Positions 1 through 46,323 of a stretch of 46,323 nt of DNA are shown here, in pieces. The stretch covers positions 1-46,323 of the forward strand of contig CAIJOT010000257.1 of assembly GCA_903822335.1 (NCBI GenBank), in the 5' to 3' direction. How positions within the stretch are numbered: position 1 is the first letter of the stretch; the number at the start of each line of letters is the position of its first letter. The DNA is from an uncultured delta proteobacterium (lineage in GTDB: Bacteria; Desulfobacterota; Syntrophorhabdia; Syntrophorhabdales; Syntrophorhabdaceae). Position numbers and translations under genes: made by a program. The notes under the pieces are model-generated. The model made no database searches and was not told the DNA's origin. It saw only the letters and a list, made by a program, of their open reading frames with translations.

Positions 1-278
1 CGGGTTGAGCGAACAGCAGGACCTTTTCTCATGTTAAGTATCCTGAACTGGATGCCTGTGGCGTCGATATTTTTTGCCATCTCACCATCCAATGCATCAA
101 GTTCTTTGACAAGATGGCTCTTGCCAAGTCCACCTATTGCTGGATTACAGGACATATATGCGATATGGTCTAAATTAATAGTAAAGAGAAGTGTTTTCGC
201 ATGCCTTCGGGAAGAAGCCAGTGCTGCTTCACACCCTGCATGACCTCCACCAATCACTATAACGTCAAAATTATCCAT
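1..278 (-). CDS. mnmG: tRNA uridine-5-carboxymethylaminomethyl enzyme MnmG (GidA), N-terminal part
   Basis: The reverse strand from 278 reads [20 protein letters not shown] and continues to the window edge without a stop. Seen: the Rossmann FAD-binding motif [10 protein letters not shown] at about residues 10-19, followed by the family-typical segments [17 protein letters not shown] and [16 protein letters not shown]. Known: with MnmE, MnmG modifies U34 of certain tRNAs using FAD, NADH, methylene-tetrahydrofolate and glycine or ammonium. About 92 residues of some 620 are inside the window, so this is truncated by the edge and not broken. The ATG is preceded by a GGTGAG ribosome-binding site. 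Confidence 0.95.
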
Positions 279-482
279 AATCTCACCAGGTAATTGAGAG
301 TACTTTACCAATAAATGGGGGTATTTTCTATAGTTTCCTCTCCTTACCATGTCCCTTAAGCTTTACGTAAGGGTCCGATAAAAAGCGGACACAGGTTTGG
401 ATAATATTTTTGTATTCAAATTATTTCACCAACATGCTACCATTAAAAAATAAAGGGTATAATGACAAAAAAGGAGGGTAAT

Positions 483-740
483 ATGGAAGAGATAGCCATC
501 GGAAAGATTGTTGGGTATTTTTCAAAGATTGGTGTTGCCGCAATAAAGATGACAGGCGGCACATTGCAGGTTGGTGATACAATAAAGATAAAAGGACATA
601 CAACAGACATTGAACAGGTAGTAGAATCTATGCAGGTAGAGCATGAAAACGTTGAAAAGGTAGAAGCTGGCATGGATGTGGGTATAAAGGTAATAGAAAA
701 GGTTAAGGAACATGATACGGTATACCTTGTGAAGCAGTGA
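483..740 (+). CDS. Small EF-Tu domain-2-like (translation factor-like) protein
   Basis: This 85-residue protein consists essentially of one beta-barrel domain like domain 2 of EF-Tu, IF2 and related GTPases. It shows IGKIVGYFSKIGVAAIKMTG, then GTLQVGDTIKIKGHTTD and the QVEHENVEKVEAGMDVGIKV block that is typical of domain 2. There is no GTPase domain. An in-frame ATG at 462 exists, but the strong AAGGAGGG ribosome-binding site at 471-478 lies inside that extension, so ATG 483 is the start. A TATAAT hexamer lies at 458-463 without a clear -35 box. Stand-alone copies are known from anaerobes and archaea and are annotated as translation elongation factor-like; their role is unknown. It is flanked by single-gene units, so there is no operon context. 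Confidence 0.8.
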   Translation: MEEIAIGKIVGYFSKIGVAAIKMTGGTLQVGDTIKIKGHTTDIEQVVESMQVEHENVEKVEAGMDVGIKVIEKVKEHDTVYLVKQ

Positions 741-910
741 ATAGTTTGAGTGAATAGTGAGAGTCTACAGACCAAACCATAAAATAAAATCAGGACCCCG
801 AACTCATGGTTTTGAACTGAAATAGCGAAACACTCATCTCAATGCTGACATCTCACGATTATTGTGCTATAAATGGATTAATAGGATAAATAATTTTCAA
901 GGGAGGGAAG

Positions 911-1495
911 ATGGAGGAGAAACACCTAACCCATAAGTTTTACGAAATGTTTGAAAAAACAATGCCTGTTTTAGAGGATGTGAAGAAAGGATTTTTTACA
1001 GAAAATATTAAAACCTTAAAGGAATGCGAAACCAAATTCAAAGACATCCTCAAAGCAGGTCTCCCCTTCATAGAAAAAATGATAGAGGAGAAGGAGAAGG
1101 ATGAGGTTGAAATCAAGTACCTGAATTTGATACCCCCCATGCAGACAACAGCTTCTGCTATGGAAAATTTGATTGAGAAAATGGAAATAAAAATTGAGTC
1201 ACACATCCTGTTCAGCGAGAAAGCTCTCAATGAGATAAAGGAGCTTTTCACTGCCATGCAGGCTCAACTACAGGACACAAAAGACTACGCTCTCACCAAG
1301 AATCCGAATTTGAAAGATAATATAAAGGCAGGAAAGGAAAAACTCATCAAATTGGCGAATGATTATGCCATTATACATGAACAAAGGTTAATCGCCGGCG
1401 TGTGTATGCCCAAGGCTTCCTATTTGTATATTGATATGACTGATTCGTTAAAGAGAATAGCATGGGGGCTTGCTCATTTCGCAGGAAAGGTATAA
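911..1495 (+). CDS. Helical hypothetical protein, PhoU-like
   Basis: A 194-residue protein that appears almost wholly alpha-helical, with many Glu/Lys heptad-like stretches (for example at about residues 65-120). The layout of long amphipathic helices resembles PhoU/DUF47 proteins, which bind metal clusters and regulate phosphate transport, but I see no diagnostic metal-binding E/DxxxD motif and no phosphate genes nearby. The start is well supported by GGGAGGG just upstream. The 3' end overlaps the next gene by 34 nt, suggesting translational coupling with the CCA/polyA polymerase-like gene. Function unassigned; the PhoU comparison is a fold-level guess. Confidence 0.6.
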   Translation: MEEKHLTHKFYEMFEKTMPVLEDVKKGFFTENIKTLKECETKFKDILKAGLPFIEKMIEEKEKDEVEIKYLNLIPPMQTTASAMENLIEKMEIKIESHILFSEKALNEIKELFTAMQAQLQDTKDYALTKNPNLKDNIKAGKEKLIKLANDYAIIHEQRLIAGVCMPKASYLYIDMTDSLKRIAWGLAHFAGKV

Positions 1496-2877
1496 CGTTA
1501 GAAGTGGCTCCCGATGCCCTGAAAAAGAGGATAAAAGAACAAGAGGTTATACAGAGGGTTTACCATTATTCTCTTCTTACCGGTGATGTTTACCTTGTCG
1601 GGGGTGCGATAAGGGAATTAATCCTCCAGAAGACCCCGAATGATTATGATTTTGTCCTTACAGAACCAGATGATTTAAGGAGATTTGAAGAGCTCTTCGG
1701 GACACCCGCATTTATACTCGGAAAAAAACCTATACAGACACACAGAATCGTCACAAAAGATATATCCATAGATATTACATTCTTGAAAACCACCTTAGAG
1801 GAAGACCTTACAAGAAGAGATTTTACCATGAACGGGATTGCTTATGATGTGAAAAAGGACCGGATTGTTGACCCATTAGAAGGCATGGGAGATATAAAAA
1901 AAAGGCTCATCAGGTATCCCCATAAGGATACAATAAAGGATGACCCTTTGAGGATGTTAAAGGCAATCCGTCATTTTGTGACACTAAAAAGGTTTTTATT
2001 ACACAATGAATTAATAGAGGCAATTAAAGAGTTAAAGCGCCTCATCAACGGCATAGCCCCTGAGAGGACCAAGTATGAAATGGATCAGATTATATCTTCC
2101 GAATATGCTTTTGAAGGCATGAAACTGATGGAAGACACGGGTTTGCTCTTCGAAATATTCCCAGAACTTTATTCCTTAAAACAGATGGATGTAGAAAAAA
2201 AGTTTGAGCTCGAAACATATGGACATACCATTGAGGGATTTAAATATTTAGTCAAACACAGCAAATCCTATGAGGTGAATGAAGCCGCACTTAAAAATGT
2301 TGGATATGCCCTCCTTTTCCATGACCTGGGAAAGGCCTATACATTTTCTATAGACGAGAAAAAGGGAGTTGTCCACTTTTTCTATCACGAGGGTATCTCT
2401 AAGGAGATTTCTTCCCTTATTATGGAGAGATTAAGATTTAGCTCCCATGAAATGAAAGCAATCTTTGCCCTCATCGAGAATCACATGAGGATATTCCTTA
2501 TCAGTAATAATGAGGCAACGGAGAAGGCGACGAGAAGATTGGTATATAAAATGGGTAAACTTACGCCTTCTTTAATTCTGCTTACCCTTTGTGATATGTA
2601 TGGAAGCTCAGGTGGGAAAGACAATGCATCTACAAAAAGGGTAAAGAAGAGATGTAGCGATATGTTAGACGCATACCACGAATGGGAGAAGGAGCCCTTG
2701 CCCAAGCTCATCAATGGTTATGATTTGCTCTCTTTAGGATTTGCAGAAGGATCGAACATCGGCCAGGTGCTCGAGTATATAAGAGAAAAACAGATTTCAG
2801 GAGAAATTACAGAGAAAGTAGAGGCGTTGAATTATGCGAGGGATTTTTTAAACAACCATAGAAATCATTGCCTTTGA
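1462..2877 (+). CDS. CCA tRNA nucleotidyltransferase / polyA polymerase family protein with HD domain
   Basis: A class II nucleotidyltransferase that adds CCA to tRNA 3' ends or tails RNA with poly(A). Seen: GGAIRELILQKTPNDYDFV (residues about 47-65) with the catalytic D-x-D, then RRDFTMNGIAYD and DDPLRMLKAIRH, which are hallmark head-domain motifs. These are followed by the RNA-binding helical region and an HD phosphohydrolase segment (YALLFHDLGKAY, about 281-292). CCA-adding and polyadenylating members cannot be separated by eye. The ATG at 1462 lies inside the preceding gene with only a weak AGAG site; an alternative GTG start at 1504 sits behind AGGAAAGG, though at wide spacing. Length is normal for the HD-bearing subgroup. 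Confidence 0.85.
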   Translation: MGACSFRRKGITLEVAPDALKKRIKEQEVIQRVYHYSLLTGDVYLVGGAIRELILQKTPNDYDFVLTEPDDLRRFEELFGTPAFILGKKPIQTHRIVTKDISIDITFLKTTLEEDLTRRDFTMNGIAYDVKKDRIVDPLEGMGDIKKRLIRYPHKDTIKDDPLRMLKAIRHFVTLKRFLLHNELIEAIKELKRLINGIAPERTKYEMDQIISSEYAFEGMKLMEDTGLLFEIFPELYSLKQMDVEKKFELETYGHTIEGFKYLVKHSKSYEVNEAALKNVGYALLFHDLGKAYTFSIDEKKGVVHFFYHEGISKEISSLIMERLRFSSHEMKAIFALIENHMRIFLISNNEATEKATRRLVYKMGKLTPSLILLTLCDMYGSSGGKDNASTKRVKKRCSDMLDAYHEWEKEPLPKLINGYDLLSLGFAEGSNIGQVLEYIREKQISGEITEKVEALNYARDFLNNHRNHCL

Positions 2878-2931
2878 AATGGAGGGTTTATAAAAAAAAT
2901 ATTATGGATTCTATCAATAATTATTGTATCG

Positions 2932-4320
2932 GTGTTGATACGTAATAACACCGAAGCAATTGACAAATTTTCAACCGGTATTGATGACCAGACAGCAGTA
3001 GAGGTTACAGTGTATAACAGCAACATTGGCCTCGTGAAAGATTTAAGAAAGATAAAACTGATCAAAGGCACTCAGGAACTTAAATTTATGGATGTTGCCT
3101 CACAGATAATACCAACAAGTGTGAGCATAAAATCTCTCTCTGCACCCGAAAGCTTGTTTGTTCTCGAACAGAACTATGAATATGACCTTCTCAGTCCGAG
3201 AAAGTTACTCGATAAATATGTTGGCAAAACAGTGAAAATTTACTCAAAAAATCCTTATACAGATAAAGAAGAGATCGTCATTGCAGAAATCCTCTCAAAT
3301 AATGAAGGGCAGTCTATTTTCAAAATAAATAATGAAATCACCTTTGGGCACCATGGCAGAATAATTTTCCCTGAGATTCCTGAAAGTCTCATATCAAAGC
3401 CAACCCTTGTGTGGCTTCTCAACAGCAAGACAACCTCACCTCAAAGCATAGAGGCACTCTACCTCACGAATGGTATTAACTGGCGGGCCGATTATGTGCT
3501 TGTGCTCAATGAAAAGGATACGACGTCGAACCTTTCCGGCTGGGTAACCATTGATAACAAAAGTGGTGCGATGTACAGAGATGCAAAGCTTAAACTTGTG
3601 GCAGGTGATGTGCACAGGGTGCAGGATGACTATCGCAGGGAAAGCAAATTCAGGGCTGATGAGATGGTGGGAAAAGCGGCAGCACCACAATTTAAAGAAG
3701 AAACCTTTTTTGAATACCATATCTATTCCCTTGACAGAAAGGCAACGATCAAGGAAAACCAGACAAAACAGATAAATCTTTTAGATGCCCAGGATATTCC
3801 TGTGAAGAAAGAATTTATTTACCGTGGCGCAACCTATTATTATCAAAGCCGGTATGCTGATACTATATCGGGCGAGAAGGTCGGCGTCTTCATAGAAATC
3901 AACAACAAGAAAGAGAACAATCTTGGCATGCCCCTTCCGAAAGGAATTGTAAGGGTCTATAAACAGGATAGTGACAAAAGTTTACAGTTTATAGGTGAGG
4001 ATTCTATAGACCATACGCCAAAGGATGAAAAGATACGGATAAAATTAGGGAATGCCTTCGATATTGCTGCTACGAGGAAACAGATGTCCTGGGAGAAAAT
4101 TGCCAGCCGTACGTATGAGGTTTCCTTTGAAATCAGCCTTAGAAATCACAAGAAAGAAGACGTGATTGTAAAGGTTGTAGAACCGATGGTTGGTGATTGG
4201 AAGATCCTTGAATCATCACAGGGTTATAAGAAAATTGATGCCTTTACTGTTTCTTTTGAAATGCCGGTTCAAAAGGACAAAGAGGTGAAACTCACATACA
4301 AAGCAAGGGTTAAATTCTAA
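2932..4320 (+). CDS. DUF4139 domain-containing exported protein
   Basis: Seen: VTVYNSNIGLVKDLRKI near the N-terminus, then the DUF4139 core with NGINWRADYVLVLNE, LSGWVTIDNKSGAMYRDAKL and KLVAGDVHRV, and a beta-rich C-terminus. Known: DUF4139 proteins are beta-sandwich proteins of unknown function, mostly secreted. The first standard start in frame is GTG 2932, but that would cut a signal peptide in half: the frame stays open upstream and encodes KKILWILSIIIVSVLI, a lysine-rich start and hydrophobic core. The only ribosome-binding site, GGAGGG at 2881-2886, precedes ATA at 2890, so translation may begin at a non-standard codon there. The gene follows the CCA/polyA polymerase gene closely and may be cotranscribed with it. 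Confidence 0.8.
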   Translation: MLIRNNTEAIDKFSTGIDDQTAVEVTVYNSNIGLVKDLRKIKLIKGTQELKFMDVASQIIPTSVSIKSLSAPESLFVLEQNYEYDLLSPRKLLDKYVGKTVKIYSKNPYTDKEEIVIAEILSNNEGQSIFKINNEITFGHHGRIIFPEIPESLISKPTLVWLLNSKTTSPQSIEALYLTNGINWRADYVLVLNEKDTTSNLSGWVTIDNKSGAMYRDAKLKLVAGDVHRVQDDYRRESKFRADEMVGKAAAPQFKEETFFEYHIYSLDRKATIKENQTKQINLLDAQDIPVKKEFIYRGATYYYQSRYADTISGEKVGVFIEINNKKENNLGMPLPKGIVRVYKQDSDKSLQFIGEDSIDHTPKDEKIRIKLGNAFDIAATRKQMSWEKIASRTYEVSFEISLRNHKKEDVIVKVVEPMVGDWKILESSQGYKKIDAFTVSFEMPVQKDKEVKLTYKARVKF

Positions 4321-4396
4321 GTAAGTAGTGTGCAGTAGACGGCAGGCAGTAAAGACCATTACTCCCTACTGCCCAATATAAAAAGGGGGAATATGT

Positions 4397-5158
4397 ATGG
4401 ACATGTCTTTAAAAGAAAGATTCATCAATCTATGGAAAAAATACTTCAATGGAGCTACGCTGCCAGTAGTTTTTTACTATACGGATAAGGAAGGGCTTGC
4501 CGAGAAGGTGAAGCCCCCTTCTGGACATAAGTGTGTAATAGCCGATGTGTCACGGGTGGTAAATGGAAGATCTCTTTCCTTCGATGCTCAGTCTATTGGT
4601 TGCAGTGGCGGTAAACGGTATCTCGGTTTTACTGACGAGGTGATGCCTAATTTTGAATATTTTTTATCCTACGGTATCCCCGGACAGGTTGAGGGCGAGC
4701 GTTATAAGAAAACCCCCGGGCTTGTGAAGGAGGTTGTGAAGAGACAGCCAAAATTGAAAGCACCTGGCCGCTTTATAGTATTTAAAAGATGGGACAAACT
4801 CGAAGAACAGGATAATCCTGAAGTTGTCATCTTTTTTGAACCACCTGATGTGCTTTCAGGTCTTTTTACCCTTGCAAGTTTTGATGAGGTTGAACCGAAT
4901 GGTGTGTTTGCTCCCTTTGGAGCAGGCTGTGCTACAATAGTTCAGTATCCTTATATGGAAAGGACTTCTAAACGCCCCCGTTGTGTTCTCGGTATGTTTG
5001 ACGTTTCTGCAAGACCATGTGTGAAGCCACGAGTCTTAACGTTTTCTGTGCCCATGAATAAATTTACCAGGATGATTGGCAACATGGAAGAAAGCTTCCT
5101 CATTACCCAGAGCTGGGGCAAAGTGAGGAAAAGAATTGTTACAGAAACGAAAAAGTAA
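4397..5158 (+). CDS. DUF169 family protein
   Basis: A 253-residue protein with the DUF169 pattern: an N-terminal LPVVFYYTD segment, a cysteine-bearing SFDAQSIGCSGGKRYLGF block and the later PNGVFAPFGAGCATIVQYPY block. DUF169 proteins are common in anaerobic bacteria and methanogens; their conserved cysteines suggest cofactor or metal binding, but no function is established. The ribosome-binding site AAGGGGGAA precedes the ATG, and a second in-frame ATG at 4403 is also possible. It is convergent with the PPC-domain gene, with only 25 nt between stops. The upstream spacer is made of heptamer-like repeats. Confidence 0.8.
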   Translation: MDMSLKERFINLWKKYFNGATLPVVFYYTDKEGLAEKVKPPSGHKCVIADVSRVVNGRSLSFDAQSIGCSGGKRYLGFTDEVMPNFEYFLSYGIPGQVEGERYKKTPGLVKEVVKRQPKLKAPGRFIVFKRWDKLEEQDNPEVVIFFEPPDVLSGLFTLASFDEVEPNGVFAPFGAGCATIVQYPYMERTSKRPRCVLGMFDVSARPCVKPRVLTFSVPMNKFTRMIGNMEESFLITQSWGKVRKRIVTETKK

Positions 5159-5183
5159 GCAGTAACTGCTTAGTGCCTATTGC

Positions 5184-5645
5184 CTACCCCCCCCATTGCC
5201 TGTTGGTATCTATAAGCTTGAGCAACACCATGTTTGACGCCTGGTCAAGTTCTCTTATGGCGTGAACTCCTTTGATTTCTATCATTACCGCTTCTATCAC
5301 AATGAATGTGTTTGCCTCGCCTCTTAAGCAACCCATCTTTACGTTATCCCACTTGCCGTACGATCCATGGAAATGAATTTTTGGCTCCTCGCCATGCCAA
5401 AAAATCGTACCTATACCGGCTGTCTCATAACTCTCCTTCAATTCCCGCCATACCGGTGTTGGCGGTAATTCGTCTTTTTCAGGTCCTACAACGATTTTAC
5501 CGGTTTTTAAACCCCCTACAAGATAAAATATCCCGGCTCTTATATCCTCTTTTTTAGCCACATCAATAAGATTCTGTAATACCTCATCCCCATCTTCGAA
5601 CCTCAGCACAATAACCCTTCCTACCTCACCTATTTGATACTTCAT
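5184..5645 (-). CDS. PPC (DUF296) domain protein
   Basis: A 153-residue protein that is one PPC (plant and prokaryote conserved, formerly DUF296) domain. Seen: VIVLRFEDGDEVLQNLIDVA, IRAGIFYLVGGLKTGKIVV, then PKIHFHGSYGK with the conserved histidines that bind metal in this family, and a C-terminal ELDQASNMVLLKL strand. In plants the domain accompanies AT-hook DNA binding. Prokaryotic stand-alone members form trimers and are usually called DNA-binding proteins, with weak support. It follows hypE by 23 nt on the same strand, so it is likely the last gene of the maturation operon. A hydrogenase role is not established. Confidence 0.8.
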   Translation of the reverse strand: MKYQIGEVGRVIVLRFEDGDEVLQNLIDVAKKEDIRAGIFYLVGGLKTGKIVVGPEKDELPPTPVWRELKESYETAGIGTIFWHGEEPKIHFHGSYGKWDNVKMGCLRGEANTFIVIEAVMIEIKGVHAIRELDQASNMVLLKLIDTNRQWGG

Positions 5646-5668
5646 ATCTACCCCTCCTGATTATCATT

Positions 5669-6682
5669 TCAACAAATTCTTGGTAAGGGAGTTCCTGTGA
5701 GCAGGTTCAGTCTTCGTGTTCCACCTAATCCGGTCTTTAAAAAGACATCCCCTTTCCCAGCCCGAATATTGCCTATTATGCATGCTTCAGGCGATGATAA
5801 CTCAGTTTTTAAGTACATGAGTATATCATCTGTTTCCTTTTCAGAAACGACGGCAAGGAACTTCCCTTCATTGGCAAGGTATAAAGGGTCGAGACCAAGC
5901 ATCTCTGTGATACCCTTTACATTATCCTCGACTGGAATGGCAGCTTCCTTGAGCCAGATATCAATGCCTGCTGATAGGGCAATCTCTTTTGCATTGGTAG
6001 CGAGACCACCCCGTGTCAGGTCCCGCATGAATTTGATGCCCTTAAATTGCCTTAAAAGTTTTTCTGTAATGCCATTCAAAGCGGCACAATCGCTTGAGAC
6101 CTTTGCATCAAAGGTGAACGATTCCCTTGCCAGCAAGATTGAGAGACCATGATTCCCGAGGGGGCCATTCACGAGGACACAGTCATCAGGTTCAATACGT
6201 TGATAGCCAAGATTGGCTTCAGGCAGCACATACCCGACTCCGGTTGTGGTGATATATATTTTATCTGCCTGGCCCCTTCCCACAACCTTTGTGTCACCTG
6301 CAATAATCACCACACCTGCCTCCTGGCAAGAGTCAGCCATCGAGACAATAATCCTTTCTAAATCTGCAATGGGAAAACCCTCTTCAAGAATAAAAGAAGC
6401 TGTAAGATAAAGCGGTTTCGCACCACTCACCGCTAAATCGTTTATTGTGCCGCATACAGAAAGCTTGCCGATATCTCCACCAGGAAAAAAGATAGGATCG
6501 ACCACAAAAGCATCGGTGGTTATCGCCATTTTTTCTGACTGAACAGAGAATGAAGCGGCATCAGTCAATGTTTCAAGCAATGTGTTCCCGAAAGAGGGCA
6601 AAAAATATTTTTCTAAAAGCTGGTGTGTAAGTAATCCCCCATCACCATGGGCAAGGAGGATTATGTCACTCTCCTTCTTCAT
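5669..6682 (-). CDS. hypE: Hydrogenase maturation protein HypE (carbamoyl dehydratase)
   Basis: HypE receives a carbamoyl group from HypF on its C-terminal cysteine and dehydrates it with ATP to a thiocyanate, the source of the CN ligands of the [NiFe] site. Seen: LLAHGDGGLLTHQLLEKYFLP at the N-terminus, DAASF and ITTDAFVVDPIFFPGGDIG of the AIR-synthase (PurM-like) fold, MRDLTRGGLATNAKEIA, and the obligatory end LPRIC with a C-terminal Cys. At 337 residues it is full length. It is encoded with hypF, hypC and hypD on the minus strand, though a DUF4412 gene lies between hypD and hypE. Confidence 0.97.
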   Translation of the reverse strand: MKKESDIILLAHGDGGLLTHQLLEKYFLPSFGNTLLETLTDAASFSVQSEKMAITTDAFVVDPIFFPGGDIGKLSVCGTINDLAVSGAKPLYLTASFILEEGFPIADLERIIVSMADSCQEAGVVIIAGDTKVVGRGQADKIYITTTGVGYVLPEANLGYQRIEPDDCVLVNGPLGNHGLSILLARESFTFDAKVSSDCAALNGITEKLLRQFKGIKFMRDLTRGGLATNAKEIALSAGIDIWLKEAAIPVEDNVKGITEMLGLDPLYLANEGKFLAVVSEKETDDILMYLKTELSSPEACIIGNIRAGKGDVFLKTGLGGTRRLNLLTGTPLPRIC

Positions 6683-6700
6683 ACAACATAAGATTCGAAG

Positions 6701-7381
6701 TTATTCCTCTTTTGGGGGGCGTTTCCCCTTTTTCATCTGTTTCATCATATCACCGACGTTTGCCATACCCATTACTTCCTGCATACTGTTAACTTTTTTA
6801 TAGTCTTTCGGAACTTCAAACATAGAGGCTGTAGCTCCACCCAGCTTAATGTCTTTGAATTTACTCACCATCTTGCCACCTGATCCAGGATATTTTGGAT
6901 TTTTCGGAATTGCAACTTCGGTCTGAATCCCGAATCCTTTCAGGTCCTGAGCTTCCCAGATGGTAGCTTTGTATTTTTCATCAGGCTTGCTTTTCCTGTA
7001 GAATACCGTATCATATTTAATGCATGGATGGCCGTCAATAGTCTCACTTCCTATTTTCTTTTTATCGAATACCACATCAGGGTCATGCGTCGCTGGAACC
7101 CTTTCCTTATCCTGCATTGCCTGCTCATAGTAGGTCTTGTTAATAGTAGACATGCTGATAGTTTTTTTCGCATCCACCAGGCTTATGGTAACAATGCCTT
7201 TCATACCTGGATTTTCGATACGGGTCTTGTTTCCCATTTTTGCCATGGGCATAGCCATTCCTGTGGTCACCATCGTAGCGGTAAAATTGTCCGGTGGGGC
7301 TGCAAGGGCTGATAGACTTGTGAGACAAAAAATCGCCAGAAAAAAGATTGTTGCCAGATACTTCATCCTTATCGTTATCAT
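6701..7381 (-). CDS. DUF4412 family exported protein
   Basis: A 226-residue protein with a clear signal peptide (residues about 1-28, MKYLATIFFLAIFCLTSLSA core, then ALAAP). The mature part, with FTATMVTTGMAMPMAKMGNKTRIENPGM and GHPCIKYDTVF, matches the DUF4412 pattern of exported beta-rich proteins of unknown function, distantly like LolA-type folds. The ATG at 7381 has a strong AAGGAGG site, while MKYL at residue 6 is a weaker alternative. It lies between hypD and hypE on the same strand with a 102-nt gap upstream, so it may be cotranscribed. No link to hydrogenase maturation is known. Confidence 0.7.
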   Translation of the reverse strand: MITIRMKYLATIFFLAIFCLTSLSALAAPPDNFTATMVTTGMAMPMAKMGNKTRIENPGMKGIVTISLVDAKKTISMSTINKTYYEQAMQDKERVPATHDPDVVFDKKKIGSETIDGHPCIKYDTVFYRKSKPDEKYKATIWEAQDLKGFGIQTEVAIPKNPKYPGSGGKMVSKFKDIKLGGATASMFEVPKDYKKVNSMQEVMGMANVGDMMKQMKKGKRPPKEE

Positions 7382-7483
7382 TGTTTCCTCCTTTCGACCT
7401 TTTTCTTATTATCGTATTTTCTTCGTATATTGCAACTAAAAAATCTACAAAAATAATAACGTTGGTACTGTCCCTCCACGGTG

Positions 7484-8578
7484 TTAATCATATTGATAGT
7501 GCGCAGCACATGCCCCTTCCGAAGAAACCATACATGGGCCAACCGGATTTGAAGGGGTACATGTTTCTGCAAATAACGGGCATTCATTGGGTTTTAATTT
7601 CCCCTTTAACACTTCCCCACAGGAACAGCCTTCGGGTGGAGGAGAGCAGGGTATTTCAACGGAAAATCTCGTGGCAGCATCATAGTGAGAGAAACCTGTC
7701 CTGAGCGCAAGGCCGCTTTCTGGAACAAGCCCGAAACCACGCCATGAGGTATCTATCGTTTGAAAAAACTCCCCCATGATGTCCTGAGCTTTTTTATTTC
7801 CTTCTTCATGGACAAGGCGTGTGTAGCCATTTACCGTATGCGCTTCATTGTGCAGAATTTGTTCTAACAGCAGGTAGATTGCCTGCATAATATCAGCAGG
7901 TTCAAAACCGGCAATCGCTGCAGGAATGTTATGCTCAGAGGAGATGAAATCAAAAACCTTTCTTCCTGTTATCGTGCACACATGTCCGGGCAGGATAAAG
8001 CCATCTATATGGAGCTCGGGGTCTTGTAACAGCGCTCTCATTACAGGCGGAACAAGCTTATGGATAGATAACACAGAGTAATTTTTTATTCCCTGTCTTT
8101 TCGCTTCTGCAATACTCAGGGCAATGGCAGGTATGGTGGTCTCAAAACCAACGCCAAGAAAGATGATTTCCTTATCAGGATGTTTTGCAGCAAAGGTGAC
8201 TGCCTCATGGGGTGAGTAAAAGATTTCTACCTGTGCACCCTGTGCCCGCTCCCGCTCTAAAGATGAATGTGTTCCCGGAACCCTTACCATATCACCAAAG
8301 GTAGCAATGACAACATCAGGAATACGAGCCATTTCGATAATCCTGTCAATATCTGTCTGGTCGGTAACACAGACAGGACAGCCGGGGCCGCTTCGGAGCT
8401 CCATATAGCTGGCGAGGATGCTCCTCAGGCCGCTTTTCGAAATCGCAGTTGTATGGGTTCCGCACACCTCCATCAAAACGATGTGCCGCCCTAATATATC
8501 TTCCACTATCTGGGCAAGCTTGATCAGTTTTTGCAGGATTTGTTTGTTTAACTCTAAATCCTGTGAATTATTCAACAT
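7484..8578 (-). CDS. hypD: Hydrogenase maturation protein HypD
   Basis: HypD with HypC forms the scaffold on which the Fe(CN)2CO unit is built; it carries a [4Fe-4S] cluster and redox-active thiols. Seen: the VCGTHTTAISKSGLRSIL block, SGPGCPVCVTDQTDID, the GFETTIPAIA segment and GFILPGHVCTITG, followed by the cluster-binding C-terminus with CSCGEVLKG, PNECPLF and PVGPCMVSSEGAC. At 364 residues it is the usual length. Its start overlaps the end of hypC by 11 nt, indicating coupled translation, which suits the 1:1 HypC-HypD complex. Confidence 0.97.
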   Translation of the reverse strand: MLNNSQDLELNKQILQKLIKLAQIVEDILGRHIVLMEVCGTHTTAISKSGLRSILASYMELRSGPGCPVCVTDQTDIDRIIEMARIPDVVIATFGDMVRVPGTHSSLERERAQGAQVEIFYSPHEAVTFAAKHPDKEIIFLGVGFETTIPAIALSIAEAKRQGIKNYSVLSIHKLVPPVMRALLQDPELHIDGFILPGHVCTITGRKVFDFISSEHNIPAAIAGFEPADIMQAIYLLLEQILHNEAHTVNGYTRLVHEEGNKKAQDIMGEFFQTIDTSWRGFGLVPESGLALRTGFSHYDAATRFSVEIPCSPPPEGCSCGEVLKGKLKPNECPLFAETCTPSNPVGPCMVSSEGACAAHYQYD

Positions 8579-8795
8579 GAGAAATTATTTCCAGCATTTT
8601 TAAGGTATTATGGGCTTCTTCAATATCAATTTTGCCGATTGCATAGCCAGCATGAACCATAAGGTAATCGCCCAAATTTATTTCTTCTTCAATGAGGGGT
8701 GTATATACCTTGTTTTTTACACCAAAGGCTTCAATTATTGCCCATTTTTCCTGCTCGTTCATTTCAATGACCCTGCCAGGTACACCCAAACACAT
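8568..8795 (-). CDS. hypC: Hydrogenase maturation chaperone HypC
   Basis: A 75-residue HypC/HybG-family chaperone. It begins MCLGVPGRVIEM, with the essential Cys2 exposed after removal of Met, and continues with the small OB-fold and GDYLMVHAGYAIGKIDIEEA, a family signature. The frame is open 11 codons further upstream, but the AGGAGGT-like site directly before ATG 8795 and the required MCLG start fix the beginning. It lies 38 nt downstream of hypF and overlaps hypD. Confidence 0.97.
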   Translation of the reverse strand: MCLGVPGRVIEMNEQEKWAIIEAFGVKNKVYTPLIEEEINLGDYLMVHAGYAIGKIDIEEAHNTLKMLEIISHVE

Positions 8796-8833
8796 TTTTT
8801 TCCTACCTCCAGTGTACGATAATAGCATTCACG

Positions 8834-11239
8834 CTATTTTTTCAGCTTCCAGTGTGCAATCATTACCTGCCCGAGGGCTATACCACCGTCATTTGGAGGA
8901 ACCTGACGGTGGTATAGGACTTCATAATCCTGCTTATGCAAAGCCTTTTTCACTGTCTTGAAGAGAAACTGGTTTTGCCATGTTCCCCCACTCAATACAA
9001 CCTTTCTTATACCGGTATCAGTGGATACATACTTTACTACATCACAGATGATATTCGCCAGTGTAAGATGAAATTTCGTTGAAATTGTATCCACAGGTAC
9101 TCCGGACTCCCTGTCCTCTATCACCCCTTTTAAAATCCCGCCTGGTAAAATAACATTTTCGTTCATTTCATAATGATAAGGCTCAAGAGAGGTATCATGT
9201 GGTGATTCCAGCACTATTTCTCCGAGTTCAATAGCAGCCTGTCCTTCATAGGTATTTTCAAGGCAGATGCCTAAAAGGGCTGAGACCGCATCGAATAACC
9301 TTCCACAACCAGAGGCCAGGGGGGTATTAAACCTGCTCGTTATTAATTGTTCCACAATCTCTATATCCTTGTTTTTAAAAAATATTTGTGCATATTTTTT
9401 GCCCTCATTTCCCAAGAAGGTCATGAGATATGCCACAGCGGATCGCCAGGGTTGACGTATGGCTATTTCCCCACCAGGGAGGGGAACGTAGGCAAGATGA
9501 ACTCTCCGTCTAAAATCAATATAGTTCCCTGTCAAAATTTCGAAGCCCCAGAGACAGCCATCAGTACCGTAACCTGTTCCGTCAAGGATAACACCTATAG
9601 TTTCTTCATTATCAAGCCCGTTTTCAGCCATACAACTGGCAAGGTGTGCATGATGATGTTGAGTCTCCACATACGCTTTTGCCTCAATTTTACGGGCTAT
9701 CCGGGCAGAGGCATAGTCAGGATGGGCATCATATGCCACTATTTCAGGAGTCACACCGATTAACCTCTGGAAATTTATAAGACTCGTAAAAAGATTTTCC
9801 TCCCCTTCAAGGGTGTCTATCTCCCCGATATACTGGCTTAAAAAAGCATCATCTTTCTTTAAAAGGCAGAAATTATTTTTCATTTCCCCACCGACGCCGA
9901 GGATAGTGGGTGACGTATCTTGCCGGAGCACATGAACAGGGTAGGGGACATACCCGCGGGACCTGCGAAAAAGCTGGGGTTCTCCGTCAATGACCTGAAC
10001 GATGGAATCATCACAACGGTTCACAATCTCCCTGTTGTGAAAGAGAAAATAATCCGCAATTGTGCCGAGTTCTGTCAGGGCGTTGTTGTTATCTTTTACG
10101 AGGGGGAGTTCACTGTAATTACCGCTTGTCATGACGAGAACATCAAAAGGACCGCTGAATAAAAGAAGGTGTAGTGGGCTATAGGGCAGCATAACCCCTA
10201 ATGTCCTCAGCTTGGGAGAAAGCTCTTCAGGTAGATCACAGGCAGGTTTTTTCCTTAGTATCACGATAGGAGCCTCAGAGGAAGTTAACATTCTCATTTC
10301 CTCTTTATTCACAAAACAATATTTTCGAACGGTTTTTATATCTCTGCACATGACAGCGAAAGGTTTGGCTTCTCTTCCTTTGCGGTAACGCAATACTTTT
10401 AATGCTTCAGATTGTTTTGCATCACACACGAGGTGGAAACCTCCGATACCTTTCAGGGCAAGGATTTTCCCTTTTGCCAGTATTTCCCAGCATATTTCAA
10501 GCCAGTCGTTGTCCTCTTTATTAGATAAATCCGCAATCCGCAATCCGCAATCCAAAATTGGGTCAGGTGATAGGGGATTTGGCACTATCTCAACATGTGG
10601 TCCACATTTGGGACAGGCCACGGGCTGGGCGTGAAACCTTCTGTGTAAAGGATTGCGGTATTCTTCTCGACAGTCATCGCACATCTCGAAGCTATTCATC
10701 GAGGTTTTAAGGCGGTCATAAGGAATTTCCCTGATGATTGTAAAGCGGGGGCCGCAATTGGTGCAATTCGTAAAAGGGTATTGGTAATGATTATCATGTG
10801 GGTTAAAAATGTCGTGATTGCATGCTTCGCAGATAGCAACATCGGGAGGAACAAGTGCTTCTTTTTCCTCTTCAGAGTAGCTTTTTAATATCTCAAAGGT
10901 TGTATAGCCGATGGGTGGCAGGCTGGTTTGTTTGTAATAATTGATCCTCGAAAGAACAGGGGGGTGCTTCTTTAATTCCCTTAAAAAAGATTTAATGTCA
11001 CTTTCTTTGCCTTCCGCTTCAATAATAACCCCCCGGCTTGAGTTAAGCACGCTACCAGCAATGTTGCAGGTTTTTGCAAGCTGGTAAACAAAGGGGCGGA
11101 AACCCACCCCCTGGACAATACCTTTGATAATGACCCTGTAGCGGACGGTATTTTTGATTTTTGATTTTTGATTTTTGATTTTAATACTATTAAACCTCTC
11201 AATCTCGTTTTTTCTGCTGACCGCTGAAGGCTGATCCAT
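8834..11239 (-). CDS. hypF: Carbamoyltransferase HypF
   Basis: HypF makes the CN precursor: it hydrolyses carbamoyl phosphate, forms carbamoyl-AMP and transfers the group to HypE. Domains in order: acylphosphatase (RVIIKGIVQGVGFRPFVYQLA), two zinc fingers (CEACNHD...CTNCG and CDDCREE...CPKCG), a YrdC-like domain (GGFHLVCDA), and the Kae1-like domain with HHHAHLASCMAENGL and DGTGYGTDG. The start is uncertain. ATG 11239 is the last Met before the acylphosphatase domain but lacks a ribosome-binding site; ATGs at 11356, 11314, 11296 and 11290 would add poorly conserved residues. The roughly 30 residues before the domain, and an inset just after the zinc fingers, are encoded by heptamer repeats (see repeats). 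Confidence 0.93.
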   Translation of the reverse strand: MDQPSAVSRKNEIERFNSIKIKNQKSKIKNTVRYRVIIKGIVQGVGFRPFVYQLAKTCNIAGSVLNSSRGVIIEAEGKESDIKSFLRELKKHPPVLSRINYYKQTSLPPIGYTTFEILKSYSEEEKEALVPPDVAICEACNHDIFNPHDNHYQYPFTNCTNCGPRFTIIREIPYDRLKTSMNSFEMCDDCREEYRNPLHRRFHAQPVACPKCGPHVEIVPNPLSPDPILDCGLRIADLSNKEDNDWLEICWEILAKGKILALKGIGGFHLVCDAKQSEALKVLRYRKGREAKPFAVMCRDIKTVRKYCFVNKEEMRMLTSSEAPIVILRKKPACDLPEELSPKLRTLGVMLPYSPLHLLLFSGPFDVLVMTSGNYSELPLVKDNNNALTELGTIADYFLFHNREIVNRCDDSIVQVIDGEPQLFRRSRGYVPYPVHVLRQDTSPTILGVGGEMKNNFCLLKKDDAFLSQYIGEIDTLEGEENLFTSLINFQRLIGVTPEIVAYDAHPDYASARIARKIEAKAYVETQHHHAHLASCMAENGLDNEETIGVILDGTGYGTDGCLWGFEILTGNYIDFRRRVHLAYVPLPGGEIAIRQPWRSAVAYLMTFLGNEGKKYAQIFFKNKDIEIVEQLITSRFNTPLASGCGRLFDAVSALLGICLENTYEGQAAIELGEIVLESPHDTSLEPYHYEMNENVILPGGILKGVIEDRESGVPVDTISTKFHLTLANIICDVVKYVSTDTGIRKVVLSGGTWQNQFLFKTVKKALHKQDYEVLYHRQVPPNDGGIALGQVMIAHWKLKK
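10528..10553. repeat. AATCCGC heptamer tandem repeat inside hypF
   Basis: Three perfect copies of AATCCGC plus AATCC, inside the hypF reading frame just after the second zinc finger. On the coding strand this gives LDCGLRIAD-like residues absent from the usual HypF. Three heptamers equal seven codons, so the frame is kept. Confidence 0.8.
11151..11182. repeat. TTTTTGA heptamer tandem repeat at the hypF 5' end
   Basis: Four perfect TTTTTGA copies plus TTTT. It lies immediately before the acylphosphatase domain of hypF, where it encodes the lysine-rich KIKNQKSKIKN stretch. It removes any obvious ribosome-binding site and start codon near the natural N-terminus. Confidence 0.85.
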
Positions 11240-11369
11240 TAAATGTATATGAAAACAGGCTTTAAAGCAATGACATCTTGTTTGGTTCATAGGCATCACG
11301 CATTGTGCCAGCATGTCATTGCGAGTTCTGGACACAAGATAATGATAGATTGCCATTTACAGAAAAGAG

Positions 11370-11398
11370 TTGACAGTATCAAATCGCTTTCTTATATT
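11370..11398 (+). promoter_or_regulatory. Sigma-70-type promoter for the substrate-binding protein gene
   Basis: A perfect -35 box TTGACA at 11370-11375, a 17-nt spacer and a -10 box TATATT at 11393-11398. Transcription would start near 11405, about 34 nt before the ATG at 11439. No other near-consensus promoter was seen upstream of this gene. Confidence 0.75.
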
Positions 11399-11438
11399 AT
11401 ATTTAAGCAGTTTAAAAACAAAAAAAAGGGGGGGTAGT

Positions 11439-12677
11439 ATGGTAAGAATAAAAATCTTTATATTTTTTATATCTATCTTCTTGATGCTGACTTCTTACTC
11501 TTACGCACAGAAGGAGATTAAGATTGGCATACCTACATCTCTAAAACTAATAAATGGTTATGAAGGGGAAAAGGCAGTACGACTTGCAGCTGAAGAGATA
11601 AACGCCAAAGGAGGGATAAATGTAGGGGGAGAGACAATGCTCATAAAGATAGAATCCCTTGATATTAGGGATGGAGAGCCAGGCGTCCCTGTTTCTGAGG
11701 CACTGCTTGGGATAGAAAAACTTATCCTCGACAAAAAGATATATGCCGCCGTTGTTGGGAATTTCAGGTCTGAGGCGCTACTTGCGGCAATGGATATATA
11801 CTCCAAATATAAAATCATAAATATAACATCCATTGCAATGACCCCTAAATTTCAAGAGAAGGTTTTAAGCGACAAGGAGAAGTATAAATACTCATTCAGG
11901 CATGGCATGGATTCAAAATACGCTGCAGGTTGTGTGCAAGGTATGATGAAGCTCATAAGCAAAGAGTTCGGTTACAACAAGGTTTTCATCACAACTCAGG
12001 ATGTGCTCTGGGCTACAACAACAGGGTCACTCATGGAAAAATGGTTCAAGGAGAATGGATGGACTGTTTTGGGATTTGAGAAGTTTCCAACAGGTGCGAC
12101 TGACTTTTCATCTGTACTTTTAAAGGCAAAGACAACGAATGCCCAGGTCATCATGCCCATCTTTGATATGCCCACAGCTGGTATACTTGTGAAGCAGTGG
12201 AAAAGCATGAAGATTCCAGCCATCATGTCCGGTCTTGTAGTACCTATTGCTGGTACAAAGGCTTGGAAAACATTCGGCCCCGATATAGATGGCTTTTTGA
12301 ATACTCTCTGGGAGATCGGTCATATCCCTGCAAAGTTCTACAAACCTTCAGTCGATTTTTTTGAGAAATACAAAAAGAGATGGGGTGAAGAAGTACAATC
12401 GGATCATGGTGTAGCACCTGCCTATGATACTGTTTATATTCTTAAAGCTGCAATAGAGAGGGCGGGGACGTTAGACCCTGATAAAGTGGCAAAGGCGATA
12501 GAAGAGACAGATTTTGTGGGAAGCGTTGGAAGGATTAAGTTCGATGCAGGTCATCAGTCAATATTCGGTGAAGATCCAAAAAATGCAGCCAGCGGGGCTG
12601 TCTTCCAGTGGCAGAAGGGAAAGAGAGTCATTGTATGGCCTGAAAGTATTGCAGAAGGGAAGATAAAGGGGAGATAA
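11439..12677 (+). CDS. Branched-chain amino acid-type ABC transporter substrate-binding protein
   Basis: A 413-residue periplasmic binding protein of the Peripla_BP_6 (LivJ-like) family, which captures amino acids, aromatic acids, urea or similar solutes. Seen: a signal peptide MVRIKIFIFFISIFLMLTSY ending near SYAQ, then KEIKIGIPTSLKLINGYEGEKAVRLAAEEINAKGGI and a later SDHGVAPAYDTVYILKAAIERAG, all typical. The start at 11439 follows AAAAGGGGGGG and makes a proper signal peptide. No permease or ATPase genes lie nearby, so it is an orphan binding subunit. The substrate cannot be told from the sequence. Confidence 0.9.
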   Translation: MVRIKIFIFFISIFLMLTSYSYAQKEIKIGIPTSLKLINGYEGEKAVRLAAEEINAKGGINVGGETMLIKIESLDIRDGEPGVPVSEALLGIEKLILDKKIYAAVVGNFRSEALLAAMDIYSKYKIINITSIAMTPKFQEKVLSDKEKYKYSFRHGMDSKYAAGCVQGMMKLISKEFGYNKVFITTQDVLWATTTGSLMEKWFKENGWTVLGFEKFPTGATDFSSVLLKAKTTNAQVIMPIFDMPTAGILVKQWKSMKIPAIMSGLVVPIAGTKAWKTFGPDIDGFLNTLWEIGHIPAKFYKPSVDFFEKYKKRWGEEVQSDHGVAPAYDTVYILKAAIERAGTLDPDKVAKAIEETDFVGSVGRIKFDAGHQSIFGEDPKNAASGAVFQWQKGKRVIVWPESIAEGKIKGR

Positions 12678-12800
12678 CAGAACAGGCGTTACTTATACTA
12701 TCCCTTGATAACCTATTGAAATAGCAGGAAAATAAAGGAAACAGGGGAAAGAATGGGTTAGAAAAACTGATAATTCAAGACCTGACCCTAATTTCCGTTC

Positions 12801-14105
12801 TTACATCCATCCGAGGTTTGGCATAGGTGTAAGCCAAACAGGAATTGACAAATCAGTGGCTTCGCATAGCTCTCGTATCAAACCTTCAATTCGATTTGGC
12901 AGTTCATGGACAAACTTTCTTGGCATATCATGTTCGGTATATGTGATGGTCTCGGTCTCGTTTTGAGTCACCTTCGTAGGAAAGCCCTTTGAATGCATAA
13001 TTAAATTGCGGCTCTTCATGAGTTGAGAAAGTGAATGATATGTTTCTTTGCTACTATTGAATGTGTCTCCCTTTCCGCTTAGTGCAAAATATTTTTGCCA
13101 CTTGTTCACTAATGACAATTTCTTTTTTTCCCAAGATTTCGGGAAGGTATCATACCCATGATGATTGATAAAAGCCTCAAGACATGCTGCTCCCAAGACT
13201 ATTGCATTCGCTCGTTCTTGATAAACTTCATCCAGCTTCATAACAGAGGGTCGCTCATCTTGTGCTAACTCCTCAGCTTTTATGGCATGCTGGCGGCAAC
13301 CTCGAAAAAATATTGCTTCCGCAAAAAACCTAGTGTGAAAACTGCCATCACGAATAGTGAATGATTCAAAACGTGATAAAAGCGGTGGTTCGCAATTGGT
13401 TACTTTCGGGTATGATGAGCGAGAATGACGCTTTTTAAAATGAAGTTCTTGTAACGCTGATAATATTGGACTTCTGAGATCATCTAACCAACGATAGAAA
13501 TCCTCAACTTTCATTTTGAATTCAGCATGTCCAGATTCGCCGGGTTTTATTACGGGATTGCGGAGAGCAGCTAGTTTATCATGCACCAAGTCAAAAGCTT
13601 CCAGATCAATCTCATCTGACACAGTTCTTCCATAATGACATCCCTCGACACCTACGAATTTTGCAAAGCGCCATTGCCAAAATTTGCCATCGTCATAAAC
13701 TTGGAAATGATCAAATATACTTAGCTTTGTGTCCCATATATCAAGGGGATTTAGCTGCCACGGAAAATGATAATCCGATACCAAACCTTCAGGTATGAGG
13801 TCATCCTGTTCAGCACAAAGGTCTGCGGGAACTCTGCTAAACATACCTTCGAATACCCTAGCCGAAAAAACAGAAGTGCGAACATTATGAACCAATGGGA
13901 AATAAACCACCACATGATGAGCCTTTAACGCCTTTATAAGATCGCTTTCAGTAAGCTTATCGAAGTTGAACGTCCAAATTTCATCGCGAGTGGCAAATTC
14001 ACGGCATGCTGTGTACTCTATCGCAATTGCTTCAACCCACCAGTACGGCAGGTTCATTTTTTCAGCTACAGGCGCAATGATATTGCTCACATTCTTATCT
14101 CTCAT
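12801..14105 (-). CDS. Uncharacterised protein with C-terminal HEPN-like segment
   Basis: I do not recognise the N-terminal 280 residues of this 434-residue protein. In the C-terminal part, NAIVLGAACLEAFINHHGY followed about 60 residues later by LMKSRNLIMHSKG resembles a HEPN domain. The RNLIMH piece fits the RX4-6H motif that forms the active site in HEPN ribonucleases. HEPN proteins are frequent in toxin-antitoxin and phage-defence systems. The gene starts 44 nt downstream of the type IIG/ISP-like restriction-methylation gene on the same strand. Its base composition is AT-richer than that partner, so the two may not have arrived together. The HEPN assignment is by motif only. Confidence 0.55.
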   Translation of the reverse strand: MRDKNVSNIIAPVAEKMNLPYWWVEAIAIEYTACREFATRDEIWTFNFDKLTESDLIKALKAHHVVVYFPLVHNVRTSVFSARVFEGMFSRVPADLCAEQDDLIPEGLVSDYHFPWQLNPLDIWDTKLSIFDHFQVYDDGKFWQWRFAKFVGVEGCHYGRTVSDEIDLEAFDLVHDKLAALRNPVIKPGESGHAEFKMKVEDFYRWLDDLRSPILSALQELHFKKRHSRSSYPKVTNCEPPLLSRFESFTIRDGSFHTRFFAEAIFFRGCRQHAIKAEELAQDERPSVMKLDEVYQERANAIVLGAACLEAFINHHGYDTFPKSWEKKKLSLVNKWQKYFALSGKGDTFNSSKETYHSLSQLMKSRNLIMHSKGFPTKVTQNETETITYTEHDMPRKFVHELPNRIEGLIRELCEATDLSIPVWLTPMPNLGWM

Positions 14106-14149
14106 CGATTAGCACCTTGGAATAAAAAGGATAAGCCCAACGTCACGAG

Positions 14150-17100
14150 TCACGTGCGGCGGGTTCGATGTCGCGTGGATCCGATTGTTGGGCTTCCTGA
14201 GTCCACTTTTGACGTGTTTCCGGGTATGGCCACGACATTCTTCTCAATGCCAGGATACAGGACGTCAATTTCGGTCTGGATGGCGAGGGTGCGTCCAAGC
14301 GCTGTAACAATGCGGCAATAGGTGCGGATGTCGTCAAGCTCAAGGCGACGTTCCTGACGGTCTTTGAGCCACTTCTCACAGACCTGGTAGCCGCCTACCT
14401 GATAGTTCCACACGGCTTCGCGCACGGGCGCGAAGTATTGGGTTGCGTTGATGTACACACGCTGTTCACCCGGCTCGTAGCGGAACCCGGCCTTCCTTCC
14501 CTTGCCGATGCGGCTATCGCCCTCGCCCTCGAACCGGCAGGTGGGCGGGTCGAGTTCTGGGGAAGTGAGCAGATGCAGGGCGGTCAACCTTGAGCCCAGG
14601 TCGGCGAGTTCCCGGAACAACTTCGCGTCCGCCGTGAACGGCACGCGCGGGAAATCCATCCGTAGGAACGCGGCGTACTTCTCCCGATACACGGGCGCGT
14701 ACAACACCGCGTAGACGTAGTGGAAAATCTCTTCCGGCGTCGGCTCTTTACCGTATGACTGCGTCAATGCTGAGACCACTGTCGGATTCAGGTTCGACCG
14801 GCGTTCCGATGGCTCGTGGTGGGAGAAGAGATCGGCGCGGTCGGCGGTGGGATAGAGGTAGAGGGGAAAGTAGTAATTGATGTCGTAAGCGGCAACTGAC
14901 TTGTGCGCGCCTATCGTCTGCGTCGCCATAGCACCGAACTCTTCTTTGTGCTGTTTTGGGGCAATCAGCGCCAGATTCTCTCCGGCAAGCATGTGGCGCA
15001 TGACCTCGGGGCGACCCCAATCGACCATGTAAGGATGGTAGTAGAGAACTCGCGTATCGAAAGGGCGATAAAGGCAGGTCACGACATGATCACGCCAGTT
15101 CTCCATCTCGGCCAGGTCTCTTCGCCTTTGCGAGAGTTTCCATCCGCGAGTGTCCTTCAGACCATATGCCTGGCGGATGAATTCGTCAGATAAACTTCGA
15201 TCCCGGAATTGGCCGATACGCCGCAGAAGGGCATCCCGGTCGAAATCGAGCACAAAACGATCCCGTGCAGTCACGATCCCAGTGACGTTGACGGGGAAGA
15301 CTTCAGTGATGCGTGTAAACGTTCGATACTGCCCCGTGTGCTCCTCATTTCGTGGGACAAAGAAATAGAATGATGAAGACTCGGGCTTCAATTCCGCCCA
15401 ATCGGTGTGCTTTAGATCTTGGGCATTCAGCCAGTCGTACTTCACCTCCCTCGGACCCCAAAGTTCAGCATGCCGGACAACCGCATCGGCCTTCCTTTCG
15501 CCGCCGCGCTTGACAAAGAAAGCAATGGCCACGCCCTGCCGGATGTCGAAGACGTTCTTGTCGGGGCTCCCGTCGGGGCAGGTCTCTTTCTTGAGCGAGT
15601 TGCCGTGCAGGTCGAGGATGTAAATCTCGTCGAAAGTGCGCATTAGGCTCTGGCGCATGCCTCGGAACGTCGGGTTGTCGAGATAGCCGTGGTTGGTGAT
15701 CATGCCCATGACGCCGCGTCCGGCCTGCTCGATTTTCCATTGGGCGAACCGCAGAAACTTCACGTAGTCGTCCTGGAGCCAGTGCTTCTTCTCACCGAAG
15801 TGCTTTCCATCCACATATTTGTAGTCCTCGATCAAACCGGTGATCCACTCCCCCATGTTGGATGAGATACCGGAATACGGCGGATTGCCGAGAATCACAA
15901 GAATGGGGGTTTGCTTCTTGACGGTGCCGGCAAGTAGGGATTCCTCGGCCAGGGCGGAGAAGCCTGGCAGGCGGCTTTGTTCAAGTTCCTCGTTGTCGAG
16001 CGTGTTCGTGAGGTAGAAGGGGATACGCTCCTCGTCCGTCAGACGGTGCCCGAGTTCTTCCAAGAAAAAGCCCATTTTGAGGTGGCCCACGGCGTAGGGG
16101 GCCATCATCAACTCGAAGGCGTAGAAGTTCTTCAGGATGTGCCGCCGGATGAAGTCCTCGCGCCCACCGCTGCCGTACTTGGCCTCGAACTCCGCGACGG
16201 CCTGCTGCGCGGCGCGGGCGACGAAGGTCATGGTACCCGCCGCCGGGTCGAGAAGTGTCACGCCGTCAGAAGCCAATCCATCGCGTTTGCCGAAATCGGT
16301 CTTGAGGAGGCCGTGTAGCGAACGCACGATGTAGCCGACCACCGGTTCGGGCGTGTAGTAAACGCCGCGGCGCTCGCGCTCGGTGGGGTCGTATTGCGCG
16401 AGGAAGGTCTCGTAAAAGTGAACGATGGGATCGCTGCCCTTGCCTTCGTGGTAGTAGCGGTCGAGGATGCCGGGCGCGTCGGCCACGGCCAGAACTTCGG
16501 CGATGTCGTCTACGCACCAGGCGAGTTGCTCGGGTAGATCGCCGAGCGAGATGAAGCGGAAGATGTCGCGCAGGACACCAATGGTGTGAGGGATGTTGTC
16601 GAACGAGGCACGGCGGCTGAATCCATCCCCAGCCCGGGTCCGGGCGGCAAAGAGGCCATACGTTATCGTCTGGGCGAAGAGGTCGGCGAAGTCCTCCGGT
16701 GTCAGCGTGCCGATGAGGTAGGTCTGGAAGGCTTCAAAGAACCCGGCAAGCATGCCCGGTGTGTCCTTTTCCTGCTCAAGCTGCTGAGCGACGACATCCC
16801 GCAGGAATCGAGTGCGTTTGGCCAGTTCGATGGCGAGAGATTCAGCCGTGAACGCCTTGGGCAGCGAGAAACCGAGAAATCGGTCAAGGAGGGCATGCAG
16901 TTCGTCCGGCTTTTCCAACGGCGGCATCGTGTGCAACCGGTTAAGAATCAAAGGCCGAGCGGCAAGGACCGTCTCCACGCGCTCGCCGTTCCGGTACAGC
17001 CGGAACTCAAGGAAGTTGGTCAGAATGAGGTTGGGGAACGTGGAGCGATAGCGCCTGAGTTGTTCGGACTCCTCGATAACGTCCAGCCGATCTTCCATCG

Positions 17101-17344
17101 GCTTCTTGGCTTCGACATAGCCGATGATGCGGTCCGTGCCATTCCACAGACGAAAATCGGGGTTCCCGGCATCGGTGGGCTTTGGAAGAGTAGTGACGCG
17201 CACATGCGCCCGCCCGGTTTCCTTGGCTATAGACGCCAGCATTTCGGCAAGTGTCGGGTAGAAGCTTTCCTCCCTCGCGTCGCCTTGCAGGGCCACTGCG
17301 GAAAGCTCTTTAAGGTACTTGGTGAATACCGGTTTGTCGCTCAT
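14150..17344 (-). CDS. Type IIG / type ISP-like restriction-modification fusion enzyme
   Basis: A single-chain DNA adenine methyltransferase, endonuclease and specificity protein of 1064 residues. Seen: an N-terminal PD-(D/E)xK-like nuclease region (GNPDFRLW then IIGYVEAKKP, about residues 58-82); a helical connector; the N6-adenine methylase core with SAM motif LLDPAAGTMTFV (about 363-374) and catalytic ILGNPPYSG (about 480-488); and a long C-terminal specificity region like Type_ISP_C. There is no helicase domain, so type IIG fits better than full type ISP. The gene is visibly much GC-richer than its surroundings, a sign of horizontal acquisition. It and the HEPN-like gene separate the hyp and hydrogenase loci. 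Confidence 0.85.
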   Translation of the reverse strand: MSDKPVFTKYLKELSAVALQGDAREESFYPTLAEMLASIAKETGRAHVRVTTLPKPTDAGNPDFRLWNGTDRIIGYVEAKKPMEDRLDVIEESEQLRRYRSTFPNLILTNFLEFRLYRNGERVETVLAARPLILNRLHTMPPLEKPDELHALLDRFLGFSLPKAFTAESLAIELAKRTRFLRDVVAQQLEQEKDTPGMLAGFFEAFQTYLIGTLTPEDFADLFAQTITYGLFAARTRAGDGFSRRASFDNIPHTIGVLRDIFRFISLGDLPEQLAWCVDDIAEVLAVADAPGILDRYYHEGKGSDPIVHFYETFLAQYDPTERERRGVYYTPEPVVGYIVRSLHGLLKTDFGKRDGLASDGVTLLDPAAGTMTFVARAAQQAVAEFEAKYGSGGREDFIRRHILKNFYAFELMMAPYAVGHLKMGFFLEELGHRLTDEERIPFYLTNTLDNEELEQSRLPGFSALAEESLLAGTVKKQTPILVILGNPPYSGISSNMGEWITGLIEDYKYVDGKHFGEKKHWLQDDYVKFLRFAQWKIEQAGRGVMGMITNHGYLDNPTFRGMRQSLMRTFDEIYILDLHGNSLKKETCPDGSPDKNVFDIRQGVAIAFFVKRGGERKADAVVRHAELWGPREVKYDWLNAQDLKHTDWAELKPESSSFYFFVPRNEEHTGQYRTFTRITEVFPVNVTGIVTARDRFVLDFDRDALLRRIGQFRDRSLSDEFIRQAYGLKDTRGWKLSQRRRDLAEMENWRDHVVTCLYRPFDTRVLYYHPYMVDWGRPEVMRHMLAGENLALIAPKQHKEEFGAMATQTIGAHKSVAAYDINYYFPLYLYPTADRADLFSHHEPSERRSNLNPTVVSALTQSYGKEPTPEEIFHYVYAVLYAPVYREKYAAFLRMDFPRVPFTADAKLFRELADLGSRLTALHLLTSPELDPPTCRFEGEGDSRIGKGRKAGFRYEPGEQRVYINATQYFAPVREAVWNYQVGGYQVCEKWLKDRQERRLELDDIRTYCRIVTALGRTLAIQTEIDVLYPGIEKNVVAIPGNTSKVDSGSPTIGSTRHRTRRT

Positions 17345-17699
17345 CTTGTCCCTATTCAGGGGGATATGGGGATATCTTTACTCTTTACAAAGCTCCCAAA
17401 ATCAAATGCGATCAGACCTTTCATTGTAGCATTTTTCATTATCCCCACCACCACCATACATTCAATCTTCCTGTTATTTCAGGAACTTGTCAAGGAATTT
17501 TTTAGCCATGTTATTGAAGGACGAGGGAATTAGGCTCGCATCTTTACAGCCTGTTGCTCAAACAACCGTTTACGGGTGACCCTATATCCATATCATAACG
17601 AAACATAGGGCGCTGATGAGATTTCTTTTGACAAATAATCAGAAACATGAAATCATGTAATCGGGTGGAGCAATGATCACCAGTCCAAGTACCGGTTTA

Positions 17700-17756
17700 G
17701 AGATTATTTTACCGGGGCGTCAGGACAAAATCCTGTTTTCAGGAGCGCCTAATCTC
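17700..17756. repeat. Nested inverted repeat
   Basis: The outer arms GAGATTA (17700-17706) and TAATCTC (17750-17756) are perfect complements. Inside are GGCG/CGCC arms and CAGGA-TCCTG-CAGGA, where the middle block can pair with either neighbour. This looks like a mobile-element end or a structured RNA. No gene uses it as an obvious terminator. Confidence 0.55.
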
Positions 17757-17811
17757 ATTGTGACATTGTCTCCGCCCCTTATATCAACAACAAAAGAATA
17801 AATAGACCAAC

Positions 17812-17869
17812 ATTTAACAAGACTATCCAGCTAACCGCTTGCAACGGCGGCTGATATGAGGTGTTAGAA
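17812..17869 (+). other. Possible attC-like (integron cassette) recombination site
   Basis: This 58-nt imperfect inverted repeat starts with ATTTAAC, which fits the R'' box RYYYAAC, and ends with GTTAGAA, one mismatch from GTTRRRY. Between them TATCCAGC (17824-17831) pairs with GCTGATA (17849-17855) if one C bulges out, as attC hairpins do. No integrase and no second site are present, so this may be a relic or a coincidence. Confidence 0.3.
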
Positions 17870-17929
17870 GATGGAACGTAAATTTGATTTTTTGATATGC
17901 AGTAACTATGAGACAAGGAGGAATCATCT

Positions 17930-18408
17930 ATGGCAATAAAACAGTGGAATAACCCGCCATCAATACAGATTGATATGCAGAAGCATTACGTGGCCTCAAT
18001 AGTGACCGCAAAAGGCACTATTAAGCTGGAATTATATTCTCCGCACCAAAAACTGTAAACAATTTCGTCTTTCTTGCGCGGGAAGGTTTCTATGACGGAG
18101 TAACATTCCACAGGGTCATCGAAGACTTTATGATTCAGGGAGGTGATCCTACCGGTACCGGCAGGGGAAGCCCCGGATATCGTTTTGACGATGAATTCGA
18201 AGGGAACCCGCTTATGCATGAAACAGGCGCGATCTCTATGGCGAATTCAGGAGCCAATACAAACGGGAGCCAATTTTTTATCACGTACTCACCACAACCG
18301 CACCTTGATGGCAAACACACGGTATTCGGCAAAGTGATAGAAGGGCAGGCTGTAGTGATGGTAATCCGGCAAGGGGATCAAATGGTGAGGGTAGAGATAG
18401 AGGAATAG
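17930..18408 (+). pseudogene. Cyclophilin-type peptidyl-prolyl isomerase, frameshifted
   Basis: The ATG at 17930 follows AAGGAGG and opens a cyclophilin ([26 protein letters not shown]) that hits a stop at 18056. The rest of the domain continues in another frame: [41 protein letters not shown], then [18 protein letters not shown] and an end in VEIEE. The catalytic Arg (FHRV) and the substrate-binding residues are intact. The break lies near 18044, where about four bases of a Pro-x-Ala-Pro coding stretch seem missing. Either the gene has recently decayed or the assembly has an error. Cyclophilins catalyse proline cis-trans isomerisation. Confidence 0.85.
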
Positions 18409-18427
18409 GGATCAGCCCTTGGCGGCT

Positions 18428-18456
18428 TGTTGCCCAAACCCATCCATAGCTGTATT
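18428..18456. repeat. Dispersed repeat, copy shared with the 32.26 kb element
   Basis: TGTTGCCCAAACCCATCCAT followed by AGCTGTATT matches 32261-32289 at 28 of 29 positions. At 32 kb it forms one arm of an inverted repeat pair; here only the single arm is seen. Confidence 0.75.
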
Positions 18457-18508
18457 TGTTTTGGCACTGATTGTCAATTTGCTTGTTCGTATCTCGTAAC
18501 CGGAAAAA

Positions 18509-18526
18509 GGGTTCAAGGGGTCGAGG
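18509..18526. repeat. 18-bp repeat, copy 1
   Basis: GGGTTCAAGGGGTCGAGG occurs here and identically at 19141-19158, so copies flank the two ends of the hydrogenase protease gene. The second copy sits in an 8-bp periodic tract. Confidence 0.75.
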
Positions 18527-18608
18527 CCTGCCCTGCTAAGGCGTTGTTGCAGTTCTTGGCCAGGGGTTCAAGTGAAAACAAATCCGCAATGAATTGAACT
18601 TGATTATT

Positions 18609-18640
18609 CCCTGCAGCCCTGCTGCGGGGTAGTTCATTTT
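18609..18640. repeat. Hairpin with GTAGTTCATTTT tail
   Basis: CCC-GCAGC pairs with GCTGC-GGG across a short loop, followed on the plus strand by GTAGTTCATTTT. Two related elements lie at 32191-32233 and 42926-42955. It overlaps the stop codon of the hydrogenase protease gene (minus strand). Confidence 0.6.
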
Positions 18641-19107
18641 GTTAAACCACAGTCTTCAATAATTACAGTTACAAGTTCAGGGATGGATTTTTCGACTTCA
18701 GGGGTTAAGGTTTCGCTGAAGGTTGTGTTGTCTTTGATTGAGATTGCGAAAATGTCTATTGTTTCAGGCATTGTGTATCCTAATGTTTTCCCCAATTCGA
18801 TTGCTGTTCGTACATCAAGGAAATGGGGACCGCATGGGTACGAGGAGGTATCTCCTAAATCTTCTACACTTAACCTATAAATCTCACCAGGATTGCTTTC
18901 ATCTGTCTTAATAGAGTCTACTATAATGACTCTTTCATATCCTGCCATCAAATCGAGTAACCCGATACCACCCAGGCTTGCTTCAACAACGTCTAAGTTC
19001 GGCAGCCCCTGGCACCTATTTTTAATCTCCCGTGCCACCAGAATGCCCGCACCGTCATCACTGAGGATGGTATTTCCAAGCCCGATGATTAATGTCCGAT
19101 TATCCAT
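18634..19107 (-). CDS. [NiFe]-hydrogenase maturation protease (HycI/HyaD family)
   Basis: This endopeptidase removes the C-terminal extension of the large subunit after nickel insertion. Seen: LIIGLGNTILSDDGAGILVA, the family N-terminal motif with an acidic nickel-sensing residue; VIIVDSIKT with the second acidic ligand; and CGPHFLDV with the histidine ligand. ATG 19107 (MDNRTLIIG) is the right start; the open frame further upstream is encoded by 8-bp repeats and is not conserved. At 157 residues it is full length. It lies directly downstream of its probable substrate, the large subunit, which keeps an uncleaved 27-residue tail. Confidence 0.93.
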   Translation of the reverse strand: MDNRTLIIGLGNTILSDDGAGILVAREIKNRCQGLPNLDVVEASLGGIGLLDLMAGYERVIIVDSIKTDESNPGEIYRLSVEDLGDTSSYPCGPHFLDVRTAIELGKTLGYTMPETIDIFAISIKDNTTFSETLTPEVEKSIPELVTVIIEDCGLTK

Positions 19108-19140
19108 TCTGTTAGTTTGCGTTTTGTCTGAAAGTTTATA

Positions 19141-19216
19141 GGGTTCAAGGGGTCGAGGGGTCAAGTGGTGCTTTTTTATAAAGTTTTTCACTCGAATCCT
19201 TGAATCCTCGAATCCC
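19141..19216. repeat. 8-bp periodic repeats upstream of the protease gene
   Basis: Two tracts: GGGTTCAA-GGGGTCGA-GGGGTCAA (19141-19164) and CGAATCCT-TGAATCCT-CGAATCCC (19193-19216). They fill the spacer between the large-subunit gene and the protease gene. The first tract contains the 18-bp repeat also seen at 18509. Confidence 0.75.
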
Positions 19217-19233
19217 AGAACCCTTACATAAAT

Positions 19234-20697
19234 TTACGCTCCTCTGCTTATGGTCTTAATCACGTTCCCTGTATAGTCATGGATGTTAATAACCAACGGC
19301 ATCTTTCCTGGGAGTGTATGGGTTGCACAGCCAAGACATGGGTCGTATGCACGGAACGCCATCTCTGCCATGTTCAACATGCCTTCTTTTACTTCCCCGC
19401 CCTTGATGAAGGCCTGTGCTGCCTTCTTCACCGAGAGGGAGATAGGAGCGGCATTATGCTGTGTAGCGACAATGAGGTTGACTTTGCTAATCAAACCTCT
19501 GTCGTCAGTCTCGTAATCGTGTATTAAAACTCCCCTGCATGCCTCGACACACCCGATACCTTTGCCGGTGAACTGGAAGTTCATATTCCTTATGTCTTTA
19601 CTCGTGAGCAATGGATCGTTGGCAATTTTTTGCATGTCCTCAGCAGCCTGCAATGCCTCAATTAATCGCGCCCAGTGGTAAGCGAGGGTATGGTGCGCTG
19701 GTTTACCAACGACGGACGCCATGTATTCATATTCTTTTTGTGCCAGAGGTGTAGCCATCCCGTCTGCAACATTGAACCTTGCGAGAGGACCTACACGGTA
19801 GAGGGACGTATCGTCGCCCTCAATAAGCCCTTTCCACCCTAATTTCCTTAAATATGTTAACCGAATATACGTCCATGGCTCAATCCACTCGCCGATATAG
19901 TCTATGTAATCACGGGGGTGGAAGAATGCGACTTCTTTTCCATTAGGGTCTATTACCCTTATCATACCTTCATAGTAGTTTTGCTTGTTATATTCATCCA
20001 CAATCGCCATGTAGTAAGTCTTCAAATTATATGGTTCACCTAAAATTAAATCGAGGTAAGTCTTGTTTCCCAGCACCGCATCTTTAAAAAGCTGGAGCGC
20101 AAATTGTGCGAATTCAACGCATAGATTGGCAGTTTCAATGATGGGTTTTCGCTCTTCTTCCTTTATGCCGCGGGGAACACCACCAGGCAAGCCTCCTTCA
20201 GGGTGGGCTGGTTTACTGGCAATCAGCCTTATGATATCTCTGGTCCTTTTTCTCACATCAATGACCTTTTTTGCGATATCAAGACCTACCTTGTTGATGA
20301 CACCAAGGATGTTTCTCTCTGCCGGATTGGCATCAGGTCCTACTACAAAATCGGGACCGCCAAGGAAAAAGAAGTGGATATAATGGTCCTCAATATAGTT
20401 GGCATTGTATTGAAGCTTCCTCACCAACTTTGCCGTGGGAGTTGGGGCAACGCCGTAAATATGATCGAGTGCCTTTGTAGACGCCATGTTATGAGGAGTT
20501 GGACAGACTCCACATATATTTGGCACTATTCTTGGCATCTCCTCAGCGGGTCTGCCAATACAGAACTTTTCAAACCCTCTCAACTCTGTTACCTGAAAAT
20601 ATGCATCCTCAACATCACCATTGTCATTAAGAAAGATATCTATCTTTCCATGCCCTTCCAATCTTGTTACAGGATTAATTGTTATCTTCTTGCCCAT
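19234..20697 (-). CDS. Group 3 [NiFe]-hydrogenase large (catalytic) subunit, MvhA-like
   Basis: The catalytic subunit carries the Ni-Fe site where H2 is split or formed. Seen: start MGKKITINPVTRLEGHGKI; N-terminal motif PNICGVCPTPH with Cys62 and Cys65; C-terminal motif DPCLGCATH with Cys454 and Cys457. A 27-residue extension after His460 should be cut by the protease encoded downstream. The sequence resembles cytoplasmic group 3 enzymes (Mvh, bidirectional and sulfhydrogenase types). One oddity: the usual Arg just before ICG in the first motif is Asn60. It follows the small-subunit gene by 9 nt. The exact subgroup (3b, 3c or 3d) needs a tree; the MvhD and MvhG-like partners favour 3c. Confidence 0.93.
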   Translation of the reverse strand: MGKKITINPVTRLEGHGKIDIFLNDNGDVEDAYFQVTELRGFEKFCIGRPAEEMPRIVPNICGVCPTPHNMASTKALDHIYGVAPTPTAKLVRKLQYNANYIEDHYIHFFFLGGPDFVVGPDANPAERNILGVINKVGLDIAKKVIDVRKRTRDIIRLIASKPAHPEGGLPGGVPRGIKEEERKPIIETANLCVEFAQFALQLFKDAVLGNKTYLDLILGEPYNLKTYYMAIVDEYNKQNYYEGMIRVIDPNGKEVAFFHPRDYIDYIGEWIEPWTYIRLTYLRKLGWKGLIEGDDTSLYRVGPLARFNVADGMATPLAQKEYEYMASVVGKPAHHTLAYHWARLIEALQAAEDMQKIANDPLLTSKDIRNMNFQFTGKGIGCVEACRGVLIHDYETDDRGLISKVNLIVATQHNAAPISLSVKKAAQAFIKGGEVKEGMLNMAEMAFRAYDPCLGCATHTLPGKMPLVINIHDYTGNVIKTISRGA

Positions 20698-20706
20698 CTT
20701 TGCACC

Positions 20707-21687
20707 TCATGCTTTTTTTGATGCTTCTCGTCTTTTTCTCAAGAGAGAAGATGCAGTGGTAAACCGATAAAAGTAACCTACAGGGTCATCTAATTCGTCC
20801 GCAATTTTTTTCCTTCCATCCTCTGTCTCTGCAGCGATCAAGGATGCAAGGGCTGATAGATATTTTGCACCCATGTCAGCAACGCCCTCCACAGGCCCAA
20901 AGCAACCCCGGCACGGGAGATTGATATTGATACATACCTCTCCGCAACCCCTTCTCGTTGCCGGTCCGAGACATACAACACCCTGTGCAAGGAAACATTT
21001 CTCAGGGTCAGCTTCTATCTCATGGATTCGTTTGATTTCTGTAATCGCTAATCTTTCCGGTTTTGTTTTATTTCTGGCACATACGTCACAGAGTGCTGTA
21101 TCAGGTGCCAATGTTGAACCTTTAGGTGGTAAATCCCCTGCTATCGCTGCCCGGGCAACCTCAAAAATAAGATCCGGTGGTGGTGGACACCCAGGCAGGT
21201 AATAATCCACATCAATTATATTGTTTAATGGGAAAACCTGATTGTAGAACTCAGGAAGCGTTAAGCTATTCCCGTTCTTCATAGTTATGGTTTGTGGCAC
21301 ATTGTGTTCCGGATTGACAACTGTTGGAGCGTCGCCGTAGACCCACTGAAAAATATCTTTTTTCGTTGTAAGGTTGGCCATGCCAGGTGTCCCTCCGAAG
21401 CAGGCGCAGGCACCGAATGCCAGCACGAGCTCCGATTTCTTTCGTAACAGGTGTGCAAGCTCCTCGTGTTCAGAATTCCTCACGGAACCGTTGATAATAC
21501 TCAATGTAATTTCTTTGTCTTTCATTGCCTCAATGTGGTGGTATTTAAAGTCAAGCGCCACAGGCCAGAGGATTATGTCAAAGGCATTGGTTACCTTTAA
21601 AATATCCTCATTCAGGTCAACAACAGCCTCATCACACCCCCCGCATCCGCCAAACCAACATATCGCTACTTTTGGTTTATCTGCCAT
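20707..21687 (-). CDS. Group 3 [NiFe]-hydrogenase small subunit, MvhG-like
   Basis: This subunit carries electrons from the Ni-Fe site through Fe-S clusters. Seen: WFGGCGGCDEAVVDL (residues about 11-25) and AFGACACFGG, YLPGCPPPP for the proximal cluster. Further cysteine sets follow: CDVCARN, CFLAQGVVC, RRGCGEVC and NLPCRGCFGP for medial and distal clusters. There is no Tat signal or membrane anchor, so the enzyme is cytoplasmic. At 326 residues it is normal for an MvhG type. The start overlaps the end of the upstream fusion gene by 11 nt. Confidence 0.93.
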   Translation of the reverse strand: MADKPKVAICWFGGCGGCDEAVVDLNEDILKVTNAFDIILWPVALDFKYHHIEAMKDKEITLSIINGSVRNSEHEELAHLLRKKSELVLAFGACACFGGTPGMANLTTKKDIFQWVYGDAPTVVNPEHNVPQTITMKNGNSLTLPEFYNQVFPLNNIIDVDYYLPGCPPPPDLIFEVARAAIAGDLPPKGSTLAPDTALCDVCARNKTKPERLAITEIKRIHEIEADPEKCFLAQGVVCLGPATRRGCGEVCININLPCRGCFGPVEGVADMGAKYLSALASLIAAETEDGRKKIADELDDPVGYFYRFTTASSLLRKRREASKKA

Positions 21688-23878
21688 GTGTAACCTCCTG
21701 TCTCTTTATTGGTCCGAGACCTTTTAATCTATCCATAAAACCGTTAATGATTCCTTGAATCTTTTCTCCTTGTGGATCAATAGAGGTTACCACTTCCAGC
21801 CTCTCTTTTTCGATTCCAAAAGACTCCAATATTTTATGGATAAGATACATTCTTTTTCTTGCTTCCTGATTCCCATCCTGAAAATGGCAGTCTCCCTCAC
21901 CGCATCCAAGGAGCATGACACCATCACTGCCTTTCTTGAAGGATTCAAGTATGTCCGTTGCATCAACCTTTCCTATACAGACGACAGGCACCATGCTTTT
22001 TATATTTTTAAACGTTCCATTGCCAGCAGCATATCCCCATCCAAATTTACAGGCAAAGCAGACAATACCTGGTGTGTCGGTAATTTTATGTTTTTCCGTT
22101 GCAGAGAGGTCTGGGACAAGCTCTCTTGCACCTGATGGACACGCAGAAACACACATACCGCAGGCTTTACACAACAAGGGGTCTGTGTAAGAAACACGTT
22201 TCACACCTACCTCTCTTCCATCAAAAAGTATAGGCATGTCTGCGAGGTGTGCTGTGCTGTAGTTACATGCTGCTACGCACATGCCGCAACCGCTGCAAAG
22301 GGTTTCATCTACTTTTACAGTGGGAAGTTCAGGCTGGATACCAGTTGCTACACATGCCTTACATGAGATGCATGGTCCGCATTCAAGGCACCTTCTTGCC
22401 TCTTTTATGGCCTCATCGAGGGTGAATCCTATTTCAAAAGGTTCAAAGTTCATTCTCTTATCAGGAGGCGTCCATTTCGGGGCAGGTTCAGGTTTGAAGA
22501 CATCTCTTAGAGGTGGCTTGCTGCCTTCATATGTAACTAACCACCGGGCCGTACTTACACCCCTCAAATATTTATCGATTGAATCTGCAGCCTGCCTTCC
22601 TTCTGCCATGGCGTCTACCATGAATCCAATTCTCCTCACGTCTCCGCCGAGAAATACATCCTTTCTTTTTTGACTCTGAAGGGTCAGGGGGTTTACCGCG
22701 AGCCTCCCGCTTTCGTCAAAAAGTCCTGTGTTCTGTAGCAATGATCTATCCATCATCTGCCCGATGGTGATGAGAAGGACATCCCCCTCTATCTCTATAC
22801 AATCGGAGGTGTCAAATTTGGGATTAAATCCCTTTTCATCAAAAACGCTTGTACACTTGGGGCAGTCTATCTTTTCGAATTTGTCTTTTTTCCCAATGAC
22901 ACTTCTTACACCTCTCGAATAGACAATCCGTATACCTTCCTGGTGGGCACCCTCTATCTCTTCGAGGTCGGCAGGAATGCCATCCTTAGAGGACTTATCC
23001 CATGTCTCAAGGCATACGATAGTTGCTTTTCCGCCCAACCTGGCCGCTGTCCTTGCAGCATCGAAGGCAACATTACCACCACCGACGACAATCACGTTTT
23101 TGTCTTTATAATAATCAGGAGGAATATTGTTTTTTGCCACTTCATCAAGCAAAGTGAGACCATACATAACATTCTCTAATCCATGCCAGTCTACCGGTTT
23201 TATGCCTAAGGTGAGGGCACGGGGATAAGGAGTACCAGTGGCAATAAAGAAGGCTTTAAAACCTTGATCTTTTAACTGTGAGATAGGATCACCACCATTT
23301 ACTTTCACCTTTTTCTTGATTTTAATCCCTCCGAGGCGGATAAGGTTGTCAACAGCAGTATCCAGCACCTTTTCAGGTAAACGGTATTTAGGGATATACC
23401 TGACCGCACCGCCAAGTTTTGGATTGTTGTCAAAAATCGTCACGTCGTACCCCTTCTTGCTCAACTCCCAGGCGCAAAACAATCCGCCAGGTCCGCCGCC
23501 GAGAATAGCCACTGGTCCTTTATCTTTTTTGACATCCAGGGGTTTCTTCTCATTCAGGTACGGTGTATACATATCAGAGAGAAATTGCTTCAAAAGCCTT
23601 CTCTTAACAGAACCACCCTTGTTTTTGTAGTTACATTCCCGTTCGCAGATACCGCAGATATAACCACAGACTGTGAAGAAGGGGTTTCTGTCGTACAGAA
23701 AGTCTCCAATCTGAATCACCCCGTCGCGAGCCTTTTCCGGATCGTTGGGGAGAAGAGAGATCATCACGTTTGATCTTTGAATTGCCTCTTTAATCGGACA
23801 TCTTACCTGGCAGGGGGGTAGAGTCTGCTTGACTGCTGCCTCTGCACTCGCCTGTTCGTCAGCCCTCAGTTGCCACAT
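21677..23878 (-). CDS. Fusion of GltD/NfnB-like flavoprotein, ferredoxin and MvhD
   Basis: A 733-residue electron-transfer hub. Order of parts: an N-terminal Fe-S region (LPPCQVRCPIKEA, then CGYICGICERECNYKNKGG); a FAD site (VAILGGGPGGLFCAWELSKKGY, about 107-128); an NAD(P) site (NVIVVGGGNVAFDAARTAARLGG); CLECGPCISCKAC; two [4Fe-4S] motifs (CSGCGMCVAACNY and CKACGMCVSACPSG); and a C-terminal MvhD/FlpD domain (IVCFACKFGWGYAAGN, MLLGCGEGDCHF). Known: GltD/NfnB- and HdrA-type proteins pass electrons between NAD(P)H, flavin and ferredoxin, and MvhD links hydrogenase to HdrA. Here both are one chain. The start has a perfect AAAGGAGGT site and a consensus promoter lies upstream. Confidence 0.9.
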   Translation of the reverse strand: MWQLRADEQASAEAAVKQTLPPCQVRCPIKEAIQRSNVMISLLPNDPEKARDGVIQIGDFLYDRNPFFTVCGYICGICERECNYKNKGGSVKRRLLKQFLSDMYTPYLNEKKPLDVKKDKGPVAILGGGPGGLFCAWELSKKGYDVTIFDNNPKLGGAVRYIPKYRLPEKVLDTAVDNLIRLGGIKIKKKVKVNGGDPISQLKDQGFKAFFIATGTPYPRALTLGIKPVDWHGLENVMYGLTLLDEVAKNNIPPDYYKDKNVIVVGGGNVAFDAARTAARLGGKATIVCLETWDKSSKDGIPADLEEIEGAHQEGIRIVYSRGVRSVIGKKDKFEKIDCPKCTSVFDEKGFNPKFDTSDCIEIEGDVLLITIGQMMDRSLLQNTGLFDESGRLAVNPLTLQSQKRKDVFLGGDVRRIGFMVDAMAEGRQAADSIDKYLRGVSTARWLVTYEGSKPPLRDVFKPEPAPKWTPPDKRMNFEPFEIGFTLDEAIKEARRCLECGPCISCKACVATGIQPELPTVKVDETLCSGCGMCVAACNYSTAHLADMPILFDGREVGVKRVSYTDPLLCKACGMCVSACPSGARELVPDLSATEKHKITDTPGIVCFACKFGWGYAAGNGTFKNIKSMVPVVCIGKVDATDILESFKKGSDGVMLLGCGEGDCHFQDGNQEARKRMYLIHKILESFGIEKERLEVVTSIDPQGEKIQGIINGFMDRLKGLGPIKRQEVTHGR

Positions 23879-23949
23879 ATTGCTTACCTCCTTTATAGCG
23901 GTATGTTACCTTTATTATTCTAATGTGAAACAATGTACAATGACTGCTT

Positions 23950-23978
23950 ATTGTAAAAGATTTACATGAGCATGTCAA
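23950..23978 (-). promoter_or_regulatory. Sigma-70-type promoter of the hydrogenase structural genes
   Basis: On the minus strand, TTGACA (23978-23973), a 17-nt spacer and TACAAT (23955-23950). Transcription would begin near 23943, giving a leader of about 65 nt before the fusion gene. A second TTGACA at 24040-24035 has no good -10 partner. This suggests the core hydrogenase genes can be transcribed apart from the three upstream subunits. Confidence 0.75.
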
Positions 23979-24071
23979 TTATTTATACGGTATATTTTGT
24001 AATTTATAATACCTTATCCGTATAATTCAGTAGTTGTCAATAAAATCAAAACAATCCAATAAAGAGGCTCT

Positions 24072-24908
24072 TTAAATTTCGGATGGATATTCCCTGAGTT
24101 GTGCCAGAGAAAAAACAGGGCCGTCTTTACACACATACATGCTTCCAATATTGCAACGTCCACAGAGCCCAATGCCGCATTTCATCCGTTTTTCCAGTGT
24201 AGTAATTATACGGTCATCTTTAAAATTTAATCGAGCCAACCCTTGCAGGACATATTTAATCATAATAGGGGGGCCACACGTGATGGCGATTGTATTTTCA
24301 GGGGATGGCGCTACTTCGTTGAGAACAGTAGGAACAAAACCTACACGCTTATCCCACCCTGGGAATTCTGTATCCACAGTAAGAATCAACTCCACATCAC
24401 TATGCGATTCCCACTCTTTCAGGTCATCTTTATAGCAAAGATCAATGGGAGTCCTTGCACCGTATATGATAGTGATATCTCCATAATCAGGACGATTATC
24501 TAACATGTAGAGAATAAGTGTTCTTAGGGGGGCCAATCCAATACCTCCCCCGATAAAAAGGATTTTTTTCCCTTTCATTTCTTCGTAGGGAAACCAGTTT
24601 CCCAGTGGTGCTCTTACGCCAATCTGATCTCCAACAGAGAGTTCATGGATAGCTTTTGTGACTTCCCCGACCTTCATTACACTGAACTGGAGATACTCCA
24701 TTCGGGTTGGTGGGGAATTGATCACGAAGGTGGCTTCTCCCACCCCAAAAACAGAGAGTTGGCCTACCTGTCCAGGCTGAAAGGAAAAGTTTTTCATTGT
24801 TTCCTGGTCGTTAAATATGACTTGATAAGATTTGATAGTTGGTGTCTCATCTATTATCCTGGTAACGGTAGCAATGTCAGGCAGATAAGGATTCTTAATG
24901 TTTGTCAT
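24072..24908 (-). CDS. FAD/NAD(P)-binding electron-transfer subunit (HydG / FlxA-like)
   Basis: A 278-residue ferredoxin-NADP+ reductase-family protein like sulfhydrogenase gamma, anaerobic sulfite reductase B and FlxA. Seen: a FAD-binding barrel with FQPGQVGQLSVFGVGEATF, an NAD-binding region with ILFIGGGIGLAPLRTLI and AITCGPPIMIKYVL, and a C-terminal [2Fe-2S] loop MKCGIGLCGRCNIG...YVC. It would be the NAD(P)H entry or exit of the complex. Its start overlaps the preceding gene by 14 nt; 193 nt with a promoter separate it from the fusion gene. Confidence 0.9.
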   Translation of the reverse strand: MTNIKNPYLPDIATVTRIIDETPTIKSYQVIFNDQETMKNFSFQPGQVGQLSVFGVGEATFVINSPPTRMEYLQFSVMKVGEVTKAIHELSVGDQIGVRAPLGNWFPYEEMKGKKILFIGGGIGLAPLRTLILYMLDNRPDYGDITIIYGARTPIDLCYKDDLKEWESHSDVELILTVDTEFPGWDKRVGFVPTVLNEVAPSPENTIAITCGPPIMIKYVLQGLARLNFKDDRIITTLEKRMKCGIGLCGRCNIGSMYVCKDGPVFSLAQLREYPSEI

Positions 24909-25962
24909 CTACGCTCTCCCGCATATTGTCTTTAAGAGAGGCCACAACGTTACTGATGCTGATGGATACCGGACAGTACCTGATACATCGTCCACAACCA
25001 GAGCAGGCTATAACACCATTATACTTTTCAGGATAATAGAGGAACTTGTGTCCTACCCTGTTTTTCAGCCTGCCATATTTAGCAGGCCTCGGATTGTGGC
25101 CGCTTGCCTCGAGGGTAAAATGATGGAACATACATGCATCCCAGGTGCGAATCCGTTCACCGGTATTTGCTGTTTGCTCATCTGTGATATTGAAACAATA
25201 ACATGTGGGACAGAGATATGTACAAGCCCCGCAACTGATACATCTATTCCCTTCCTGTTCCCAGAATGTATCCTCATGAAAACGGGGAAGAGGTTTTTTA
25301 CCAGGTTCGTCGTCGGAGAAAGGCTTTTCTACCATAGTGTAACAAGCCTTCCGGATATTCTCAGCCTCATCAATATATGAACTCCCATCCTCGAAAAGAG
25401 GCTCCCTGAGAAGAGCTTCTCCCTTCTCTGTGGACGCTTCTAAGAAATAACCTTTTTCTAATTCAGTCATAAGGATATCAGAGCCTGCTTTATCGGCAGG
25501 TCCACCTCCAACTGATGTGCAGAAACATCCAACGTACGGTACAGGACATGAAAGCGTGATAATCGTTGTCTTTTCTCGCCGTCCCCGGTAATAGGGATCA
25601 GCTATATCGGTTTCAATATAGACACTGTCAATGATCATAAATCCTTTGGCATCACAGGGCCGTGCTCCAAAAATGATTGTGGGTGGATATTCCAAATTTT
25701 CCTTTAACTCAATTGATGTTTTTTGTGGGTTGTCAGGTTCTTTTTTGAAATTGAATGAAAAAAGCTGTTCACACTGGGAAAAGATAATTGTTTTTGGTGA
25801 ACTATTCGCAGGCCGGTCAAAACACAGGTTTTTTTCTGGATTAAAAAGCTGGAACAAAACAACATCATCTTCAAGGCAAGGAACAAAAAGCTGGTGTTTT
25901 TCACTGAGAACTTTTAACCAATCTTTCATCTTTTCTTTCGGAAGATAAGCTGTCGTTGCCAT
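24895..25962 (-). CDS. 4Fe-4S electron-transfer subunit (HydB / FlxB-like)
   Basis: A 355-residue protein of the sulfhydrogenase beta / anaerobic sulfite reductase A type. Seen: PTIIFGARPCDAKGFMIID, the cysteine-rich CPVPYVGCFCTSVGG segment, and two [4Fe-4S] motifs in the C-terminal half (CISCGACTYLCPTCYC and CSGCGRCIRYCPVSI). It would carry electrons between the flavin subunit (24072-24908) and the rest. Start and stop overlap neighbours on both sides (1 nt upstream, 14 nt downstream), so the three genes are translated as a unit. Confidence 0.9.
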   Translation of the reverse strand: MATTAYLPKEKMKDWLKVLSEKHQLFVPCLEDDVVLFQLFNPEKNLCFDRPANSSPKTIIFSQCEQLFSFNFKKEPDNPQKTSIELKENLEYPPTIIFGARPCDAKGFMIIDSVYIETDIADPYYRGRREKTTIITLSCPVPYVGCFCTSVGGGPADKAGSDILMTELEKGYFLEASTEKGEALLREPLFEDGSSYIDEAENIRKACYTMVEKPFSDDEPGKKPLPRFHEDTFWEQEGNRCISCGACTYLCPTCYCFNITDEQTANTGERIRTWDACMFHHFTLEASGHNPRPAKYGRLKNRVGHKFLYYPEKYNGVIACSGCGRCIRYCPVSISISNVVASLKDNMRESVDDKH

Positions 25963-26912
25963 CAGGGTTTCTGCTCCTCAGTGTTTTCTCCCTTTAAACT
26001 GAATACCAGTAATGGGGACTTATCCTCAGGATTGATACCAGGTATATAGCCATATCTGTTCTTCATTCCGAGATTAATCATCTTTTTCAATTTGGACACA
26101 GGGATTCCCATAGGGCATGCACGATCACATTCCCCACATTCAATACATCTTCCTGTTAAATGGAGGGAGTGAATCATGTGGAACATCAGTTTTTCACCGG
26201 GGGTAAGTTTTTGGCTCATCAGATGGGGGTCACGGCTTTCAACGATACACTTATCACGGCAGATACACATGGGACATGCATTTCGGCAGGCATAACAACG
26301 AATACAGCGGTCAAATTCTTTTTCCCAGTATGCCAGCCGTTCGGCTATAGACTTCTTTTCAAATTCACGGACTTCTTCATCAACACTTTCCGGCGGTTTG
26401 TCCGTTTTCACAGGCTCTCCAACCAGATGGTCATATACAAGAGGTGTAGGGTACTGACAGGTTTTGCATTTATCGGGGTAGAGATCAGATAAGAGCAGTT
26501 TCTTTTGACCTTCTGAAGTCCTGATAAGAATGCTACCATTCTCAAATGTTACCTCTTTCACAGGTCGGTAATTGATTGCATGCAAAACCTTGTTCACATC
26601 TATCACACCGGTGCAGGGTATCCCGATAATAACCACATTTTCCCTGTTTATCAGTTCCTCCTGCATATACTGGACAATTGCCTTGCTGTCACATCCCTTC
26701 ACAACAACGGCTGCTTTTTTATTGAGAGAGGGCAGGTAAGTGGCAAGATTATGCACACAGAGTGGGTTCCATATTAACTGGTCAATATGTTCAGGGGTAG
26801 TGATGAAGTGTGGTATTGCATGTAATTGATCAAACCCCTGCCGGTAGCCTATTACAACATCTACCTCGGGTAGTACTTTGCTGACGATTTCTTTTAGTTT
26901 TTCGGAACCCAA
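25962..26912 (-). CDS. FrhB-like / FlxC-like iron-sulfur subunit
   Basis: A 316-residue protein. The N-terminal half resembles F420 hydrogenase/dehydrogenase beta (FrhB) proteins, with AAVVVKGCDSKAIVQYMQEE and NVVIIGIPCTGVID followed by CKTCQYPTP. The C-terminal half holds two ferredoxin motifs (CIRCYACRNACPMCICRDKC and CIECGECDRACPMGI). Such proteins move electrons between flavin and Fe-S partners. The start is TTG with AGGAGG seven bases before it. It is the first gene of the three-gene FrhB-HydB-HydG unit. A TTGACA at 27066-27061 lies upstream but without a convincing -10 box. Confidence 0.85.
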   Translation of the reverse strand: MGSEKLKEIVSKVLPEVDVVIGYRQGFDQLHAIPHFITTPEHIDQLIWNPLCVHNLATYLPSLNKKAAVVVKGCDSKAIVQYMQEELINRENVVIIGIPCTGVIDVNKVLHAINYRPVKEVTFENGSILIRTSEGQKKLLLSDLYPDKCKTCQYPTPLVYDHLVGEPVKTDKPPESVDEEVREFEKKSIAERLAYWEKEFDRCIRCYACRNACPMCICRDKCIVESRDPHLMSQKLTPGEKLMFHMIHSLHLTGRCIECGECDRACPMGIPVSKLKKMINLGMKNRYGYIPGINPEDKSPLLVFSLKGENTEEQKP

Positions 26913-27123
26913 GACCGGGCCTCCTGGACATGGTGGAACATGAACATAACCTTATATATTATTGATTGGCTCATTTATCTGTATTGAGAGTTATCCCCGC
27001 TAATCTTATTCAGCTATGAACCTTGATTGTCACATTAAATTGCCATACCAAGTTCTAATCTGTCAACTGTTTTTGTTGTTTTTGACTATTTAAAATACTT
27101 AGAAAATATTAACTTTTTTTTAA

Positions 27124-27855
27124 TTACTCCGATACTCTTTCTTCACCGCTGTAAATATTCATTTTTTTACCTCGCACAAATCCTATGATGGTGATATTGA
27201 CCTGTCTGGCCAATTCTACAGCTTGATTTGTAGGGGCGCTCAACGAGGCAATCAACGGGATGTTACACTGGATGATTTTTAATAGAATTTCTAACGGAAT
27301 CCTGCCACTTGTGAGGATAATCTTATCTTCAAAACCTATTCCTTTCAGGATTGCCTCACCGATTACCTTATCGAGGGCATTATGCCTGCCGACATCGTCT
27401 TTAAAAATTATTATCTTCTCTCGGTCACATAAAGCGGCACTATGAACACCCCCGGTCTTGTTAAACTCTGATGAACATACCTGAAAGCTATTCATCAATT
27501 CTATAATTTTGCTCCCTTCCATGACAAAACCAGAAGGAATTTTAAGACCCCTGAGAGTAGAGGGATGAAATCTCTTTAGTCGAGATGCTGCGAGAGGATG
27601 TTTTGTTGTAATCTCTACAGATATTTTACTCTTTTTATGGTCTATCAATACATTTTTGACAGAGGATACACCTTTTATGAAACCTGAGGTATAGAGAAAA
27701 CCGGTTGCCAGCTCTTTCAGATCAGTGGGGCTACAAAAAAAAGTTGCCAGCGCCTTTTTATTCACTTCAAGGGTAAACTGGACCTCTTCTGTCACCCAAT
27801 CGGGTATTGCCCTTTTTTCCCCGTTTTCGTAGGAAGTGATCTTTAATCTTTCCAC
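27124..27855 (-). CDS. fdhD: FdhD-like sulfurtransferase homologue lacking the CxxC motif
   Basis: FdhD moves sulfur from a cysteine desulfurase to the molybdenum or tungsten cofactor of formate dehydrogenase. Seen: FFCSPTDLKELATGFL, TGGVHSAAL, DDVGRHNALDKVIG, LTSGRIPLEILLKI and LIASLSAPTNQAVELA, all family blocks. The mobile-loop CxxC usually found before the GGVH block is missing: that region reads RFHPSTLRGLKIPSGF. No formate dehydrogenase gene is in the window. The gene lies 22 nt downstream of the HypB-like gene, so it may be read with hypA-hypB. Whether it acts in sulfur transfer is open. Confidence 0.85.
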   Translation of the reverse strand: MERLKITSYENGEKRAIPDWVTEEVQFTLEVNKKALATFFCSPTDLKELATGFLYTSGFIKGVSSVKNVLIDHKKSKISVEITTKHPLAASRLKRFHPSTLRGLKIPSGFVMEGSKIIELMNSFQVCSSEFNKTGGVHSAALCDREKIIIFKDDVGRHNALDKVIGEAILKGIGFEDKIILTSGRIPLEILLKIIQCNIPLIASLSAPTNQAVELARQVNITIIGFVRGKKMNIYSGEERVSE

Positions 27856-27877
27856 GCTTGATCGTTTAACACTTAAG

Positions 27878-28606
27878 TCAGGTGAATTGGTTATAGACTA
27901 TTTTTTGTAGTTGTTTTGCAAAGCCGCTTTCCAATATTTTATCCACATCTCCGATTGTATCTTCAAATATTGTATCGAAATCTATTGCACCTAACATGGG
28001 AACCTTGAAATGCTCTATCTCTTTTTCCACAGAAGAAAGTTCTCGAATTCTCATGTTTTCAAGAACACCGACAATGGGTATACCGAGTTCCTTGAGCATT
28101 TTTACTTCTTTTTTCATGACCTCTGTGGCAACCTTTGACTGGGTAGTTACAATGAGAAATTCCATCCTTTTGATGAGCCTGATGACATCGAGTATAGCAT
28201 CTCCTATGCCAGGAGGCATGTCCATAATGAGAACATCCAAAGAACCCCACAGTGTGATGGCAAGGAGTTCTACTATGGCGTTAGAGACATCATTCCCCCG
28301 GAGTGGTGACGGGTTATTACCAGCAAAATAGATAATTGACATAAACCTGATGCCATAAACTTCTGGCGGAATGATACCCTTTTCCTCTTCTGGATACACC
28401 CCTTCAATGCCAAGTATGATATGTGATGAGGGACCGCTAAAGTCAAGGTCTAACAAGCCCACCTTATAACCCTTTTTTGATAAACATAACGCTGTGATTG
28501 ACGCTATTGAACTTTTACCAATACCCCCTTTTCCGCCTGATACTGCAATGATTCTTTTTACGTTCTCCAACCTTTTATTGATTATACCCAATCTGGGGTC
28601 CATCAT
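27878..28606 (-). CDS. hypB: ATPase-type HypB (Mrp/MinD family) nickel-insertion protein
   Basis: A 242-residue P-loop ATPase. Seen: a deviant Walker A with signature lysine, SGGKGGIGKSS (about 24-34), VGLLDLDFSGPSSHIILG, PSPLRGNDVSNAIVELL and a Walker B-like LIMDMPPGIGD. It lacks the GTPase features of ordinary HypB and the CPxC of Mrp scaffolds. From memory it resembles the ATPase-type HypB of Thermococcus, including the opening DPR...RLE-VKRII. The gene overlaps hypA by 4 nt, and no GTPase HypB is in the window. HypA and HypB deliver nickel to the hydrogenase large subunit. Confidence 0.8.
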   Translation of the reverse strand: MMDPRLGIINKRLENVKRIIAVSGGKGGIGKSSIASITALCLSKKGYKVGLLDLDFSGPSSHIILGIEGVYPEEEKGIIPPEVYGIRFMSIIYFAGNNPSPLRGNDVSNAIVELLAITLWGSLDVLIMDMPPGIGDAILDVIRLIKRMEFLIVTTQSKVATEVMKKEVKMLKELGIPIVGVLENMRIRELSSVEKEIEHFKVPMLGAIDFDTIFEDTIGDVDKILESGFAKQLQKIVYNQFT

Positions 28607-29016
28607 GTTTCCCCTTCAATACTGTCTATCCACACACCACGTCCCTTTATAATGTCAAAGTCAGGGCTTTTACACGATGGGCATCGCATGTAAATGTGGG
28701 CAACTTCAGGAATGAAATGGATAGCTTCGGTCTCATCGTCCTGCAGCCTGTTTAGGGTTTCACTGAAGCTCCACTCAGTGCCACAGACCTTACATTTCAA
28801 TACGCTTTTGTCTGTCTCAACTATTATGTTTTCAATATCCATTCCAAGTGCGTATGATTTAAGGACGTTCTCAAGGGCGAACCTGAATATTCCCAGGTCT
28901 ATCTGTTGTAATTCACCCACTTTGACCTGGATTCGGGAGATATTTTTAAGTTTGTTGTTTTTGATCTCATCAACCGCAGTCACTATAACTGACTCTGCTA
29001 AAGCCCATTCATGCAT
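28603..29016 (-). CDS. hypA: Hydrogenase nickel-insertion protein HypA, archaeal-like long form
   Basis: A 137-residue HypA. Seen: MHEWALAES at the start, with the nickel-binding His2; VKVGELQQIDLGIFRFALENV; and a zinc domain made of CKVCG and CPSCKS. The two CxxC pairs are about 40 residues apart, longer than in most bacterial HypA (around 115 residues). The insert ends in the segment IHFIPEVAHIYMRCPSC, which is like archaeal HypA, as is the end VVKGRGV-like IIKGRGVWID. It is the upstream partner of the ATPase-type HypB with a 4-nt overlap. Confidence 0.92.
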   Translation of the reverse strand: MHEWALAESVIVTAVDEIKNNKLKNISRIQVKVGELQQIDLGIFRFALENVLKSYALGMDIENIIVETDKSVLKCKVCGTEWSFSETLNRLQDDETEAIHFIPEVAHIYMRCPSCKSPDFDIIKGRGVWIDSIEGET

Positions 29017-29067
29017 GAGTAACCCCTGCTTAAATTCATGGAATTTGTCTGTTGAATGATACTTTTA

Positions 29068-30426
29068 TCATTTCTTACGTGTTACAGCAACCCCTATTAA
29101 CATTACTAAAAACACGTATATTGTCACTAACCATATTGGATGTATGATCTTGTAAGTTCCAAAAATAAAGGAGCAGAAGACGATGATTACAGTCCCGACA
29201 AGTGAAGAGAAGGCATAGCGGCTGCCAATTTTGTTTCCAATCCATCCAATAAATACTATATACACAATTGCGCTTAAAAATACTGCAATCCACGTGACCT
29301 CTCTTAAAATCTCCTTTACAAAGAATCCAAGGAGTAAGGAGACAAAACCAATGAAAAGGGTGGTAATCCTTGACACAAAAAGCAATGTTCTGTCATTCTC
29401 TATCCTGAATATTGGCGCTATGTAGCCTTTCACAGCAAGGGTTGTAGCCCCCATTAAAAAAGGCGAACCTGAACTCATTAAGGGTGCCCACATGCTGATT
29501 AAAAAGAAGACTGCGATATAGGGAGGGACAATATTAAGGAGTGCCGGCAAGGCTGCAAGGGATGGTATATCAGGGAAGACACGTTTTGCTACTATACCAC
29601 AGAGGGCAGCCATGACGACGACCGGTATGGCGATAAAGTTTCCTATCAGGATGCCTCTCTTCCCTTCCTCAAGACTTTTTGCTGACGATGCCGTATTGAT
29701 TACAGGCTGGGCGAGTACGCCGAGGGTGAAGTTTATGTATGCCCAGCTTAAGGCCTGAAAAATACCGAGATCACCAAAGGGTTGGAAATAGTGGGTATTA
29801 TTCACCATTTGGGATAAACCGTCTGTATGGAAAATCACATATAAGCCGCCTAAGAATATCCCGAGAAATATTGCGCAGATATGGATAAGATTTGTGTATG
29901 CAGTTGCAACGAAACCACCCATCACATTGTAAAGTGTAAAGACTATTGTGGTAAGGAGCATGCCTGCTTGAAAAGAAATCTGGCCTTTAAGGATTACCGA
30001 TAATATTGCCCCGCCGCCAACGATTTGCATGGTAACTACCCATATGGAAAATATAAGCTGCAGTATCCCGGCTAATTGGGTTGTTTTCTTATCATATAAA
30101 CTTCCTACTACATCGAGTATCGAATATGTCTTCCTCCCTTTCATGATTTTATCGAGGAGGAGAGATGTTGCACACATCGCAATCCATATACCAACCTGAA
30201 ACCAGAGGGCGCTGATACCATGGATGTATGCTCCCTGGGCCATCCCTACAATAGATACACCACCAATCCATGTGCCTGCTATAAGAACTGAAATGAAAGG
30301 GACAGAAAGGCCTCGTGATGCAACAAGATACGCATCCGATGACTTAGACCTTCTGGCTACGTAGATACCTGTCAACCAGAGCAGGGTTGTGTAGCCAAAA
30401 ATCGTAAGCAGATACAGGCTCTTCAT
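29068..30426 (-). CDS. Sodium:solute symporter (SSS family)
   Basis: A 452-residue, highly hydrophobic inner-membrane protein with about 12-13 membrane segments. Seen: LTGIYVARRSKSSDAYLVASRGLS near the start and VSVLIAGTWIGGVSIVGMAQGAYIHG, typical of SSS transporters, which bring in amino acids, sugars, carboxylates or similar using the sodium gradient. The substrate cannot be inferred. The gene starts 3 nt after the stop of the enoyl-CoA isomerase-like gene, so the two are cotranscribed, hinting at an organic acid substrate. Confidence 0.88.
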   Translation of the reverse strand: MKSLYLLTIFGYTTLLWLTGIYVARRSKSSDAYLVASRGLSVPFISVLIAGTWIGGVSIVGMAQGAYIHGISALWFQVGIWIAMCATSLLLDKIMKGRKTYSILDVVGSLYDKKTTQLAGILQLIFSIWVVTMQIVGGGAILSVILKGQISFQAGMLLTTIVFTLYNVMGGFVATAYTNLIHICAIFLGIFLGGLYVIFHTDGLSQMVNNTHYFQPFGDLGIFQALSWAYINFTLGVLAQPVINTASSAKSLEEGKRGILIGNFIAIPVVVMAALCGIVAKRVFPDIPSLAALPALLNIVPPYIAVFFLISMWAPLMSSGSPFLMGATTLAVKGYIAPIFRIENDRTLLFVSRITTLFIGFVSLLLGFFVKEILREVTWIAVFLSAIVYIVFIGWIGNKIGSRYAFSSLVGTVIIVFCSFIFGTYKIIHPIWLVTIYVFLVMLIGVAVTRKK

Positions 30427-30429
30427 TAC

Positions 30430-31185
30430 TTACTTCTTTTTGAAGAACTCTTCTAACCTATCCTTAAACTGTTTCTTGCCGGCCAGCTCAGAAACATAGA
30501 ATCTTTCTTTGTCGAGGTGCTGGTCAAGCCCAAAATATGATGAATTATTCACGAGTGTTTTAAAGTACTTGATGGGTTCCATTGGTAAAGCCTTAAGGTT
30601 TTTTATAATTTGGTTGAGCCCTGTCTCTAACCCTTTTTCCTCGAATACGAAGTTCACAAGGCCGAGTTCTTTTGCTTCAGCCATGTGAATGTTACGGGAA
30701 AAGAGATATAGTTCATTAAACTTCTTAGCCCCTATTAACCTTGGTAAGAAAATGCTTCCCCCGCCATCCGGTGTGAGGCCTATCCTTCTATAACCCATAT
30801 TCATTATTGTATTGTTGGTGGCAATGGTTATGTCACACGCAAGTGCAATGCCGATACCTGCACCTACAGTAACACCCTCTAAAACAGCGATAACAATAGC
30901 GCCTGTATAACGTATCATTCTTATGCTTTTATGAAGCGTTTCAGCCATGCCATCAATCAGTGCCCCTGCATCGTCACTATTTTTGAATTCAAGAAGGTCA
31001 CCACCGGCACAGAAAGCCTTTCCAGCACCTCTGATGATGATGACCGAAGCGTTTTTATCCTCAGCCCTTTGCAATGCATTATAGAGCGCCATGAGCAGCT
31101 CGGAGTCCAGGGCATTTTTCTTGTCAGGCCTGTTCAGTGTGATGGTATACACCCCTTCTTTCAATGATTCCAATACTACCTTCAT
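30430..31185 (-). CDS. Enoyl-CoA hydratase/isomerase family protein, PaaG-like
   Basis: A 251-residue crotonase-fold protein. Seen: YTITLNRPDKKNALDSELL, the oxyanion-hole AFCAGGDLLEFKN, GVTVGAGIGIALACD and GLTPDGGGSIFLPRLIG. Classic hydratases have catalytic Glu in the last two blocks; here these positions are Ile and Arg/Gly, while the Asp of TPDGGG is kept, as in PaaG-type isomerases. Hence isomerase is likelier than hydratase. The start at 31185 follows AAGGAGGAAAAC. The frame is open further upstream only through heptamer repeats. Confidence 0.85.
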   Translation of the reverse strand: MKVVLESLKEGVYTITLNRPDKKNALDSELLMALYNALQRAEDKNASVIIIRGAGKAFCAGGDLLEFKNSDDAGALIDGMAETLHKSIRMIRYTGAIVIAVLEGVTVGAGIGIALACDITIATNNTIMNMGYRRIGLTPDGGGSIFLPRLIGAKKFNELYLFSRNIHMAEAKELGLVNFVFEEKGLETGLNQIIKNLKALPMEPIKYFKTLVNNSSYFGLDQHLDKERFYVSELAGKKQFKDRLEEFFKKK

Positions 31186-31210
31186 GTTTTCCTCCTTTAT
31201 CTCAATCAAT

Positions 31211-31257
31211 GTTCCGAGTTCCGGGTTGCGAGTGGGTCTAAACCCGTAACCTGTAAC
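31211..31257. repeat. Degenerate 7-bp tandem repeats
   Basis: Two abutting tracts: GTTCCGA-GTTCCGG-GTTGCGA-GTGGGTC (31211-31238) and TCTAAAC-CCGTAAC-CTGTAAC (31237-31257). They fill the spacer between the isomerase-like gene and the metallo-beta-lactamase gene. Confidence 0.75.
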
Positions 31258-31270
31258 ACGCAACGGTTTG

Positions 31271-32123
31271 CTACGTTATTTCAAAGAAACTTCCCACCGA
31301 TGCATAGAAATATGTATCTCCAAATTCCATAAGAAGCCTTTGTCCAACCCGTATGCCTGTACAGTGCGAAACGCCTAATATCTTGACATCCATTTCTTTT
31401 AAACCATGTATTGATCTATCAAGCTGATACTCATCAAGAAACCCTAAGTGTGTTCCGCCAATCACTGCAAATATGTTATCGCTCCCTAATTTTTTTGTGA
31501 TATATCCCAGCGTATTCATTATTCCTGCATGGGCACAGCCGAGGAGAACAACAATGCCTTTTTTAGTTTCGAGCACGAGCGCCTGATCGTCAAGAATGTC
31601 ATCATGGACAAAACTATCACCCTTCCTGATGAATAGTTTTATGTCACCTTTCTCGAATTCTGTGAGCCTCGGGATTTCTCCTGTAAGGTAAATTCCTTCT
31701 GCTATTTCCTGGAAATCCCTTTTAAACTGAAACATTGCTCCTTTTGTTTCAAGTAGAAGCTGTCTCTGAGGTATACCGATAAATTCTCTCTTTTCCTCCT
31801 CTGCTCCCCTCACAATTTTGAATTTTTCTTCAAATATCAAAGGATGTCCATACACATTCAAGGGAGAGGATACATCTAATACGAAAGAAAGGCCGCCTGT
31901 GTGGTCATAATGCCCGTGACTTAAAAATACCTTTAATAAGACGCAAATCCTTTTCAAAGACCTGGGCGTTGTAGAGGATACCAAGACCTGAACCTGTATC
32001 AAAGAGATAACGGTCATTCTCTGTTTCAATATATGCTGAAAAACCGTGCTCAGCTATACCAAACAGGTTTCCCACCACATTTTCACAGAGGATAGTAATT
32101 TTAAGATAATCCAGCATGCCCAT
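31271..32123 (-). pseudogene. Metallo-beta-lactamase-fold hydrolase, frameshifted
   Basis: The N-terminal part (MGMLDYLKITILCENVVGN, YLFDTGSGLGILYN) runs from 32123 to a stop at 31905. The rest continues one frame over with VFLSHGHYDHTGGL, the HxHxDH metal site, then VVLLGCAHAGIMNTLGYI and VSHCTGIRVGQRL. The overall pattern is that of the RFA-P synthase-like branch of the superfamily. The break sits at the A5/T5 run at 31923-31927, where two bases seem to be missing. All metal ligands survive, so this is a recent lesion or a sequencing error in a homopolymer. Substrate unknown. Confidence 0.85.
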
Positions 32124-32190
32124 AATTTAGTAATATTAACAGGTGAAGGTTGTTTTTATAATTCAATATTTACAAGGAATTTGCAACATA

Positions 32191-32233
32191 AAAATGAACT
32201 ACCCCACAGCAGAGCCGCGGGATAGTTCATTTT
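32191..32233. repeat. Long hairpin, GTAGTTCATTTT family
   Basis: AAAATGAACTACCCC (32191-32205) pairs with GGGATAGTTCATTTT (32219-32233) with a single G-T wobble. The T-rich and A-rich ends make it look like a two-way terminator, yet the flanking genes diverge, so a repeat element is likelier. Related copies lie at 18609 and 42926. Confidence 0.75.
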
Positions 32234-32259
32234 GGGGAGCTTTGTAAAGAGTAAACAGC

Positions 32260-32388
32260 CTGTTGCCCAAACCCATCCATAACTGTATTAGGTCTGGAAG
32301 GTGTTCCCGAAGGGAGCACCAGCGAACAGAGAGAATACCTTCCGGATCGAATGGGGTAGGTTTTGACAAAAAAGGGTTTGGGCAACAG
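32260..32388. mobile_element. MITE-like element with 15-bp inverted ends
   Basis: CTGTTGCCCAAACCC at 32260-32274 is repeated as the exact reverse complement at 32374-32388, bounding 129 bp without a gene. Pieces of the left end recur at 18428-18456 and 17546-17563, so the sequence has moved or been copied within this region. No target-site duplication could be firmly recognised. Confidence 0.5.
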
Positions 32389-32483
32389 ACTGTGAAGATC
32401 TGACCCCATATCCCCTTTAAAATATGTTGCAAATTTGTGTAAATTGGAGGAAAATGAAACATACATTCCCTTTTTGTGAATTT

Positions 32484-32511
32484 GCTTTGCGTAAAGCGCT
32501 ATGCGCATAGC
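32484..32511. promoter_or_regulatory. Twin palindromes upstream of the UPF0182 gene
   Basis: GCTTTGCGTAAAGC (32484-32497, nearly symmetric) abuts GCTATGCGCATAGC (32498-32511, perfectly symmetric). Two 14-bp palindromes with 14-bp centre spacing about 90 nt before a start codon could be an operator for a dimeric regulator. No regulator gene is adjacent. Confidence 0.4.
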
Positions 32512-32602
32512 AATACTTTTAAACAACGGGGTGGGGATACTTTTTAGTCTACATAAAAACATTACATACACCGCATAGTTAAACGCGGAAAAGGGGTAAG
32601 GC

Positions 32603-35284
32603 ATGACACAGAAGTTTGGTCGATTATTCTTCGTGATTCTTCTAATCGTTCTTTTTTACATTGCATCAAAGGCGACCGGGGTCTACGTGGATTGGCTCTT
32701 TTTTCGTGAAGTTGGCTTTGAAAAGGTCTTCACGAAGGTTATATCTGCCGAGGTCTTCACAGGCCTTACGTTCGGCATCTTCTTCTTCGCCTTTGCTGCT
32801 ATCAACGTCCTGCTTGCCTGCAGTGCCAAGATACCACCGGTTGACATCATTTTCATGAGCCGCATGAGAATAGCCCTCGATCCGAACAGGTTTATCAGGG
32901 TATTGAAACCCCTCGGCCTGCTCGCCGCCCTTTTCGGAGGGGTCATGAGCGGCCTCTGGGGCAGCTCCCTTTGGGGATTGGTTCTTGTATTCCTCAATCG
33001 TGTCAATACGGGAACAATGGACCCCATCTTCAATCACGACATCGGTTTTTACCTCTTCAAGCTTCCCCTGTATGAATCCCTGAGCGGGTATGTAGGTTTT
33101 CTCCTTTTCTTCACCATTCTCCTCGTGGTTGCATTATATGTGATGCGAGGCGGGATCATGTTGTTCGGCAACACCACATCGGCCGTGAAGCAGGTGAAGA
33201 TACATCTCGCTCTCCTCATGCTCCTTTTCTTTGTGAAGCTGGCCTTCGGGTTCTATCTTGACAGGTTCGAAACGCTCTACTCCACTCACAGTGTTATTAC
33301 CGGCGCAGGATACTCCGACATATACGGGAAGCTCCCTGTACTGGGGGCCCTCGTACCTTTAACGGTTATAGTGGGTATTATCTTTGTCGTGGGCTTCTGG
33401 AAAGAAAGATGGAAGGTTGCCCTTTACCCGGTGATCGGCCTTTTTGTCATCTATGCCCTTGGGGTAGGCATCTATCCTGCACTTCTCCAGAATTTCAAAG
33501 TTGCCCCCAGTGAGCTGGCCCTTGAAGAACCCTTTATCAAGCACCATATCATGCTCACAAGATACGGATACAACCTTCAGAAGGTTCAGGTTGTGCCCTT
33601 TGACGTATCGTTCAATCTCACGGCAAACGATATCAGGAAGAATGACGCAACGATCAAGAACATCAGGCTGTGGGATGAATCGCCTCTCCTGAAGACATAC
33701 AGCCAGCTCCAGCAGATCAGGACGTATTATCGTTTCAACGGTGTCGACAATGATCGCTACACCATCGGCGGGGAGTACAGACAGGTCATGCTCTCCGCGA
33801 GAGAGCTCTCCTACGACGACCTTCCCAGCAAATCGTGGATTAATGAAAAGCTTGTTTTTACCCACGGTAATGGTATTGTCATGGGCCATGTGAGCAGGAT
33901 CTCCAAGGAAGGCCTGCCGGAATTTATTGTCAAAGACATCCCGCCCGTCTCAGCGGTCAATGTGAAAATCACCACACCGGAGCTTTACTACGGCGAGCTC
34001 ACCAATGATTATGTCATCGTGAATACGAAGGTCCCTGAATTCAGTTATCCCACGTCCGAAGGCAATGTATACACTTCATACAAGGGATCGGGTGGTGTGT
34101 GCCTCGACTCATTGGCAAAGAGATCGCTATTCGCGGCCCACTTCCGGACGGCAAAGATACTTCTCTCCAATGAAATCAAAGACGAAAGCAGGATCCTTTT
34201 TAACAGGAACATTGTTCAGAGAGTCCAAAGGATTGCCCCCTTTCTCTATTATGATTCAGACCCTTACATCGTCACTCTGAATGACGGCAAGCTTTACTGG
34301 ATCATTGACGCCTATACCGTATCAACTACACTACCCTATTCAAAGCCCCTCAAAACCGGGGTAAACTACATGAGGAACTCCGTTAAGGTAATCGTCGATG
34401 CCTATGACGGCAAGGTAACCTTCTATCTCAGCGATCCTGAGGATGCAATAGCAAAGGTGTACAAAAAGATTTTTCAGGAGCTGTTCAAGCCTATTCAGGA
34501 AATGCCGGGAGATTTGAAGGGGCACGTAAGGTACCCACGGGATTTCTTCAAGGTTCAGACTTCTTTCTATGCCACATATCACATGAACGATGCCAAGGTG
34601 TTCTATAACAAGGAAGATCTCTGGGAGATACCTGTCCACGGCGACAAGGCCATGGATCCCTATTACCTGATTATGAAGCTGCCTGAGGAAAAAAGGGAGG
34701 AGTACGTTCTGTTGGCGCCTTATACACCGTCAAAGAGGGACAATCTTGCTGCCTGGTTTGCAGCACGATGTGATGACCCGAACTACGGAAGGCTCATCGT
34801 CTTCACCTTCCCCAGGGACAGGCTTATCTTCGGACCAAGACAGGTCGATGCGAGGATCGACCAGGATTCATACATTTCCCAGCAGCTCACCCTCTGGGGC
34901 CAGCGCGGTTCTCGGGTAATAAGGGGGAGCCTCCAGATAATCCCCATCGAGAAATCGCTTCTTTACATCCAGCCCCTATACCTGGCTGCGGAGGACAAAG
35001 GTGGATTGCCGGAAATGCGGAGGGTCGTCATGGCATACGAGAACAACGTTGTCATGGAGGAAAACCTCGAGCAATGCCTTGCTGCACTCTTCGGGAGCCG
35101 CAGGGCTGCTCTAACAGCCGAGACACCTGCGACAACCAGGAAGGCCTCTTTTCAGGACCTCGCAAAGGAGGCTATGCAGCTCTTCGATAAGGCAAAGGCG
35201 CTCCAGAAACAGGGGGACTGGGCAGGCTACGGCGAACAGCTCAAAAGACTCGAACAGGTTCTGAAGCAGTTGATGGGGCAATAG
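32603..35284 (+). CDS. UPF0182 family membrane protein
   Basis: An 893-residue protein of the UPF0182 (COG1615) family. Seen: about seven membrane segments in the first 300 residues (starting FVILLIVLFYIASKATGVYVDWLFF), then a large extracytoplasmic domain with NIRLWDESPLLKTYSQLQQIRTYY, FTHGNGIVMGHV, RRVVMAYENNVVMEENLEQCLAALFG and other family blocks, and a short C-terminal helix with DKAKALQKQGDWAGYGEQL. Full length. Function unknown. It is a single-gene unit; the start follows AAAAGGGGTAAGGC. Its GC content is higher than that of the flanks. Confidence 0.9.
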   Translation: MTQKFGRLFFVILLIVLFYIASKATGVYVDWLFFREVGFEKVFTKVISAEVFTGLTFGIFFFAFAAINVLLACSAKIPPVDIIFMSRMRIALDPNRFIRVLKPLGLLAALFGGVMSGLWGSSLWGLVLVFLNRVNTGTMDPIFNHDIGFYLFKLPLYESLSGYVGFLLFFTILLVVALYVMRGGIMLFGNTTSAVKQVKIHLALLMLLFFVKLAFGFYLDRFETLYSTHSVITGAGYSDIYGKLPVLGALVPLTVIVGIIFVVGFWKERWKVALYPVIGLFVIYALGVGIYPALLQNFKVAPSELALEEPFIKHHIMLTRYGYNLQKVQVVPFDVSFNLTANDIRKNDATIKNIRLWDESPLLKTYSQLQQIRTYYRFNGVDNDRYTIGGEYRQVMLSARELSYDDLPSKSWINEKLVFTHGNGIVMGHVSRISKEGLPEFIVKDIPPVSAVNVKITTPELYYGELTNDYVIVNTKVPEFSYPTSEGNVYTSYKGSGGVCLDSLAKRSLFAAHFRTAKILLSNEIKDESRILFNRNIVQRVQRIAPFLYYDSDPYIVTLNDGKLYWIIDAYTVSTTLPYSKPLKTGVNYMRNSVKVIVDAYDGKVTFYLSDPEDAIAKVYKKIFQELFKPIQEMPGDLKGHVRYPRDFFKVQTSFYATYHMNDAKVFYNKEDLWEIPVHGDKAMDPYYLIMKLPEEKREEYVLLAPYTPSKRDNLAAWFAARCDDPNYGRLIVFTFPRDRLIFGPRQVDARIDQDSYISQQLTLWGQRGSRVIRGSLQIIPIEKSLLYIQPLYLAAEDKGGLPEMRRVVMAYENNVVMEENLEQCLAALFGSRRAALTAETPATTRKASFQDLAKEAMQLFDKAKALQKQGDWAGYGEQLKRLEQVLKQLMGQ

Positions 35285-35326
35285 GTAGATTCTACTCGCA
35301 AGTGCACCACATGAAATAATGTCTTC

Positions 35327-35608
35327 TTAAGCGGATGGCCCTTTTGGCTTTTTCTCTTCCAGGTAAGATGAATTTTCACCACAATCATGAACTTCGCCTG
35401 CCAGGATGACTTCTTCTTGTATGTGAGGAACCACGATCTCCTCAGGAGTTATCCATACCGCTTTATTGTCACGCCATACAGCTATGGGATAGCCACGCCG
35501 TTTATGCTCAGCCATAACCTCGGCAACGGCTTCCTTCAACGCCATTTCCGCTTTTATCTCAAGAGGCAGGTTTTTTACGCCTTTCTTCTGTCTTGTTTCC
35601 TTTTTCAT
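35327..35608 (-). CDS. Small partner (putative antitoxin) of zeta-like kinase
   Basis: A 93-residue protein with a basic N-terminus, a helical middle (IKAEMALKEAVAEVMAEHKRRGYPIAVW) and a short beta segment DNKAVWITPEEIV. It overlaps the end of the zeta-like kinase gene by 4 nt and lies downstream of it. Such small proteins accompany COG4185-type P-loop kinases and are presumed antitoxins; I recognise no named family with certainty. The association is the main argument. Confidence 0.6.
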   Translation of the reverse strand: MKKETRQKKGVKNLPLEIKAEMALKEAVAEVMAEHKRRGYPIAVWRDNKAVWITPEEIVVPHIQEEVILAGEVHDCGENSSYLEEKKPKGPSA

Positions 35609-36198
35609 TTTACCTCCGCCAAAGCCATAATAGTCCTAAGCGTGCTATCATTTATGACCGTCAGTATACCATTTTTCTCATGAGCGATGATACGAGGTTC
35701 ATCGGTAGAATTGTCAAACATTATCAAGGAATCGAGGAGTGGCCGATATACATGGAAAAGATTGTGCAAACCCTTCTCGAATCTCCTTCGCACTGATTCT
35801 GCCGGTACATCATGTCCTCCCATTCTTACACGGTCGGCTATTCTCCGCAGCGCAAGGTCAACATCGTGCACCCAGAGAAAGAAAAGGTGAATCTGATAAC
35901 CTTTGTTCTTCATATCTTTCAAAAGTCCGATGTAGGTTTTTCCAGCCAGTGTTGTCTCAAAGGCAAAATCCTGGCCTTTGTTCGCAAAATCCCGAATCTG
36001 ATCAAGCATGATCTTTCCAGCTTTTATTGCAAGACTGTCTGGAGAAAAAGGCGAAAGGCCGGAGGCAATGAGATCGGTATTCACAAAATTGAGGCAGTCG
36101 GTATAATAGGGCAAGAATTTCCGGACAAAGGTTGTCTTGCCGGAACCGTTCGCTCCGGCAATGATATAGAGGTTTGGGTTATTCATCGTTGTCGTCAC
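35605..36198 (-). CDS. Zeta-toxin-like P-loop kinase (COG4185)
   Basis: A 197-residue protein with Walker A AGANGSGKTT (residues 14-23), an FVNTDLIASGL block, FAFETTLAGKTYIGLL and RRIADRVRMGGHDVPAESVRRRF. This pattern matches zeta-toxin-like ATPases; zeta toxins phosphorylate UDP-N-acetylglucosamine and so block cell-wall synthesis. Whether this branch is toxic is unproven. It overlaps its small partner by 4 nt and sits at the edge of a restriction-modification cluster. Confidence 0.8.
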   Translation of the reverse strand: MTTTMNNPNLYIIAGANGSGKTTFVRKFLPYYTDCLNFVNTDLIASGLSPFSPDSLAIKAGKIMLDQIRDFANKGQDFAFETTLAGKTYIGLLKDMKNKGYQIHLFFLWVHDVDLALRRIADRVRMGGHDVPAESVRRRFEKGLHNLFHVYRPLLDSLIMFDNSTDEPRIIAHEKNGILTVINDSTLRTIMALAEVK

Positions 36199-36293
36199 CT
36201 TTCGGTTTCCTGCTCCTTATGTTCAATAAATCGATCAGTATCGGTCCACCTGCTTCCACGAAAAAAGGGGTATTTCATCTTTGCCTACACAAC

Positions 36294-37271
36294 TTATTTA
36301 GGCAGTGCCTTTATCCTTGGTGCAAATACCTTATAGAATGCCTCCAGATTATCCTTTAGCCATTTATGCTGATTTATCCAATCTTTTATATCAGAGGTAT
36401 TAACATTCTTCTTTGCATATATTTTGCGGGATTTTGTACCCTCCTGCGTACTCCAGACCAGAGGGAATCCAAGTTCCTTCTCAATTTCATCCTTTTGGGC
36501 TTCTATGTATCCATAGTATTTCTGGGCATCAATAACAGCCAGTTCGACCCGTATTTCACCGCCATATTTATTTGTTTCGCTGTCATACCCCGAGAATATG
36601 GAACTCATATGAAACCCGCTTCGGCCAATGCTGTGATTCATCCAGTGCTGGGGCATCGGTTTCTGGCATTTGACCTTGCTTTTCGAATTGGTCATGTACT
36701 GATTAAACTGAGTCCAGTATTCGAATTGCATCTTTTTTGTTTCCGATAACTCCCCGGTCCCCATATTTCTTGACTGCTTGAGGGTTTTGGACCAATCGTT
36801 CGGCTGAGAAACGATATTGAATTTTGGAGCTATGGGAGAATCCCCGATTTTCCAGAGCTCTATTTCGATACCGAAAAAATTGAATCCATCGTCGGTAATA
36901 GAATTCAGCCAATCGAGGGCGGCTCTATGTTCATCGGTAATCGCGGCAGCAATCCATACGATGGTAACGGCGTCAAGTCCCGCGGAATAGGTAATGAGTT
37001 GCCCAAGATGTGTATGGTCTGTCCTTTCAAGCTGATTCTCAATAAGCACCCATGCGCCTGTAGCCGTGTCCTTGCATAATATATCCGCCGAATAAGGCCC
37101 CACCGCCTTTTCCTGGGCATGCAGTTCAAGATCAATCCCGATGGTATCGCTTAAGAGTTTGAGGTTCTCTTCCTTTGCCAGCCACGGTGTAAAATCTCCT
37201 GACTCGTTTTTCCAAATACCCCGTAAGTCAACCTTTTCAAGATGTCCAAGTTGTGGTTTATCCTCTGCCAT
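36294..37271 (-). CDS. DUF4268 protein with PD-(D/E)xK-like N-terminus
   Basis: A 325-residue protein. Seen: VGPYSADILCKDTATGAWVLIENQLERTDHTHLGQLITYSAGL (given here as the region about residues 57-100; key residues Asp in SADIL and Glu-x-Gln in IENQLE) and a C-terminal DUF4268 region with WTQFNQYM and the FSGYDSETNKYGGEIRVEL strand. The N-terminal pattern is that of the restriction-endonuclease fold with Gln in place of the usual Lys. The gene lies 65 nt downstream of hsdS on the same strand, so it is probably an accessory of the type I system, with unknown role. Confidence 0.8.
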   Translation of the reverse strand: MAEDKPQLGHLEKVDLRGIWKNESGDFTPWLAKEENLKLLSDTIGIDLELHAQEKAVGPYSADILCKDTATGAWVLIENQLERTDHTHLGQLITYSAGLDAVTIVWIAAAITDEHRAALDWLNSITDDGFNFFGIEIELWKIGDSPIAPKFNIVSQPNDWSKTLKQSRNMGTGELSETKKMQFEYWTQFNQYMTNSKSKVKCQKPMPQHWMNHSIGRSGFHMSSIFSGYDSETNKYGGEIRVELAVIDAQKYYGYIEAQKDEIEKELGFPLVWSTQEGTKSRKIYAKKNVNTSDIKDWINQHKWLKDNLEAFYKVFAPRIKALPK

Positions 37272-37336
37272 TACTATACCTCCAGGGATTTATTTGATTC
37301 TCAAGGTCTATTCCAAAGACACTTCTCGTTCCTCGT

Positions 37337-38686
37337 TTACCCATTGTTCCCCTCGAATGCCTCGCGCAGGACCGCCTGCATGAGTTCTTCCGCCTGGGTT
37401 TTGCGCTCGGTCACCTGTTTTTCCAGTTCACCAACCATGGCAAGGAGGCTGTCAACACGCTCGACAATGGCCGCCTTTTCGGCGAGAGAGGGAAGTGGAA
37501 ATAAGAGCGCTTTTAACATGCCAAGATTGATAACATCCATAAATCCACCATGAGCCATTGATTTTATCGAATTAATCACGAGCGGTGATTTGAATAACAG
37601 ACTAATGTACATTCTATTTATGCTCGGATATAAAGATATCTTTATTAATCGAGGATTTATTATTCCACTTTTGATATTATCTGGCAGAATTAGCAATTTG
37701 CCGATAGTACCAACTAAGCTAATAAGAATATCACCAGGTTTGACTTCGCAAGATTTTAATTCTTTAAATTTCTTTTCATCAATATAATAATGACCAACAT
37801 TTGGATCATTTGCAATCACTTGTTCCTGACCATAGATTTTGTAACAACCGTCGATAACATAACTATCTTTCTTTAGCGATGAACCAAAAGGCCCGGCTTT
37901 TAAGGAATTATCTTTCAGCGCTTTAATGTCATCAAATCTGCACCACGCCCAGCCCTTGGGAAGTTCAAACGGTATTTCTTCCGGTTTTATCGGTGCAAGG
38001 GGCTTTTCTTTCTTTATTTTTCCCTCGGCGATGAGTTTCTGTTTCTCTGCCTTGATCTTTGCCAGCAAAACCGAGGCGTCCGTGTTGGGGTCGCCTTTAC
38101 GGACAGGGTTTTTTATGCGCCAGTCGGCTGTGAGCTTGCCTTCAATGGCCTCCTGTAGGATGGCTTGGCGCAGGCGGGAGAGGAGGTCTGACTGATCCAT
38201 AAATTCTGATAACAATTCAATGTTAAAACCGTTTTCTCTATTAAAAAGATCAATAAAAGTAATTTGTTTCTCAATTGGAGGAACCGGTATCTCAATTCTT
38301 GCGATGTCTTTTATGGCAAGAGACACGTTAGCCGCACCTTTCATGAGCGGCACGATCTTTCTGTCCTTATAGAATTGAAGATATCGGTGTAAGAAAGCTG
38401 CACTTACCTTCTTGGAATCATGAGGAATAACAGCAGCGAGAATTGTGCCAAGCGCGAATTCACCTTTTTGATAATGGACATAATTCAAGGATTTCTTGCC
38501 GTGCCCCGCCGATGAAACAAGGGGAATGCAAACCGCTTCAGCATCAAATTGAAAAGTCTTTGCTGTTTTACGTTCTGCCCCTGTAGTTACCAGCGGATAT
38601 TGGCCGGGTTCAGCGCTTGCTATACCGGTTTCGCCTTTAATTATCTGGCATAAATCGCCAAGTTTTGCTTTTTCATATTTATCCAT
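37337..38686 (-). CDS. hsdS: Type I restriction enzyme specificity subunit HsdS
   Basis: A 449-residue specificity subunit that sets the DNA target for HsdM and HsdR. Seen: two target-recognition domains, the first from about 5-145 and the second from about 240-400 (beginning LPKGWAWCRFDDI), each followed by a conserved helical spacer (LLSRLRQAILQEAIEGKLT and the C-terminal VERVDSLLAMVGELEKQV...AVLREAFEGN). The start overlaps the hsdM end by 8 nt. Both half-sites appear intact. Confidence 0.92.
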   Translation of the reverse strand: MDKYEKAKLGDLCQIIKGETGIASAEPGQYPLVTTGAERKTAKTFQFDAEAVCIPLVSSAGHGKKSLNYVHYQKGEFALGTILAAVIPHDSKKVSAAFLHRYLQFYKDRKIVPLMKGAANVSLAIKDIARIEIPVPPIEKQITFIDLFNRENGFNIELLSEFMDQSDLLSRLRQAILQEAIEGKLTADWRIKNPVRKGDPNTDASVLLAKIKAEKQKLIAEGKIKKEKPLAPIKPEEIPFELPKGWAWCRFDDIKALKDNSLKAGPFGSSLKKDSYVIDGCYKIYGQEQVIANDPNVGHYYIDEKKFKELKSCEVKPGDILISLVGTIGKLLILPDNIKSGIINPRLIKISLYPSINRMYISLLFKSPLVINSIKSMAHGGFMDVINLGMLKALLFPLPSLAEKAAIVERVDSLLAMVGELEKQVTERKTQAEELMQAVLREAFEGNNG

Positions 38687-40112
38687 TAAGGAATTCCTTC
38701 TTCAACCTTTCGAGTAGCTCATCACTCTTTTTGAAAGAATCATGGAGCATGACCAGCAGTTCCGCGCTTGAGTGCTGGTGCTCAACCTTAGCAACGTGTG
38801 GATTTTTGATATCGAGACTGTAGCCGTTCCCGGCAATGGTCTCTATAGATACCCGCCACGCCTGCTCGTTTTCTTCACGATTGCTCCACCACTTTTTCAG
38901 ACCCTCAAACTCGGATATCTGTATCGGCTTGGTCTTGGAATAGGATTTGACCCCTTCCGGTAATTTATGTTCATAATACCAGATTTCCTTGGTAGGTTGT
39001 CCTTTGTTAAAGAAAAGCAGGTTGGTTGCCACACTCGCGTAAGGCTGGAACACTGAATTAGGGAGGCGAACGATTGTATGCAGGTTGCAGCTTTCCAGAA
39101 AATGCTGACGAATACGCTGTTTTACGCCTTCGCCAGTAAGTGAACCATCGGGCAGAACAATAGCCGCACGTCCACCGTCTTTAAGGTAGCGGATCATGAG
39201 AACAAGGAACAAATCAGCGCTTTCCGTTGTGCGATAGTTCTGCGGGAAATTTGTCTCCGCACCATCGGTCACAGATGCGCCGAACGGGGGATTTGCGAGG
39301 ATTACGTCCACCCGGTCTTTCTGACTGATGGAGGTATATTCACGATTCAGACTGTCAGTATAATCAACATTGGGGACTTCGATATCATGAAGAATCAGGT
39401 TTGTTACTGCCAGCATGAAGGGGAGCGGTTTTAATTCCATCCCGTGAATGGTCTTTTCCAGCATTTTAAGGTCATCAACATTTTTAACATCCTGTTTGCG
39501 TATGTTCTCAATTGCGCTGGTCAGAAAGCCACCTGTTCCACAGGCCGGGTCGAGCACTTTTTCTCCCAGCCGGGGATTGACTATGCCGGTCATAAATTCA
39601 GTAATGGCACGCGGTGTATAAAATTCTCCGTAGTTTCCAGCACTTTGAAGGTCACGTAAAATAGTTTCATAAATATCACCGAAAACATGACGGTCTTCCG
39701 AGGAGTTAAAATCAATGGTATTGAGCTGATTGAGCACCTGCCGGATGATGGTGCCGTTTTTCATATAGTTGTTGGTACCTTCAAAAATCTCACGGATAAT
39801 CAGTGCTCGCTTGTTTCCAGTACTCACATCCAGACCCTTCAATTCAGGGAATAGTGTTTTCTCAATAAAGCCACTGAGTTCGTCGCCGGTTATTCCTTCA
39901 TCGTTGGCTGCCCAGTTACGCCATTGCAGATTAACCGGGATTAGTGAAACATATCTATCATCGAGAAGCTCCAGTTCCTTATCTTTATCGTCGAGAATTT
40001 TCAATGTGATCAGCCACCCAAGTTGTTCGATTCGCTGGGCATCCCCTGAAACACCTGGGTCCTTACGCATGATGTTTTGCAGTGTCTTGATAATGTTTCC
40101 AAAATGCTTCAT
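38679..40112 (-). CDS. hsdM: Type I restriction-modification methyltransferase HsdM
   Basis: A 477-residue N6-adenine methyltransferase. Seen: an N-terminal helical HsdM_N domain, the YGEFYTPRAITEFM block, SAM motif VLDPACGTGGFLTSAIENI and catalytic motif VILANPPFGASV. With HsdS it methylates the recognition site; with HsdR it makes the restriction complex. Its ATG directly abuts the hsdR stop, and hsdS overlaps its end, giving the order R-M-S in one transcription unit. Confidence 0.95.
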   Translation of the reverse strand: MKHFGNIIKTLQNIMRKDPGVSGDAQRIEQLGWLITLKILDDKDKELELLDDRYVSLIPVNLQWRNWAANDEGITGDELSGFIEKTLFPELKGLDVSTGNKRALIIREIFEGTNNYMKNGTIIRQVLNQLNTIDFNSSEDRHVFGDIYETILRDLQSAGNYGEFYTPRAITEFMTGIVNPRLGEKVLDPACGTGGFLTSAIENIRKQDVKNVDDLKMLEKTIHGMELKPLPFMLAVTNLILHDIEVPNVDYTDSLNREYTSISQKDRVDVILANPPFGASVTDGAETNFPQNYRTTESADLFLVLMIRYLKDGGRAAIVLPDGSLTGEGVKQRIRQHFLESCNLHTIVRLPNSVFQPYASVATNLLFFNKGQPTKEIWYYEHKLPEGVKSYSKTKPIQISEFEGLKKWWSNREENEQAWRVSIETIAGNGYSLDIKNPHVAKVEHQHSSAELLVMLHDSFKKSDELLERLKKEFLNG

Positions 40113-42512
40113 TTACGCCGCCTTATAAAGTTCTTGTTCCAGCTCCTTAATCGCTTTCAGGTAACCGTCTTTGCCCCCAAAAAAACCGATAATCTCTGCC
40201 GGGGTACCCAGCTTGTTGAAAGGTATAACCTTCAATACCGAAAGCTCTTCAATATTTTCAATCCCTTCGCTGGCATACTTGTCCAGAAGGGCATTGAGCA
40301 CCTGCCGGGCTTTTTCTCCATACATGGTAAAGTAATCTCTCTTTTTTACCTGTTCAGCCCGTTCTTTCCTTGTGAGGGCCGGTCTATCCCAGGCTACATG
40401 ACAGATCAGGTCAAAAATATCCAGGTCTTTTTTCACCTCTTCTTGCAGATTTTCAAGAATGACTCCATGGTCTTCCAGTTCTTTTAGCAGCACTTTCTTT
40501 TTAGCCACCTTATTCCATCGGGAAAGAAATTCATCGAGGGTACGAAACTCTTTTAGGAGGTTTCTTTTGGTATAGTCTTTGAGACTTTCAGTGATGAGTT
40601 TGCCTTCAGCATCCAGATGTTGAATTCTTTCATTCAGAATAGTGACATTAACCCCTGCCACATAGATTTTTCTGGCAGGCTCAGCAATAATATCTCCACC
40701 GGCAATAATTTCAGGTGTCTCATAACTGACATCGGCATGTGGCTCAAACTCCACGGGTTTTCCTGTCTCAGGATCAATAATATCTTCTTCCTCAGTTTGA
40801 ATATCATCGTCTGTGAGCTCTTTAATGCCATCAACGTGTTTGATCATAACCGGATCACCATCAAAGGCTGGGTCTGCGAAAAGGTCAGTCACATTTCTAC
40901 AGTCCATAATAGTAAAAAACCTCTTATCGAATTCCTCATTAATTCGAGTACCACGCCCGATGATCTGCTTGAATTCGGTCATGGAATTTATATTGCTATC
41001 CAGAACAATGAGTTTACAGGTCTGGGCATCTATGCCCGTTGTCATCAGCTTTGACGTTGTGGCAATAACCGGGTAACGTTCTTCGGGATTGATGAAATTA
41101 TCGAGTTCTCCCTTGCTATCATCAGGATCACTGGTGATACGCATGACGTATTTAAAGTTTTCTTTTACCAGTTCGCTATTTTCGTTGATAATGGCCTGGC
41201 GCATCCGTCCCGCATGTTCGATATCAACACAGAAAATAATTGTTTTATCAAAAGGGTTTGTCTTGGTAAGATATTCTGTTACTTTCCTGGCAACGAGGAG
41301 TGTACGCTCATCTATAACGAGGTTGCGGTCAAAGTCTTTTGTATTGTATATACGATCTTCAACGAGGTTCCCGTCTTTATCGCACTTATCAACGTCAGGT
41401 CTCCAGCCTTCGAGGTCAACATTAATCCCAACCCGGATGACTTTGTATGGAGCCAGAAAACCGTCTTCTATTCCCTGTTTGAGCGAGTAGGTGTAAATGG
41501 GGTCTCCGAAATACTCTATATTAGAAACATCTTTTGTTTCTTTGGGTGTAGCCGTAAGTCCTATCTGTGTAGCCGAATGAAAATACTCAAGTATCACGCG
41601 CCAGGCGCTATCTGCGGCAGCGCTTCCCCGATGGCACTCATCAACAATAATCAAGTCAAAAAAATCAGGACTGAATTCTTTATAAGCGTCTTTATCTTCA
41701 TCGTAATTGGTTAGCCCCTGATAGAGGGCAAGATATATTTCAAAAGCCTTATCAATTTTCTTTTTCCGGATAACGGTCATCCGATCTTTAAAATGTTTGA
41801 AATCATTCCGTTTGGTTTGACCGATAAGCACATTACGGTCTGCAAGAAATAAAATTCGCTTTTTCGTTCCACTTTTCCAAAGACGATAGATTATCTGAAA
41901 TGCTGCATAGGTTTTACCTGTGCCGGTTGCCATGACGATGAGAATGCGGTTCTGACCTTTTGAGATGGCTTCTACAGTTCGGTTAATGGCGATCTGCTGA
42001 TAATAGCGGGGTTTCCTGCCAGAACCGTCAAAGAAATAGTCGAAGGAGGCGATACCTTCTTGTTGCGGTGTTTCAATACCCTTGTATTTTTTGTACTTTA
42101 ACCAAAGATTCTCAGGCGAAGGAAAACTATCCAAAGATAACTGTCGCTCGACAGTACCGGATAATCCCGATCGATCATGTTCAATAAATCCATCACCGTT
42201 TGAGCTGAAAGCCACTGGAATATCGATAAGTTGCGCATAGTGTAAGGCCTGTTGTATGCCCGCCCCGATGGCATGGTTATTATCTTTAGCTTCAATAACA
42301 GCTATTGGTATATTAGGTTTGTAATAAAGGATGAAATCCGCCCGTTTCCTTTCACCGCGAACAGTTTTGTTTCCTTTAACGAATATTCTTCCATCAGTGA
42401 AAAAGACTTCTTCACGAATTTGTTTTTCAACATTCCATCCGGCCTTAACCAACGCTGGAAGGATATATTGAGTACAGATATCTCGTTCTGACAAGTCTTT
42501 CTTAGAAGTCAT
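40113..42512 (-). CDS. hsdR: Type I restriction endonuclease subunit HsdR
   Basis: A 799-residue translocase-nuclease. Seen: N-terminal nuclease region with RADFILYYKPNIPIAVIEAKDN (Asp and Glu-x-Lys of the PD-(D/E)xK site), Walker A VMATGTGKTYAAFQ, the DEAD-type DECHRGSAAAD box, LTATPKE, the QIIGRGTRI motif VI, and a C-terminal region like EcoEI R. It resembles the type IB (EcoAI/EcoEI) group and appears intact. It is the first gene of hsdR-hsdM-hsdS. Confidence 0.94.
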   Translation of the reverse strand: MTSKKDLSERDICTQYILPALVKAGWNVEKQIREEVFFTDGRIFVKGNKTVRGERKRADFILYYKPNIPIAVIEAKDNNHAIGAGIQQALHYAQLIDIPVAFSSNGDGFIEHDRSGLSGTVERQLSLDSFPSPENLWLKYKKYKGIETPQQEGIASFDYFFDGSGRKPRYYQQIAINRTVEAISKGQNRILIVMATGTGKTYAAFQIIYRLWKSGTKKRILFLADRNVLIGQTKRNDFKHFKDRMTVIRKKKIDKAFEIYLALYQGLTNYDEDKDAYKEFSPDFFDLIIVDECHRGSAAADSAWRVILEYFHSATQIGLTATPKETKDVSNIEYFGDPIYTYSLKQGIEDGFLAPYKVIRVGINVDLEGWRPDVDKCDKDGNLVEDRIYNTKDFDRNLVIDERTLLVARKVTEYLTKTNPFDKTIIFCVDIEHAGRMRQAIINENSELVKENFKYVMRITSDPDDSKGELDNFINPEERYPVIATTSKLMTTGIDAQTCKLIVLDSNINSMTEFKQIIGRGTRINEEFDKRFFTIMDCRNVTDLFADPAFDGDPVMIKHVDGIKELTDDDIQTEEEDIIDPETGKPVEFEPHADVSYETPEIIAGGDIIAEPARKIYVAGVNVTILNERIQHLDAEGKLITESLKDYTKRNLLKEFRTLDEFLSRWNKVAKKKVLLKELEDHGVILENLQEEVKKDLDIFDLICHVAWDRPALTRKERAEQVKKRDYFTMYGEKARQVLNALLDKYASEGIENIEELSVLKVIPFNKLGTPAEIIGFFGGKDGYLKAIKELEQELYKAA

Positions 42513-42850
42513 AATCTCTTACCGTATTGTCTTGAAATTGGCCACCCCCCGGTGAAGCAGCTCATAGTTCATGGCTCGTAACGACCTGTATCATGAAACA
42601 GTACTCATATCCATTCTAACCCTTTGAAAATAAAAGTCAATATTTTTAAGCCATCAGCGATACGCGGTCATAGGGAATTTCCCAAACACCAATCACGAGT
42701 CACGGCCTTTAACCAGCAATTGTAGGAATTCCGTGCCTGACCTTGAATATTCGAGCTTCTCTCGACCCGATTCCCCATATTTTATTTTCCCCGATCGCAA
42801 CATATTTTTCAATGTCTGAGGGTCAGATTCCCCGAAGCTTGCTTCGACCT

Positions 42851-42913
42851 TGTCATTCCTGCGGAAGCAGGAATCCAGACAAGTATCTGGATACCCGTTT
42901 TCACGGGTATGAC
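42851..42913. repeat. Widespread intergenic palindromic repeat (TTCCTGC...GCAGGAA type)
   Basis: ATTCCTGCggaaGCAGGAAT is a strong hairpin, followed by CCAGACAAGTATCTGG and ATACCCGTTTTCACGGGTAT, two more hairpins. This three-hairpin layout is a familiar intergenic repeat type in many proteobacteria and related bacteria. Confidence 0.75.
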
Positions 42914-42925
42914 ATCCTTATTTGA

Positions 42926-42955
42926 TACCTCGTAGCTTGCTGCGAGGTAGTTCAT
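42926..42955. repeat. Hairpin with GTAGTTCAT tail
   Basis: TACCTCG (42926-42932) pairs with CGAGGTA (42943-42949) around AGCTTGCTG-like loop bases, then GTTCAT and a T run. It is the third copy of the family seen at 18609 and 32191. On the plus strand it has the form of a terminator, but no plus-strand gene precedes it. Confidence 0.6.
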
Positions 42956-42995
42956 CAGTTTTTAAAATTATCTTAATCTTTACCCGTAGCTTTGT

Positions 42996-43286
42996 TCATC
43001 CTTTTTTAAAAACTTCAAGCCCTTTCAAATAATCATCGTATTCTATAGGGGATTCTATTCCAAATTCTGAGAGGAGGTCTATGGTTTCACTTACTGATAA
43101 TACAAGTTTTTCTGAAAGTGTACTTAATGATAGCTTTCCTCCCCTGTATAGTTTTATCATAAAAAACTCCCACCCATATTCTATAAGTTCTCTCGCTACG
43201 GTAGACTTATCTTTCTGAACCATCTTTGAAAGCTCACCAAGCCTTTTAAAGTCTCTATCTTTTAATCTAAGGCTGATAACACCCAT
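42996..43286 (-). CDS. UPF0175-like antitoxin
   Basis: A 96-residue protein. Seen: N-terminal ISLRLKDRDFKRLGELSKMVQKDKSTVARELIEYGWEF, resembling a ribbon-helix-helix DNA-binding fold, and C-terminal LYRGGKLSLSTLSEKLVLSVSETIDLLSEFGI, the UPF0175 helix-turn-helix-like part. Such proteins are antitoxins of PIN-domain toxins. It overlaps the end of the PIN-like gene by 1 nt. Confidence 0.75.
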   Translation of the reverse strand: MGVISLRLKDRDFKRLGELSKMVQKDKSTVARELIEYGWEFFMIKLYRGGKLSLSTLSEKLVLSVSETIDLLSEFGIESPIEYDDYLKGLEVFKKG

Positions 43287-43630
43287 TAGTCACCTCCTTT
43301 TATCCTTTTCAAAGCATCACCTGTTATGCGTCTGTTATATCGTCCATAAAAAGATATTTTTTCAAGTTTTGCCAATGCGATCTGATTATCTATCCTCTTT
43401 TCTTCAGTAATATTTATAAGAAAATGAATAGCGGTTAAAAAACTCTGATTCATAATCTTACATGCCTTAATAGTTAGCAAGTCGTCAACTGCAAGGGGAC
43501 ATTCTTTTTCTTTTGCAAGACAAAGGGCTTCAGCCTCACCTGTATGGATTTTGAAATCGATACGAACCTTATTTATCATTTCTTGTTTTGTTGCCTTGAT
43601 AATCTTTATATTACCTTCAGATATGAGCAA
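43286..43630 (-). pseudogene. PIN-domain toxin (DUF3368-like), N-terminally truncated
   Basis: The 114 residues include IHTGEAEALCLAKEKECPLAVDDLLTIKACKIM, which matches the middle of PIN ribonuclease toxins (acidic GEAEAL and VDD residues), and an end FYGRYNRRITGDALKRIKGG. The N-terminal strand with the first catalytic Asp, normally VVDTSVL-like, is absent, and the only start is TTG at 43630 with GAGGAGA 16 nt away. Upstream there are only 15 nt before the endonuclease Q gene. So the toxin is probably inactive, while its antitoxin is intact. Confidence 0.65.
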
Positions 43631-43645
43631 TGTTTCTATTTCTCC

Positions 43646-44917
43646 TCAGAACAGCGTTGCCTGGCCTTTGATTGACTTCCTCTCCGCCTTTTCAAAGATC
43701 TTTATCTTCCCGAATTCACCGTCAAAACCAGGAGTAATGTGGACGTTCCCTTGACGCATGCGGGAGATTGCCTCTCTGATAAGGGGTGAGCCTGCTCTTT
43801 CAATATCATCAAGTGATGCATCCATGAGGATTTTGAATTCACTTCCGAGTTTTTGTAGAAGTTTTTGATATTCCGTATCCACTGCCTTACTGGCAACCCC
43901 CACATCAAATGTTTCTGCGAGAATCTCTGTGAGAGGGATTGCGGAGGAAAAAGGCGGTGCATCCTCCAGCTTGAAACCATCAGCTCTATCTGCAAGCTTT
44001 TCAACCCTGTGCATTACTCCTACAGTAACCCTCCTGCCGCATTGAGGACAGAGGTAGTTATACCTTATCGTTTCTTTCGGGGAGAGGTTGACGCCGCATG
44101 TCCTGTGGCCATCATAGTGGTATTTTCCTTCTTCAGGAAAGAATTCTATGGTACCGAGAAAACCCTTTTTCGTTCTGATGGCATCTGTTATGGCTTCATA
44201 AGAAATCTCTGTGTTGAAGATGTTCGCCTCTCTGCCCATCTTGGTTGGTGAATGGGCATCGGAGTTTGAGATTAAGGTTATTCTGTCGAGGGCCGAGAGT
44301 CTCCAGTTCATGGGCGGGTCTGACGAAAGCCCTGTTTCAATGGCATGGATATGGGGGGTAAGCTCTTCAAAGCATTCCTCAAGGGAATCAAATCCTGATT
44401 CAGCCCCGAATACGGAGAAGTGCGGTGTCCATGCATGAGCAGGGACAAACATGGCTTGAGGGCATATATCCATAACTATTTGCAAAAGCACCTTTGCATC
44501 AAGCCCGAGTATGGGCCTCCCATCAGCATTGAGATTTCCTATCTTTGACAGGGCTATATGTATCTTTGCAGCATCGTGAAAGTCAGGCACAAACAGGATG
44601 GAGTGAACTTTCCTTGTCCTTCCGTTTTTTTTGTAGATGGAGCTTATTTCAGAAGAGAGCATGAAGAAGACATCCGCCTTGCATGAATCAGGGATATCTT
44701 TTGACTGGAATTCCTTTTTCAGCCTGAACAAACCATTACCGGCAGGTTCAATCTTTTCACCCAGTTCTTTAAACCATGCCGGATGGGTAAAGTCACCGGT
44801 ACCTATTACAGTAATCCCTTTTAGTTGTGCCCATTTCCACAATACCTCGGGAGCCATATCCTTGCTCGTTGCCCTTGAGTATTTTGAATGGATGTGAAAG
44901 TCTCCAATAAACCGCAT
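43646..44917 (-). CDS. Endonuclease Q-like PHP-family protein
   Basis: A 423-residue protein of the EndoQ / TIGR00375 type, which in archaea cuts DNA 5' to deaminated bases (uracil, hypoxanthine, xanthine) and AP sites. Seen: PHP motif DFHIHSKYSRATSKDM (residues 6-21), GTGDFTHPAW, VPAHAWTPHFSVFG, LISNSDAHSPTKMGREAN, a zinc-binding HRTCGVN...YLCPQCGRRV region, and VASKAVDTEYQKLL. The protein ends in GQATLF, which matches the bacterial sliding-clamp motif QxxLF. It is followed closely by the PIN-like remnant. Confidence 0.85.
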   Translation of the reverse strand: MRFIGDFHIHSKYSRATSKDMAPEVLWKWAQLKGITVIGTGDFTHPAWFKELGEKIEPAGNGLFRLKKEFQSKDIPDSCKADVFFMLSSEISSIYKKNGRTRKVHSILFVPDFHDAAKIHIALSKIGNLNADGRPILGLDAKVLLQIVMDICPQAMFVPAHAWTPHFSVFGAESGFDSLEECFEELTPHIHAIETGLSSDPPMNWRLSALDRITLISNSDAHSPTKMGREANIFNTEISYEAITDAIRTKKGFLGTIEFFPEEGKYHYDGHRTCGVNLSPKETIRYNYLCPQCGRRVTVGVMHRVEKLADRADGFKLEDAPPFSSAIPLTEILAETFDVGVASKAVDTEYQKLLQKLGSEFKILMDASLDDIERAGSPLIREAISRMRQGNVHITPGFDGEFGKIKIFEKAERKSIKGQATLF

Positions 44918-44937
44918 GGTGATTATAGTGGGCTCCG

Positions 44938-46323
44938 TTATGTATGACGATATTTATTCGTTATGGGGAAGGTCCTGTCTTTTCCAAAGGACTTTTTTGT
45001 GATTTTGATACCAATGGGACATTGCCTTCTTTTGTATTCGTTGTGGTCTACTCTTCCCATGACTTCTCTGACTAACTCTCTGTTGTAACCCATGGCAGAT
45101 ATTTCATCAATTGTCTTATTGTCTTCGATATATGCTTTGATAATGGGATCGAGTATTTCATAGGGCGGGAGGGTATCCGTGTCTTTCTGACCATGTTTGA
45201 GTTCAGCAGAAGGGGCTTTCTTTAATACCCTCTCGGGTATCAAGGGATGCCCTGCTTTTTTGTTTCGCCATGTTGCAATCTTGTACACCATGGTTTTGGT
45301 AACATCGCTGAGAACCGCAAGACCACCAGCCGTGTCGCCATAGAGGGTTGAATAACCAGTGCTGACTTCAGATTTATTGCCGGTAGTGAGGACGAGCCAA
45401 CCGAAAGTATTTGAAAATGCCATCAAAATATTTGCCCTGATACGGGGTTGTATATTCTCTTCTGTTAAGTGGACATATGAGCCTTTAAAATGGGTTTTGA
45501 GCACATTCAAATATGCTTCAAAAAGTGAGTCAATAGGGGCTTCAGTGATATGTATATTGAGGTTTTTTGCAAGGATGTATGCGTCTTCCTTGCTTTCCTT
45601 TGATGAATACCTCGTGGGCATGAAGATGCCTGTTACATTTTCTTTGCCGACCGCATCATGGGCTATCACAGCAACCAGCGAGGAATCTATCCCTCCACTT
45701 AAGCCCAGCACAACTTTTTTGAAGCCATTTTTTCTCACATAATCCCTTGTTCCCAGAACAAGTGCTCTGTATATCGTTTCAAGTGGCTCAAGTTTCTTGA
45801 TTGTTCTTTTTTTAATAGGCTTACGTGTTTGTTTAGGCTCTAAAGAGATTTCGATCGTTTCTATGTTATTTTTTTGGATTGTTGTTTTGAATTCTAAATC
45901 AGCCACAACAAGGTCTTCTTCAAAGGGTGCACCTTTTGCTATTACCCTTCCTTCTCTATTGACAATGAGGCTTTCTCCATGAAACACAACCTCGTCCTGT
46001 CCCCCAACCATATTTGTATGGGCTATAAAAGCATGGTTCTCAACCGCTTTTCTGGATAGTGCTTTTTCTTTTTGTGTATTACTACCGACATAATATGGTG
46101 AAGCGTCAATATTTATAATGAGGTGTGTATTATCGGATGGTTGAGTTCGAAGAGCCTCCTCGCCAATGGTTATCGCGAAATCAATACCATTCAACCTGTA
46201 TAATTGATACCCTTTCCCATTTTGAAAATATCTTGTGTCATCAAATACACTCTGTCGTTCCAAGTTCGCTTTGCGGTAAACATCAACGAGTTTGCCATTT
46301 GCTACAACAGCGGCTGCATTGTA
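44938..46323 (-). CDS. nadE: Glutamine-dependent NAD+ synthetase NadE, 5' part outside window
   Basis: This enzyme makes NAD+ from nicotinate adenine dinucleotide, ATP and glutamine. The frame runs off the right edge (YNAAAVVANGKLVDVYRKAN), so the first part of the nitrilase-type glutaminase domain is outside. Inside: ERQSVFDDTRYF, INIDASPYYVGS of the glutaminase, then the synthetase domain with VVLGLSGGIDSSLVAVIAHDAVG (ATP-pyrophosphatase loop), TGNKSEVSTGYSTLYGD and VPILAEK-like end. The gene ends at 44938, 20 nt before the EndoQ start on the same strand. Confidence 0.93.
   Translation of the reverse strand, partial: YNAAAVVANGKLVDVYRKANLERQSVFDDTRYFQNGKGYQLYRLNGIDFAITIGEEALRTQPSDNTHLIINIDASPYYVGSNTQKEKALSRKAVENHAFIAHTNMVGGQDEVVFHGESLIVNREGRVIAKGAPFEEDLVVADLEFKTTIQKNNIETIEISLEPKQTRKPIKKRTIKKLEPLETIYRALVLGTRDYVRKNGFKKVVLGLSGGIDSSLVAVIAHDAVGKENVTGIFMPTRYSSKESKEDAYILAKNLNIHITEAPIDSLFEAYLNVLKTHFKGSYVHLTEENIQPRIRANILMAFSNTFGWLVLTTGNKSEVSTGYSTLYGDTAGGLAVLSDVTKTMVYKIATWRNKKAGHPLIPERVLKKAPSAELKHGQKDTDTLPPYEILDPIIKAYIEDNKTIDEISAMGYNRELVREVMGRVDHNEYKRRQCPIGIKITKKSFGKDRTFPITNKYRHT

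Follow-up and report, generated by a model that had tools for sequence, protein, structure and literature searches.

A long-form HypA and ATPase-type HypB pair beside a [NiFe] hydrogenase in a bacterial genome that also carries a GTPase-type HypAB

The closest described relative of the gene pair considered here is the HypA-HypBAT (mmHypB) system of Thermococcus kodakarensis, represented by the structures PDB 3vx3, 5aun-5auq and 3a43 (Sasaki 2013; Watanabe 2015, as covered in PMC9164220 and PMC12134894). In three recent reviews the ATPase HypB appears only through T. kodakarensis, or under the wordings 'some archaeal' and 'some organisms', and a literature search on mmHypB and bacterial ATPase HypB found no report in bacteria. 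A second described system is the isr operon of Acetobacterium wieringae, which brings together IsrA, HypA, HypB and an Isr-type ferredoxin; its host genome lacks a [NiFe] hydrogenase (PMC10134865).

The window, which is the whole stretch of 46,323 nucleotides that was analysed, carries what its sequence identifies as a bacterial instance of the already known ATPase-type HypAB. Both genes are intact and overlap by 4 bases. The pair and the hydrogenase and maturation genes that follow it are:

28603-29016, minus strand: long-form HypA, 137 aa, a predicted nickel metallochaperone with a PRK03824 match and an MHEW N terminus
27878-28606, minus strand: predicted ATPase-type HypB (HypBAT/mmHypB), 242 aa, a Mrp/MinD-family P-loop ATPase with no Cys
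27124-27855, minus strand: FdhD, formate dehydrogenase sulfurtransferase (TIGR00129, 194.3 bits, cut-off 140.9), starting 22 bases after hypB
25962-26912, minus strand: 4Fe-4S / FrhB-FdhB_C-like electron transfer protein (Pfam Fer4 models and PF04432)
24895-25962, minus strand: HydB/AsrA-like iron-sulfur subunit (NF040833, 161.7 bits, below the equivalog cut-off)
24072-24908, minus strand: HydG/AsrB-like FAD/NAD subunit (PRK08345, 249 bits, below cut-off)
21677-23878, minus strand: GltD-like FAD oxidoreductase that also has Fe-S domains (relatives at the equivalent position score 1327-1351 bits)
20707-21687, minus strand: [NiFe] hydrogenase small subunit, VhuG-like (NF045875, 204 bits)
19234-20697, minus strand: [NiFe] hydrogenase large subunit, VhuA-like (NF041785, 409.5 bits), with DPCLGCATH followed by a C-terminal tail
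18634-19191, minus strand: hydrogenase maturation protease of the HycI/HyaD family (TIGR00072, 108 bits, cut-off 47.45)
8834-11356, minus strand: HypF (TIGR00143, 793 bits)
8568-8828, minus strand: HypC, an ORF between hypF and hypD read from the sequence, its start MCLGVPGRV lying inside the ORF
7484-8578, minus strand: HypD (TIGR00075, 446 bits)
5669-6682, minus strand: HypE (TIGR02124, 417 bits)

From hypA to the protease the genes form a single-strand run in which neighbours overlap or lie no more than about 210 bases apart. Six genes separate hypB from the large subunit, in agreement with the earlier note, which had seen an [NiFe] hydrogenase a few genes downstream of the pair. The large subunit, presumed to be the nickel recipient, is encoded on the same strand as the pair and is the only protein that a PF00374 search detected in the genome (98% complete). 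The GltD-like oxidoreductase gene is found beside hydS-hydL in Syntrophorhabdus relatives too. Beyond the protease come about 7 kb with a gene for restriction-modification and another for a transport protein, and then, still on this strand, hypF, hypC, hypD and hypE. This gap looks like an insertion, since hypF lies within about 2.5 kb of the protease in the same-family relative G201. A scan of the operon for terminators and promoters gave results at chance level.

FdhD counts here simply as a neighbour of the pair. Its gene follows hypB in the window, and in G201 (L137, 8839-14241) genes for a formate channel and an NAD-formate dehydrogenase lie between hypB and the hydrogenase, an arrangement hinting at a linked formate/H2 module. 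On the other side of the pair, an SSF transporter separates hypA from a nearby upstream gene for an enoyl-CoA hydratase-like protein (30430-31263); a hydratase-like gene is also just upstream of hypA in both sister-family genomes (L140, 9095; L141, 9709) and in a Fibrobacterota MAG (L047, 299-1068). Elsewhere in the window, the translations indicate, between hycI and hypF, a large gene for a single-chain protein of restriction-methylase type (14150-17344), a type I-like restriction system with specificity, methylase and helicase-like genes (37337-42512), and a zeta-toxin-like P-loop protein (35327-36198; IAGANGSGKTTFVRKFLP) whose gene overlaps a small 93-aa gene, possibly forming a toxin-antitoxin pair.

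The window HypA scores 168.8 bits with the NCBIfam model PRK03824, above the curated cut-off of 125, and only 58.7 bits with the classical model TIGR00100, below its cut-off of 88.1. Among solved structures the best match is the HypA of T. kodakarensis (104 bits), against 25 bits for classical HypA. The protein has MHEW at the N terminus, Zn-type CxxC motifs at 75-78 and 112-115, and an IHFIPEV segment with His100; the classical HypA of the same genome, on contig C274, has its CxxC motifs, as read from the sequence, at 73-76 and 89-92. No variation occurs at MHEW, at His100 or at any of the four Zn Cys in the 75 pairs compared. The nickel site of the T. kodakarensis complex is reported to be made up of the N-terminal motif of HypA together with the His of IHFIPEV.

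The adjoining ATPase matches PF10609 at 184 bits, and the GTPase HypB model TIGR00073 is not among its listed matches. Its best solved relative is the T. kodakarensis HypB (3vx3, also 5aun-5auq; 248.5 bits), followed by a Mrp-type Fe-S carrier at 115.7 bits. Relatives of known structure this near leave no doubt about the fold. The P-loop GKGGxGKS, D53, D55 and DxPPG are at or near invariance across the 75 pairs. Thus, the two identities first read from the letters, a HypA with long CxxC spacing and IHFIPEV and a Mrp/MinD ATPase akin to Thermococcus HypB rather than a GTPase, are both borne out.

The pair was followed in a sample made of the 80 loci nearest to the window HypA together with relatives of the host. 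An ATPase adjoins HypA in 71 of the 78 loci with enough sequence downstream of HypA (43/48 archaeal and 28/30 bacterial), and such a recurrence argues that the adjacency is not due to chance. The gap between the two ORFs is shorter than 10 nt in 63 loci. Bacterial pairs occur in about a dozen phyla, some of them represented by single MAGs that may be mis-binned: Bacillota, Thermodesulfobacteriota, Chloroflexota, Caldifarciminota, Stahliibacteriota, Bipolaricaulota, Zixiibacteriota, KSB1, Omnitrophota, Dictyoglomota and others. In the window's own phylum the long HypA is rare (6/247 genomes). The order hypA-hypBatp-hypF-hypD-hypE is found in two genomes of the window's order and in Pelotomaculum and relatives (P. 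propionicicum strain MGP and two more), so that a named strain, MGP, carries the ATPase pair inside its hyp operon. The label 'archaeal-type' partly reflects where the system was first studied, as many bacteria have the pair. The breadth of this bacterial use, and the coexistence with a GTPase pair in another context described below, go beyond what the consulted literature says.

As to origin, the window pair falls together with those of Syntrophorhabdus and Desulfotomaculaceae in the trees (SH-aLRT 98% in the HypB tree and 99% in the joint tree). Kinship and synteny place the host in Syntrophorhabdales, probably in Syntrophorhabdaceae. A gain of the pair by the host lineage from an archaeon would fit with the characterised member being archaeal and with the tree rooted on Mrp, in which Thermoplasmata branch low and the bacterial rows mostly higher, the root being long and the basal branches poorly resolved. 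We nevertheless consider such a gain unlikely, with the window pair inside a bacterial clade of 16 rows (98-99% SH-aLRT). Neither a recent archaeal transfer nor an ancient direction is demonstrated, because a single clade for all bacteria (p-AU 0.153) and one for the Syntrophorhabdales rows (p 0.336) are both not rejected; the data lend no support to a recent acquisition from archaea. Of the two histories that the earlier note had offered, an alternative nickel-insertion route in bacteria stands, and a transfer from archaea finds no backing in the bacterial clade and the p-AU value.

A GTPase HypB and a hydrogenase were searched for in 44 genomes, most of them incomplete MAGs, which gave 42 distinct genomes with long HypA: G159 and G262, with identical places, were counted once, and G152, having no long HypA, was left out. 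Among these 42, a hydrogenase was above cut-off in 39, and no GTPase HypB was above cut-off in 39, the window genome being one of the three exceptions. With only 3/42 long-HypA genomes having a GTPase HypB, the ATPase HypB would usually replace it, which is a trend of distribution and no defining molecular trait. The contrast is also seen within the phylum set, where the hydrogenase genomes without a GTPase HypB amount to 5/6 of those with long HypA and 28/173 of the others (Fisher one-sided p 0.0009, relatedness not corrected). In P. propionicicum the TIGR00073 matches were rejected as weak (best 56 bits, below cut-off), the best one reading as a CobW/HypB/UreG-type paralogue in another context. 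The ATPase pair would account for the many bacteria that bear a hydrogenase yet no recognisable GTPase HypB. The annotation of ATPase hypB genes as Mrp or MinD leads to their being missed.

The 28 phylum genomes of the second group (e.g. G044, G080, G139 and G236), which are near-complete, have strong [NiFe] hydrogenase matches and neither a GTPase HypB nor a long HypA above cut-off. A similar lack of HypA/HypB was described for some Clostridium (PMC9431212).

In the window genome (G000), a complete classical HypA and GTPase HypB are encoded on contig C274 (L007, 15786-19976), this HypB being the TIGR00073 match of the genome. Their neighbours are two Isr-type ferredoxins, which resemble the N-terminal part of IsrA and bear a Cys-rich motif, and an Fe-S protein of RDH-like type (TIGR02486). 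The locus, on a contig that has no full-length isrA, is a candidate for a nickel-dependent reductase. A GTPase HypAB in an Isr-type context was found in all three genomes with both systems (C274, L142 and L144): in G271 an Isr-type ferredoxin, and in G249 (L144) a full-length IsrA-like protein of 915 aa, are beside it.

The presence of this second pair raises the possibility that the hydrogenase depends on the GTPase HypAB of C274, the window pair being an acquisition that is redundant or in decay. In the sister genome G152, of the same family, a related hydrogenase lies near a hyp cluster holding classical HypAB; therefore a hydrogenase of this type can do without the ATPase pair, and a GTPase pair can serve it. 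Against this, both window genes are intact and keep all ligand residues, the same-family genomes G097 and G201 have a hydrogenase and the ATPase pair with no GTPase HypB, and the GTPase pair sits in an Isr-type context wherever the two systems coexist. By its looks, which are not proof, C274 HypAB is not the hydrogenase's pair, because its neighbours are Isr-type and RDH-like rather than hydrogenase genes. We therefore regard redundancy or decay as quite unlikely. The earlier note had also looked to a classical hypAB pair elsewhere in the genome and used for this hydrogenase; the pair exists, but its context is Isr-type.

Since the GTPase HypAB goes with Isr genes and not with a hydrogenase in all three genomes, two nickel-insertion systems with separate clients are suggested, although three of three is not proof. 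The GTPase HypAB of the window genome probably serves a different enzyme. In a wider formulation, to which we give about even chances, the [NiFe] hydrogenase would receive its nickel from an ATP-driven HypA-HypBAT, and an Isr-type oxidoreductase from a GTP-driven HypAB, the ATP form being the standard one for hydrogenases in a broad and largely unrecognised set of anaerobic bacteria. The genomes with both systems offer a chance to test if the NTPase partner sets which enzyme gets nickel.

The identity of the ATPase was also weighed against the Fe-S scaffolds of the same superfamily. The HypB ATPases adjoining long HypA form one clade, and 12 Mrp sampled from genomes of the same kinds stand apart from it (99% SH-aLRT), so that in the phylogeny the window ATPase falls with HypB ATPases and not, as had been contemplated, with Mrp/ApbC. 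Fragments aside, bit scores within the HypB set are 218-366, against 98-130 to the Mrp of the same genomes. The CxxC Fe-S motif is present in 12/12 Mrp, whereas the window protein has no Cys; in the HypB-ATPase rows CxxC occurs in no archaeal and in four bacterial proteins, near residue 57-69 in the N-terminal half. The window genome has its own Mrp on contig C17 (331 bits to PF10609). The view of the ATPase as a plain Fe-S cluster scaffold of the Mrp/ApbC/NBP35 kind, beside hypA by chance, is scarcely credible and is ruled out by the tree, scores and motif, even with the shared PF10609 and matches to Mrp models, which stay far under the equivalog cut-offs (MrpORP 150 of 450; ApbC 128 of 348 bits), and the recurrent adjacency to long HypA speaks against it as well.

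We therefore return to the reading of the pair as the nickel-insertion module of the hydrogenase just downstream, which we hold to be highly probable, with a mechanism very likely analogous to that of T. kodakarensis. What we observe directly is the family to which each protein belongs, the adjacency of the genes, the conservation of the ligand residues, the pattern of substitution across genomes and the context; ATP use, nickel transfer and the specific client of the window pair we infer. The ATPase HypB dimer would bind ATP and dock HypA, bringing His100 to the N-terminal MHE motif and creating a tight nickel site. Hydrolysis of ATP would then release the nickel-loaded HypA, which would deliver the metal to a large subunit that HypCDEF have previously supplied with Fe(CN)2CO, and the maturation protease would subsequently trim the large-subunit tail. 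The ATPase would be the only HypB in most bacteria with the pair, and would act here beside a GTPase HypAB.

Compared with known systems, the window ATPase shares the P-loop fold (PF10609) and the Walker motifs with the Mrp/ApbC/NBP35 Fe-S carriers, which differ from it by the CxxC for Fe-S binding, a separate clade and no hypA linkage. The classical bacterial HypA-HypB (TIGR00100 and TIGR00073) have in common with the window pair the nickel-delivery role, the MHE of HypA and the Zn CxxC pairs; their HypB belongs to another NTPase subfamily (GTPase), and their HypA has its CxxC motifs closer together and no IHFIPEV segment bearing His100. The C274 locus resembles the A. wieringae isr operon (PMC10134865) in HypA, HypB and the Isr-type ferredoxin, but has an RDH-like gene (TIGR02486) instead of an adjacent full-length isrA. 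Unlike the T. kodakarensis system, the window pair is known from sequence, occurs in a bacterial host and in a bacterial clade, and has a GTPase HypAB in the same genome. With T. kodakarensis HypA-HypBAT it shares the family, a HypB without CxxC, the MHEW and His ligand positions of HypA, the adjacency of the two genes and their use beside a [NiFe] hydrogenase.
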